DNA of 64,000 bases from Romanomermis culicivorax (Eukaryota > Nematoda > Enoplea > Mermithida > Mermithidae). Below, piece by piece: positions 1 to 64,000 of this stretch. Location: contig CAWUHX010000087.1 in the NCBI GenBank assembly GCA_963922205.1, forward strand, positions 186,001 through 250,000. Direction: 5' to 3'. The notes below the pieces were generated by a model. That model saw only the letters and a program-made list of their open reading frames with translations. It was not told where the DNA came from and did no database searches. The position numbers and the translations under genes were made by a program. How positions within the stretch are numbered: the first letter of the stretch is position 1; each line of letters begins with the position of its first letter.

Positions 1-467
1 TTTGTGTTTTCATGCTCCCATTTTTAAATTTTGTCATGTTTCTTTTCTTTCTTGAGAATTTCTTCTCGCTGTTGTTCTCCCATTATCTAATTATATACGG
101 TTTTTGTTATGCTCGTCTTTTTTTTGTTATCATTTTTCTATTTTCCGATTTTTCGCCATTTTTCGTTGTTTTTTTATTTTTTATTTTACTTTTTCTTCCC
201 ACTTTTATTTTCATATTTTCTAATTCTGTTCTATTGTTTCTGTTTTCCTGTTTTTTTTTGTTTATTATCACATTTATTCTTCTGTAATCTTTCATGTTTA
301 TCCTAATTTCTTTTTTTTGGTTTTTTTTTCTATTATTTTTTCATTTTCATGTTTTTTCCTGTTTTCTTGTTTCTTTTGTGTTTACGCTTTTTTGTTTTTA
401 TCGTTTTTCTTTTTCTGTCTTCTTTTCGATTTTCCTTGGACTATATCGGAACAGGTTTCATTTCTAG
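1..467. other. T-rich low-complexity intron sequence
   Basis: The stretch is dominated by T runs broken by single C, G or A. It ends in a usable 3' splice site (TTTCTAG at 461-467) just before the first gephyrin-like exon. Frames here give only F/L-rich peptides, which I do not treat as coding. It is best read as the end of an upstream intron of the gephyrin-like gene. Confidence 0.6.
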
Positions 468-3400
468 GTTGAAAGGAAGCGATGTAGCCGAAAATGAATT
501 GTTAATAAGAGATGGATGTATACTAAAATCGGCGGAAATTGGAATTTTAGCTTCGATCGGTCGGCGAAAAGTGGTCGTTTACGAAAAACCAAAAATCGCT
601 ATATTTTCTACAGGCGATGAATTATACGATTTTCGATCAACAATTGACAAATTTCCATTCGGAGCGATTTTCGATTCAAATTTACCAATGTTAAAAGCAC
701 TTTTTGAGGAATACAGTTTTTCAATAGAACAATGTGCCATTTTACGAGATGAGTAAGTTTCTTTGAATTTTTAAATTGGAAAAATCCAAGGTTCTAAGCT
801 TTTGTGAATTTCAAAGTTTAAAATTTGAAATTTGAAATTTCAGAAAATCCGAATTCTAGGTTCGGAAAATCGGATTTTTTTTGTTTAAAATCAGAAATTC
901 CAATTTTTGTGGAGTTGAGAATTCTACGTGAAATTGAAAATTCTTATGCTTTGTTAAAAATTTAAAGCCTTTTAAAAATCTAAACTCTGAAAAATGTAAA
1001 TTATTCCTTTAAAATTTAATTTTTATTATAAAAACTCAAATTCCGATGTTTTTAGAATTCAGAATTTCTTTTCAAAACATTCAAATTTGAAGAAATGCAA
1101 ATTTTCTAAACTTCAACTGCAGAATGTAAAATACTAAAGTTCGAAAGACTGAAATTCTAGATTTAAATATTGAATTTTTTGTAAAACTGAAAATTCTAAT
1201 TTTTTGCAACAAAAATTATAAATTGTGTCAAGTTTCAAGACCACTGTCAGAATTAAAGATACCGAGATCCTGAAAAAAATTCAATTCTAGCTTTGACAGT
1301 TCATTTTTTGCCTTTAAAATTGAAAGTTCAATTTTTTATGAAATTCATTCCTTTTTTGCTTGTAAATCCGAAATTCTAATTTTTTAAAAATTCAACTGCA
1401 TATTTTCAAGACTACGATGTCATTGTGTAAAAATTCTAAATTCTGAAAAAAATTGGATTCGCGGTTTTAAAGATAAATTTTATTCTGAAAAACCCGAAAT
1501 TCTAATACTTTTGGATTGGAGAATGCTAAACTAATCAAATTTAGGATGTTCAAACTTCGAAAACTCAGATATCGAAATTTAAAATTCGAAATTTTAATTT
1601 TCATGAAATTTGGAATTTTAAACTATTCATTTATTTTAAAAACCAGAATTTGCAGACTTACAGTAGCAAAATGTAAAATTTCAGGCTCCAAAAATTTTAA
1701 ATTCGATATATGAAAAATAAAATTTTTTGAATTCAAAATTCGAAATTAAATTTTTTGGAAAATTCGATATTTTGATTTTTCAAAATTCGCCAATCTAAAG
1801 TGGTCGAGAAATTTGTTTTTGAAGATCGAAATCTAAAATGTTGAAAATTCTAAATTGCGTAGAATTACAAAATTTAAAAATAAAAGTTTTAAAAATTCCA
1901 GAAATATCCATGTTTTGATTTTAAAATTTCGAAATTATTATAAAATTACAAATTTGTTAAAATTCTGAATTTATTTATTTCGAAATTGAGAATTTTATTG
2001 AATTTTAAATTATGAGAAACACCGAAATTGAGGAAATACTAAATATTGTAAAATTCTTGAAGTAAAAAATTCTGTTCTTAAATTCTCGACCTCAAAAATT
2101 TCGAATTTTTTTTGCAAGTTGAGTAAAATTTTGATTTTTCCTTCATTTTTTATGTAAATTTTACAATTTTTAAAAATCGAAATTTTAAAATCAGACGAAA
2201 ATCGATAATCGAGGCCTTGTCCCGAGCTTTGGATCAAAATGACGTCATCGTGACCACGGGAGGCGTGTCAATGGGCGACAAGGACTTCATGAAAGACGTT
2301 TTAGTTCAAGATTTGCATTGCGAGATACATTTCGGTCGATTATTTATGAAACCTGGGTACTTATGTTATATCCAATATTGATGCAAATATAAAAAAGCAG
2401 GAATGCTAAAAATTAAAAAAATAACAAAAAATGAATAGAAAATGAAAAGAAACAAACTATGTTCAAATATTTTTTGAAATTTTTATACTTCCGAATTTAA
2501 AAATATTTAAAAAATTTCCTCCAAGATCCAAAATTCAAAAATTTTAAATTGTCAACGTCCAAAGCCAAAAAATTTCTATTAAATTTGAAAGAAGTTCCGA
2601 AATTTTTTCGAAAAAAAGAATTTTTTTTAAATTTGTTTGAGAATTTTTTAAGCAAAAATTTTTTCTTCACAATAACAGTAAACCGACAACATTCGCGACA
2701 TGCGATTGGAAGGGGCGAAACCGTTGGATTTTCGCTTTGCCGGGAAACCCCGTTTCAGCTTGGGTCGTTGGTCACTTGTTGGTCATTCCAGCTTTGAAGC
2801 GTTTAAGCGCATTTGAGAAAGCCAATTTCAGTAGAATTAAAGTTCGAGTAAGTTTTCTACAGTAATCATGTATGAAGATTACTGTAGTTGTGGATTTTCA
2901 AGTTCAAATTGGAAATTTTCTAGATTTACGAAAAATATAAAACTCCAATTTGGGAATTTTGTAAAATTCAAAGTTTCCGATTTTTTGAAAAAAGGTCGAA
3001 TTTTTAAATTTTAGACTCTTATTTGCAAAAATAGGAAATTTATGTTCAAATTTTCAAAAAAATCAACATTGGAAATTCACAAATTTTAAATTTTGGCAAA
3101 ATTCCAAAATTTCAAAACAAATTTCCACATTTGAAATTCACAAATTTAAAGAAACACTGGTTGTAAAACTCTCGAATAGAAAAAGTTCAAATGTAAAGTT
3201 AACAAATTACCAAATTGTAAAACTCGAAATTCTCAATTTTTGTATAAGCTAGTAGAACTTTTCAGAATTTAAAGTAAAATTCAAAACAATTCGGGAAATT
3301 CAAAATTACGTACTTTTTTGAGGCTCGAATTCTAAATTTTTGTAAACTCGAACCGTAAAATTTTAAAATAGGAATTTTGTAAAGATTCTAAATTTCGAAA

Positions 3401-4171
3401 AATTTTTAAATCCCAAATTTGCGAAAATTGCTAATTTTCTTGAATTTTGCAGCACTTCATAGTGCAAACATTGTGAAATTAAAAAAAAAATCGGCAAAAG
3501 TTCGATATTTAAAAAGGTTGCGCAACCTCTTAAACCTAAAAACTGTAAAATTTGATTGTTTAAAAAAATTTGAAAAACACCCTATTTCTGAAAGTTAGAA
3601 TTCTAAGGTTTTACAAACTTGTACAGAACCTATCGTAAAATTTTAAAGTTTTTATATTTCGAATTTTCAGAAAATTTCAAAATTTTTAAAGTACCGGACT
3701 CCTCAATTCTAAATTTTTGTAAACTATATGAGGAATAGTATATGAATTTTGTAATTTTAGTGTAATCTTGAATTAGAAACCTTTCGAAATTTCAAATGCC
3801 TCAGCATCATCAAATCCGAATTTTGTAAAGTAGTCAATTTTTCAAAAGCTAAAAGTCTGACCTTTTGTAAACTTGTGCAAACTGTTGTAAAGTAAAAATC
3901 GCAATTTGTAAACTGTTTTTTCCAGCTGGCTAACGATCGTTGGAATTTGGATTTTAGACCCGAATACGTCCGAGCCGCTTTGATTGTTGACAATGAAGAT
4001 GAAGAATTTCATCATTTCAAAGCTTACATTTCGGAAGAAAATCAAACGAGCAGTCGTTTATTGAGCAATAAAAATGCAAATTTATTCATAGAAATGCCGA
4101 AAAAAACCACCGTGAAAAGTCAGGTTGTTAAAAATGAAATTTTGAATGCTTTACTTATTGGTCATTTTTAA
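468..4171 (+). CDS. gephyrin / MoeA-type molybdopterin molybdenumtransferase, C-terminal part
   Basis: Exons, inferred from splice sites and phase, are 468-752, 2195-2356, 2679-2847 and 3926-4171 (stop TAA). All joins keep frame. Family hallmarks appear in order: [25 protein letters not shown] and FSTGDEL in exon 1; [15 protein letters not shown] and [10 protein letters not shown] in exon 2; [10 protein letters not shown] and [11 protein letters not shown] in exon 3; RPEYVRA and SSRLLS in exon 4. In this family the TGGVSMG and PGNPVSA loops bind adenylated molybdopterin, and the enzyme inserts molybdate to complete molybdenum cofactor in the cytosol. Animal gephyrin also clusters inhibitory receptors. 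The visible part is the E (MoeA) domain from about its middle to its C-terminus; the N-terminus and any G domain lie left of the window. Exons are far more GC-rich than the introns. The gene converges on the proline-rich gene at 5945-13554. Identity of the E domain is secure; whether it is full gephyrin is not. Confidence 0.9.
753..3925 (+). repeat. PATC-like A/T-cluster introns of the gephyrin-like gene
   Basis: The three introns (753-2194, 2357-2678, 2848-3925) consist of short A and T runs in the order AAATTT, GAAATTT, CAAAATT, recurring about once per helical turn by eye, with no true unit repeat. This matches the look of periodic An/Tn clusters of Caenorhabditis introns. The period itself was not computed. 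Confidence 0.55.
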
Positions 4172-4177
4172 TCATGC

Positions 4178-4183
4178 AATAAA
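4178..4183 (+). terminator. polyadenylation signal AATAAA of the gephyrin-like gene
   Basis: AATAAA begins 7 bases after the TAA stop. In nematodes, short 3' UTRs with AATAAA 10-20 bases before cleavage are usual, so this is a plausible but very near signal. Confidence 0.5.
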
Positions 4184-5944
4184 GATTCTATATATTGTTG
4201 GAAACGTCAATTTACATATATTTCAAACTTTGTAAAGTTGCAAATTTAATACAAAAAATGAATATTGTTGTAAAATTTGTATTTCTACTCTGTAATGTCT
4301 GTCCAATTTTTCTCATATTGCATGTTAGATTTTGTAAAATCTCAAATTTTGTAGTTTTTAAAATTTGTAAAATATCCATTCTTAAACTCACCGAATTGTA
4401 AATATCACACTCAAGTTTAGAATATCAATGTAACATGGGAAATGTTTGAAAACTGGGGATTTTCGTCGTAAAGCGACCTCGTAGAATTTGGAATGCAGGA
4501 TAACAAAGTTCTGTGAATTTTTATAAAATCTCAAGCTTTTTATTTTTCCATTAGTTGAAAAATTTTCAGATATTGAAATTGTTCTAGAATTCCAGGTTTC
4601 TGTAAATTCACAAATTTCTGTAAGACTATAAATTAATATAAAGTTGCGAATTCCAGTAGAATTCAATTGTGTAAACTTTCGAAATTTGCAGAGCTGAAAA
4701 TTTCTGCGAATAATATTTTAATTATTGTTAATTTTGAACCATCGTATTAGTTACAATTATCGTAAATTTTCTAATTATTGTAAAATATTAAATTAGTGTA
4801 AAATTTGCAATTTCCATAGCATTTTCAATTGTTGTAAAATATTCCGAGTTTCCGTTATATATTTCAGATTCCTCGAAAACTTGGAACTCTTGCAATAATT
4901 TGAATTATTATAAAAATGCAAATTTTTGTAGAATTCAATTTTTCGTATACTGTACTAATGTAAAAAGGCAAATTTTTCAAAATAAAAAGTGTATTTAAAA
5001 CATATCTGTACCTGGGGGCTGGGGACCCCCCCCCCCCCAACTTGGCTGTATACCCAACCCCTTGGAAAAAAATTTGCAAAAAAAGTGTGTTTTTTGACCT
5101 CTTTTGGGAAAAATTTCGGCTTTTTTCGACCCCATCCCCTCAAATTTCGGATTTACCCCCCCAACCGGTCGGACCTCCTACAGGTATGATTTAAAATTTC
5201 AAATCATTGTAAAGCTATTTTGACAATTTCACATTTTTGTATAATTTTATTTTTGACTTCAAATTTTAAATTAACAATTATAAAAATTTAAAATTCGAAA
5301 TATCGAATTGAGAAGTTGTAGGATTCTGCATAATTCGTGAAATTATAGTTTCTCACGGGAATTTTCCAAAAAAATCAGATTTGAAATTCTTAATGATTGA
5401 TACTTCTGATAAAAATCGTATTTGGATGTTGAGAAGACAAACGTAGCACAAAGTAGAACTCAATATATGAAAAAGAAACAATAAAACAAGAAGGGTATGA
5501 CCGCAAAAAGTTAGAAATTTGCGAACGTAAAGCAATTTAGTTTTCAATTTCGATTAATTAATTAAAATTAAATAAAGAAAATATCATTAAAAAAACTGAA
5601 AATTAGGAATAAGAAAAAATTCAGAAGCCTCACGAAAAAGAAATTTGCAAAAAAAGAAAATTTGAAAACCATTGAAAGAATAGAAATTGCAAAAAGTCAA
5701 CGAAACATTATGAAAAAAATAAAACACAGCAAAAACAGAAACAAAGTCATTTTTTTATAAAACTATACTTCAAAACTTCCCGTGGAAAATTGCACCACTC
5801 ACAAAAAAATAAAATGCCAATCAATCAATTAAAAAAGAGACACATGTCAGGCACGTCAATAAATAAAAATATGAAATAAAATACACAATAAAAAACATAC
5901 AAAGTGGTGCTTTAAACGCCTTTTTCGCCAAATTTACATACAAA
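4184..5944. other. intergenic region between two convergent genes
   Basis: This is AT-rich sequence between the gephyrin-like stop and the stop of the minus-strand gene. It begins with AAATTTGTAA-type words like the neighbouring introns, carries a foreign C-rich block at 5009-5183, and ends in an A-rich stretch (5430-5900). No coding signal was seen; frames here are short and of skewed composition. Confidence 0.55.
5009..5183. repeat. C-rich insert of unknown origin
   Basis: A sharply bounded block contains a run of fourteen C (5026-5039), further CCCC tracts and the word CAAATTTCGGATT. Base use differs completely from both flanks. It is probably a small dispersed repeat. The end of the window (63935-63965) has a comparable G-run next to a GTACCCAGG word, possibly the same family in another orientation. 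Confidence 0.3.
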
Positions 5945-8900
5945 TTATTCGCTTCGGGACGATAAAGGCGCCAAAACGAAATTTAACAACTCGTATTTAT
6001 CAACGGTTTCGGCCGTAAATTGAGGAAAATAGGCCAATTTTTCCGCCTCTTTTCCTTCCAAAATAGTTTTCCCATCGTCAGATGTTAGATTTTTAGCTTG
6101 ATCATCAACTATCGACGTATAATTAATGACTACGGGCTTCGGCGGCAAAATCGGCGAACTGGACAAAAAAACAAATTTACAATTTAGTAAAAGTTTGCAT
6201 TGTAAAAATTTAGAAAATTCTAGAAATTTAAATTTAAAATTTTCTAAAGTCCACTTTCTAAAAACTAAAACCAACAAATTTTAAACTTGTAAAATTTCAA
6301 TACCCAAATTTTGAGGAAAATTTCTGCAAAATTCACATTGATGAAACTTTAAATTTATTTAAATTCAAATTTTGTAAACCGACCTAGAATTCCAGATACT
6401 GAATAAAAATTCTTAATTCTAAACTAATTCTAAAATATTTCAGAACTTTAAATTCTAATTTGTAGAATAAGAAGATACGTACTCATTGTAGAAAAATTTA
6501 AAATTCTTGTCAAATTCAATTCTTAGATCCACATTTCAAAAAAAGAAATTTTAAACTTGTAAAAATTCGAAATTATTCCAAAATCTCAGAACTTTAAAAA
6601 TTCAAATTCTAAACTTCTTTTCGTATAGTTGTGTGAAATTTTATGTGTAGTTCTACAGATAAAACCATTCTAAAATTCCAAATTCTACTTTTCGACTTTA
6701 ACTAGAAAGTCAGAAAATTTTAAATTTGTAAAGCTTTTCGAAAAAATTCCTATACAAGTTTCAAAATGCAAAAATTTAAATTTCAAATATATTTAAAAAA
6801 CAAATTCGTTAAAGTCCCGATTCTAAACTTTTGACACGTTCTATCTAAAATATTCAATATTATATTAGAAAATAATTATATTAGAATAATTATATTAGAA
6901 AATAATTCTAGACTTGGGCTCCAAAATTTTAATGAAAATTTGCCAAGATTCTAAAAATTCTAAACTTGTAAAATCTCAAAGTTTTGCGAAATACGAAATT
7001 TCTATAAGTTAAAATTGTGGGCTTTGTCAGATTATAGAACGTTTAGTAAAACCCAAACTTCTAAATTTTTGTAAAGTTTTGTAAACCACTCTGAAATTCT
7101 ATTTTTCGAATTGATATATCAAATTGAGGAACTGGGGACACTGAAAAGTTTTTTAAGTTTTTTTTTAAAATTAGTAGAAAATTTGAAATTTTGAATTCTC
7201 AGTAAAATTTCAGCAGAAATCTAAATTCGTAAGATTTGAAATTTAAGAAATTCCAGTTTGTAAACTTTTGTGAATTCTTCTAAAATTTTTAATCATGGAA
7301 TCTGTATGATAATAGAATTCGAAAAGTCTAAAATTTTTAACTTTGTAAAATCGTAAAACATCGTAAGATTTGAAATTCAAAATTCAATGTGAAAAATTTC
7401 GTAGTATTCTAAAATATAGATTTAAAATTTTTTGAAATTTTTTAAAATTCTGCAAAACCATGAAGAATTAAAATTTTTCAATTTGACTAGAAAATCCCAA
7501 GACTCAATTTTTTTATTTTTAAAATACTTGTAAAACTTCAAATTTTTAAAATTTTCAAAAAAATTCAAATTTTTAAAATTTTCAAAAATTCCAAATTTCT
7601 AAAAATTTAAAATTATAAATTTTTAAAAATTGCAAATTATAAATTTTTAAAAATTGCAAATTATAAATTTTTAAAAATTGCAAATTTATAAAAATTTTAC
7701 AAATTTCAAATTTGAAAAATTTTGTTAATAACAGATTTACTTGGTGCTCCCCGAAATTGGTTTGGGTGGCACGGGCGGCGGATTTTTGGCCTTTTTCGTC
7801 GTTGCTGTCGAGGCGAACTTTGGAGGGATTGGAGGCGGAGCCACGGAATCAGGACATTTCGCCGATTTAAAATTTACAATGGTCGGACTGGCCGAATTAG
7901 AATTCCTCTGGAAACTCCGAACGACCGTGGCGCCATTATTGCGCAACAACTGCAGAGGATTGACCGCCGACGCCAAACCTTCGTCGACCAGCGATTTGTA
8001 AGCGTTTAAAGCGTCGGCTCCTGTAAATTTAAATTTATTTTTGGAATTTATTTGTAACATTTTAATTTTCAGATTTTGAAAATCTTTAAATTTTGCATGT
8101 TTCGTGAAAATTTTAATTTTTAAAATTTTTTCGAAATTTATACTTTCGTAAGATTTAATTTTAAATTGTGTTAAATCTCATTATCAAATTTTAATTAATA
8201 ATTTTTGTAATGTTTGAAATTGTGTAAAATTTAGCATTGAGTTTTCTAAAATTCCTGGCTTTAAATTTTGTAAAATTTGAATTTATAAACTGAAGAATTT
8301 TCTCTTTTTTGAATTTACTGTTAATTTTTTGTGAAGTTTAAATTTTGAAATGAAATTTCAGCTGAAAAACTTCATATTTCAGATTTTGAGAAATTACTCT
8401 CAAATCTTGTGAAGTTTCATCCCTAATTTTGTAAAAAAATATGATAAAATCTCGACTCATGAATTTTTTTCGAATTTCAACTTTTAGATCCTGAAAAGTT
8501 TAATGTTAATTATTTAAATTTTGTGCCCTAAATATGATGTAAAATTTTGAATTATTGTGAAATTTCTATTGACAAATTTTGTAAAATTTTTAAAATTCTG
8601 TATTTTTCATTTTTTCGATTTCAGACTTCAAATTTTATGTGAAATTTCAACCCTCAAAAAGTGCAAAAATTGAATTTTTAAATTTAGTGAAATACCGGCT
8701 TTGAAATTTATTAGAATCGTACATTTTGTGAAATTTCTGCCATTCGATTTCGTAAACCCTAAACCTTCAAATTTTCTAAACTTTCAATTTTTGAATTTTC
8801 AGGCATCTGTAATTTCGATACTGAAATATATCAAATTTTATATCTGGCGAAATTTCAACTTTTTAATTGAGCGAAATTCAGATTTTTAGATTCCGTCAAA

Positions 8901-11900
8901 TTTCTAGTTTCAAATTTTGTAAAATTTCAACTTTGAAAATTTTGTGAAATTTAAAACTCGAAATTTATAAAATGTCAGATTTTTGAAAACTTCAACATTC
9001 AGATTTTGTTCTTAGTTGAAAATCGAAATTTTCCAGATAATTTTCAAATACTAAACATTCGTGAAATGGTAAGTTTTTAAATTTAAATTCCAAAAAATTT
9101 GTAATTCTAAATTTTTATGAAATTTCAAATTCATGAAGTCCCAAATCCAGATCAAAAGATTCAAAACGTAAAAAATCAAAATCTCAAACTGAAAATATGG
9201 AATAACAAATTCAAATACTGTTGAAATGTAAAATATAAAATTCGAAATTCCCACCTTTGTGACATTTCAAATTTTTGAGAATTTAAAATTTTGAGTAAGG
9301 GAATTTCAGGTCTTTTTGAATTCCAACTTTATAATTTAGTAAAATCTAGATTTTTTAATTTCATTAAATTTTTGAATTTTGTAAAATCTCAACTTTAAAA
9401 ATCCTGAAATTTCAAATTCGATAAAATTTAAAGTTTTGAATTTATACAATCTAAAATTTTTGGAAGTTTTATCTTAGTTAAGCTTTTGATATATTTTAAA
9501 TTCAAAATTCTATTAATATTCTAAAAAATCGAAGTTCTAGGGAAAACTTTTAAATCATAGACTTTCGTAAAATGGTAAAAGTTTGAAAATTTCAAATTCA
9601 AAAAATGTAAAATTCTAAATTCATACAAAATCTGCAATTCAAATGTAAGATTTTAGATACAAATAAAAAAATTCAAAATTCGAAATGGGAAAGATCAAAT
9701 GCGAAAATCGTAAAGTAAAAATTTTTTCGTGGCATTTCAAATTCAATTGTAAGACACAAAATTAAAAAAATGCGACGTTAGAAATTTTTCCAAAATTAAC
9801 ACCTTTAAATGTTGTAATATTTCAACGTTCAAGTATTCAAATTTCAACTTTAAAATCTTTGTAAAATCTCAAACATATCAAAATTTCAAATTTTAAATTT
9901 CATAAAATTTCAAATTTTGAATTTTATTGACGTTTTGTAAAGTTATCACTATTGAATTTTGTGATGTTTCCAACTTTGTAGAATAAAAAATTTTAAGTTA
10001 TGCAAAATTTAAACTATTAAAATTTGAAAAATGTCAAGTTCCGTTGGATTTAAACTTTTGAAGTTTTATAACATTTTCTAAAATTTAATTTAAATTGGTG
10101 ACATTTTTTTTGAATTCCATATTTTTTCATGAAAAATTTTCACCTAAACTTTCTTCAACGCGCTTTTCTTTGGGTAAATTTTCGCAAAAAGGCGCCGTCG
10201 GCGTGGTCGAATCGGAGCCGCTGCATTTTTTGGACGCCAATTTCGCGGCGACGACGCTGTTGGTTTCTTCGTCGAAGGCGGCCATTTTGTTAAATCGTTG
10301 CCGTTCGTTGGTCAACGCCGCTTCGGACATTTTGGCCGCCAAATCCGATAAATCGTCCAACATTTTCAAATCGGAAGCCGTCAAAAGTTGTAGAGGCATT
10401 TTTTCCGAACAACTGTTAAAACAAAAAAATTGTAGAAATTTTTTTATGAAATTTTAAATTAAAGAAAAATTTAAATTTTTCATAAAAGTTGTAAACTTTT
10501 TTGTAAAGTGTAAAATTTTTTTGTGGAATCTAAAATTCTTGGGTAGAAATTTTCAAAAATTGAAATTTGTCTATACTAAAAATTGTGAGATTGTTTCTTG
10601 TAAAAATGTAATTTTTTGTAAAAATTGTAAACTTTTCTGTCAAACTGGTAAATTTTTGCTATAGAAACTGTGACATTCTGTTTAAACTAAGTTTCTACGG
10701 GAAAAGTACATTTTTTTTAAAAACCGTAAAATTTATTCTTGGAAACATTTTTCAAAGGATTCTAAATTTTTTTTTGTCAAAATTGTGAAAGAATTTCCTT
10801 TTTTATCCAAATTTGCCTAAATTGACACTTTTTAAAAATTCTAATTTCAATGAGAATGTTCAAAACTCTGAGTTCTTAGAATGTTAATTTTCAATTTAAG
10901 TAAACTTCCGAACATTTTTCGAATTCCAGATTCCAAAATTTCTTGTAAAATTTCGTGAAATTTTTAGATTTTCTAAAATTTTGAGTTCTAAACTTCGAAA
11001 AAAACAATTCTAAAAATTTCTCTCAAATTCAGAACTCTCATTTAATGTAAAATTCAAAAATCTAAACTTGTAGAAAATCAATTTTTTGGAAAATTCCGAA
11101 AAACTGAATACAAAAATGCCAAATTTTGATGAATTTCAAAATTTTACGATAAAATTTGTCATTATGAAATTTTAAAATTCAAATTTTTCATCAAATTATA
11201 AGTTTGTATTTCGAATTGTGAGCTTTTGTAAAATTATCAAACTACGCATTCTTCGCAAAATTTAGAATTCTGACTTCTTAAAATGGCAAAAAATTCAAAT
11301 TATTACTTTGAAAATCACGATTTATTCTAAAATTAAGATTTTTTCAAATCCATATTTTGAATCATTGTCAAAAAATTTTAAAATTTTACGTTCAAATTTA
11401 TGCTCCAGTTGAAAACTTTTTTAGAAAGATAAAACGCTTGATTTCAAACTTTAAAACTCTTTGTAAACTTCCGAAATGTTGAATTTCTAAATTTTACATC
11501 TTCAATTGCTCTGTGAACTTTTACAAACAAAATTTTCGAATCTGAAAGTTTAAAAACAACAAATTTAAAAGAAAGCCGAATTTCAGGTAAGAAAATTTCG
11601 AATTTTAAATTTCCAAACTTCCAGAATTTCGATGAATATTTAGTTTGTTAAATTTCTAATTCTATATTTTCAGAAAGACATATTCGTTAATTTCAGAATT
11701 TTCGGTAAAATTTCAAAGTCCCTAAATCCAAATCTTGTGTATAAACTTATGAATTCTAAAGTTTGAAAAATTCAAAATTGTTGTACAGTTCGAAGTGTTG
11801 AATTTTGTAAAATTCGAAATTTTTGTCGAATTTTGTGAACTTGAAACTAGAAAAACTGTATACTTGGTATCGATCGTTTCTTTGGCCTCCGAAAGCAGGG

Positions 11901-13554
11901 ATTTTTCGCAATTTCGCGGCGTTTCTCGGATTTGCAAGGCGTCGAAAATTTCGTCCAACAACGAGCTGTTGTCACTTTCCTTATCTAAATTTTTGTCTTT
12001 TCGTGTAAGTGTCGAAAAACCCAAATTTCTGGACCCTTAAGAATAGAAAAAAGATAGATTAAATAAAAAAGAATAAAAATCAAAAATCAGAAATATAAAA
12101 AATGCAGGAAAAAAATCCTTTCAAAACCAAAACTAAAAGTTCTACTTTTTACACAAAAAAAAATTTCTCTGATTTTTTATATTCAAAATGTGAAAAATCT
12201 ACAACATTCAAAAATTTCCAAGGAAAATATTTTTAAAAAAATTATGTTTAAAGCACATATCAAAAATTCAAAAAATTATAAAATTCAGAATGTCAAAAAT
12301 TCACTTTAAAATTTATAAAATATAAAACAATTATAAAAATATCAAAACGCTAATTATCAAAAATTTTCACTAAAAATCAGAATTGAAAATAAGAAAAAAT
12401 TTATTGTTTACAAAACGTATTTTCCACCGAATTTGCCATATTAAAAGAGAGAAAAGTTTACAGTAAAATTAAAATTTAAAAAAATTGCAAAAATTAAAGT
12501 AAAATACAAAATTTTGGGTCATGTTAAATTCAAAATAAAAAACTGCCATTAGAAATGAGAAATTGCAAAAATCAAATTTCAAGAATTAAGAAATTTCACT
12601 TTTAAAAAACTTTTTTTGGTTCGGTTTTCTATATTCGAAAATGCCAAAAATTTATACAAATATCAAAAAATTTGAAAAACATCAAAAAGAATTCACAAAA
12701 ATAATAAGATCTACAAAAATATTAGAATATCATAAGAAGATCAATATTGTAAAAATAAAGAAAATTACGCGAATTCTAAGAATTTATACAAATATGGAAA
12801 CATCAAGATAATTAGTGAAAATTAAAGAAACTAAAAAAATCGCAAAAAAATATAAATTTAGAAAGAATATAAAAAATTTACAAAACTGAAAATTTTGAAA
12901 ATACCAAAAAATCTAGAGAAATATGAACAGCTCAATTTAGGAATATAGAAAATTTAGTCAAATGTTAAAAAAATCCACGAAAATATGCTAAATATCAAAA
13001 AATTTTGAAAAATATCAAAGATACAAAAAAAAATTGAAACTTTGAAATATAAAATTTTTTACAAAAATATAAAAAATTAAGCAATATATTATAATTTACT
13101 AGAAAGTATTGACAATTTACAAAAAATATACGACACAAAATACAAAAACTCTCAATTAAAATTATATTAAAAATTGACAAAAATTTAAGAATATTTTTAA
13201 AATATCAGAAATTTATAATAATATAAAAAAGTTACAGAAACCAGAAATTGAGGAAAAAATTTAGAAAAAAATTTTTCAAAAAATTTACTATTTAAAAATT
13301 TAATTTTTTTATGAAAAGCTCACCATTATCGCCAGCAATTTTCGGCGACGACGGCAATAAACAGGCCGTTTCGGACGACGTCGACGGCAAGCGTCTAGAA
13401 TTGACGAGAAATTCTTCTTCAATTTTGTCGACGACGTAATCCGACGACGTCGTCAATGACGGAAAATGCGCCAAGCCGCAATTTCGCGACGATGACGACG
13501 GCGAAACGGCCTTACCCGCCAAAAATATTTCGTCGTTGGAAAACGATTTTTGAA
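5945..13554 (-). CDS. unrecognised protein with SH3-ligand proline motifs, 3' part
   Basis: Minus-strand exons in transcript order are 13554-13324, 11984-11864, 10412-10144, 8020-7741 and 6158-5945 (stop TAA at 5947-5945). Donors are GTGAGC, GTATAC, GTGAAA and GTAAAT; phases join without a break at all four junctions (lengths 231, 121, 269, 280, 214), which strongly supports one gene. About 371 codons are visible. The first visible exon is Ser-rich. The middle is acidic and helical (SLLDEIFDAL; MLDDLSDLAAKMSEAAL). The last two exons carry three class II-like SH3 ligands: PPPIPPKF, PPPVPPKP and PILPPKP. The C-terminus ends APLSSRSE. No enzyme domain is visible. The motifs suggest a cytoplasmic adaptor or substrate that binds SH3 proteins, but I do not recognise the family. 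The 5' exons must lie beyond 13554; none was found before the E1 insertion at 14545. Confidence 0.75.
6159..13323 (-). repeat. PATC-like A/T-cluster introns of the proline-rich gene
   Basis: The introns (6159-7740, 8021-10143, 10413-11863, 11985-13323) have the same texture as those of the gephyrin-like gene: AAATTT, TGTAAAATTTCAA and AAATTTTGTAA words with almost no GC. The stretch 12030-13320 shifts to A-rich, with AAAAATTTAC and ATAAAAA words. Exons appear as small GC islands inside it. Confidence 0.55.
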
Positions 13555-14455
13555 CTGTACAAAAATGAAACATTTCTCTAAACTATTTTAGTATGTTTCT
13601 ACAATTATTTATAATTTTCAAATAGTTCGTAAAACTGTTGTACTTTTATAAATTTTTGAACTTTTTCCAAAAATAATATATTTTTAATTTTTTGAGATTA
13701 TTGGAAATTTTAATGTTTCCGTAAAATTTTCAATATTTTTGATTTTTTGTAAATTGTCTATTTTTTTGAAGAATTTCGGATATTCCGTAAATTTCTGTAG
13801 AGTTTTGGTATTTTTGTAGATTTTGGATGCTCTTCTAAACTTAAAACATTTTCTTAACATTTAGATATTCTTGCAACTTTTAAATATTTTTAATTAATTT
13901 CCGATATTTTTATCAACTTTTTATCTTTTAGAAATATTCCTGATCTTATTCTTACTTTCTGATATGTTTCAAACTTTTCCATGCTTTTGTAAATTTTATA
14001 TTTTTGTAGACTTTCAATGTTATAATCAATTTTACGTGAATTTCCATATTTATTTTAGTATCTTTTTTGTACTTATTTGATGTTTCATCCATGTGCCAGC
14101 AGATTATTGATTTTTTTGTTAATCAATTTTTCTATATGCTATTGCGATTTTGGTATTTTTGTAAACTTTTATATTGATCAGAATTGTAATATTTTTGTAA
14201 GTTTTTTATTTTTTATAAGTTTTATTTCCTCTATTTTTGTTCATTTTTCATATTTTTTGTAAATTTTTAGTATTTTTGGAAACAAATTTGATATTTTTGT
14301 AAACGTTCAGTGAATTTTCTATATTTTTGTAACTTTGATATTCGTCTAAATTAATGGTAATTTTAGTTAGTTTTTAATTGTTTTGTAGCCCTTTCATATT
14401 TCTGTAAATTTTTTAAACTTGTAAATTTTTGACATATTTGAGAATGAAGTTTTTG
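13555..14455. other. T-rich intron-like sequence upstream of the last visible exon
   Basis: The plus strand reads as TTTTTGTAAATTTTT-type words with hardly any A runs, the reverse of the A-rich stretch on the other side of exon 13324-13554. No exon with splice sites and sensible codon use was found. It is probably the next intron of the proline-rich gene, cut off by the retroelement block. Confidence 0.45.
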
Positions 14456-14458
14456 ATA

Positions 14459-14498
14459 GTTATATATATATATATAACTATCAAATATATATATATAT

Positions 14499-14545
<47 letters not shown>
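14459..14545. repeat. (TA)n microsatellite with an internal palindrome
   Basis: Almost pure TA dinucleotides, with the perfect palindrome TGATAGTTATA...TATAACTATCA at its left end. The LTR of element E1 begins directly at its right edge, so E1 appears to have inserted into the microsatellite. Confidence 0.85.
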
Positions 14546-14549
<4 letters not shown>

Positions 14550-15025
14550 AGGTGGGCTCAGGTGCACGTGTTCAGCTTCCGGCGTCGGTGCGCAGGCGGT
14601 TGGACGCGGCGAAAAGTGGCGAAAAGAAATGATAAATTTGCATAGGTTATTTCTGCCACTGTTTCGCGTTTTTGCTGTCTTTTTGTCAGTGTTAAAAAAG
14701 ATTAGTTTTTATGGAGCGACGCCGCCATCGCCTACTTATAATTATTTTGTTTATTATTTGTTTTTGGCGTCGCCACTCGTCACCCAATACACATTGAACC
14801 CGTAAGTGTATTGTTTTGTGAGCGTAGGGGAAGGAGTCTATAAGAATAGGAGTGGAGACTTGGGTAGGAACTCCTGAGGTACGAGCCAAGGTGTTCTGCC
14901 TGAGGTTTAGTGAAAGTTCTGGTGTATATCTGGTGAAACGTCTGGGAGAGTTTGGTGTTTGTTGTTGTTGTTGTTAGCCTGTGGTTAGAACTGTTGCTTA
15001 ATTGTGACCCCACAGTTGCCTAACA
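14545..15025 (+). repeat. 5' LTR of E1 (481 bp)
   Basis: It starts TGTTGAGG and ends CCTAACA, two bases before the PBS-like site. Homologues in reverse orientation are the solo LTR at 56880-57383 and the fragment at 45490-45585, both ending in the same CCTAACA word, which fixes the boundary. A GTAAGT donor-like site lies at about 14802, and a GTT triplet run near 14960. Confidence 0.8.
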
Positions 15026-15133
15026 AGTGGTGGACTCTTAACGCCTCTCACGACGGATAACCGGAGAACCACCAGAAAAATAACTAAACCTCCTGGGTTT
15101 TATTTGCAGTCACATACCGGAAAAGTGAAGAAG
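15026..15133 (+). promoter_or_regulatory. E1 primer-binding site and leader with 3' splice site before gag
   Basis: Two bases after the LTR comes TGGTGGACTCTTAACG, a TGG-initial PBS candidate. The start AAGTGGTGG is shared with E2 (34106 downward) and with the E4 leader (26196 downward). Further on, CCTCCTGGGTTTTATTTGCAG (ending 15109) is a strong 3' splice site 24 bases before the gag ATG. E2 has the matching CCTCCAGGTTTCTACAG. Confidence 0.6.
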
Positions 15134-18100
15134 ATGAGTATTCCGGTAGGAAAAATGTTGAGGACTCCTCCTAGGTCACATGAACCTAGTGTTTCGAATC
15201 TCGACTCTGCTGAAGAACACGCAGCGGTAGAAAAGGTTCAAGCACAGGCGCCTGAGACTGAAGGAAGGAGAGAGAGTGGAATTGCCGAAATGGCAAGAGT
15301 TGAAGAAGAGTTGAGGAGAAGTGGTTTTGAGATGGCTAGGAGAGCCGAGATTGAAACTACTGTAAGTGGTAGTGTCAGAGGTCAGCAGACCTTTGAGAAG
15401 GAGAGACCGACGTCGCCCTCGAAGTTGGTCCATCCGATGGCCGAAACGCTGGAGGAGATTAGACGGAAATCGAAACCGGCGTGGAGGTCAAACATGGTGG
15501 ACATGAACTACGACGAATATTACGAGGACACGCCGGCCGATTTATACGACGACAAATATTCGAGGCGATACGACCCCGAAATTACGAATTGGAGTCGACG
15601 AGAGGATCCGAGGGATCGAGTCGATCCCAAGGACGTACGAATTAACGCGCTGGAGAAGAAGGTCGAGTTATTGATCAAAGTAATCGAAAGCGCGCAGGTC
15701 AAGGAAAAGGAGTCGAAGGATGATCAACGGAGGAAGATAGGTGAGTCTTCTTACCTTGAGAATAGAGTTGAGAGAGTTAGTGAACCTAAGAGAGAGGTTC
15801 ATTCAGAAGTTTATGTCAGGTCTCAAGAGGACAGAGACAAATATTTGGGCAGAGATAGAGGTTGGACTGAGGAGCCGCAGAGTTCGAGGAATGCTGAACA
15901 AGCACAATCGAATGCCTACGGTTACTCAGAGAATAGGAGGTCGAGGGAAAGGAAAGTGACTATTTGCGACGAATCGTCCCAGGGAGAGGATAGGTTTTCT
16001 CGTCCTACTCCCTGGAGAGATACCGCAAACAGAGCTGACCTTAGCCCTGAAAGGAGGAGAAAGAGGAAGTCAAAGAGTCGAAAGAGATCTCACAGATCTA
16101 GAGCTAGAAGTAGACATTACTCAGATAGTGATAATAGCAGTTCATCTACTTCGAACTCTAGCTCAAGTGTTGAAGTTGATGTGAGAGATGTGGTAAAGGC
16201 CTTGAAACATAGACCTTTGCATGATAGTATAAAGCCAACGGAGGCTTTGAAATTTTTTACTGATCTGGAAAGTGAGTTTCTGGAGAACACGGCTGATAAA
16301 GTGAAAAAAGAGTGTTTGAGAAGGTTGTCTCAGATTACGGCGAGGAGGATAGCGAGAACATCCTCAAAATATACAGAAGCGCGGAGAAATATTTTAAAGT
16401 ATCTCGCGCCGACTTATGATTTGACGATGCTCAAAAGAGAGTTGTTTAATATGAAACAGGAAGAAGGCGAGTCAGCCTTGGAGTTTTTAAAAAGATTGAG
16501 TAATCATGTGGATCTGGTCTATGCAGATCAGAGTGATCAAGTAAGGCAAGATAATATTATTAATGCCTTCATTTATAAGAGTAGTCCGTTGTATCAGACG
16601 GAGTTGCAGGATGTATTGCCATCGATGAAAACTTGGCAAGACCTTGCATACGCCGTAACACAGATTGATAAGAAATATAAGAATGTGTTTACTACTTTTG
16701 GAGCCAAAGATAAACCGATTGTAGTGAATCAAGTTGTAGCGGAGGAGATGTGCCCGGAAATTGCTTTTGTCGGGAATGCTCCGTATGGAAGTACTAAAAA
16801 GTATAACCAGACGAAGTCAAGACCACAAAATCAGTTGCAAAAGGCAGTGGAAGAGGAGAGAAGTGAGGAGAATGCGGAAGAGATGATACCTGGTCCGTCG
16901 CCTCGTGATGTCAAAAAGTCTAACGAGGAGCAGGCCAAGGAGTCTTTTCTAGCTATTCTCTCAAAGGAGTGGCTACAATTGGTTCAGAAAGTAGACAAAT
17001 TACAAGTTACTCAGAGTGAAGCCTTAAAAGAGTTGACTACTGTGAAGGCTGCGTCTGCTGAAAAGCAGAAGCAGTTGAAGCAGCAGAGACCCTATTGCAT
17101 TTATCATAAGAATAATACGCATGCTACGGAAGAGTGTAAGACATTAGCCTACCGGCGTCAGCAACAGCAACGCGGTGGATTTAACCGTGGCATGTCTAAT
17201 CAATATTATGGTGGTGATAGGAATGCTTCATATAGAGGAAGTTTTAGAGGTAGAGGTGGACCTCAATTTGGATTTAGAGGAAGAGGAAGAGGTGCCTATT
17301 ATGTAGGATTCCCCGAAGAAGATCAAATGTACGGGTATGACCCAGAATTTGAGAGATACAGGGAATTCTGCAGACTTAGGGAGCAAGGCATCCAGTTGCA
17401 GAGACAGCCTCAGTTGATGTTACCTGCACCAACTAGTCAACCTGCTATTCAGGGTAGTACCGTCCAGGATCAGTCTGGATCATTTGTTTCGAACCAGTCA
17501 CAACCTAGTTTGCATAACGTAATGGTGACAAGCCGTACGGATGTGGATGATGAAAGCGAAAAGAGTAGAAACAAATCTTCTAGTTTGGTTCTCGGAAGTA
17601 TTATTCACCTGGATAAGGTGACACCTCTAGAGAAAGTGAAAGAGAGAGATTTGGCTCATGTGAAATATGGAAGAAAAGCAACGGACGTAGAGAGAAGGTT
17701 GTTGGAAAATTATCCGAAAACGGTTCCGTTCTATATAAATGTGGTTATTAAAGAAACGGCTACCAGAGCTTTAATTGATACAGGAGCTCAGTGTACGGTC
17801 ATGTCTGCTAAGCTCCTGAAAAGGGCATTAGACGTTGATTATACAGTGTACCCTCGTATCCTTAAAGTGACTGTAGCTGATGGAAAAGTTGTGCATGCCT
17901 ATGGGTATGTACCAGTTTGTATGAAGACTGAATTCGGAAGTTTTCCAGTCAATGCTATAGTGTTGCCAGATGCAGGTGAGGACCTGATCTTGGGCACAGA
18001 TTTTTTAGCACACCCAGATTTAGGTGTGGTGATTGATTTCAAAAGGAATGCCATGACGATACAAGGCATTGAGAGAAAGATTGACGTAGTTCAAGTTCCT

Positions 18101-18697
18101 TCTGTAACTACTGTGCAAACGGTAATGGAAGAAGTAACTAAAGTCAGTGTGGCGTCGACTGATTGCATAAATCAAATTGTTTATCCAAAAGTTTGTCTAC
18201 TAAAGACAACTGTTGCAATTGTTGCATGTAGTAAAACCTACATTCCATATGGAACAGATGTTTTGATGAAGGCAAAACTTTGGGATCAACATGGAGATGC
18301 CACGTTGAACGGAATTATTGTCGAATCTAAAGATTCTGAAAGGAAGTTCAGAATGGAGAAAGCGGTTGTAGACGGATCACAAGAAGAGTTTGTAGTACTA
18401 ATCTCCAATACCACAGGTTCTGGATGTCGGTTTGAGAGAGATCAAATCATTGGCTATACAGAATCTATGCTTATTGAAGATGATGATACATACAAAAAGG
18501 TGAAAGAAATGAAGAAGATAAAGGAGGAAGAGGAATATCAGACCTGCATGGTAAAGGAAGGAATGCCTGCATTATCAAAAGCTGATTCTGTAGAGTTCTA
18601 TACTTCACTATGCAAGATGATATCAAAGGCAAAAATTTCGGAAGAGAAGAAAAGCGGAAGCTATAGAGTCTTTGTTGAAGTACAGAGATGTCTTTAG
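15134..18697 (+). CDS. E1 Gag-protease polyprotein
   Basis: I choose ATG 15134 (MSIPVGKML) because the frame to its left has no earlier ATG and contains the splice acceptor. The protein is about 1187 residues. The N-terminal third is charged, with a basic SR-like tract ([13 protein letters not shown]). A helical capsid-like region follows (about 16190-16700; [13 protein letters not shown]). The zinc knuckle at about 17092-17135 has the spacing C-x2-H-x4-H-x4-C, with His in place of the usual second Cys. Next is an RGG/RGRG-rich stretch, then a retroviral-type aspartic protease with LIDTGAQ (Asp at residue 882) and LGTDFL. Gag packages the RNA; the protease would cleave the polyprotein. In E2 this frame runs on into RT without a break; here it ends early at a frame change near 18670. 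Confidence 0.9.
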
Positions 18698-20714
18698 TTT
18701 GCCTGGTGATCCGGCTACTACAACCCCAGCTCTGACGTGTAAGATAGATACAGGAGATGCAAGACCTGTAGCAAAGAGATATTACAGAGCTTCAATTAAT
18801 AGTCGGCCAGGAGTAAGGCGACACATAAAGGAGATGTTGGACCAAGGAGTGATCGAGCCCTCGAAGTCACCGTGGGCTGCACCCTTGTTTCTAGTTGGAA
18901 AGAAAGATGGAACTACGAGACCCGTAGTGGATTTTAGAGGTATAAACGAAGTGACCAAGGATGATAAATATCCCATCCCGAGAATGGATGACTATTTAGA
19001 TTGCCTTGGAAGAGCGAAGTTTTATATGACTCTAGATTTGAAGTCGGGATATTGGCAGGTCCCGATGGAGGAGGAGAGCAAGGAGAAAACGGCTTATATA
19101 TGCCAAGAGGGCTTATTTCAGTTTAAGGTGATGCCGTTTGGGTTGAAGAATGCACCTGCTGAATTCCAAAGGATGATGGAGAGAATCCTTGGGGATTTGG
19201 TATGGAAAATTTGCCTAGTGTACATAGATGATATTATCATCTTCTCGAATACGTTCGAGGAACACTTAGAGAATTTGAACTTGGTGCTAGAAGCGTTGAG
19301 GAAGGCGAAGTTGACTCTTAAGCCAGAGAAATGTGAATTTCTTCCCGAGAAGGTGCACTTTTTAGGACACATCTTGGATGCGAATGGAATTTCTCCGGAT
19401 CCTAAGAAGGTCAAGGCCATAACGGAATTTCCATTCCCGGATTCTGTTAAGAAAATGCAAAGATTTCTAGGTATGCTACAATGGTGTAAGAAATTTATAC
19501 CAGACCTAGCAGCACTAGCTGAACCTTTGTACAAATTAACAGGTAAGAAGGGAACATGGAATGTGACGGAGTTACATTACACAACTTTTGAGAAGCTCAA
19601 AGTAGCATTGACCTCAGTACCTTTCTTAAGACATCCAATTCTAGATGGATCTGCACGATTCATTCTTCAAACGGATGCCAGTGGAATTGCATTGGGAGCA
19701 GTGTTATGTCAAGAGACTGACTCGGAACGTTGGGTAGTTGCCTACAATAGTCGGATATTGCGGGCAGAAGAAAGGAAATGGTGCGCCACCGAAAGGGAAT
19801 GCTTAGCTGTGGTTTACGGCCTTAAAATTTATAAACATTATCTTTTGGGCCAAAAGGTCAGGATTCAAACTGACCACAAACCACTATTATCAATGAGGGT
19901 GAATACACAGACTAACGACAAACTCAAGAGGTGGTACGCATTCATTTGCCAGTTTAATCACAAGTTGGAGTACGTGCCTGGCAGACAAAATGCCATGGCA
20001 GATTTCCTCTCTAGGAAGGAGGAACCGGATGAGCAGAAAGAGAAGTTGCCACCAAAATGGGAACTTATCTTTCAGAAAGAAGAAGTGAAATCTCTTACTG
20101 AAGACGAAGTCCTTAACCAAAACCACAAAGTTTTAGTGAAACAACTTCGGGAACTCAGAGGAGATGAAGTGGATGAGGCTGTAGGAGTCTTCACTCCGGT
20201 GAAGATGGCCACAGCTTCAGTGGCTTCAAAGTATAGTGTTAGTGATGAAACTCAACTTAATATTTCTCCAGAATTTGATAATTATCGAACGCCTGAGAAA
20301 TATGAAATTGAGGCGGTAGTCACTAGACAAATGTCAAAAAACTTGCAGCAGGAGGAAAAAGGACATCCTCCTGGGCAAGCAAAACCTAAAGAAGAGGTGA
20401 AGAGAATTTTTGAACCGAAGGAGAAGGAGTTTGAAGAAGCCCCAGAGATTGAAGATGATAGACCGAAAGGGCTTATCTCAAACGCCTTGATGTCAAAATT
20501 GCAAGGAAAGGATAAAGATCTAAAAGTGATCTTCGAGAAACTAGGTGCTAGTAGTGGCACCAAGTCTCAAAGTAGCTTTTATATCGATCAAGGGATACTA
20601 TATAGAGAGACTTTTGGCGAGGCAGAGGATCAAGTTGTTGTCCCCCTCTGTTCTCAAAAAAGTTGTCCTGCATCAGTATCATGGAGCAGTGATGATGACG
20701 CATCAAGGGTTTAA
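18672..20714 (+). pseudogene. E1 reverse transcriptase-RNase H frame
   Basis: The frame is +1 relative to gag and overlaps it by 26 bases. RT motifs appear in order: LFLVGKKDG, the LDLKSGYWQ block, FGLKNAP, and the catalytic YIDD at residues 184-187 (19221-19232). RNase H follows, with QTDASG and the later ATERE and TDHKPL motifs, then a spacer rich in charged residues. E2 has no frame change at the gag-pol border, so the shift here is more likely a point indel than programmed frameshifting. The frame ends at 20714 after another change in an A6 run near 20655, where homology to E2 moves to a different frame. In the intact family this part copies RNA to DNA and removes the RNA strand. Confidence 0.88.
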
Positions 20715-21788
20715 GAGAACCCTTGCTATTATTAAAAAGCGGTTCTGGTGGCCGAGCATCGAGAAGGATGTTCGGAGCTGGATCAGTTTTTGTCCGATAT
20801 GTCAAATTGCGACTCCAGGAAAGGCTACGATTCCGCCATTGAATCCAATCATTCCTAGAGGACCATTTGACATAGTTTCGGTAGATATTGTGGGAATATC
20901 TCCCATGAGCGAGAAAAGACCGTATGTGATAGTATTCCCAAGATTACTTTACAAAATGGGTGGAAGCAGAAATGATCCCGGATCAATCTGCTGTAACCAT
21001 TGTGGACAGTTTTCTTCGGAATATTGTGTTCAGGACATGGAACCCCGGTAAAATTGTTGAGTGATAATGGTTCATGCTTCACAGCTGATTTGATGACGTC
21101 AGTCTGTAAATTGTTGGAGTGTCAAAAGATTTTCACAACTGCCTACCATCCACAAGGAAATGGAATGGTTGAAAGGTTTAACCAAACCTTGATCAAGCAG
21201 TTGCGAAAGGTTGCTATAGAGGATTCAGATAAGTGGGACAGATATTTGCAATCTGTCGTTTTTGCATATAATGCCACACCTCATACCTCAACAAAATGTT
21301 CTCCATTTGCCTTATTGAGAGGTCATGAGGCAAATTTTGGCATTAGTATTGGAGTTGCTAGAAACATAGTTCTGCCAATGAACTATGAGGCTTATAAGCA
21401 TATACTAACCGAAAGCTTAGTAGAAACTTATGAGACCATTGCTGAGAATATCAGGAAGGCTGCGGAGAGCAGTAAAAAGTTTTTCGACCGTAAAGCAAAA
21501 GCTCATGATTATTCCGTCAATGATTGGGTTTTGCTGAAAGTCGATAAACAGAAAAAACTGGGTCTTCCGTGGCAAGGACCGTATGTTGTTACTGATAATA
21601 GTAGATTATCAGAGAATGTGCTTGAAATCGCTCACTGGAGAGAGCCGCTGAAAAAGCAGGTGGTATCCGTGAGCAGGTTAAAGCACTTTCGCTACGAGAC
21701 CGGCAGATGGCTGCAGTCTAACGACGTGTCATCTAAGGACACGCAGTTTACTGTAGATTCAAAAATTAGTAATTATAAACTGCCGTAG
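20640..21788 (+). pseudogene. E1 integrase, split over two frames
   Basis: The HHCC zinc-binding N-terminus (HQYHGAVMMTHQGF ... CPICQ) and the first catalytic Asp (VSVDIVG) lie in the frame open to 21051. Homology to E2 shifts frame near 20938 and again near 21035. The second Asp (LLSDNG), the catalytic Glu (VERFNQ) and the GPY/F module (GLPWQGPYVV) lie in the frame from 21000 to 21788. All catalytic residues are still present, so the damage is recent or represents sequencing error at short runs. Integrase would insert the DNA copy into the host genome. No envelope frame follows. Confidence 0.85.
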
Positions 21789-21985
21789 CGCGTAGCGCTG
21801 TGTTTTTTTGTGTGTGTGTGCGTATGAATACCCCCCCATATTTTTTTCGTCCCCCAATTATGTATTTAAGTACAAATTGTATTTANNNNNNNNNNNNNNN
21901 NNNNNNNNNNNNNNNNNNNNNNNNNNNNNNNNNNNNNNNNNNNNNNNNNNNNNNNNNNNNNNNNNNNNNNNNNNNNNNNNNNNNN
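21789..21985. other. E1 3' tail and assembly gap of 100 N
   Basis: After the integrase stop there are about 97 bases with a GT-rich run, C7 and T7 tracts, then N from 21886 to 21985. A run of exactly 100 N is the usual placeholder for a gap of unknown size. The missing 3' LTR of E1 and the end of the minus-strand exonuclease-like frame may both lie inside it. Confidence 0.85.
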
Positions 21986-24900
21986 TTTATCAGCTTGCGA
22001 CCTGTCATCGCCTGGTGCCTTCCTCTTAACACCCATCTGGTTTAACCTTTGCGAGCCCATAAAAATATACTGATTAAAGGCTGCAATGTAGACATCGTCT
22101 ACGCGGTTTCCCTGGGCCTCAACGACTAGTTGTCTGTTCGCAAACGAACACGCCTGGGCATACCACCTACCAATTGCCGTTGGCATGATCGGAGCGAAGT
22201 CCAACTGAAGAAAAATCATTAGGGTCACGTACCTAATGGCCGTAAAGACGTCTGAGGCATCGTAGTCCTGAAGCCATCTGGGGATGAGAATTAAAATTAT
22301 CCATTCCCAGATCTCCTCAGGGATGCGCTCTCCGTCGAACATAAATCCGCCTTGCATTTCGAATTGCTGGCGGTAATTTTCGTGAATCTCGGCCATGGCA
22401 TCATTGACCATTCTGTAAATTATCGGCCGTTCTTGCCGATCAAAGGCGAAGTAATTGGCGACCTCTGGATTTTCAAATGAGATCGGCCCAATTAGGCGCC
22501 TTTGTTCCCGTTGCCACTCCCAATAATCAATCAGAGTTTCGGCCAATTGACCAGGAGTGACAAACTGCTGTGGTTCCCTTTCGGGTCTAGTAGCTACCAC
22601 ATTCAGCTTGACCTTCTTGATCAATTTCTCCTCCGATTCAAGATCGGGCTTCACCAATACGCTTCCCGCAGGTTTGCTACTTCTTGCGGTATAGCTGGAG
22701 GGCACGGATTTACTTTTGCCAGAATAAGTACTAACCTCTCCGCCGGTTTTCGATACCGTTCGCGTCTGAGTGTACGATGTTGTCGCAGTGGACCCTGTTG
22801 TCCTGTCCGATTTTGTCTGGCCTATGGAGGTCTCCGTTCGCGTCTGACTTTTTGAAGTCTCCGTTCTTGTCTGACTCTTTGAAGTCTCCGATCTCGACTT
22901 TTGGCTCGTCGAATATTGTGGTGTCGTCGTTTCTTCGGCCGTATCGTAGGCGTCGTTTTCGGATCCGGTGGCGGCCGCTCCTTGTTGCTGCTGTCCCTGA
23001 GCTGCAAGTCTGCGTCGCTTGGCCTTACCTATCCTCTTTCTACGCCTTACCTTTTCCTTGGCTAGATGTCGGATAAATTTTTCCGACATCCCTTCAGCTA
23101 ACATCTGCTGAACTTTGTCTGGGGAATAAATTCCAGGAATACCTTCCTCGGCAATTCTTCCCCTCCGCATCAGCTCTGTCGCTGCGATGGCTGAATCTGA
23201 GCTATCGTCGGCTAGTGCCTGCTCCTTCAGCTTTCTCTGGATTGCCCTCTGACGCAGGAATTCCTGCTGCGTCAGCCTTCTTTGTTCTTGAATTTTGGCC
23301 TGTAGGGCCTCTTGCTTCGCTTGACGGTCATGATCCTTAGGATCTTTGGCCTTCACAGGTATCTCCTGGGATGCTTCCTGCATCTTCTCCAGTCTGACAT
23401 CGATCCCTGACATTTTGGTAACTGCTTCGTCAATTTGAGTCTGGATTTTTTCCTCCTCAAGAGCCTGTTTCTGAGTTTTGGCCTCCATCGCATCCTTATT
23501 CTCTGATGTCTGGCCCTCAGATTCGAGGATTTCACCCTCTTCTTCTTCTTCTACATCCTCCTCTGAACTGGACTCAGAGTCTGAATTCCGTATCTTCGGC
23601 AACAGCTGTTTTACTTTAGCTGGCAAAACAGCTGGTGCTGGAGGTACTGATTGCATTATGGTGACTACCTCGGGCTCAGGCTCGGCCGGTTGTTGTACTT
23701 GAGGTACTTGGGTCGGCTGTGCCACCGCTGGTTGGATTGGCGGCGGCACCACGACAACTACTGCAGCTGCCTGCGTAGCAGCAGTGTCCAAAGCTGGTGT
23801 AGCTTTGACCACTGGCGCTAGCGCCTGCGGCTGCGCTTTGACCTGTCCCGTCCCTCCGGCTTGCGCCGTTTGGGAAGTTGAGGGACGATTTAGCGGTACT
23901 TTAGAAATTAACTCACCGGCTGGGGTATATGTAAGTGTATACCCGGGCATTTCCGAAGCGATTGTTCTCTCCCGGAAGCTTTTGCTGACAAACTCCGGTC
24001 TGAGCTCGAGCGGATTTCTCGGTGCGTAGGTAATCGGGTAGTCGGTCGGCGATGCGTCTTCCGTCATGGGATACCGCAGTCCCGGCGTTAAAGTCTCGAA
24101 GCCTACGTAGTAAAAAGTTACATAGAAATAAGGATTTACCTTGTAGGCTCCGTCCTTCAATAACGATTTGTCGTCGCCAATTTGTAGAATCTCCTCGGCT
24201 TCTCGAAATCGTAGCGGGACAAAACCGAACCGATTCTGCCATGCGTATACCCCTTTTTTAGATGGAAAGCGGGGTTCCGACGGCGGTAGCGTCGCTGCTA
24301 ATTCTAAATAGTAAGCCAGGCGGTCGCCTGACTTCCAGGACATTTTCTTTATCATTTCCTGGCCTTCTTTAGTATAACTATTTAGAAAGTTATAATTTAG
24401 CAGAGCGCTAGTTTCATAGTCGCACTCCGCTCTGGAATGAGGCCATGCCAAATGATAGGCCAATGGCATAAATTTGCAGATGACCTCTAACTCCGGAAAG
24501 TTTCGCTCATCCAGCATACCTGAAATTTTTGCCAAGTTTGGCGTGTAAAAATTGGTCTTATAGGCCTGTCTATGGCCCTCGATACCCACTGGGTAGTGGT
24601 TATTAGAGGAAAACACCTCTTGTGGAATGGTATCGGGCTTCCCGGCTTGTTGCCAGTATAGCTTGGCGTTTTCGTACAACGTTAAAGAAATTTTCCCGTC
24701 TAAATCCCAGTAGGCTCCGCCTGACTTGAGATTTTCCAGGATATCTTTTGAAATATTTACCCAGTCTGGTATCTGGACGTCCTGGATTTCGTCGGGATCG
24801 CTATCTGTGGTGTATCCGTCGTCCTTCAGTGGTTTGTTATCTCTTGGAAGTAGTGGGTAGAAACCACTTGGCAACTGAACTCCCTGCGGACGGACTGGAT

Positions 24901-25947
24901 TACACTCCGTGGGCGCGGTATAATAACCTGTGTTATTTCCCTGCATCTGCACCGCCCAACGGTTATACATCTCACACTTCATCATGTGATAGACCATGTT
25001 TGGTTGAACCTGATCGGTTTCCATAACTGGGGTACCTAGCCCCATTTCTCGATTCACATTGCCCGGAATCATTAGATATTGCTGATAAAAATGGAGGGCA
25101 ATGGTGTTGATCTGTTTGGGATCCACCTTGTCATGGTCGAAAATCTGCATTTGCATAAGCAGTTGATCGGCCATGCCATAGTGAATGGCGGCAAACATGA
25201 CCAATAAGGAGTAGTATGCGTCTAGAGCGGCGTATCTGAGCTCTTCCGGCAATATACCCCTTTTGGCAAACCGATCACGGTTCGCTTTTAACGAAAAGTC
25301 ATACTGGTAGGGGCCCACGTCTATCAAATAAAATTCCGTGAACAGTCCCTTTAACCGAAAAGTTTCGGGACATATACCTGTCTGAAAGCATTTCTTCTCC
25401 AGGTTTACTCCTACCATGGTGAGGGCGAAACGGTCTAAGTCAAAGTATCGACCTTTGGTCTTTCTTAGAAATTCCCGTAAGGGGACAGTTTTGTCCCTGT
25501 CCTTATTATCTCGCCCTGCGCCACAAACGTTATAGATACTCACCAGATCTTCTAGCACGGCATATCCGGCGAAGAGCATGTCGGAGTTCAAGAAGTCGTG
25601 GAGGCTGGTCCACTCTTTGATCATCATCGACGTTGTATCAATAACGTAAGTTTGACCGTTCGTTAGCGCGAAGCTGATATATCGGGCAAACTGCTTTCCC
25701 ATTGGATTGTCGACCTCCCTTGTTTTGAACAAGGCGGCGACCTTATCCTGGTTCACTTTTTCAAGGTCGAAACCACAAACTGGTTGTCCTCTGAAGATCG
25801 AAACTTCTCGGATAAAATGGAGTACCTGGCTGACCCTCCCGATGTCTACCATTCGAGGTTCCTTGGGATTGGCCGGCCAGTACCCAAATGTGGCTTTGAA
25901 CCACTGATCCAGTTCGTGGATTCGTACGGCCCGTTTAACGTTATAAT
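21986..25947 (-). CDS. large protein with DEDDy 3'-5' exonuclease domain (E4), C-terminus lost in gap
   Basis: This minus-strand frame is open for over 1280 codons without an intron. The first ATG is at 25852, but the frame stays coding-like up to a splice acceptor (TGTTTAG) ending at 25948, so the true start is probably in an upstream exon; the sequence before the ATG reads [18 protein letters not shown]. Counting from the ATG: Exo I is GFDLE (D29, E31), Exo II is GYAVLED (D102), and Exo III is [11 protein letters not shown] (Y207, D211). This is the complete catalytic set of RNase D / WRN / MUT-7-type exonucleases. A region of about 400 residues of unknown fold follows. Then come a Pro/Ala/Gln-rich linker, an acidic patch ([15 protein letters not shown]), a basic tract ([13 protein letters not shown]), a Ser/Thr-rich repeat stretch (SKSQTRTET) and a hydrophobic helical C-terminal region. 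An intronless frame of this size is unlike the host genes and like the flanking retroelements. The function inside an element is unknown. Confidence 0.8.
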
Positions 25948-26196
25948 CTAAACATAAAGTACTATTAATTTTAGTGTTTTATTCCCCTTTTTTCAGCGCA
26001 TTTTCGGGTCTATACTACACCAGCACCACAACACCAAGCGGGTTAAGTTTCGCAGAAAATTAAGTTTAGTGCAGGTTGTTAGGTGAGCCACTGATATACA
26101 AACATTGAGCTGGTAGGCAACTAACACCTTACCAAATCTTACCCTTGCTACCTCTATATGTTGGGGAGGGTAGACCTGATCCGATTGTCCACCACT
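25948..26196 (-). promoter_or_regulatory. E4 leader with PBS-like site and splice signals
   Basis: On the minus strand, AAGTGGTGGAC (26196-26186) repeats the bases that follow the LTR ends of E1 and E2, so it is a good PBS candidate. GGTAAGAT and GGTAAGGT donor-like words follow, and an acceptor TGTTTAG stands directly before the exonuclease frame. The PBS candidate lies between two arms, TCCGAT and ATCGGA, that could pair. No frame of note occurs in the leader. Confidence 0.45.
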
Positions 26197-26751
26197 TGAT
26201 CGGACACCAATCTCTGACCAGCTGCTTGAGCGACCAACTACGCTCCATTTATGGCGCTGTATTTACAATTTTTATAGCGCTCGAAATTGATAATTTTTAA
26301 TGAATTTTGTATCGAAAAAGTGATATGATTTGATTTGATTTGAAAATAAATAATTTTTGATAAATTTTTGAATGATAAAACTTTAAAACGGGCTGAACCC
26401 AAGGTTCTAGGTTTCCCTTGAATCGTATAGCTCTCGGTGGTATCAGGTATATTTCCAAAATGGAAATTCCCTGCTTGGCTTCGAGCTTCCGTTTCGCAGT
26501 ACTCCCATTTTTCGTTCCCTCTAAGTTCTAACCTCGTCTGCCCTTTGGGGCGCCGAGCTGGTCTTCCAGTGACTTCTGGGCATTACCTGCGGTTTCCAAG
26601 AATATTTGATAAAAATAAGTTCGAAACTTACCGTCGATAAAGAAAAAACGGTTGTCTTGGCGGTGCTGGGCCCTGCCGTATTCAACGTGGCGCTCTGTGT
26701 GCGACCACTCGCGCGTCGGAGCTTGTTGGCGGTTCCGCGCGCCCTTTCCCA
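26197..26751 (-). repeat. probable LTR of E4 (about 555 bp, right-hand boundary tentative)
   Basis: On the minus strand it ends GTCCGATCA two bases before the PBS-like site. A possible start is TGGGAAAGGG at 26751, preceded by the purine tract GAAAAGAAAAGAGA. A TATA-box candidate (GCTATAAAAATTG) lies near 26275, about 75 bases before the LTR end. A second copy that would prove an LTR is not in the window, and the sequence is not similar to the E1, E2 or E3 LTRs. Confidence 0.4.
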
Positions 26752-27173
26752 TCTCTTTTCTTTTCGAAATTTTTGTTTTCGAATAATAAATTGATAAATT
26801 TATTAAAAATTTTGAACGCTGAAAAAGTTTAATTTAGCAGTTCTGCTAATTTCCTTTTTATCGCGGTTCGGGGAATATTTTACTTCTTCCTTCCGATGGA
26901 AGTTTAGAATTCAGATAAGCGGGGCAGCTATAATTTGATTTTGAAAAAATGAAAAATTTGAAAATTAATTTTTTAGAAAAAATGTCAGAAATTTTTTGGG
27001 TTGTCACTTTGGTCTAAAATTCCGAAGAATTTTTCCCAAAGTCTGAAATAAATATGAAAAATTTACAAAATTAATATGAATTATACACAAACGCGATAAA
27101 TATTACAAATTAATACAATTTTAATTAAAATTAGTACTTACACGCGCGAGATATGTACATAAAATAAAAAAAA
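26752..27173. other. AT-rich sequence downstream of E2 pol
   Basis: This is non-coding. It holds AAATTT-rich words, a GC patch around 26865-26930 and the purine/pyrimidine tract at 26755-26765. No copy of the E2 LTR was found here, although the 3' LTR of E2 would be expected. I see no gene. Confidence 0.4.
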
Positions 27174-30100
27174 TCAGCGCGAGATCGCGCATAGATTCGC
27201 CTTGGGCGAATTTTCAAATGATTTCATTTGAATCGGCGCTCCAGTCGTAACTGTTTGTGCCATATTGGAAAATGACGTGTTTTCGTCACGTGGCGCGTCC
27301 TGATTGGCTCGCGCTATTCGCGGCAAGACCCTAGTGGTCTCGTAGCGAAAATGTTTCAACCTGCTGATTGAAACTGTTTGGCGATTTAGCGGGTTGTCCC
27401 AATGTACAATGGTGACAACATTCTCCGCTTCTCGCGAAATGTCCGTAACTATGAACGGACCGGACCATGGTAGTCCTAGTTTTTTCTGCTTATCTACTTT
27501 GAGCAGAACCCAATCTTTTTCTTTAAATCCATTTTGTTTGGACTTTTTATCGAAGTATTTCTTCGATTTTTCGGCAGCACTCTGGATATTTTTGGCAATA
27601 TCCTCGTAAAGGTTGACTAAATGATTTGTCAACACAAATTTGTATGCCTCAGCATTGCTGTCCGGCATCACAATATCGTATGCTTTCGATAAGTTTAACC
27701 CGAAGGTTGCCTCATGACCTCTAAGCAACGAAAATGGGGATTGCCCCGTGGCTGCATGCGGTGTGGCATTATATGCAAACACCACAGCTCTCAAGTATCT
27801 TGGCCAGTTATCTTTTTCCTCGATGGCCACCTTTCTGAGCTGTTTAATGAGTGTCTGATTAAACCTTTCTACCATACCATTTCCTTGTGGGTGGTAGGCA
27901 GTTGTAAAAATTTTTTGACACTCTAATAACTTGCAGATCTCCTTCATTAGATCTGAGGTAAAACAACCTCCTCTATCGCTGAGTAGTCTCCGTGGAGTCC
28001 CGTGCCTAAATACAATAGCTTGTAGAAAAGTATCTACAATGGTGCTAGCTGACTGATCTGGGATCAGTTCAGCTTCAACCCACTTTGTAAAATAGTCTTG
28101 AAAGACTATGACATACGGTCTCTTCTCACTAAGTGGAGAAATACCAACAATATCCACTGATACTATGTCAAAAGGACCTTGTGGAATAATTGGTATCAGT
28201 GGAGGAATTTCCGTGTTTCCCTGATTAGCCATTTGACAAACTGGACAAAACTTGATCCAGTGCCTGACATCCTTTTCAATTCCAGGCCACCAGAACCGTT
28301 TTTTAATCATAGCAAGGGTCCTTTTGAACCCCTGATGAGTCATCATTACGGCACCGTGGTACTGGTGCAAAGTATTGTCCCTAAGGCAGGATGGGACGAC
28401 CACCTGATCATCCGATCCCTGTCCGGCTTCGCGGTATAACACTTCATTTTGGATATAAAATCCACTATGATATTTGGTTGTCCCATTTGGACCCAATCTA
28501 TCAAAATATGGTTGTAATACCTGATCTTTTCTCTGCAAGAGGGCCATGAGATCATCTCTAATTAGCCCTTTTGGTAATTCGTCTTCTTTAGGGTCTGCCA
28601 AAGTAAACTCTTGTTCCTTTTCTGGGTATAACCAGGTTACTCTTTTTTCCTTACCTTTGTCCTGGTTTCCCCTACTTACCTTATCTTTGACCTGATTGCC
28701 GTCAGGCTGGATCTGAGCCTGATTATTCTTGTCCGCTTCTTTCGCCATGCTCCTTGTAGTTACGGCATTTACCAAGTCTGCAGGCGAGTTTGATTCTGGA
28801 TCACCCTCAGAATCTTCTGGATAAATTTGGGTGAATCTCGGACTCATATCAGTCCTCTGATTTTTCTTACCTTTTGGCTCCAGATATAACGGAGTACCGT
28901 CTTCAGGATTCCGATCTGTCAGAATTCTGAATCTCTTTACCAAATTGAGATGTTTTTTCTCAATAAGCTGTGCCTCAAGATCTTTCAGATTCTCGGACTC
29001 TCGTTTATCCCCTGAGAACATGTGTTCCCATTTTGGCGGTATCTTTTCCGCTTGATCGTCTGGTTCATCCATCCTGGACAAAAAGTCTGCCATGGCATTT
29101 TGTTTTCCAGGCACATACTCTAGTTTATGGTTGAACTGAGAGATGAATGAGTACCATCTCTTCAACTTACCATTGGTCATGGCATTAACCTTCATAGATA
29201 ATAAAGGTTTGTGATCAGTTCTTATGATCACTTTATGACCTACTAGGTAGTGCTTGTATAACTTCAAGCCATACACAATTGCCAAGCACTCCCTTTCCGT
29301 GGCTGACCACTTTTTCTCATCCGCTTTTAAAATTCTGCTATTATAAGCAATTACCCAGCGGTCTGAGTTAGTCTCCTGGTAAAGGACTGCTCCTAGTGCC
29401 GTTCCGCTGGCATCTGTCTGAAGGACAAAGTCCGCAGACCTGTCCAAAACCGGATACCTAAGGAATGGCACAGACAATAGTGCTTCTTTCAGGCTCCTAA
29501 AAGCCTGATGGTGAACCTCCGTGACTTCCCAAACACAGTTCTTCCCAGTTAGTTTGTACAACGGTTCAGCGTGTTTAGCCAAACCCGGTATGAACTTTTT
29601 ACACCACTGCAACATACCTAAAAACCTTTGCAGTTTACGTTTAGACTCTGGGAATGGGAAATCATTTATAGCTTTGACCTTTTTCGGATCTGGGGAAACT
29701 CCATCCGAATTTAAGATATGTCCTAAAAAATGAACTCTCTCAGGCAGGAATTCACACTTCTCCGGCTTCAAGGTCAAATGAGCCTTTCTTAGAGCTTGCA
29801 GGACTAGCTCTAGATTAACTAGGTGTTCCTCAAACGTATTTGAGAACACAATAATGTCGTCTATGTAGACTAGACAGATCTTCCACACATATGGATGCAA
29901 AACTCTTTCCATCATGCGCTGGAATTCTGCTGGCGCATTTTTTAGGCCAAAGGGCATGACTTTAAATTGATAAAGCCCTTCTTGGCATATGAAAGCAGTT
30001 TTTTCCTTGCTTTCTTCGTCCATTGGCACTTGCCAATATCCTGATTTGAGATCTAGGGTAGTATAAAATTTGGCTTTACCTAAACAGTCTAGATAGTCAT

Positions 30101-33100
30101 CCATTCTAGGAATGGGATACTTATCATCCTTGGTAACGTCATTTATACCCCTAAAGTCCACTACTGGTCGCTTGGTACCATCCTTTTTACCTACCAGGAA
30201 TAACGGAGCTGCCCAAGGCGACTTTGATGGCTCAATTACACCCTTCTTGAGCATATCTTGCACATGCTCACGAACATGTGGCCGTAAATTAATGGCAATC
30301 CTGTGGTACCTTTTTGCCACAGGTGCTGCATCTCCTGTATTTATTTTACAGGTCAAATAGGGTGTAGTAGTTGGAGGATCATTGGGCAAGCTGAACACGT
30401 CTCTATATTTTGCGAGACATCGTAGAGCCTGTTCCAATTGTTCTGATGGTATGTTGGATTTAGCTAGCATATTGTACAAGGCTTCCTTGAACTCTTTCTC
30501 ATCCACTTGAGTCGAATCAGGTCTAGCCTGGACTGCACAAGTTTGCAGCTTCTCCAAATCCTCAACTATCTTCCCCTTAAGTTGATCTTGGTTATCAGTA
30601 TCACACAACACTGAATTAGTATGGCCAATTATTTGATTTCTTTTCAAATGGCATCCTGATCCTGTGTTGTTGGATACCATAACAACAAAATCATCTTTTG
30701 TACCATCTACTATGGTACTATCAATGTGGAACCTTTCTTCATTGTCTTCAGACTCTATTATGATTCCATTGAGGCGATTTTCGCCTACCTTATCCCAAAG
30801 CTTTGCTCTCAGAAGTATATCAGTACCACTAGGTAAGTAGATGGGATTCACACTCACCACTGGCACCGAAACCTTTAGCAGGCAAATCTTTGGCTGGTAT
30901 TGGTCGGCGGCGCTCATCGTGGATTCCGCGGCGCTCGTGGTCATGACCTCTCCACAATTTGATTGGGGCTGGTCGGGCGTCACGTATATCCGTTGTTGAC
31001 GGTTGTTGAGCGTCATCGTCCTATTCCTGAAATCTATTATGGCTCCTACCTGAGGATGAGCCAAAAAGTCTGTTCCTACAATGACATTTTCACCTGCTTC
31101 GGGAATTACAATTGCTTTAACGGGAAACTGTCCACACAATGTATCCATCCTAAATTGGATATACCCATGGGCTTGGACTGTCTTACTGTTGGCTACAGTG
31201 ACATCTAATATCCTGGGATATTCAGTATAATCTGGGCCCAAAGTTTCTTTCAGAAACTTAGCCGACATGACAGTGCACTGAGCTCCTGTGTCAATTAAAG
31301 CCATTGTCTTACGACCTCCTATAACAACCTCAATGTGGAATGGGGCTGTTCTGGGGTACGTATCCAGCAAATGTTGTTCCTGGGGACTAGCTGGTATGCC
31401 TCTCCTTATTACTTGTACTGATGGTACTACAGGTTGTGGTGCAATTGCATTCATTTGCACAATACTACCTAACACAACATTTGGGCAACTCACTCTCTGG
31501 TTTACTTCACCTAAAGGACTCATCTGTGATTGCCTTGCAACCATAACACTCGAATAATCCTTCTGAGGTGGCTGATTTGTGAATTGACCCTGTTGCAGAG
31601 TCTGAGTGGGACCCATAATCGCCTGAGGAGGCTGAGGATGCTGTAATGCAGCTTGCTGTTGGTATTGCTGCATCTGTTGGAACTGCTTCTGCAGCTCCTT
31701 CTGTTTTTTAAACTCCAGAAATTCATTATAATCTGAATTCTGCTGGTAACTCTCGTGGCTATCCTGATAACCTGAATAGCCTACATTATAAGCACCTCTG
31801 CCTCTGCTATTAAAGTTGGCATTTGGGTAACCTCCTCTACCTCTGTAGTTACCTCGAGCAAAAGTGTTGAAGCCTCCCCTGTTGTAGGTAGGGAAGCTGG
31901 CTCTATCTCTGCTCCTGCGCTCGGACAATGCTCTCAATGTCCTGCAGTCTGCAGTATTATGTGTTATGTTCTTGTGGAACTCACACCATGGCTTAGTCGG
32001 ATCTCGGGAAACTTGACCTCCCTGACTGGTACTAGGTATGGCCACATCAGACCGATTTTCCGTTTGCCTGTTATCAACCTTTTGCTGGAGCTGGTCGAAC
32101 CTTTCGACCAGTTGTACCATCTCTTTTGAGATTTTCAATAGAAGAGATTCCTTCTTACCTTTTTCGGTCTGAGCCCTAGGGGCTTCCCGAACTGGAATCT
32201 CCTCTATCTCAGGAGAATCACTCCTTGACCTTTGGGTTTGGGCCTGTACCTGATTACCTATAGTTTGATATGGTTGCCGAAACCTTTGCCTCTGGCCTTG
32301 TTGATATCCCTCTGACTGGTTCCTAGCAACTACGGCAATTTCAGGATCATGCCCACTAGGCATACCTACTTCATTAATTACTATAGGATCCTGTTGTGTA
32401 CCCTTGGGTCCATATCTCTGGAAGGCATTTTTGTACCTACGTTCAATATCATGAACCTCTACTGCAAGATCATACCAGGTTCTAAAGGTATGCTTTGAAT
32501 TTTTCAGTTCAGACTGAAATGTAGGATCACTCTTGTAAATAAAGGTATCAATAATCAGTCTCTGTTTAGACTGATAGTCTAAATCACCTTTAACTAGTTC
32601 CACTAATATACTGACCCTTTTTAAAAACTCTACGGCCTGTTCATTGGGTCTTTGTTGGATCTCAAACAACTCCCTGGTTAACATTTCCAGGTTGCACTCA
32701 GGTGCAAAGACATTAATAATGGCTCTCCTGGCCTCCCTATAGGTCATGTTGTCTCCTGCAACAGCCTTCGGTCTACCTTTAGAAAGCCTCAGCAGTGCTT
32801 CATACTTAGCTGATTCGGGTGTATCCCTACGGAATTCCCCTTCAAGTGCTGTTAAAAAGCTAAGCACCTGCTGATTTACCATACCCTCATCTAAAAGTTT
32901 GGGTAACACACCTTTAACGATATTCCTGACTACAATCTCCTGTGCCAAATTATTTGATGGCACTTCCCTCTGATCATAAGCTGCTGTTAATACTGGATCA
33001 AGATCAGAGTTCAGGGATTGCAGCATAACCCTATTTGGATCTCGTTGAGGCGGTACACCTCCTTGATATGATGGCATATTGTCTTTATCAAACCTGTAAT

Positions 33101-33179
33101 CCCTATATGGGAAACATGCCAATTGATCTGGTCTAAGGGTATTTGGATCAACTATATTTCCTCTACCATCATAGACCAC
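27174..33179 (-). CDS. E2 Gag-Pol polyprotein, single frame
   Basis: The frame has 2001 codons, with coordinates counted from 33179. A capsid-like helical region (about residues 60-240) precedes a zinc knuckle near residue 400 of the C-x2-H-x4-H-x4-C type. RGRG-rich and Q-rich stretches follow, then aspartic protease DTG at 630, RT with YIDD at 1105-1108, RNase H with QTDASG, and integrase HHCC near 1605-1650. The catalytic triad is Asp about 1676, Asp about 1733 and Glu about 1770, followed by a GPY/F module. No pol frameshift exists, so Gag and Pol are made as one chain. The first codon of this open frame is not ATG; in-frame sequence continues upstream through the TGA at 33257-33255 to the ATG at 34010. 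All catalytic motifs are intact. Such an element makes virus-like particles in the cytoplasm and inserts DNA copies in the nucleus. Confidence 0.92.
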   Translation of the reverse strand: MVYDGRGNIVDPNTLRPDQLACFPYRDYRFDKDNMPSYQGGVPPQRDPNRVMLQSLNSDLDPVLTAAYDQREVPSNNLAQEIVVRNIVKGVLPKLLDEGMVNQQVLSFLTALEGEFRRDTPESAKYEALLRLSKGRPKAVAGDNMTYREARRAIINVFAPECNLEMLTRELFEIQQRPNEQAVEFLKRVSILVELVKGDLDYQSKQRLIIDTFIYKSDPTFQSELKNSKHTFRTWYDLAVEVHDIERRYKNAFQRYGPKGTQQDPIVINEVGMPSGHDPEIAVVARNQSEGYQQGQRQRFRQPYQTIGNQVQAQTQRSRSDSPEIEEIPVREAPRAQTEKGKKESLLLKISKEMVQLVERFDQLQQKVDNRQTENRSDVAIPSTSQGGQVSRDPTKPWCEFHKNITHNTADCRTLRALSERRSRDRASFPTYNRGGFNTFARGNYRGRGGYPNANFNSRGRGAYNVGYSGYQDSHESYQQNSDYNEFLEFKKQKELQKQFQQMQQYQQQAALQHPQPPQAIMGPTQTLQQGQFTNQPPQKDYSSVMVARQSQMSPLGEVNQRVSCPNVVLGSIVQMNAIAPQPVVPSVQVIRRGIPASPQEQHLLDTYPRTAPFHIEVVIGGRKTMALIDTGAQCTVMSAKFLKETLGPDYTEYPRILDVTVANSKTVQAHGYIQFRMDTLCGQFPVKAIVIPEAGENVIVGTDFLAHPQVGAIIDFRNRTMTLNNRQQRIYVTPDQPQSNCGEVMTTSAAESTMSAADQYQPKICLLKVSVPVVSVNPIYLPSGTDILLRAKLWDKVGENRLNGIIIESEDNEERFHIDSTIVDGTKDDFVVMVSNNTGSGCHLKRNQIIGHTNSVLCDTDNQDQLKGKIVEDLEKLQTCAVQARPDSTQVDEKEFKEALYNMLAKSNIPSEQLEQALRCLAKYRDVFSLPNDPPTTTPYLTCKINTGDAAPVAKRYHRIAINLRPHVREHVQDMLKKGVIEPSKSPWAAPLFLVGKKDGTKRPVVDFRGINDVTKDDKYPIPRMDDYLDCLGKAKFYTTLDLKSGYWQVPMDEESKEKTAFICQEGLYQFKVMPFGLKNAPAEFQRMMERVLHPYVWKICLVYIDDIIVFSNTFEEHLVNLELVLQALRKAHLTLKPEKCEFLPERVHFLGHILNSDGVSPDPKKVKAINDFPFPESKRKLQRFLGMLQWCKKFIPGLAKHAEPLYKLTGKNCVWEVTEVHHQAFRSLKEALLSVPFLRYPVLDRSADFVLQTDASGTALGAVLYQETNSDRWVIAYNSRILKADEKKWSATERECLAIVYGLKLYKHYLVGHKVIIRTDHKPLLSMKVNAMTNGKLKRWYSFISQFNHKLEYVPGKQNAMADFLSRMDEPDDQAEKIPPKWEHMFSGDKRESENLKDLEAQLIEKKHLNLVKRFRILTDRNPEDGTPLYLEPKGKKNQRTDMSPRFTQIYPEDSEGDPESNSPADLVNAVTTRSMAKEADKNNQAQIQPDGNQVKDKVSRGNQDKGKEKRVTWLYPEKEQEFTLADPKEDELPKGLIRDDLMALLQRKDQVLQPYFDRLGPNGTTKYHSGFYIQNEVLYREAGQGSDDQVVVPSCLRDNTLHQYHGAVMMTHQGFKRTLAMIKKRFWWPGIEKDVRHWIKFCPVCQMANQGNTEIPPLIPIIPQGPFDIVSVDIVGISPLSEKRPYVIVFQDYFTKWVEAELIPDQSASTIVDTFLQAIVFRHGTPRRLLSDRGGCFTSDLMKEICKLLECQKIFTTAYHPQGNGMVERFNQTLIKQLRKVAIEEKDNWPRYLRAVVFAYNATPHAATGQSPFSLLRGHEATFGLNLSKAYDIVMPDSNAEAYKFVLTNHLVNLYEDIAKNIQSAAEKSKKYFDKKSKQNGFKEKDWVLLKVDKQKKLGLPWSGPFIVTDISREAENVVTIVHWDNPLNRQTVSISRLKHFRYETTRVLPRIARANQDAPRDENTSFSNMAQTVTTGAPIQMKSFENSPKANLCAISR

Positions 33180-33254
33180 TCTAGTTAAAGTTGGATGCTG
33201 CGGAGCTATCTGACTTTGATTCCTGAAGTCTGCCGATTGCTCAGCTCCTTCGAA

Positions 33255-34010
33255 TCAAAGATCTCTAGCTGGACCTCTCCAACTTTTGGGCTCAAAGTTA
33301 AGCCTTTGCCCTTCATCAATATCAGGCCTATTACTAGGCCCTGCGCCTGCATTTATTTCAGCAGCGAGACGGTTGTCTCTTTCTGCACCCCTATTACATG
33401 GTCTAACCTGTCTATCCGGCTCCTGTCGGCGCCTGTCGGCTTCCCTTTTGTTGTCCTCTGTGGCGGCATTCGCGATTATGTCGAACAAGGCTTCGACGGT
33501 CCCTTTCAACTCGCGTAGCTGCGTCGCCAACTCTTGATTGGACATCTCGGGAGCTCTTTCCTGCGGTTGGAATCGCTCTTGTTCCTGGGGAATCCTCTCT
33601 AACCCTTGATCGATTTCGGGGTCCCTTTCTTCAAAGTTTGGTCGAATTTCGGGCGTAACGACGTCCCTTTTTGGTCCTGCTAATTCGACCTTTGGCGGCG
33701 GTGACCTTTTGAAATTTGGCTGCGGCGGTCCATCGGCGTCTGGGTTCGGATTCGCCGGGCCTGCCTCCTGCGGATCGATGGCAATCGCTGGTGGTCGGTC
33801 AATTGGTACGCCTGCATCTTGAGGCGTAAAATGCATTGCATTTTGTTGCAATGGTTGAACCCTCGCGGGAGTTTGATCTGGGATCACTGGGTCCGGAGCA
33901 GCCTGCCGTTGCTGATCTCCGTCTCCCAAATTGACTAGATTCCCAGCACTCGCCACTCTGGGTGGTGATCTACGTAAAGTATTACCTCTCGGTATCCTTT
34001 CGTTAGGCAT
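33255..34010 (-). CDS. E2 Gag N-terminal frame, closed by one in-frame TGA
   Basis: ATG at 34010 (MPNERIPRG) lies 20 bases after a strong splice acceptor (TTTCTACAG). The 251 codons encode a Pro/Arg/Gln-rich, mostly disordered protein with a coiled-coil-like patch ([20 protein letters not shown]), as in E1 Gag. The TGA is followed by 25 open codons that join the long polyprotein frame in the same phase. A CGA-to-TGA transition would explain the stop, and so would stop-codon readthrough. As sequenced, the TGA would block Gag-Pol unless read through. Confidence 0.8.
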
Positions 34011-34106
34011 TTTAAATCCTGCTAACTTTCTGTAGAAACCTGGAGGATATTCTTTTCTCCTAGTCTGACTACGAAGTTCCGTGGTGAGGAGTTAAAAGCC
34101 ACCACT
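34011..34106 (-). promoter_or_regulatory. E2 primer-binding site and leader
   Basis: TGGTGGCTTTTAACTCC (34104 downward) follows the LTR end AACA plus AG, aligned with E1. The leader shares CCTC/CACGACGG-like and CCTCC-GG-TTT words with E1 and ends in the acceptor TTTCTACAG. A good donor, CAAGTAAGTTTTG, sits inside the LTR near 34371. Confidence 0.55.
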
Positions 34107-34710
34107 TGTTGTGCAGGTCTTTCCTTAAGAGGCGTAAGAAAAGATTGGGTCTGAACTGACCTGTTAGAACTGATACCTTGGCTAAGCCTCGGTGATCTGT
34201 GCAACAGTCCGTTTGTCCCCAGACCTACAACAACAAAGATAAACTTTGTTCTAAATACGGGGGCCTTACCAAAGACCTCCGCAGTCTCCTAGATGAGACA
34301 AGGAATCCCCTCAGGGATAAACTTACTTGGGTATAACCCGAAAGGGGTTTCCCAAAACTTACTTGATGTAAGCTGGCGCCTGGGCCTCTGGCCCTCCGCC
34401 TTCGTCGATGCGAACTATCTAAACAAATAAACAAATATATTAAGCAATAAATCCGGCGAAATATGTAAAACGAATGTGGGTACACCACAGTAGAATACTC
34501 ATAAACAAAAGACGTTGCTGGGAAAATTGTATTTAGGGACGCCAGCAAATAACACCAAAAATATAATAAAAACGGTAATAAGTGAAGAATGATTTCACTT
34601 TCATTTTTCGTCTTTCTTTGGCGCTCCATTCTATGCAAATGTCTGCGCCGCTGGTCGTCCCTTTTCGTCGATTTGCATGTCGATTTCCCCACACGAAATT
34701 GGCATCAACA
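34107..34710 (-). repeat. 5' LTR of E2 (about 604 bp)
   Basis: On the minus strand it starts TGTTGATGCC and ends GCACAACA next to the PBS-like site. The start was chosen because it matches the TGTTGA start of the E1 LTR. No second copy is present in the window, so the outer end is less sure than the inner end. Confidence 0.55.
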
Positions 34711-35012
34711 GGGTGCCCAACATACGCCTTGTTGATATTTTCAACTGTGAGTACATATAATATAGTAGAAAATGTTATAAAAATCCAAAAGTTCCAAAGT
34801 TTCTGATCTGTTGATATACGAATTCTAATTTTTATGCGGAATAAATGCCGCGAAGATACTCAGCATGAAAAGCTACACAGTATACCTGATTACAGCTAAT
34901 TTCAAACCAATTATAGTCAAGGTCGAACTTCTCATTGCTTACCAATCGGCCGAATTTGTGGAGACATCGTTGAAATTTGTCAAGATAGGAAATATGAATG
35001 CAATATAGTATC
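34711..35012. other. AT-rich spacer without recognisable features
   Basis: No exon, splice pair or repeat unit was recognised. The composition is ordinary AT-rich sequence unlike the PATC-like introns left of 14.4 kb. Confidence 0.5.
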
Positions 35013-35261
35013 TATAGTCTGTTTATCTTGAAATGCTTCTAAATAATGAAAGTGGAAAGCAAGTAGTATTTCAGATTTTCACGGTTTTCTGATAAACCAC
35101 ACACCGTATAGGACTGGAAATTCGTGAGCATACTGACATAACCTTTAACAATTTCCTGAGAGAAAAATTTTACAGTAAGAGCTATATGTAAACGATTTTA
35201 ATGACAGTACTGATTTGTGTCACTTTTCTATTTGGAAGCATTTTATAAAAAACAGACTATA
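35013..35261. mobile_element. MITE copy with TATAGTCTG terminal inverted repeats
   Basis: The 249-bp unit starts TATAGTCTGTTTATCTTGA and ends TATAAAAAACAGACTATA; the first and last about 25 bases are inverted copies. Inside is the word CGGTTTTCTGATAAACC. Similar units lie at 48210-48421 and, in parts, near 44440-44545, 48600, 61850-61950 and 62985-63075. It has no coding capacity, so it is non-autonomous. Confidence 0.65.
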
Positions 35262-35402
35262 AAATCTTATATTGCAGACCTATCTATCACAAATCATAAT
35301 CGTCAAAATCTAAGATAATTGTTTTTCCAAAAATCAACTTCATTTTAAATTCTTTTTTTATCAAGTTCCTTTTCAACTTTTGATTCCATGTTTTTTAATT
35401 TC

Positions 35403-35732
35403 TCAATTGAGCGATTCTCATGTGAGCGATTCCCAATTGAGCGAGTTCTTAAGTGAGCGATTCCCAATTGAGCGAATTCCCAAATGAGCAAATTCCCAAT
35501 TGGATGATTCCAAACGAGCAATCGAGAATGTAATAACACTTTCTTTATATATTTCTTCTCAGCCTTATATTCTTCTTTGTCACGTATTTTTTTCTTTCTT
35601 TTCCTGTATTTGCTAATGCCTTCGTTCATGCATGTTTTTACGTTTTCATCTTTTGTCTCTGCTTTCTTTCATTTTCGCTTTTCTTTTCATCTACTTTCTT
35701 CTTTTCTACTCATGAAACAACAAATTACAAGT
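35403..35732 (+). repeat. left arm of a fold-back inverted repeat
   Basis: From the GAGCGATTCCCAATT repeats through AACACTTTC to CATGAAACAACAAATTAC, this arm reappears inverted at 40834-41129. The outer 120 bases are degenerate tandem units of about 15-20 bases around CCCAATTGAGCGA. The inner part is T-rich. Confidence 0.75.
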
Positions 35733-35752
35733 TGTCATTTTAATAAGCATAG

Positions 35753-36629
35753 TGTAACGTACCTGCTAAAGCAATACTGTAAATATGTAGCATACTGTAT
35801 GTGATAGACATTTATTAGATATTATTTTATTTTCGCAATTTATCGTCTCAAGGGTGTCTGGGATTCACACCCAAACATTCCTACAAAATTAGGTGAAGTA
35901 CTTTATTTTGATCCGTTCACACCTGGTAGCCCAATTAAGATGCCCCAATTAATTTGCACAAACGGCAGCTGTTCCCCTAGAACCTACACTAAACTACACA
36001 TTCCACAGCTACTGTAATCCCGTGTAAAAATCGTAAACAACACCTGCACACAGTAAAATACGTAGAAGCCCCGCCAGACAGTAGTCTCAAGTGTAACGGT
36101 AGCGGCGGCCCCACAAAACATGTGTATACAGAGAAACCGATACAGGAAGCATGCAGAGAAGCACAAAGGTGTGGCTAAGCCCACCGTAGAAAGCAAGCGA
36201 AGCACGAAAAGCATACAGTACCAGGAAAGCATTAGAAAGGCGTAACTAAGAAAGCATAAAAAGCGTAGCAGGAAACGATGATTGGCGGGAGAAGATGGAC
36301 CAAAGCACGACCTCCCGCGACGCCCAGGGAGTGGCCAAAAACGTCGTATCAAAGAAGAAGCAAAGCGTGATTTAGTTAGTTATTGTTTTGTGAATTTTGA
36401 TCCGCGGCTGTTCATTTTTATTTGCAAGCAACCGTCTTCGAAAGCAATTAAACCATGTCATATATTTTATTTGCAAGCAACTGGGCCGTCCCGTTTTATT
36501 ATTCGACGTTCAAGCGACCATCGATCATTCGTGTATTATCACCCGTATTGTACCGCCCGCGCCCTTTTGTTCCCGCCGTAGCAACCATTGGTTAGAAGTA
36601 AGGTACCTCACACAAATCTGGTCCTTACA
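35753..36629 (+). repeat. 5' LTR of E3 (877 bp)
   Basis: It differs from the 3' copy at about 30 positions by eye (roughly 3.4 percent) with no length change. The TATA-box word at about 36346 reads TATCAAAG here and TATAAAAG in the 3' copy, so the 5' promoter may be weakened. Confidence 0.92.
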
Positions 36630-38714
36630 TATTTTGGTGACCGTACCATACCGTTAACCACTGGAACTCCCTGCCCCCAATTAGGTGTACTCTTATCCAG
36701 GCATTTAGAAGCATTAGATAATACAGTAGTAATCATTTCCTACAGTAAGACAGTATTCGTAGAAAGCAAACTGGAAATCCCCTCCAACGAAACATTAAGC
36801 GATACATTTAAACGAATACAGCGTGAAGCAAAAATTGAAGCATTTAAGCAGAAATCCCAACGTAAACCAAGAATGACCCACCAAATGCAAGATCATTTAG
36901 GAGAAATCGTTAGAGAACAGATAAATGATTTATTTTCGGAACATTTTCGTACCCTACGCACACAATTGAATCAGAATACAGTAAACCCTACCCTAATAGA
37001 CGATCTAAGAACAGCAAACATTCGTAATAACATAGCAAATAATTTTTATGCGAAACCTACAGTATTCACGGGCGGCGTGACCCAACATTTTGGTGAATGG
37101 AACAAAAGATTAGAACAATTCATGGCACTCCAAGGCATGAAAGATACAGACATACAGTTAAAGTTGGCATGTTTAGAAATTCATTTAGGAGGAGCCGCGT
37201 TAGCAAAATTCTAAAGTTTAGCCAATTCCGAAAACCCTCCCCACACATATGAGCAGTATAAAGTCGCATTACAGGCATTTTTCCCAAACAATAGAGATAA
37301 TGAGCTACATCAACAATTCTTACGCGAAAGAAAACAAAAGCGTTCAGAAACAGTAACAGAATTCTTATTTGATTTAGAACATCTCGCAACCCTCGCCTAC
37401 CCTAACTTTAACACAGATGCACCAGAAATGATCATAAAACCCCTCTTTGTAGAAGGCATGCAAAACGAAATCAGGGAAGCAATTAAGTATAGAAAGTTCG
37501 CAACTCTAAAAGAAATGTCAGACGAAGCAGCTTACATTGAACAGCAAATTCTTAGAAATGAGTTAAAATCTAACACCCTCCCCTTCATACCCCCAAAACC
37601 CGAACCCATCTTTTCCCTAACCAAAAATACAGATCAACAGGACCTTTTGCATCAGTTAGAACAACAAGTAAAAGATTTACAGTTGCAGATCAAACAAAAA
37701 CCCCAACCCCCACAACAGAGTAGCTACAACAATTTCAGTAACAATACTTTCAGCAGGAATAATGCTTACAGGAACAACACCACCCCTAGGCAACCCACAT
37801 GCTTCCAGTGTGGACAAATTGGACACGTAGCTCGTAATTGTAAATCAGTAGGCACCCATAAATCATGTGAAATCTGTTTTCGTAATAATCACAGTACGCG
37901 TGATTGTAAAAGCCGATGCATCCACTGTTCCCAAACAGAACATAGATCTGATAACTGCCTTTCCAAACCCTACTCAAATTTTCAATGTTTTATATGCAAG
38001 CAGAGAGGTCATACAAGCAGATACTGTCCAAATCAGCAAAGTCGTAATATTCAAAATTGCATTGAGTACAGGCAACCCCAACCCCTCATGGACATTGATG
38101 ACCCCGCATTTTACTCAAAATTACCCGCCATAACTAACGGCCCTCAGACTACTTTAGAAACTATCATGCCCAACACCCACCACCGTAGTGACAAATACGT
38201 CCTCGACCTGGATGTACCCGATTGGTGCGCCATGTCACCACCCCCCACGCCTGAAGCCCCAAAAACCGAAAGATCGCTGCCCACCATCCCCGTAGGCTAC
38301 AAGATCCCCCGCAAGCAAGATACCACGCCGCCCACGGCCCCCGAAACCCCATCGAAAGCAGGCCGCAACTTATTGTCCCTTTTACACAGCCTGACCCCTG
38401 AACCCTACCAATTTCGCCCCTGCCAAACACTTCTACCAACCCCCACAAGTAAGCAAGTCCAAACCCCATCCCATGACTCAACTTCTAAAATTTTACAGAC
38501 CGTTCAGATTTCAAACCGGCCACCCCCCCAGCTCAAAATCGCAAAACGACACAACTCGCCACGCCAAATCGATCAGAGCGAAAAAACACAGTGCCCCGCC
38601 GCCTCCACTAAAACATTCCATTGGCCGATGTTTTGTATTTTTCTTTGTATAATAATCCCCACATTGTGTAGTGCCCAATTTCAGATATGTGGAACTTCAT
38701 TGAGCGGTCACTGA
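36630..38714 (+). pseudogene. E3 Gag with four CCHC zinc knuckles, one internal stop
   Basis: The frame is open across the LTR edge; the first ATG in it is at 36873. A capsid-like region (FTGGVTQHFGEWNKRLEQFM) is interrupted by a single TAA at 37212-37214; the same frame continues at once and stays open to 38714. Between about 37799 and 38030 there are four tandem C-x2-C-x4-H-x4-C knuckles (starting CFQC, CEIC, CIHC, CFIC). A Pro/Thr-rich stretch follows. The frame ends in a hydrophobic segment (FCIFLCIIIPTLCSA) that looks like the signal peptide of the following envelope-like frame. So the gag frame runs straight into the envelope leader where pol would be expected. Confidence 0.8.
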
Positions 38715-39495
38715 GTCAGCATACCAAAACTTGTATCATGCATGCCCCCTTCCAGTAGACAAACCCGTACAGACATTCGGAAAAATCTATATCCCCTCCA
38801 CTAAACCTCACATAACAGATGCATACAAATGCAGTGTTCGCAAACGCAAAATTTGTACTAATACAGGATTTTTGGGATCAAAAGGTATTGTCTTCGACCG
38901 AACCGAAATGCAAAATCTAACCCCGCATGTTTGTAAGGCAATCGTTATAGACAAAGAACACAATGGTCAAAAATTATACGAAACCCAACCAGGATTTTGG
39001 TCAACAAACAACTCCCTAAGCATAGAATACACATGTTGTAAAGACCACTGTACCTCAGTCACTAACGTCATCATAGAAATAGGACAAATAGCATCTTGGA
39101 ATGGAAAATCTATGACAGGTACATTAGGTGACCTAGGGTCATGCAAACCGACATCAGGTCATTGTGTCACAGCTGACGGATCCATTATCTGGAATGAAAC
39201 AGCATTTGAAAACTTATGCCCCTTCGAATACAAAAACACACATCCCATCAAACTCACGCAAACCCACATGATAATAGAAGAGCTACAAGGTGCATTCTCA
39301 GTTAAAAACACACTCTTTTCGAACCCCAATTGCCCAGAAATCCAAGACAGCATCCTAACCGAACAAGGCATTATTGTACAATTAGACAAAAGCACCCCGC
39401 ATCGTAACACGCATGTAAATGAGACAACCCCTTTCTACCCTCGGAAAGCAACTATCGAATCTACTCCCCCACCTCCTCACCCTCGAAAGCCTTGA
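38715..39495 (+). pseudogene. E3 envelope-like glycoprotein fragment
   Basis: The open frame runs from 38731 to 39495, +1 relative to gag. It is Cys-rich (CCKDHC, SCKPTSGHC, LCPFEY) with N-glycosylation sequons such as NNS and NET. The leader lies at the end of the gag frame, so a single frame change near 38715 separates leader and body. No C-terminal membrane anchor is present; the frame ends in PPPPHPRKP just before the polypurine tract. The pattern fits a glycoprotein ectodomain of an env-bearing LTR element, but I cannot name the family. Truncation and frame break mean no functional product is expected. Confidence 0.55.
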
Positions 39496-39513
39496 ATGAG
39501 GACGTTCAACTCC

Positions 39514-39526
39514 GGAAGGAGGGAAA
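39514..39526 (+). promoter_or_regulatory. E3 polypurine tract
   Basis: GGAAGGAGGGAAA stands immediately 5' of the 3' LTR, the place where plus-strand DNA synthesis starts in LTR elements. Confidence 0.85.
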
Positions 39527-40403
39527 TGTAACGTACCTGCTAAAGCAGTACTGTAAATATGTAGCATACTGTATGTGATAGACATTTATTAGATATTATT
39601 TTATTTTCGCATTTTATCGTCTCAAGGGTGTCTGGGATTCACACCCAAACATTCCTACAAAATTACGTGAAGTACTTTATTTTGATCCGTTCACACCTGG
39701 TAGCCCAATTAAGATGCCCCAATTAATTTGCACAAACGGCAGCTGTTCCCCTAGAACCTACACTAAACTACACATTCCACAGCTACTGTAATCCCCCGTA
39801 AAAATCGTAAACAACACCTGCACACAGTAAAATACGTAGAAGCCCCACCAGACAGTAGTCTCAAGTGTAACGGTAGCGGCGGCCCCACAAAACATGTGTA
39901 TACAGAGAAACCGATACAGGAAGCATGCACAGAAGCACAAAGGTGTGGCTAAGCCCACCGTAGAAAGCAAGCGAAGCACGAAAAGCATACAGTACCAGGA
40001 AAGCATTAGAAAGGTGTAACTAAGAAAGCATAAAAAGCGTAGCAGGAAGCGACGATTGGCGGAAGAAGATGGACCAAAGCACGACCTCCCGGGACGCCCA
40101 GGGAGTGGCCAAAAACGTTGTATAAAAGAAGAAGCAAAGCGTGATTTAGTTAGTTATTGTTTTGTGAATTTTGATCCGCAGCTGTTCATTTTTATTTGCA
40201 AGCAACCGTCTTCGAAAGCAATTAAACCGTGTCGTATATTTTATTTGCAAGCAACCGCGCCGTCCCGTTTTGTTATTTGACGTTCAAGGGACCGTCAATC
40301 ATTCGTGTATTATCGCCCATATTGTACCGCCCGCGCCCTTTTGTTCCCGCCGTAGCGACCGTTGGTTAGAAGTAAAGTACCTCACACAAATCTGGTCGTT
40401 ACA
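39527..40403 (+). repeat. 3' LTR of E3 (877 bp)
   Basis: It has the same length as the 5' LTR. It retains TATAAAAG at about 40120, and an ATTAAA polyadenylation-type word lies near 40220. It is followed by the ATAG target duplication. Confidence 0.92.
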
Positions 40404-40833
40404 ATAGTCCCCGTATAATTCTAATACAATTCAGCACCCTCTATTTCCTATTTAATTTTATCCTTTATGATTTTTACTTCATTACTTTTCATCTTAGTTT
40501 TTTGTTTTTAATCTCTCCTGTTTTTATTTAATATCTATTTTTATTTATTTATTATTATATATTAATCTGTTTTTATTTTTCTTCCTTTCTTGCTACTTTC
40601 TCTATGTTGCTTCTTATTTCTTCTCACTGTTTTCATGTTTTCTTTCTTTTTCTAATGTTTTTAAACCTATTTTCACATATTCTTAATGTCTTCATTTTTG
40701 CTGACGTTTTTTTTTCTTGATGTTTCGTTTCTTCCAGCATTATTTTGTTTATGTTTTTATGAAGATTTTCCACTTACAACGATGAAAGACTCAACCATGA
40801 AGAACTGTAAAAGAATCATACAGGAGACAACGG
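40404..40833. other. loop of the fold-back repeat, right of E3
   Basis: Pyrimidine-rich TTTTTATTT sequence between E3 and the right inverted arm. With E3 removed it would form, together with 35733-35752, a loop of about 450 bases. No gene is seen. Confidence 0.5.
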
Positions 40834-41129
40834 ACTTGTAATATGTTGTTTCATGAGCAAAAAAAAGTAGATAAGAAAAACGAAAATGAAAGAAAGCAGG
40901 GACAAAAGATGAAAACTTGAAAACATTCTTAAACGAAAACGTTAACAATACATCCAGAAAACAAAAGAAAAAAGAAATACATACAAAGAAAAATATAAGG
41001 TAAAGAAGGAAAAATATCAAGAGAGTGTTATTACATTCTCGATCGCTCGTTTGGAATCGCCCAATTGGGAATTCGCTCATTTGGGAATTCGCTCAATTGG
41101 GGATCTGCTCAGCATGGGGATTCGCTCAC
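40834..41129 (-). repeat. right arm of the fold-back inverted repeat
   Basis: The reverse complement matches 35403-35732 over about 300 bases, including GAGAATGTAATAACAC, CTTTCTTTCATTTTCG and CATGAAACAACA, with scattered differences. Its outer end carries the same GAGCGAATTCCCAATT units. Confidence 0.75.
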
Positions 41130-41717
41130 TTTTGAACAGGCCTTTCATCGATAGGGTTATGCATATTTATTCAAGTTTCAACGAAAAAATAAGTATGCTT
41201 CTTTTATTTCGTGCCAGCATGCCGAAATTGTCATCTGAAGATGTATGCAGATCTATCAATTATACACTAACAGCTCATTAAAAAATTTTTAGCACTTCAA
41301 GAAATTCAAAAATTTGACTTTTTCGGATTAATGCGAAAACGTGTTGTTGACGGGAGGGGCGAAGAGGCGTAATTTAGTCATGCAGTATTCGAGACAATAT
41401 TTTCATTGTGAAACATGACAAGATTAAAAGTTGTAGGTCCTCGAATCCATCTATTTGACAAGACATGAACCGGATTCGTTGAAGCACGATTTTTCAACTG
41501 GATTCTATTCGATAGACTAGTTTTTACATGTCTTTATGGTGCTAAATCGTGGCCCATACTCTAACAAAATTATGGAAGTAGTTTTTGATAGAAAAGAATA
41601 GTTCATAATATCACGCTTTTGACATAGTCACAATTACGAGAATTTTGCATACTTCGAAAACAGCCTGGAACATTTTCATTCTTCCTTTTGTCGCAAATTC
41701 AAGATTTTCTCTCGATT
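41130..41717. other. unique-looking AT-rich sequence upstream of the secreted-protein gene
   Basis: No exon or repeat was recognised. It probably contains the promoter of the gene that starts at 41718, but no clear core element stands out. Confidence 0.4.
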
Positions 41718-43823
41718 ATGCCATTTCAGAACTACGTCCCGTTGACTGTGTGTGTAGCAATAACTCTATTGAACGTTGCAGGTAGGGATAAGGAAATAAA
41801 TGAGTACATTAAATTAAAGTAGCCCTGTTTGCTTTGCCATCAGAAAATCAAGAAATAATCAACGACCCTCAAAATTTACATCAGCCGTACGATGCTCGAC
41901 AGTTCAAAAATTACGAAACTGATCGTTCGCTTGATCCACGATTGCTGAAAATGTTGGCGTCGACTGGACCGGCTTTCTCCCCAATAGTCGATGAAGACAC
42001 AACTTTGGAGCCTCAGGGAGCACCCAGGTATAAGAATATTAGGTAATTTAGTGACCATACGCCATTCTTGACTCACGATGCATGGTCATCATCTGCCCAC
42101 GAATCGCTTTTTCGTGGTATATTTGAAAGTGCATGGATTATAGTTGCGTTTGAATTTGACACACGAGTTTCACGGAGTGAAAAATTTTATGTTGTAGGAA
42201 AAACCTTAAATTCTTCATAAAACGGACAAACCAAAATCATACAAAAACATCATTGCGGAATAGAAGGGGAGCCACTTGAAAAAAAATTTGTTGTCACTCG
42301 GAAGAAAAATTGTTACCTTTGAACATGATGCCCAACATTTTTTTAAGACGCATCGCAAAAATTTCAAAGTGCTTTCGCAATGAAAATTTCAATATTCGTC
42401 GGAAAAAAATCAATGTTATAGTTCTGATAGTTCGACTTTCTTTTCAAGTGCATCTGTAACGGTTCTCGTACACCGGATGTTAGCTACTTTACCATCCACT
42501 GCACAGCCCTGCATCACCCGTTGCGAGTGCAGTAATGCCCGTCACAAAAATCCGTGTCTAGGATCGTCGTGACTTGGATGTGCAAAGTCAAGTCTGCGGG
42601 TTCAGAGAAGGATGCATCGTCACACATCGCACCTTTTTCAAGTTTTTTCAAATCGCATTTTTTAAAGATAATCTTAGAAAATCGTGATTTCATCTTGAAA
42701 AAACTAAGATGGCGTCTTAAAAAATCAAGATTACTATAATTCATGAGAAAGTTTTTCCGTCCGCGACCGGCAAAGAAAAAAATTGATAAATTTTCTTAAT
42801 AACTTGAGAAAATGTCAGAATTTTTAAATTGGTGGATTTAGATATCAATAGATCTACCAAAATCAAAAATGGGTAGACAGGATGTATGGAATACGAGAAG
42901 GGCCACTTGAAAAAAATGTGTTACCACTTGAAAAAAAATTGTTATCTTCGAACATGATGCACAACATTTTTCAAGATGCACCGCAAAAAATCAAGATGTA
43001 AGAGTTCTCGACGATAGACTTTCTTTTTAAGTGCGTCGCAATTTTTTCTTCACTAAATCTATCATGTCAAAGTAAATAGACTATACACTATTATTGTAAA
43101 TAATGGAATGAAAATGAACTATCATCATAATTTTAATATTTTGTTTGAGAGCCGAGTCGACCTTTTTACAACTTTTGAGTAAAAAATTGGGCAATAAAAC
43201 CTTCCAATAAACGATTTTTGACCACAATACGTTTAGTCATTTTCAATTATGAAACCATGCTTTACTGGATACGACATGAATAGCTTGTTTTGTTACCTGA
43301 AGTTCACTCAATTTAAGACCGCCGATTAACGTCCAAGAAGCCAATTACATGTCCGCTGTGGCCAGCCTACCCCAAAGGGGTGGACTTTTGGGCGTGGCTC
43401 CGCCCGTCCTGAACAACGCAAAACAATATTCCAATGTCGAATCACAGACTCAAATTTTCGATGGGAATTTGGAATCGAGATCAGGTCAAAGAGCACTACA
43501 TTTGGATGGCATGCAAAAAGAAGCTATGATTAAAGACATGATGCTTAGGTTAGAAGCTTAGGCACATTGTTGCGTAAAACGTGAATTTTTGACCTTGCAG
43601 GGCGATTCAACAAAATCAAGGTCGGTTCGTTTCTCCCAGATATCCCCCGATTAATGGTCAGAATTTCCCGAATCTACTCCAGCAAGGTCCGATGATGACT
43701 AACTTTCCTCGCTACGTGCAAAATATGGGAGGAACACTACCGGGTCAAATGTCACCAATTTTCAACAGTCCCCGACAGTATCAATTGGCAGATCAAGTTG
43801 ATAGAGGTTATTATGGCGAATAG
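41718..43823 (+). CDS. predicted secreted Q/N/P-rich protein
   Basis: Exons are 41718-41781, 41844-42027, 43318-43548 and 43601-43823 (stop TAG), with phases 1, 2 and 2 matching at every join. The intron lengths are 62, 1290 and 52 bases. The product is 233 residues. It starts with a short polar head and a hydrophobic stretch (PLTVCVAITLLNVA) that fits a signal peptide with cleavage just before exon 2. The mature part has no Cys and is rich in Asn, Gln, Pro, Ser and Met (RSLDPRLLKMLASTGPAFS; GQNFPNLLQQGPMM). I do not recognise the family; the composition suggests a disordered extracellular or structural protein. A weak donor at 43807 could instead link exon 4 to the open stretch at 44772 in frame, giving a longer protein. 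The small introns are of the nematode size class. Confidence 0.65.
42270..43060. repeat. dispersed CACTTGAAAAAA repeat, two degenerate copies in an intron
   Basis: 42275-42400 and 42895-43060 share CCACTTGAAAAAAA, AACATGATGC, CAACATTTTT and AAGATGCA(C/T)CGCAAAAA in the same order. The same sequence lies inverted at 55560-55880. Between the two copies (42640-42740) is an AAGATGG/ATCTTGA-rich stretch, also seen beside the copy at 55.6 kb, so the unit is probably longer than 300 bases. Confidence 0.5.
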
Positions 43824-44771
43824 AGAATTATTTTCTTCTATTATTTCAATATCTTGTTCTGAAAACTCCACGATTTTTTGTTCAAAAGAGTTGAAAGATG
43901 AATGACCTCATCTTGGATGGATCTAAATGGTTTAGGAACCAATCCTGTGTATGTAAATGAAAAAATCAAGCTATATAGTATATGGACAATTACCATACGA
44001 ATCTTAGATTCCATTGGTCATCTGAAGGGGATGTTGTTATAAAAGTACTCTGAGATAAAAATTTTTGACCAGTGAAGGGTTGTATTCGCGCTGAAACGGA
44101 GCAAAGGTTCGTTATTTTTACGTATTTTCATATTTCACGTAGGCAGATGATCGATTTTCTCGAATGCCATCATTTTCCTCTCTCAGGTTGTAGTCCTGAT
44201 TGTTATAACCAGTCTGTGAAAAAAGATGTCAGCTTGAGCCCAATTCAGAAGCGCAGTCGCCGACTGTCGCCGACAAAAATTACCATTTACATCAGCAACA
44301 TTGTTTTCCAAGGCTCATTCTCGGTATTATACTTCATTTTTTATAATTGAAGAATGATGAAAAATAGTACCGTCGTCGAAATCCTGTATATAAAGCTTTC
44401 ATTGTACCAAAAATTGTTGAAAGTGAGTAAGCTCATAAATTTTCAATCCTATGTGACATATAGTTTAGCAGAAAGTCGTAAAAAATGAACTAGTATTTGT
44501 TCTCCATACTCAGTATTTGGAAGCTTTCCGAGAAAAACAGACTATAGATAGATCGATTTCACTACTTTTCATATACTCTTCCTATCGCATTCTAGTACGT
44601 TATTTACATCCATGTGAAACTTTTCATGAGTCATAAATCACACCTTTGCAAAATTTAGAATAATCTGAAAATTTTTTATTTTTGAAACGTCATATAATTG
44701 AGTGCATATAATTTACTTAAAATAATTTCTCGTAAATTCTCATAAAATATGTAAAGAAAAAATCTTGTTAG

Positions 44772-45480
44772 ATTTTTCGAATCCTCTTTTCCTCGACGTC
44801 AGTCCGAAACGATCTCAACAAATTTTGGGTGCTCCGACGCCTATACAAATCGGAGAAGTTTTGGGCTACCCATCAGGCGCTAGTTTTCGCCCATGCCTTT
44901 CAACAGCAACAGCAATAACGCTTGGGAGGCCGAAAATGCCCTTTTGCAGTGGAAGAACGGACAAAATTACCAAAGTTCCGCCCCGTCGGCTTGGAATATT
45001 GGGGCTAATAAAGGTGCCATGAACGGCGTAGTGGCTTTCTCGGCACCAAGCACCGAAAACGTTGACCAAAAAGAAAAAAATTTGACCGCTAATCAGGTAG
45101 AAGCAACTTTGTATCAAACCACAATTTCGAATCTTTTGTATCGCATCAGAGAGTTCCTTATATACTCCACTCATTTTGAATTGATTGATGCAGCGGTCGG
45201 AATTTCGACAAACGCAGCCTTACTAGAGATCAGGAAATCAATTAAGATAATCTCAAAATGGTTGAAAAGTGTCGTCATCAACAACTCTGTATCACGAAAG
45301 AAAAATTTATTGAATGGAGTCAACGAGCTATCCATAATTTCGAATAAAAATTTGGCTGCGACCTCGCTGCATCAATCTTTTCAAAATGAATGGAGTATAG
45401 TAACCATGCATGCACAGCATAGAAATTCTGCTGGGGAGTTAGCCAGGACGGGGTGGGATAATATGTTTTTTCTTTCTTGA
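44772..45480 (+). CDS. possible further exon(s) of a Q/N-rich protein
   Basis: After an acceptor TTGTTAG at 44771 one frame reads FSNPLFLDVSPKRSQQIL, similar in style to the secreted protein. A second frame, from ATG 44893, is open for 195 codons (NSNSNNAWEAENALLQWKNG, then a helical part with KSIKIISKWLKS). Both look like coding sequence but are out of phase near 44890, so either one base is wrong or two separate exons overlap. A donor-like CAGGTAGAAG at about 45094 could end the coding part. The second frame stops next to an LTR fragment at 45490. I cannot decide between a 3' extension of the 41718 gene and an independent gene or pseudogene. Confidence 0.35.
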
Positions 45481-45489
45481 TAACGAAAA

Positions 45490-45585
45490 TGTTAGGTAGA
45501 TGTGGTAAAGCGGATTGGTTTGACCTTTGGGTTTATACATAGGAAGATGCAACAGTTCTAACCAGACCCTAACAACAATAATAGA
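45490..45585 (-). repeat. fragment of an E1-type LTR end
   Basis: It starts TGTTAGG and contains CCTTTGGGTTTATACA and GCAACAGTTCT in the same order as the solo LTR at 56880 onward. This is the reverse complement of the U5 end of an E1-type LTR. The rest of the LTR is not recognisable. Confidence 0.6.
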
Positions 45586-45995
45586 CAACTAATTCTCCTA
45601 CTGGACCTTCAAAGGTCTAACATCCAAACATCATTATTATCTTATAATAGTCAATTATGTGAAACGATTTGCTTGGCCAGCACTTCTCCAAATTTTAATG
45701 TCACATCTTTGGAATCAAGTAGGCTTTAATCGTTAAACTACTGCATAATTTTCATTCTTATGACGACTTTTTCTTCTCTCTTTCTCATTTTCCCTCATCT
45801 TCCTTCATAAACTTCTCAATCATTGCTGGATGGGTCGAATCTGGTGGGGATCAGCAGAATCTGTTGAAGGTTCACCAAAATCTGCTGAGGGTCAATATCC
45901 CCAAACCTCCCTCGTGTATACATGCATCCATGTAACTACGGTAAACTTCCGAATCATAGTTGCATATCATTTAAGCAAAATTGACACATTTGCAG

Positions 45996-46504
45996 CAGCC
46001 CGTAAACGTTTCTATCGTAGCGTTCACGAAATCGAGTTGCGGTCAAAATTGCGTGGAATTGGAAAAAATTTTCAAAAATTACCACAACTTGAGCGCTGAT
46101 ATTTTCGAAGTGGAAAAAATGCCATTAGACGGTCAAGAAGCTTTGCTATCTTTGTATCAAAGATCGGGCATAAGGGTCATGCCTCAAGTTTACATCTGCA
46201 ATAAGTTTGTTGGAGGTATAAAAGATTTCGTTTTGATTATTTTAGAAATTTTTATGCTGCTTCATTTGATGACGTCGTTAGATTCTGTTATCATATTTTT
46301 TCTGTGACTCTATGAGTTTACCATAGTTTTCACATTATGTTTTTTATACTTGTCTTCAGGACGCGTGATTTTGTTCATAGCAGAATCTTTTCACTTTCCC
46401 CAACTTTCATCCTCTTATCGCCAATCTATTTTTTAGGCATCGATAAAATAAGGCACTTACAAAAGACGAAAAAATTGGACGATATCGTAAAACGTTGCAG
46501 TTAA
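45996..46504 (+). CDS. glutaredoxin-like protein, 3' exons
   Basis: Exons are 45996-46215 and 46437-46504 (stop TAA); acceptors TTTGCAG and TTTTTTAG, join in phase 1. The 95 visible residues cover almost the whole thioredoxin fold: beta strand VSIVAFTKSSC, helix VELEKIFKNY, the cis-proline loop VMPQVYI, and the GG turn with a following helix (VGGIDKIRHLQ). Glutaredoxins reduce mixed disulfides with glutathione through CPYC or CxxC. Here the active-site segment reads SSCGQNC, that is C-x3-C, so normal dithiol chemistry is doubtful; monothiol chemistry or a binding role is possible. The fold assignment rests on the TVPQ-like and GG motifs and on length. The first exon, with the start codon, was not found. 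The stretch 45830-45990 has no convincing coding signal. Confidence 0.75.
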
Positions 46505-48209
46505 AATTTTGCCATTGATGTTTTCTTCCAATTACAATCGTTTCCTTATCTTGAACAGTTTTATTGTGCAATATTGAATTATAAAAATTATTGATTTTTA
46601 ATTTATTTCTTCACTTGTAGAATGCGTCAGACATTTGAAAAATATTCGATGTTGGAAAAATGTATCATTTTACAGAATGATTTTTATCAAAACTGAATTT
46701 TTTGATAACCAAACTGCTTAGAGTTCAAAAACAAGTCGATGTTCATAAATAAAGATGTATGACTAACATACAAACTTTCGTAGATGGGTATGAAATTTAG
46801 CTCTATCCAAGGAACTTTTGGATCCACCTTCGTAAACCTGCGTTTGCGAAATTAATCTCTTTGGAAATAAATATACAGTTAATATAAGGGAACTTACAAA
46901 ATACTATAGTCGATTTATTTTTAAATGGCTGACGCAGCAAGAATAAATTTAATCGTCGCCGATGTATTGAAGGTCGGAAAATTACTACTGTGATCTCAGA
47001 AAATCAGAAGAATCATTCAATTCTCAATCGGGTAAAACTAAATGCGTTCATAAGGATCCCATTTTTTAAGTGGAATTTTTGCTACGTCTTCGCTGTATCT
47101 GGTAGTCCGAAATATAGGCGAACGCCCTGATTTCAGCTTAGTTTACTGGTAAAAAAGTAGTTATGCGTCGTGACAATTTTCGTCTTCAAATATGGATTTA
47201 CAGGTGTCTGTATCGCGAAATACTTGAACACTGTAAAAAGTGACATGGAGAATGCTTATATATTTTTTACAAGTTTCAGTTAACTCCCTCATTTACTTTC
47301 AAAATTCTGAGTTTAATTTGATACCGAAGTTTCCACAGATTTGATTGATCACTAATTTTTGTCGCATTTACAAGTAGCGGTTCGTTTAAAGTACACTTTT
47401 TTGAATAGTAAGTTAGTGATATAGAGTATGTTTTTCAAAAATTATCAAGAGTGGCAAACAAGTAAGTTCTATTTCGTATTTTTACATTTCCTGCTTCATC
47501 TACATCGAATAGAACTGAAAATTTCTGAGCCTACTCAACATACTCTTACTACTTACTTTTTTGAGCAAAAAATCCTACATTAATTCTCTGTATAACCCAC
47601 TATTAGGGCGATATCTATTTTTTGCTATTTTTCAATTCAAAAATCAAATTATGCTTCATTAGCTTTTTTTGTGCGTTTATGATAGAGGTGTATTAGAACC
47701 ACAACAAAGTCATGAAATTGAGAGAGAAAATGTGATTAGCACGTTTCACCTTTGCGCAACGTCATCTTTGGCCCCAATCTTCCCACCCAATGTTATGGGC
47801 GCCTAGTGAGATTCTTTTCCTTGAACCAACTACCCACCCATCTTGGCGCTATTATCGAAAAATGTTTAATCATCATGAAAAATGAGTCAAACTTTTTTTT
47901 TACTTCTTCCATGCATAGGATGGAACTTCTGCTCGCCGATGAGGCAACGCTAGAGGGGTCAATAAAGGTATTTTTTCGGCTGAGAATTTTTTTATTCTTG
48001 ATATTTTTAGTTATATGTTTAAACACTAAATCGTCAGCTTTTCACATTTGTCATGTTTTTATCATTATTTCCATCATTTTTGTCTATGATCGTCTAAAAT
48101 TTTGTGAGCGTCAAATATAATGGAATTCAGTCAGGATCTGTTGATGGTTAGACCCGCCAAACTCTTGCCCGAGTGTATGGCATGACCTAGGGCAGCCATA
48201 GGAATGTTC
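46505..48209. other. intergenic sequence with decayed repeats
   Basis: AT-rich. Around 47400-47600 there is a diverged relative of the TATAGTCTG MITE family. A small GC-richer patch (47928-47968) between an AG and a GTATTT could be an exon but has no support from neighbours. No other gene was seen. Confidence 0.4.
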
Positions 48210-48421
48210 TATAGTATGTTTTTCTTGAAATGCTCCTAAATAATGAAAGTAATATTTACTATTTTTACGGTTTTCTGCCAAGACAATACACCATAATCGG
48301 ACTGAATTGCTGAGCATACTCAGTTGACCTTCAAAAATTTTTTGAGAAAAAATCACCAGTAAGAGCTATGTGTAAATGATACTAATTTTTGTCATTTGCA
48401 TTTTATAAAAAACAGACTATA
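48210..48421. mobile_element. second MITE copy with TATAGTCTG-type ends
   Basis: The 212-bp copy starts TATAGTATGTTTTTCTTGA and ends AAAAAACAGACTATA, colinear with 35013-35261 (shared ATGAAAGT, CGGTTTTCTG, TGAGCATACT and GTAAGAGCTAT words). The next 240 bases (to about 48660) contain another, partial, inverted-type member ending TTTCAAGAAAACCAGAT. Confidence 0.6.
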
Positions 48422-49300
48422 GCTTTCTAGTGTCTGCTATTTTATGAAAGGCTTTCGAATCAGAAAATGGCTAAAGTTTGCACTGGCGTCGAAATCCTTT
48501 ACACAAAGCCTTAACCAAAGCATTTACCATCATTTTCAGTTCAGCTACGTGTTGCATTTAGTAAAGCGGAAAATCGTAAAAATACAATATAGTACTTGCT
48601 TTCTACCGGTATAGTTCGAAACAATTTCAAGAAAACCAGATAATATGTAAAGTGCTCAACAATTGGACGACTTCGTTCAGAGAAAACATTGCTGCATTAC
48701 ATTATGAGCATACAAAAGACGTCTTTTGTAACTGAAAAATGCTACGATCTTTCACGTGCTCGTTCCATGGCGCTGACTTTTTTCATGACTTTTCCTTCGA
48801 CGTACTATTCTGTGACGTCATCCTAGAACCCATTTATGCGCCAGTCCGTACCTGGCCTGTTTTTTCACTAAAAATAATAAACGATGCCAGAAAATTTGCG
48901 AGTTTTTTCGAGCCCACAGAAAATTTGTTCTGGGGTGCTGCTAGTAGTCGGATGTTTTGAAAAGTCCAAGTCCATAAAAAGCTCTATGTTTTGGATTGTT
49001 TATGCTTAAAGACATTTTTATGCGGCAACCGAGTGTTGTATCGTATACGTTGCTTCAATTTTGCATCCTAACTTTGAGATTGCAAAGCAATGCTGACGTC
49101 AGAGAGATATATTGAATAACCATCACAATCTGTCGCTCATTATTGCTGTAATTTTTATTGTAATCTGTTTTTCAAAACAAGCTAAACCAAACGCTACTTT
49201 TCTCTCGGTGCTCGAACGCGTGCTTTCTTGATCTTTGCAAATTTTTTTGCCACTAATCTGGTTTTTTGTAGATTGTCGTGTTGAAATTATAAACATTGCT

Positions 49301-52300
49301 ATGATGCGGATGATAAGTTTAGGATCGCCCAAAGACTTGAACGAAGTTACTATCTATTCTGATGTACCAGTACCCGTTACTCCGTCTGATGGTGCTAGAA
49401 TCAAGGTAATCGTTTTTGTTGCATTTCTGAAACTACGATGAAATTATTATTATCTTTTATGAATATATGCTGGCTGTAGTATTTACGTCGCACTCTGAGA
49501 CTATTGACGATTAAATTTTTCTGCCACTTGGGCTCAGGCGTTTCTGATGGGAGAGAATCGAATCGTCGAATGTGACGCACATTCGACAATTTCAATGCTT
49601 AATGAATGCTCCAAAATTAATTATCTATCAAAAAGTTTACTGAAAATTCCTTGTTTTCAATATTTCATCATAGAACTTGATTTTTGAGTTTTATGTATAC
49701 TTGCTGCATTCAAATATGTCATATCGGAACGAAAGAATCCGAGTATCTAGTTCCAAAATAAGCTTATAAGAATAAACGGCGTTTTAGAAGTTTCTTCTGA
49801 CGTTTGCAACGTGGGGACTAAAATTATCAGACATGTCAGTTTATCTAAAGTTATGGTGTCACATCGTGCTTTAGTGTGGAGTTTTTTTGCATGGGCATAT
49901 AGGAAAAAATTCCTGCCCTCTAACCACATGCTGACCCCGTATCATAACCCAACATGACTTAATCTATAGAAATCGTTTCATAATTTTTTGGCGACAGCAT
50001 CAGTATGATGATTAAAAGCTGATGGAAAATGACTTTATTTTTTTTACTCAAAATTGCCGAGATTATTATATTCTGGTCAAAATACTGTAATTCAGCGCAT
50101 GTTTTAGAAAATCAGATAGTTCCACTTTCTATTAATTCAGCATCATTAAAAGCCCAAGGAGCATGTTATATCTGCTGTATAGTTGAATTTTTTACAAAGA
50201 TGGCTGGCTAATAACACCGAACATTTATCATGCATGATCAGGTGATGCTTATTTAAACTATTGTGAGCTAATGATGCTGTAGCAGGTTATCATTCAATGA
50301 ACTTTTCTAATGTATTTTTACAGGATTTTGAGTGAATTTTTCAAATCTTCCCCAAGATTATGACTTTTAACCAAAATTAATACAGAAAGGTTAAAAAACG
50401 GTCTCTCACGTGCTCACACACTATCATTTGGCAATAAGACTTTTTCTCATTTCCATAGGTTAATGATTGCATAAGTACAGCTTTACGCAGTCGTAGCATT
50501 TTTGGCGAGAACCCCAAAAAACTAGAATTTCGTGCAATTTTAAAATTTCACCTAAATATCCGGAATATGTACATAAATCATGCGGCGGAAAATTATAGAT
50601 ACCAATCGTCAACATTACTATTATTTACCCTTGGGATGTGTGCGTTATAATTTTTATTTCTAGAAAAAATGTCAATGATTTATGATTTTTCTCTCTTTTT
50701 TCGGATATTATTTTACTAATCTCCAGGCGGCGGAAACGTGACTTTTACAATGTTGTAGCTGGTTTATTTGTAAGAGACAAATTATTTGACTTGGTAATTT
50801 TGTAACACCATTGGAAACATTAAGCAATACTTGAAAAAGAGTTGAAGTTTGTGCAAATAAACCTCGCATGAGCTTCGTACCTAGATCAGGCCAAACATCT
50901 CACTTTTGGTGCAAAAGCGGTCTTTGTTTTTTATGACTCAGTAAACTCAAAAGGTTGCAGTCAAAATTTTTTGGCAGATAATGGAGACATGTAAACAAGC
51001 GGCGAAAGATCCTCTCTGCCATTTTATGACAGTTCAGGATGTTCCTTGTATGTGGGGAATCCAATGCCAATCGATAGTTATTATCTTGTTGAGCTACAGT
51101 CAAAAACACTATCCAAATTGTTATTCCTTCATTTTGGTAGATTTATGTATTTTTAGAATCTGATAGATAAATATGGACATGTCACATAGAATACAGATTT
51201 CTGAAAGTTCGGGCATATTGAGATTTTTGTAATAAAATCATGACTGATTTTTCAACAATACGCATCGTATTGAATTTATAATCATATTGTTTAGACAAAA
51301 TATAAATCCAAAGAGGGTTAAGAGAGAATGCGTGTTTCCGAAAACAATTATTTAAAAAAAATTCAAAATAGGTGTAGTGTGTATTTTGTATGTGGTTTGT
51401 ATGGTACTGTTTTTTTGCGGAATTTTGTTGCGATTTGTAATACTAAACGTTTATATTTTTGATCTACAGGTTCACTACGCCGGGGCATGTTTGACCGATA
51501 CGGAGATTAAAAACACTAAACAAGCTCGATATACGAACGGCATAAAAGATACTTCGTTGTTTCCAGGTAAATTTGAATTTTGTGGTACAAGATTAATGAT
51601 TTTCTTGTTTTAATTTCTTTGCAATCTGATTTTTGCCATATTTTTACATAATTATGTTCATTTCCTTTATGTTTTTCAAGTAATGGAAGTTTTCATGTTC
51701 ATTGAAGCAAAAATTGCTGAACTATGCTGTCAGTGCTGAACTATGCTACCGGATGATTTGGTTTCTCTATTTTTCTTGCCTCTTGATACTACCGCATTTC
51801 GGTATTCTGAACGTGTCAAAATTTTCATAGATCGTTCAGACTTCTTTTGTAGGAAATGGCGTGTATTTAATTCACGAATAGGTTTATAGGAACTACCTTT
51901 GATATTATTGTATTTGAACTAATATAACATCAAGAAATAGAATCCATTCATGAAGAATTGTGGACAATTACTTTTGAAGATGAGTTTTGAACGTCAATAG
52001 AAATTCAGCTTATTTTTTCAGATTGCTGATCTTTAATGAGTTGTATTGTCGTTTTTTAATTTTTATCCAATTCTTTTGATTTTGTTCGCTTGTTCGGAAA
52101 GATAAACCGCCTATTGCCGTCCATTTTATCGTTAGAGAACAAAGCTTTTGCATCTTTTTTCGATCAATCTTATACTTCCAGATTTTTCTCGTAAGTATAT
52201 ATTGTTTTCTGTATTCAATTTTCTTCACCAAAAGCTTTCGAAGTCGCCGGCGTTATCGAATCGTTCGGCGAGAATGCAAATATTGAAAAATACGACCTCA

Positions 52301-55300
52301 AATTGGGCGACAAAGTTATCGTTTGGCCTTCGGACGAAATGTGCCATTCAGGGTATGATATGGAATGATATTTGGACTTGAAAATTTAATTTGACGCGAA
52401 AATCATACGACTGCCAGCGTTCAATCCATTTTTGCGCTCTGTGCTGAAAAATGAAATTTTTGTAAGCTTTCGTACGATCTCAAAAATAGACTTTGAGGTA
52501 GCTTTCGATGGTAACTACGAAAAGGACGTAAATTTTGACTGAAAACGTAAACTCGTGGTGCTACAATAAGAAGAAATCCGATAATTTTCTAACTTTTTAC
52601 AATTTTTTAGTGTATTCGGTATCATGATACACATAATTGTACAGGTCCGATCTGCATGACTTTAAATACACTATAACCCAGATGAACGCTTCACGGTTTA
52701 CAATTATGTTCATTGACTGTAGGTAATGTGGGCTTTGAGTGGTAGTACGGAATATGAGAAGTGCCACTTTTTTGGGTCATAACTCGGAAAACGACTGCGA
52801 AACTTGAAAAACGTATCTGAAGTTCCGTACTCATCAAAAATCGCACACAATAAATTAATTTTTGCATCGCGATATTCAAGATTGTGATGAAAAAATCAAA
52901 TCACAACTGCACTCACGATTTCAAGATTTAACACACGAGAAATCAAGTTGCAACTTTATTAAAAAACAAAAAAAGGGAAGAATTCGCCATTTTTTGGTTG
53001 TAAGCAAAGCAACCCGTAAGGAGGATTCCATCTTCTCGTAATACACTTACTAAATATTTATTTACTCATTAGGGAAAGTAAATAAGATTTATGATGCGCT
53101 TATGGAGTTCCATATATTTTAAAAATAGACTGCTGATTCTTTTTTTATTTTATATACTTTTTCGATTTCCTCTAAACTGTTTCACATTGGAGTACAAATT
53201 TATGAGCCCACCCAAGTAACTTTCAACAAATTTCTGTGGGCGAATCCACATTTACCGCGAGGAACCCAAGTAGTGCAATAATTTTTTGGCCTAGCAGACC
53301 CATTACCGTGCGTTCATCTCAGGCGAGTATAAATTTTCTGTGGTATAATTTGACTCACACATGTAACGGAGCTTCGAGGTCTGGGGTAGTCAGACGAATT
53401 TTTAAGGGTTTGTCATCGATAGTCCAACGTTTTGGGGGGTGTCATTGAAGGAAAAAATTTGGTTGTTTCCCTATTTCTCGAACGCCCCCTTTTCTCGGAA
53501 GTCCCGGCTCTTCGAAAGTCCCGATTCCTCGATAAGTGGATAAAATTCCCGATTCCTCGAAACATGCTTTAGTGCATCATGAATTTGCTTTCCCGATTCC
53601 TCGAAAGTAAAGAAGATAAAATTTATGATTCATCGAACATTGGTGCATCACAAATCCCAGTTCATCGAAAGTGCATGTTATACAAACAGACACACAATCA
53701 AAAATTTTGATTGTTTTCGTTTGGAAATTTCGAAAATGGTTCAAAAAATTTTGTCTAAAAACTGTGTGTATTTATGACGCGAAGGCTGAAAATTTAGATT
53801 TTTGACCTATCTTTTTCCGAAAATGACCATTTTCTACATTTTCCAGTTTATTTCGTCCAAAATGATTGAATTCCTTCGGCTAGATATTATCTATACTAGT
53901 TTATTAGAAAATGTCCCGATGGGGCAGAAAAAAGAAGAATATACTTGCTTGGATAGTTGCCAAGCTAAAAAAAGGAGTGAACTAGATTTTTGAGAACTTG
54001 GGTTGGAGTTGGAAAAAATTCACTTTCGTTATTATTGGATTTTCATTCTTTCTCAAAAAAATGTTCCATGTCTGTGAAAAAGTATATTCTGCAGCATCGT
54101 GCATTTTGTCGTTCCCCTGGAATTAACTACAGCAAAATTTTTCTATATGAAAATTATATGCACATGATTTCAAATGTAAAGAAATGGTAAAGAAATAGCT
54201 TTCGGACTCCCGACCGATTCAAAACTCCTGCCTCTCACACTAGCTGAAAAATAGTGAGGCAGGCATATTATAGTTATTTTCAGAACTATAAAGAAACCCG
54301 AGGTTGGTTGCACTTATCCAACATGAGGATAATCTAAATATCGGGATTAAATTGCTGATCCTGAGTTTGAGCTAATCTTAATGTCCAAATTATTCTCTTT
54401 CAGTGCACAAACAATACTCACGTCAGGATTAACTACTACTGAGGTGTAAGTTCGAGTTTGAGAATTGCAGACATTTTTATATTTATTTGCTTTAGAAATA
54501 AGAAAATTATGTGAAAATGTTAATGCAACCTGACAGCTCGAGCTGGAGATAATTTCGACATTGAGCTCGTTATGATCCTGATGACATTCAAATTATACCG
54601 ATCTTGAGATTAAACCGAGTTGCTTTTTTGTTCGAGATTATCGTGAGCTCGAGCTCAGACCCCTTTAGTGCAACTGGGCCTTGGTTACAGTCATTGGGCA
54701 TCGATCTGCAAATGGGAGAACAGGGTAAAGCACACAAAAATGCTCCTGATTCAGCCATGCCTATATTATAAGTGTGCGCCAAATCCCGTACCCAGTTCTC
54801 TCCGACTCCACTCGCTCTCGCAGTGAAACAATACGACTTTTTTGAAAGCAGGACCAGGGCTCGGTTTCACCACAAAACTCCGTATTAAGAGTAAAATGTC
54901 ACGAGTTACGAGCCTCGTGTTAAGAGAGCTACGAATGACCGTCTTATCAGAAGTCAGAGTTTACGAGCAAGGAATTACGAGTCTAGGAGTGCTACGAGTG
55001 GCCGTTTCACCAAAAAAGAAAGTTTATGAGTACGGGCCCACGAGTTAGGAGTGTTACGAGCAACGGTTTTTCATAATTTACGACTGTTCAGCTTCACCAA
55101 ATGAGTTACCCATCACTATGATGATGAAAGGACTCGTAAATTTGATGAGATTTTCACGGACCAAAAGTGGGTCCGTAGGACTCGTAGGTGGGTGGTATTA
55201 ATGCTTTTTTGTTATTTGTTTTCTTTTGTCAAAACGACAAAGAAACGATAATTTGGATACTTTTTCGAAATTACCGCATTTTGGGCGAAAAACAAGCATT

Positions 55301-58300
55301 TTTGACATTTTTCTGAAAAACCCTCAAAAAATAAAAATTTTTAGGGAAAACCAATATGTCCATAGGATTGCCCATGCAAAATAACCCTCCCTCCTTTGCC
55401 ACCTCCCTCTGGTAAAAACCAAGGGCGTCCTCTGCCAGCAAGCTGTGACCTCATAAATCCACTTTGAAGGGTTCCCGTATATAATATATAAAGGGGTGAA
55501 GGAACGCCTCTGATTGGCTAGTTTCAGAAATGTGCTGCCCATCTTGAATTTTTTCAAGATGGGATCTTGATTTTTTTTCAAGATGTTATCTTATTTTATT
55601 TCTAGAAGCCATCATGCCATCTTGATTTTTTACCAAGATTATCTTGAGAAAAATGCCATGCACTTGAAAAAAGTTGAACATTGAAAAACTCTCACATCTT
55701 GATTTCTTTGGGACGCATCTGGAAACTTTTACGAAGCATCTTAAAATTTTTGTGATGCATCTTTAAAAACATGTTGTGCATCATGTTTGAAGGTCACAAT
55801 TTTTTTTCAGGTGGTAACAATATTTTTCAAGTAGTAACACATTTTTTCAAGTATTAACGAGTTTTTTCAGGCGGCCGTACAAATAATTAACAAAAATGAA
55901 TAATCTGCAAAGATCTAGAAATTTTTGGCAATTTTTGGATGTTTTTAATAAAATTAACTTATCATCACAATAATTTAGAAAGTTTCTGTAAAATTGATGA
56001 ATTTTCAAAAAAGTGATGAAAATAATTTTCTATAGAGATTGAAAAAATTTTCAAAATTATGTTTCAACAAAATCTAACAAATTTTCGCAAGGATTGAGAA
56101 ATTTTTTTCAAGATTTGATGAAATTTCAGAATAACCCAGAAATTAATAATTTTCAGAACAAATTTCCCAATCCAATTACAACATTCAATTATAAAAACAT
56201 TACGAATTCCTGTATAACGAGTGCCAGAAAACACCTCGTCAAATGATCATTTTACGAGTCCTATGGAAAACATGGTGAAAAACTCTTACTACGGACTCGT
56301 AACTCAAAGCTGTCACCCATAGAACAACTTTCGTCAATCCTAATTTGTTGTCCATCGCCCGTAGGTTGTAGCTCATCATCCCTAGCATGAGTGAAGTGTT
56401 ATATTTATATTTCTTTCCTATTTATTTGTTTGAGACTCTTGGCTGGTGATCCACCAAGAATGAGATTTGATTTTGAAGTCAAAAATGTTTTAGGCAGGAG
56501 TTCCAAGAAGTTCAGACCTTAATACTAAGACTTACCTAGCACTGGGCCGGGGCACATACTCCCTTTCTTGCGACAAATGCTCAAAATTTTTGTCGACCAA
56601 ATAAATATTATAAATTGAGAAATCTGCGATTTCTTAATTTAAAGTAATCGAACAGTGTCGGTAAAATTGCGTGGCGAGGAGTTTATTTGGCGAGCTAAGA
56701 GCAGACAATAAAAATACACAATGAAAAACTCTGAATCACTGACCAAAATTCCGGCACATGACACAATGACTACAGTAATTGCATCACCCAGTTTGAATTT
56801 CGCTGAGATGCTTGAGACATGCTCATCTTAGGTTGTAAGATGCGAGAAGTTGTAAGATGACATTAAAACAATTGTGGGATGTTAGGCTGCTGTGGGTTAA
56901 AATGATGTAACCGACCTTTGGGTTTATACAAAGGAAGTTGCAACAGTTCTGACCACAGGCTAACAAAATACAAGAAACTAAAACTCTCTCACATGTTTCA
57001 CCAGATACACTCCAGTACTTCACCAAACCTCAGGCAGAACACGGTGACACGTACTTCAGGAGCTCCTACCCAAGTCTCCACTCCTATTCTTATGAAATCC
57101 TCCACTATGCTCACAAAACAATACAAGTTTCCATTGCAGCTTGTATTGGGAAAACAAAGGGCGATGCTAATGCAATAAAATCAAAATATAATATAAAGCA
57201 AATAGCGGCAACGCTCCCATAACCAATTTCCAATAATAATAAAAAATATAAACAAACACGTGAAACAGTGGCTACATATATCTATGTAAATTTCTTTTTC
57301 TCTTTCTGCCACTTTTCGCCGCGTCCTACCACCTGCGCACGGACGCCAGAAGCTGAACACGTGCACCCATGGCAACTCCCACAGGGAGACTGGAAATGTC
57401 ACTATAACATCCCTCCCCCATGCAGCAGATCGCCTTAAGAGATCAAGACTACAAGGTGCGGCTGAGTAGTTGCAGTGGGAGAATTTCCAAAACCTCATTT
57501 GTGAAAGAATGAGCGCAAGGTGACCTTAAGATACTTACTTAACTAGGTGAGACATGGCAATGGCAAACCGGTTGTGTGAATTTGGTCATCACAAATAAAA
57601 ATTTCCACAAAAGAAAATTTTTCACAGGTTTGGTCCAAAACTGTACAAAAGCTCTTAAAATTTGAAGTAAAAAATGAATATTCTAAATTGAGAAATCTGC
57701 AATTTCTCGATTCAAAATAATCGAACGGCATTGGTAAAATTATGTGGCGAGGAGTTTATTTGGCGAGGTAAGAGCAGATGATAAAAATACACAACGAAAA
57801 ACTCTTAATCACTGACCGAAATTCCGGCTCATGACGCACTGACTACAGTAATTGCATCGTCCAGTTTGAATTTCGATGAGATGCTTGAGACATGCTCATC
57901 TTTGGTTGTAAGATGCAAGAAGTTGTAAAGTGACATTAAAACAGTTGTTGGAGACTGGAAATGTCACTACAACAGAAGCTGGTGAAACTGATTTACTCCT
58001 AGAATTCGTCACTCGTAAGACTCGTAATGTTGTGGTGAAACCGGGCCCAGGAGTTATGCTCTCTCCAGCTCTAAAAGCAAGCAACAGTCCACTATTTTTT
58101 CCTGAATTTTTCCTTCCCAACTCGATTTGATGCAAAAATTGACACTTACTGTAGCTCGTAAGATAAGAGGCCGCAAAGCGTAAAGCTAATAATTATTGTC
58201 CCATCACCGATTTCTACGGATTATTTTGCTTTCTGAGACTCATTTAGAATGAATAGACAATAGTTTATGATAACTGACAAATCTTGGAGAGATTTCTAAT

Positions 58301-61300
58301 AGGGGATTCTCACGATGCATCTGTATGGCAGGATTTGAGCTGGGTCAGCTTTGCATGAAAACCTACTTCTGACTAACGAGTAGACAAGAGAGGTGTCATG
58401 TCAGTGCCTGAAACTTATGGCAAATTTGAGAAATCAATTCAGATCAGTTCGAAATCAAGCGCTCTTTCTGTTAATTTCAGTTTAAATCCAAAAAAACTGT
58501 GAATGATGCTATTTTGTCGAATAGTTAAATAGAAGAGAATAAATTTGTTTATCGCTTGTAATCAGTAGAACTTACAGAGTGAATTCTATGCGATATGTTA
58601 TATGAAATGAGTGAATTAAACATATCTTGCACAATCGATTTATTTCTAAGAAGACTTAATGCTATAGGTTTTTTTCTAAAAAAGCTGAGTGGAATTTTAT
58701 GTGCCATTTTTCCACAGTTGATTCCTGTTTTATTGACACTAAATTTAGCAAAAAAGTTCTATAGGTTGTTCTAGGTTGAGGCTATCGCGCCACCTATGAT
58801 GATTAACAAATATTGAGGTATCTCATCAAAGATTTCTGTGGGGTTTCTGTTGCACTTTTCGCCAAGTACAAGTATGATGTGGTCACGTGTAATGACCATT
58901 TTAATTTCGCGCAGCACTTTTTCCGGATATTTTTAAACATATGATATTTTCATTTCATAGAACAGTTAAGTAATACTACCATTTTCCTCACAGTGACAGA
59001 TGATAAATTTCGATTTAGACAAACTGATTGAGTATTTCTATTTTCTATCAATGTTGTATTTTGGAGTGGCTAAATTGATGCCTATTTATGGGCACTGTGC
59101 CATTAATACCACTTTCTTTCTCCAGATATTCGGACTATATCGCCGTCGGCCAATTGGCCAACTTGGTCAAAGTGCCGGACGAAGTGCCGTTGCACGTGGC
59201 GGCCATGCTACCGGGCGGTGCTTCGTTCGCCTATTCGGCCGCCCGGCAAAGCGACCCGGTGGTACGTTCGTTCGTACGCCTCGTGGGTCAATGCAATCTT
59301 TTGATAGCCGGTGCCGGCGGTCTGGGCCTTTGGCTGTTGAAATTGTTGCGCTACATTTTCTACGATTTGGTCCAAGAAAGTAAGATTACCATCACGGTGG
59401 CCGATGCCAATGAAGAACGATTCGCCTTGGCCGAAAGGAACGGCGCTGATAACGTCGTGCATTGGGACGAAACTGGTGAGACGAACGGGCATAAGGACTT
59501 ATTGACTAAAATCTTCCATCCTCTTGGAATCTGACGGTTGATACTCAGAATGCTTTGGTACTAGCATTTGATGGAATCCGTCAAGCTGAGATATCATCAA
59601 TTTGATCACTGTATATTCAGTTTAGACTTTTGATGAAGTTATTGATCTTTAAAATCTTGTGCCTTTACCGGCGCCAAATATTGCATTCTCTTGGAGATTT
59701 AGTGACGTTAAGGCCTCACGGTTCCACTGGACTCAGACAACCACAATTACTTGGACCGTATTTCAAGTCTGACAAGCATTCCATATCCGTCAAACTTTAC
59801 GTGTCTTCATTCATTTTTAAATGAAAGATAACAATCCCCTGAGAGTAATCTGAGAGTGAGTTCAACGTAGAAAAATCAGTACAGCTTCTTGCTGTAATGA
59901 ATGAAAAGTATTCCTCGTCCATCAGCGGTAAGTAGAACAGCTGAAAATTTCATCCTGTAACCTCGTTAAACACTCAAAATTTATCGAGTAGCACTCAGGT
60001 GTCAAACACAGTTCTATCCAAATCAAAAATGGATAAGCAGTAATGGTGTTAATCAGAGGTCCCCAAGGTCAGATTCTTCAGGTAGGGGTAAAATTGAAAA
60101 TTTGCGGGAGTAGTGTTGCTAAATGTCCACTAAACACGTCATTTCGTCTCAAAATTAGGCAGCCAGTGATCGATTTTAAGGACTTTAGGTAGGGGTAATA
60201 CCCCCCTCATACCCCTCCCCATGGGGCACTCTGGTGTTAATGAATTTGGTGTTCACAAAGAAGTTTAGCGTTTTTCTACGTAAAGTTTTCTATATTGTGA
60301 AAATGCATATCAAATTGAACGTAATTTTATTTATCTGTCATTTCAAAGTAAAAGTTTTTAGACTGTTCGAAAGTGGAGCTTTTTCTCTAGAAGAAGGAAC
60401 CATCTTGGGGTTACTCTAATTTTTTCTGCGTTTTTAAAATCTTGTTTGCTTCAAAATAAAAACAGCGATTCGAGTTTTGCGAAAAAAGAAGTTTTATCAC
60501 TTGAATCAATCAATCATTTGATTATGACCATGGATTTAAATTATCAGACATTAATGCAACTCAAAGCCAGAAGAAGCTGACAATGCAGGAGATTTACATA
60601 ACATGCGAATGAAAGCTATCAGAAATGAGCTGTATCCAGAATCCAGATCAATGACCACATGGATGATCACAACTTTTATATTTGCGGTAGTACTGTCACT
60701 TGAAACTTTTCTTCGATCCTACACATTCTCTTATTTGACCATGCCCGTGTTGTCAGACGTGACTTGAGAAATTTCTCATTTAGTGTAGTAAAATATGATA
60801 TTCTGGGAAAATAATATGAAATCACTTGAGTGTCAGGTGGAACGACTAGATAAATTCTCTATAAGCATATTTTTTCAAGGATTGTGCAAACAGAAATTTA
60901 GTCACTGAATAATGCGATAAGATCAGTTCGACTCGATGAGGCTTATTCTAAAAAAATGTTGTCCAAAAGTAGCGCATGTAAGGACAAAGTTACACATGAA
61001 TTCGCGTTGCGTAATGAAATGAGGCAACATGAGGATAAGGGTTCACTCTTATTTCAATGAAATTCTCTGTAAGTGTCGATCAAAATTTTAGAGCATTCTG
61101 TGCGGAGAATGATCAAATCTGATCTTTTCATAATTGGGTTTGATTTGGAAGTTTTAAAATTCAAAGTTCTCGTATTTTCTCCAAGTTTTCATTTAGTTTA
61201 TTGTTGAAAAATTATAGTTTATTGTTTAGGATAGCAAATGCAATTGTCGAAATGCTACAGTAGGCTTGATAGTTTTCTTTTTTCAAGCGTCACGAAATAT

Positions 61301-63249
61301 TCCTGAAACGAAAGGTTTACAGTAAACACGTCCAGTTCCCTGATTCAGTAAATGAGTTCGCTTTATTGTAGAAATATAAGTGTTGTTTTTGAGCCTGCTT
61401 TCGTGATGTAGCACAGTGGAACTTTTTCAGAATTCGAGGAACATTTGATCGTTAGGACATTAGACGCCGTGCGAACTGGCGTCCACGTAATTTACGATTT
61501 CGCGTCCCTACCGCGGACTATGACCAGATCTTTGCATTGCTTAGCTGAAGTATGTTTATCATATTGACAAATTTTTTTCTACAGTAATAATGATCGCGGA
61601 CAATATTTTGTGCTTTAAACGCAGTAAATATTTTGACTTGTTTAGAATAGAATCCTTTTTTTCGTCTACGAACTATGTTTTTGTACTATAATGCTGGAGA
61701 AATCGTCAATCATTCTATAGTCCATTTCTAATGCTTGTGTAAATTAGAAAATGACAAAAAAATACCTCTTTTGAAGTTGTGTAGACAAACTTTTCAGTGT
61801 TGGATATCTTACTTGAAAAAATTATTAACGGTTATTTTATTTTGACAAGTTTCTACTCCTATGTGACGTGTGGTTTAGCAGAAAATCGTAAAAATATGAA
61901 ATAGTACGTGTTTGTTTTTAATCTTATTTATTTCAAGTATTTCAAGAAAAAAATAGTTCGTGGAATTTTTACCATGTAATCACTATATTTTTTTTTTATT
62001 CGAGAAATCAGCAAATTATAAATATTCAAATTTGTAGAAGTTTTCGTTTCCAATCACTCATCCTTTTAAGGGTGGCGTATTGTTCATCGGTGGTCTATCG
62101 GGAAATGATGTCGTCCTGCCAATCAAATTGATGGCTAAAAATCGACTGGCAGTCATCGGCATAGAACATGGTACTATTGAACAATTGAAATCCTTGATCA
62201 AATTGATAGCTCACCATAATGTAAGTAGAAAGCTTATCAATATATGTCCACAGGGTTGCTCATTAGAAAATCTTACTACGCATTTTGTACGAGATAGCAT
62301 AGCCCAAAAACACTCCTAACATTTTGATAAAATCTTCCACAGATTGGGGAAATTTCTTTATAAGGTGATGCTATAATGTTAATGGAGTAAAGCATTTTGA
62401 AGTAGCTTTTGACGCCATTGCGGAAACCAATCTTTTTTAACCATTCGTGGTTGGCTGTTTAACGTTTTTTAACGCATGTGGTTCTTCGCTCCAAAATGAC
62501 TGTCATTCGATTCAGAGCTTTCCGACGGATATGATGAAAAAAGTTCATTACAGTGGCTACATTATAACCAAAGTTACCAGGAAAACTCCGTCGGTGTTTT
62601 TAAAGACGTTGTTTATAAAACTTTCTAGGGAGGCAAGTACGCTTATAGAGAAGGTTAAAAAACTACAGTTGAACAAATGTTAATCCGATCAGATCTACAC
62701 TGTTCGATAAAGAATATTAGAATAATCAAAAGCACATACTACAGTCCATATAATTTGTTTATCCTGAGGGCATTTTTGATGAAGGCAGACTCAAACTATC
62801 GATGGCTAACAAAATTTTTAGGAGGCCATTTTTATACCTTCCTATTGTCTGTTTTTTATATAATGCTTGTAAATCAAAACGTGACAAACATTGGCACTGT
62901 GATCGAATTATTGAACATGAAGCTTTTACGATAAATTTTTTTACTCGAAAAATTTTAAAAGTTATTTGAGTATCCCCAAAAAATTTTACTCCGATGTGAC
63001 ACATGATTTAGCTGAAAACCGTAAAAATACAGATCAGTTGATATTTGCAAGCATTTCAAGAAAAACAGATCAAATTATTTCATATGATCAAGTTCGTGAA
63101 TATTTCTATTTATTGTTTAGGTAGAACCACCGGAATACAAAGTTTATCCTTGCAAACAAGCACCCTTGGTTATGAAACAACTGAGTCATTCGGAAGTCGA
63201 AGGCAGAGCCGTTTTGGACCTCGGTTTCGACTTACCAACCGAAGACTGA
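49301..63249 (+). CDS. medium-chain dehydrogenase/reductase (zinc-lacking ADH/quinone-reductase type)
   Basis: Seven exons: 49301-49405, 51470-51566, 52235-52352, 59126-59475, 61431-61549, 62071-62220, 63121-63249 (stop TGA). The total is 1068 bases, 355 residues, the usual family length, and all phases match. The GroES-like N-terminal half shows [15 protein letters not shown], the [10 protein letters not shown] block and [11 protein letters not shown]. The Rossmann half shows the nucleotide-binding [12 protein letters not shown] and VADANEERF motifs. The residue that would be the catalytic zinc His is Phe (FPAFEVAG), and the four-Cys structural zinc loop is absent, so it is a zinc-independent-like member whose substrate I cannot name. 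Members transfer hydride between NAD(P)H and carbonyl or quinone substrates in the cytosol. The start is the first ATG of exon 1; the exon may begin at 49272 after an acceptor, so a 5' UTR or further N-terminal exon is possible. Acceptor 52234 (CCAAAAG) is atypical. The longest intron is 6.8 kb and full of repeats. Confidence 0.85.
53465..53690. repeat. degenerate tandem repeat of CCCGATTCCTCGAAA units
   Basis: Words such as CCCGGCTCTTCGAAAGT, CCCGATTCCTCGATAAG and CCCGATTCCTCGAAAGT recur every 20-45 bases, and decay into ATGATTCATCGAA and CCAGTTCATCGAA. It lies in the long intron of the dehydrogenase gene. Confidence 0.55.
54306..54676. mobile_element. possible MITE with GTTGCACT ends
   Basis: The left end GGTTGCACTTATCC and the right end, read inverted, CAGTTGCACTAAAGG are similar. 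Inside, GATAATCT and GGNTTAATCTC-type words occur in inverted positions, and GAGCTCGAGCTC appears near the right end. Boundaries and class are tentative. Confidence 0.35.
55560..55880 (-). repeat. inverted copy of the CACTTGAAAAAA dispersed repeat
   Basis: The reverse complement has the same word order as 42895-43060 (ACTTGAAAAA, GTTACCAC, AACATGATGCACAACAT, AGATGCATC) and goes on into the AAGATGG / ATCTTG stretch, as at 42640-42740. Confidence 0.5.
56611..56879 (+). repeat. direct repeat, copy 1 (interrupted by a solo LTR)
   Basis: From TAAATTGAGAAATCTGC to CATTAAAACAATTGTGGGA, colinear with 57683-57955 with roughly one difference in ten bases. The copy resumes after the solo LTR at 57388 (GACTGGAAATGTCACTA). 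Confidence 0.75.
56880..57383 (-). mobile_element. solo LTR of the E1 family (504 bp)
   Basis: On the minus strand it starts TGTGGGAG, contains TGCACGTGTTCAGCTTC and CGCGGCGAAAAGTGG as in the E1 LTR, and ends CAGCCTAACA. It is flanked on both sides by GGGA (56876-56879 and 57384-57387), a 4-bp target duplication. No internal element sequence remains. Confidence 0.85.
57683..57975 (+). repeat. direct repeat, copy 2 (empty site of the solo LTR)
   Basis: It matches copy 1 on both sides of the LTR insertion point: ...CATTAAAACAGTTGTTGGAGACTGG... is continuous here. It runs on for about 20 bases past the insertion point and then joins the right end of the TIR element. Confidence 0.75.
61700..61960. 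repeat. decayed TATAGTCTG-family MITE in a dehydrogenase intron
   Basis: It begins TATAGTCCATTTCTAATGC, contains GTGGTTTAGCAGAAAATCGTAAAAATATG (as at 44455 and 62995) and ends TTTCAAGTATTTCAAGAAAAAAATAG. The ends are degenerate. Confidence 0.45.
62720..63085. repeat. decayed TATAGTCTG-family MITE before the last dehydrogenase exon
   Basis: Its left side has ACAGTCCATATAATTTG and its right side AAGCATTTCAAGAAAAACAGAT, the inverted end of the family. It lies 35 bases upstream of the terminal exon at 63121. Confidence 0.4.
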
Positions 63250-63595
63250 CATTTTTGTTTTTGTTTTCGTACAATTTTATGTTGTGAATTATGTACAAAT
63301 TTTAAGATTTTTCGTTTCTTATGATGATTTGTAGGAAAATGGGCGGAAATGTGAGACATGATCGTGTGATGCGCTTTCGCCATGAAATGTTGTATAATTC
63401 TGTAGTTCTAGCCTTCTTGATCAGCTTTGTTAGATGTTTTGGAGGAAATGACCATTTTTATTGTATTTTGAGCTGTCGATTTGTGCAAGTGCAAAACGAA
63501 TGTTAGTCGTTTCTGATGACGTGTTAGGTTGACTTCGGTGACTAAGTTGTTTATGCTTAAAATAAGCAGTCTGTGTGTACTGTAACGACATGCAG

Positions 63596-63754
63596 GCAGT
63601 TTTGAAAATTTTGGTGCGACGTGTAGAAGGTGAGCCGTTCTCGAATTTCGACGCCTCGCGCAACATTGTGGGTCCTTTATTATTTACGCGATTGGAAAAA
63701 TTATTATACTTCGTAGGAATATCGGCCGGCAAGTTCGACTTCTATGAGCTATAA
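63596..63754 (+). CDS. unassigned terminal exon (alternative 3' end or another gene)
   Basis: After the acceptor ACATGCAG the frame gives 52 residues and a TAA stop: charged start (LKILVRRVEGEPF), then NIVGPLLFTRLEKLLYFVG, ending KFDFYEL. Base use is clearly richer in GC than the flanks, as in other exons here. It begins in phase 0, as does the accepted last exon of the dehydrogenase (63121), so it could be spliced to exon 62071-62220 as an alternative end, or be the last exon of another gene. I do not recognise the sequence. Confidence 0.45.
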   Translation, partial: AVLKILVRRVEGEPFSNFDASRNIVGPLLFTRLEKLLYFVGISAGKFDFYEL

Positions 63755-64000
63755 GTGAAAAGCTGATGCACTGTACACTTGTTGTTTATTATTGAAGTCG
63801 TGCGATGATTCTGATCCCACGTTGCGTTTTCGGTTTAGTTTGTTCATACTTTGATACTTTTACTTCCTACAGGATGTGTGTGGCCTAGCGTACGCAATCC
63901 GAGGCTTTTCTGCGTAGGGATTTTTTGCATACCCGTACCCAGGATTTTCAAAAAGGGGGGGGGGTTTCCAAATTTTTTTAGAATTTACTGAATAAAAAGA
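63755..64000. other. 3' flank and end of window
   Basis: No coding signal was seen. A run of twelve G lies at about 63955, after a GTACCCAGGATT word, and may be part of the C-rich repeat family seen at 5009-5183. Confidence 0.35.

Follow-up and report, generated by a model that had tools for sequence, protein, structure and literature searches.

A probably spliced ORF3 with a DEDDy exonuclease-like part in a Ty3/gypsy-type LTR retrotransposon of the nematode Romanomermis culicivorax

Introduction

The closest described systems are Juno and Vesta, LTR retrotransposons of bdelloid rotifers with a DEDDy exonuclease in their third open reading frames (ORF3) (PMC5408684), and a DnaQ-like exonuclease is described as a well-known accessory domain of LTR elements (PMC6338049). 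A dUTPase in pol occurs in three of the four rotifer lineages, these three being rotifer-specific (PMC5408684). In the excerpts of that paper considered here, the benefit of the extra ORFs is called unclear, no significant deviation from neutral evolution is seen for them within the genome, and EXD1 and Maelstrom are given as inactive, RNA-binding DEDD relatives. The main text of PMC5348765, elsewhere cited for the exonuclease domain, contains neither "exonuclease" nor "DnaQ".

The locus described here lies in a 64,000-nucleotide stretch of contig CAWUHX010000087.1 (the window). It holds a giant minus-strand frame, E4, a left-hand LTR element, E1, and a right-hand one, E3. A sequence-only reading had proposed an intronless exonuclease gene between two LTR elements, of a kind that LTR elements were not known to carry. 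The last of these claims does not hold in view of the Juno and Vesta ORF3s (PMC5408684) and the DnaQ-like accessory domain (PMC6338049), as far as these sources are excerpted here. DEDDy ORF3s in LTR elements are already published, chiefly from rotifers; what is new is the size, the probable splicing, the retention in three families, and the exonuclease ORF of a second LTR lineage.

Like Juno and Vesta, as excerpted, E3 is an LTR retrotransposon with a third ORF between pol and the 3' LTR, here with a DEDDy exonuclease-like part. Unlike the three rotifer lineages with a dUTPase, E3 ORF2 gave no dUTPase match at E 0.1 or better. E3 ORF3 also differs by further conserved parts, by its RG tail and, if splicing is as proposed, by a length of about 1549 aa, the rotifer ORFs being compared by description only. 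Terminons, giant Penelope-like elements of rotifers, likewise join a retroelement and an accessory DEDDy exonuclease but, in the parts of PMC6431247 considered, are Penelope-like with telomeric repeats and not LTR elements. Dada DNA transposons of Laccaria bicolor and Ectocarpus siliculosus are also mobile elements with a DEDDy-type exonuclease domain; they differ in being DNA transposons with that domain within the transposase (PMC3706591, in excerpt). ORF3 shares with MUT-7, RNase D and Rrp6 (PF01612) the D-E-D-Y-D arrangement and a YAALDA-type motif, but it is element-borne and multi-copy, and the window copy has no significant match to the family.

Results

Organization of the element and its copies

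The features of E3 and its surroundings in the window are as follows.

34107..34722, minus strand: 5' LTR of E3, TGTT...AACA, matching both LTRs of the C10 copy; ends read from the sequence.
34087..34104, minus strand: likely primer-binding site TGGTGG..., two bases past the 5' LTR; also in the left element.
33255..34010, minus strand: ORF1, 251 aa, no Pfam match.
27174..33254, minus strand: ORF2, with protease, reverse transcriptase, RNase H and integrase by Pfam.
26632..26752, minus strand: probable ORF3 exon 1, ATG at 26752, donor G/GTAAGT; third-position variation; homologous exon in the E1 family.
25948..26631, minus strand: putative intron, holding a PBS-like 12-mer at 26187-26198; donor and acceptor AG invariant among the compared copies.
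21986..25947, minus strand: ORF3 main exon, truncated by the assembly gap; 1477 codons from the ATG at 25852 in the C10 copy.
25126..25948, minus strand: DEDDy 3'-5' exonuclease-like part of ORF3; it opens on the final intron base.
21886..21985, no strand: assembly gap; going by other copies, it conceals the end of ORF3, the 3' LTR and the left element's 3' portion.
15134..21788, plus strand: gag-pol part of E1, the left element, which represents a sibling family; pol frame interrupted in the window; other copies carry a homologous ORF3.

The E4 frame runs uninterrupted from the ATG at 25852 to the N gap at 21886-21985 and is open upstream to 25978. At 1288 codons from the ATG, it bears out the earlier estimate of more than 1280. 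The domains of ORF2 follow the Ty3/gypsy order, with matches above the Pfam cut-offs. Rfam and tRNA scans of the window gave no matches.

The window copy shows the 5' LTR alone. The copy on contig C10 has the order LTR, ORF1, gag/pol, exon 1, intron, ORF3, LTR over about 14.67 kb, with ORF3 between pol and the 3' LTR and no LTR seen between pol and ORF3. Its LTRs are identical and it has a 4-bp target duplication; in each of the three copies examined (C10, C116 and C357) the target duplication measures 4 bp and the two LTRs differ by one mismatch at most. Of 29 loci compared with locus L003, 28 have alignments that start at most 31 bases from the upstream edge of the compared stretch and so reach into pol. 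Over the genome, at least 36 full-length copies of ORF3 were found, with 99-100% protein identity and intact frames, and the polymorphism among copies falls mostly at third codon positions, outside the query as well.

Homologous ORF3s occur in other families of the same genome. The ORF3 of the E1 family is 31-35% identical to E4, and 50% in the exonuclease part, and a third family also has a homologous ORF3. A second LTR lineage in this genome carries a different exonuclease ORF.

That E4 is the ORF3 of an LTR element is shown by the sequence: its place is between pol and the 3' LTR, its copies are near-identical and keep their frames intact, the differences fall mostly at third codon positions, and two further families have homologous ORF3s. 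Judged by these features, E3 is a young, recently active, many-copied Ty3/gypsy-type LTR retrotransposon and E4 is its third ORF. The earlier proposal of a retroelement-borne gene is thus upheld by the continuity of copies from pol through ORF3 to the LTR, and its suggested search for further copies with paired LTRs was productive, LTRs flanking ORF3 in the C10 copy. The placement between two elements has to be revised: the right-hand one includes E4 as its 3' portion.

Exon 1, the probable intron and the PBS-like site

An acceptor near 25948 had been pointed out before; it is present, and so is an exon that begins with ATG and is followed by a strong donor. In exon 1, polymorphic sites are distributed as 1/0/5 over codon positions 1/2/3. 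The donor is conserved in the second family, and the acceptor in the second and third families. With this variation and these splice sites conserved across families, the description of the gene as intronless is probably wrong, and ORF3 probably has a short coding exon (26752-26632) and an intron (26631-25948) ahead of the main exon. An acceptor-like CTTTTTCAG stands ahead of exon 1.

The PBS-like 12-mer CAAGTGGTGGAC is found exactly at 26187-26198 (minus strand) and at 15024-15035 (plus strand) in the left element, and with 2 mismatches at 34097-34108 (minus strand), adjoining the LTR of the right element. Allowing up to 2 mismatches, 5 matches were found against 2.3 expected by shuffling. Neither TGGTGG nor AAGTGGT is in the intron of the second (E1) family. 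The earlier claim that the site is common to both elements stands, with two mismatches at the right one. The site upstream of E4 lies inside the putative ORF3 intron, and the likely primer site of E3 itself follows its 5' LTR, at about 34104. At locus L027, LTR sequence is fused to the intron near the PBS-like site and the adjoining pol end is absent.

The exonuclease-like part and the rest of the ORF3 protein

The translation has D29, E31, D102, Y207 and D211 at the positions previously assigned, and these catalytic residues are invariant in 4/4 aligned rows, from three families 46-50% identical to E4 in this part. The window copy gave 12.8 bits against PF01612 (E 0.1, cut-off 23.6) with one slice alone, gave no PF01612 match in the other Pfam searches, and is missing from the 116 matches to PF01612 in its own genome. 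Relatives reach about 1e-4: L049 scored 21.5 bits at best (E 0.031 for the whole frame) and L050 22.7 bits, its locus reaching 24 only with the frame neighbours. In the profile search proposed earlier, the relatives came near the cut-off and the window copy stayed well below it.

A profile-profile comparison with a shuffle control gave a match that spans Exo I and II, not Exo III. In a direct comparison with E. coli RNase D, the E4 sequence by itself gave E 0.34, and the best 120 matches listed with E. coli RNase D as database query were close enteric RNase D only. PDB sequence searches with E4 gave no significant match; the sole PDB profile match, also non-significant, was "Exonuclease mut-7 homolog" (E 1.6) at the YAALDA motif, and the two-family profile had no PDB match at E 1 or better. 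The one-sequence structure model (pLDDT 36) was too poor for a fold call. The likeness to DEDDy-type exonucleases proposed before is supported by the PF01612 matches of the relatives, the invariant residues and the profile comparison; for the window copy alone the call is weak, and together with its catalytic residues and its relatives it looks like the DEDDy type.

The ORF3 product would be about 1549 aa if spliced as above. An N-terminal exonuclease part and a conserved middle would be followed by an extended region of low complexity, then by another conserved part towards the C terminus and by an RG-rich tail. The earlier layout, a giant frame with an exonuclease part, is kept with a corrected size, the exonuclease-like part being about 274 residues of the frame. 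Beyond it, no domain was above the cut-off in Pfam or NCBIfam, PF10081 matching weakly (E 1 and 0.032). No homologue outside the genome was found with residues 1-660 or a two-row alignment, in sources listed as including nr and uniref and by a method that reaches only relatives sharing short exact words.

Discussion

The preferred reading, given a probability of about 0.7, is that E4 belongs as ORF3 to a Ty3/gypsy-type LTR retrotransposon with recent activity, and that it would be expressed by splicing and encode an auxiliary trimming exonuclease. Its protein, about 1549 aa long, would be made from a subgenomic RNA after splicing; the N-terminal domain would be a DEDDy 3'-5' exonuclease and the RG-rich tail would bind nucleic acid. 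Less certainly, the exonuclease may act in the ribonucleoprotein of the element itself, trimming RNA or cDNA 3' ends during replication.

An unlikely alternative is that ORF3 counters host small-RNA silencing, by trimming or destroying guide RNAs or templates or by competing with a MUT-7-like enzyme. The mut-7 homolog as sole PDB profile match, an ORF kept by selection in young copies and the exonuclease ORF of the second LTR lineage are in its favour, but that match is non-significant and depends on a single motif, and Rodriguez's paper, in the excerpts considered, considers self-limiting variants improbable and does not settle the role (PMC5408684). It is improbable that the fold was retained as a nucleic-acid-binding or structural part devoid of catalysis, as in EXD1 or Maelstrom; the distance from active RNase D and the existence of such inactive relatives (PMC5408684, in excerpt) would suit this, but the five catalytic residues are invariant across three families.

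Readings that detach E4 from E3 deserve almost no credence. A separate non-autonomous LTR element, using the PBS-like site as its own primer site, would explain the exact 12-mer common with the left element and the L027 fusion, but is rejected because the C10 copy is continuous from pol to ORF3, with no LTR between them; the alignment of 28/29 loci into pol and the lack of the site in the E1 family intron also oppose it. A host MUT-7 or RNase D gene lying by chance among elements would fit the exon-intron structure and the acceptor-like sequence ahead of exon 1. It is refuted by what was found: not the single-copy gene devoid of LTRs that the sequence-only reading had named as the contrary case, but at least 36 near-identical copies, with LTRs outside in those examined.

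Returning to ORF3 as a gene of E3, a bolder and quite doubtful extension is that an LTR clade evolved a giant spliced exonuclease-RG protein needed for its spread, which would trim silencing RNAs of the host, and that the second lineage took up a different exonuclease ORF to the same end. In rotifers the benefit of extra ORFs is called unclear and their evolution not significantly different from neutral (PMC5408684, in excerpt), and here young copies vary mainly at third codon positions. With such copies, three families that have the gene and an exonuclease ORF in a second LTR lineage, the advantage that an exonuclease brings to a retroelement becomes directly testable by biochemistry and small-RNA profiling.

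ORF3 Is Part of an LTR Retrotransposon

The giant frame noticed in the sequence-only reading (E4, here ORF3) is present on the minus strand as 1288 codons from an ATG at 25852, open up to a 100-N gap at 21886-21985, and D29, E31, D102, Y207 and D211 are all found at their places in its translation. The PBS-like 12-mer CAAGTGGTGGAC, reported as shared by the left-hand element (E1) and the right-hand LTR retrotransposon (E3), is exact at 15024-15035 (+) and 26187-26198 (-), and occurs with two mismatches at 34097-34108 (-).

Searching the 359 Mb assembly containing the window with the E4 protein gave at least 36 full-length matches at 99-100% identity, a lower bound in which degraded copies are under-represented, since the search tool scores the best candidates only. 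None of the 36 listed matches has an internal stop; 35 sit in frames spanning 1519-1527 aa, the remaining one being the gap-truncated window copy. Thirty of these loci were taken for comparison and 29 aligned to L003, whose upstream end lies within the pol frame of E3. All but one (28/29) match L003 from 31 bases or less of that end, the exception being L027, from 1177. E4 had been taken as a separate unit between two LTR elements, but it is continuous with the E3 pol in these 28 loci and in the complete copy on contig C10, where L032:630-8001 matches window 34723-27351 (97.9%) and L003:1-5367 matches window 27351-21986 (98.9%).

The C10 unit is about 14.67 kb long and has the same terminal repeat on both sides, identical across 185 and 433 bp, with a 615 bp LTR (TGTT...AACA) and ATAA flanks. 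In the copies on contigs C116 and C357, each LTR pair has one mismatch over the compared stretches, with flanking duplications CTGG and CAAT, respectively. Judged from sequence, the three copies are recent insertions, and the further copies with paired LTRs that the sequence-only reading proposed looking for are present in the same genome. No LTR pair was found for E3 within the window because the assembly gap would hide both its 3' LTR and the final 189 ORF3 codons.

The C116 LTR (L056, L057) is only about 90% identical to the C10 LTR (L032), with 98.8% in the stretch compared among the loci, as if subfamilies had exchanged LTRs. In L027 (787-1400), about 390 bases of LTR are fused to the ORF3 intron near the PBS-like site and the adjoining pol end is missing; by this arrangement, it is a deletion or recombination product.

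Probable Exon 1 and Intron of ORF3

Features of the probable ORF3 splicing
ATG 26752, minus: exon 1 of ORF3, between pol and ORF3; donor G/GTAAGT (break after the first G)
Ending at 25948, minus: ORF3 acceptor TTTAG; the split codon preserves the frame

Polymorphic sites among copies are distributed by codon position as 1/0/5 in exon 1 and 0/0/4 between the acceptor and ATG 25852, while the donor octamer and acceptor AG are invariant. A counterpart of exon 1 with a GT donor behind it is present in the E1 family (43% over 28 aa, E 6e-6), and both this family and a third one (L050, L051) share the acceptor position with E4. From this third-position variation, the invariant splice sites and the matching exon and acceptor in relatives, the coding exon 1 and the intron are likely real, and the description of the frame as intronless probably does not hold. 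If spliced in this way, the protein would have about 1549 aa (40 + 1 + 31 + 1477 codons, by arithmetic), and the reverse-copied RNA would have to be the unspliced form. About 70 bases upstream of the ORF3 ATG, at 26819-26830 (-), lies CTTTTTCAG, a possible cis- or trans-splice acceptor.

Variation among Copies

ORF3 polymorphic sites follow a 36/24/230 pattern by codon position (S 246 and N 55, giving 0.081 relative to the expected ratio), and the alignment has zero gapped columns and no stops in its 29 rows. Since ranking the copies by their likeness to the query introduces a bias towards silent changes, regions outside the query were examined too. The 189-codon ORF3 tail gave 5/5/30 (S 30, N 10, ratio 0.12), and exon 1, also outside the query, the 1/0/5 noted above. 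Between the window and C10 copies, values were S 7, N 6 (0.32) for ORF1, S 99, N 31 (0.11) for ORF2 and S 37, N 4 (0.04) for ORF3; a pol-end count (S 1, N 12) was set aside because its reading frame is uncertain. The copies thus show ORF3 to be element-borne, multi-copy and, by these ratios, under selection.

Variation was 0.153 at ORF3 fourfold sites and 0.154 in the leader ahead of exon 1, 0.067 in the intron (25948-26631) and 0.046 between ORF3 and the 3' LTR (L003:5935-6679). As the last two vary much less than fourfold sites, they look constrained, hinting at cis-acting or RNA elements.

Related Families and the Exonuclease Assignment

The E1 family comprises at least 40 listed matches at 97-100% identity. 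Fifteen loci were taken and, leaving out the window copy, 14/14 encode an ORF3 start 51-54% identical to that of E4. The single E1-family ORF3 read through (L049) is a frame of 1445 codons, 31-35% identical to E4 overall and 50% across the exonuclease part, also ending in an RG-rich tail. The third family shares 46-47% identity with E4 in the exonuclease part, and the catalytic columns are invariant in 4/4 aligned rows.

The RNase D-type profile search suggested earlier gave a weak result for the window copy (PF01612, E 0.1, one 220-residue slice only), with relatives around 1e-4. Other pieces of this copy had no PF01612 match, NCBIfam gave none, its PDB matches included no exonuclease, and it is absent from the at least 116 PF01612 matches listed for its own genome. 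L049 reached E 2.2e-4 (0.031 for the whole frame) and L050 9.6e-5, all below cut-off, and the L050 locus including neighbours scored 24 bits against a cut-off of 23.6. When a profile of the three ORF3 families was compared with one combining E. coli RNase D and a second DEDDy group, E was 1.7e-5 (probability 78%), the alignment spanning Exo I and II, not Exo III; none of 150 column-shuffled controls reached this score (42.3 vs at most 29.2). With E4 alone, E was 0.34 for RNase D and 0.093 for the mixed DEDDy/RNase D profile. A PDB profile search gave a single match, located at the YAALDA motif, to 7jw2 ("Exonuclease mut-7 homolog") with E 1.6; nothing was found using two families, and a single-sequence structure model had a low pLDDT of 36. 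The exonuclease-like part of ORF3 is likely DEDDy, with a probability of about 0.9. A membrane-spanning envelope protein is disfavoured, since a hydropathy scan of two ORF3s found no 19-residue window at 1.6 (maxima 1.50 and 1.58).

Other Elements

Of the at least 116 PF01612 matches listed, 95 are above cut-off by our count, and part may be host exons. Twelve lie in frames of 608-610 aa, including L053 (E 1.1e-10), downstream of the L054 frame, in which a CCHC knuckle and RNase H exceed their cut-offs while an integrase zinc domain narrowly misses its own; the L054 piece had no RT or integrase core match at E 0.1. L054:1-145 is repeated, LTR-like, at L055:1207-1351 (99.3%). From these domains beside L053 and the repeat, in the one context examined, a further LTR element seems to carry a distinct exonuclease ORF, a second DEDDy type (loci L052-L055, contigs C344 and C69).

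Features of the element at 35753-40403
35753-36629 and 39527-40403, plus: LTR pair, 96.6% identical
37428-38714, plus: zinc-knuckle ORF inside the LTR pair
38731-39495, plus: further ORF inside the LTR pair

With no long pol frame between its LTRs, this has the look of a non-autonomous LTR element. Separately, 56599-56879 and 57672-57952 form a direct repeat (89%), and between them 56940-57367 (-) matches the E1 5' LTR region, on the opposite strand, at 77%.

Known Exonuclease ORFs and Proposed Role of ORF3

Known LTR elements had been thought to lack such a domain. Published work indicates otherwise: DEDDy ORF3s occur in the bdelloid LTR elements Juno and Vesta, as kin to those of Penelope-like elements (PMC5408684), and the DnaQ-like exonuclease is a well-known accessory domain of LTR elements (PMC6338049). 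Other papers place DEDDy ORFs in Terminons (PMC6431247) and the domain inside some Dada DNA transposons (PMC3706591). Among the open-licence papers listed in literature searches, none was seen to describe such an ORF in nematodes or a spliced ORF3 this large.

An anti-silencing role for ORF3, as speculated earlier, is possible. In the mechanism proposed here, ORF3 would be expressed from spliced RNA, and its protein would join the RNP via the RG tail and, as a putative exonuclease, trim RNA or cDNA ends 3'-5'.
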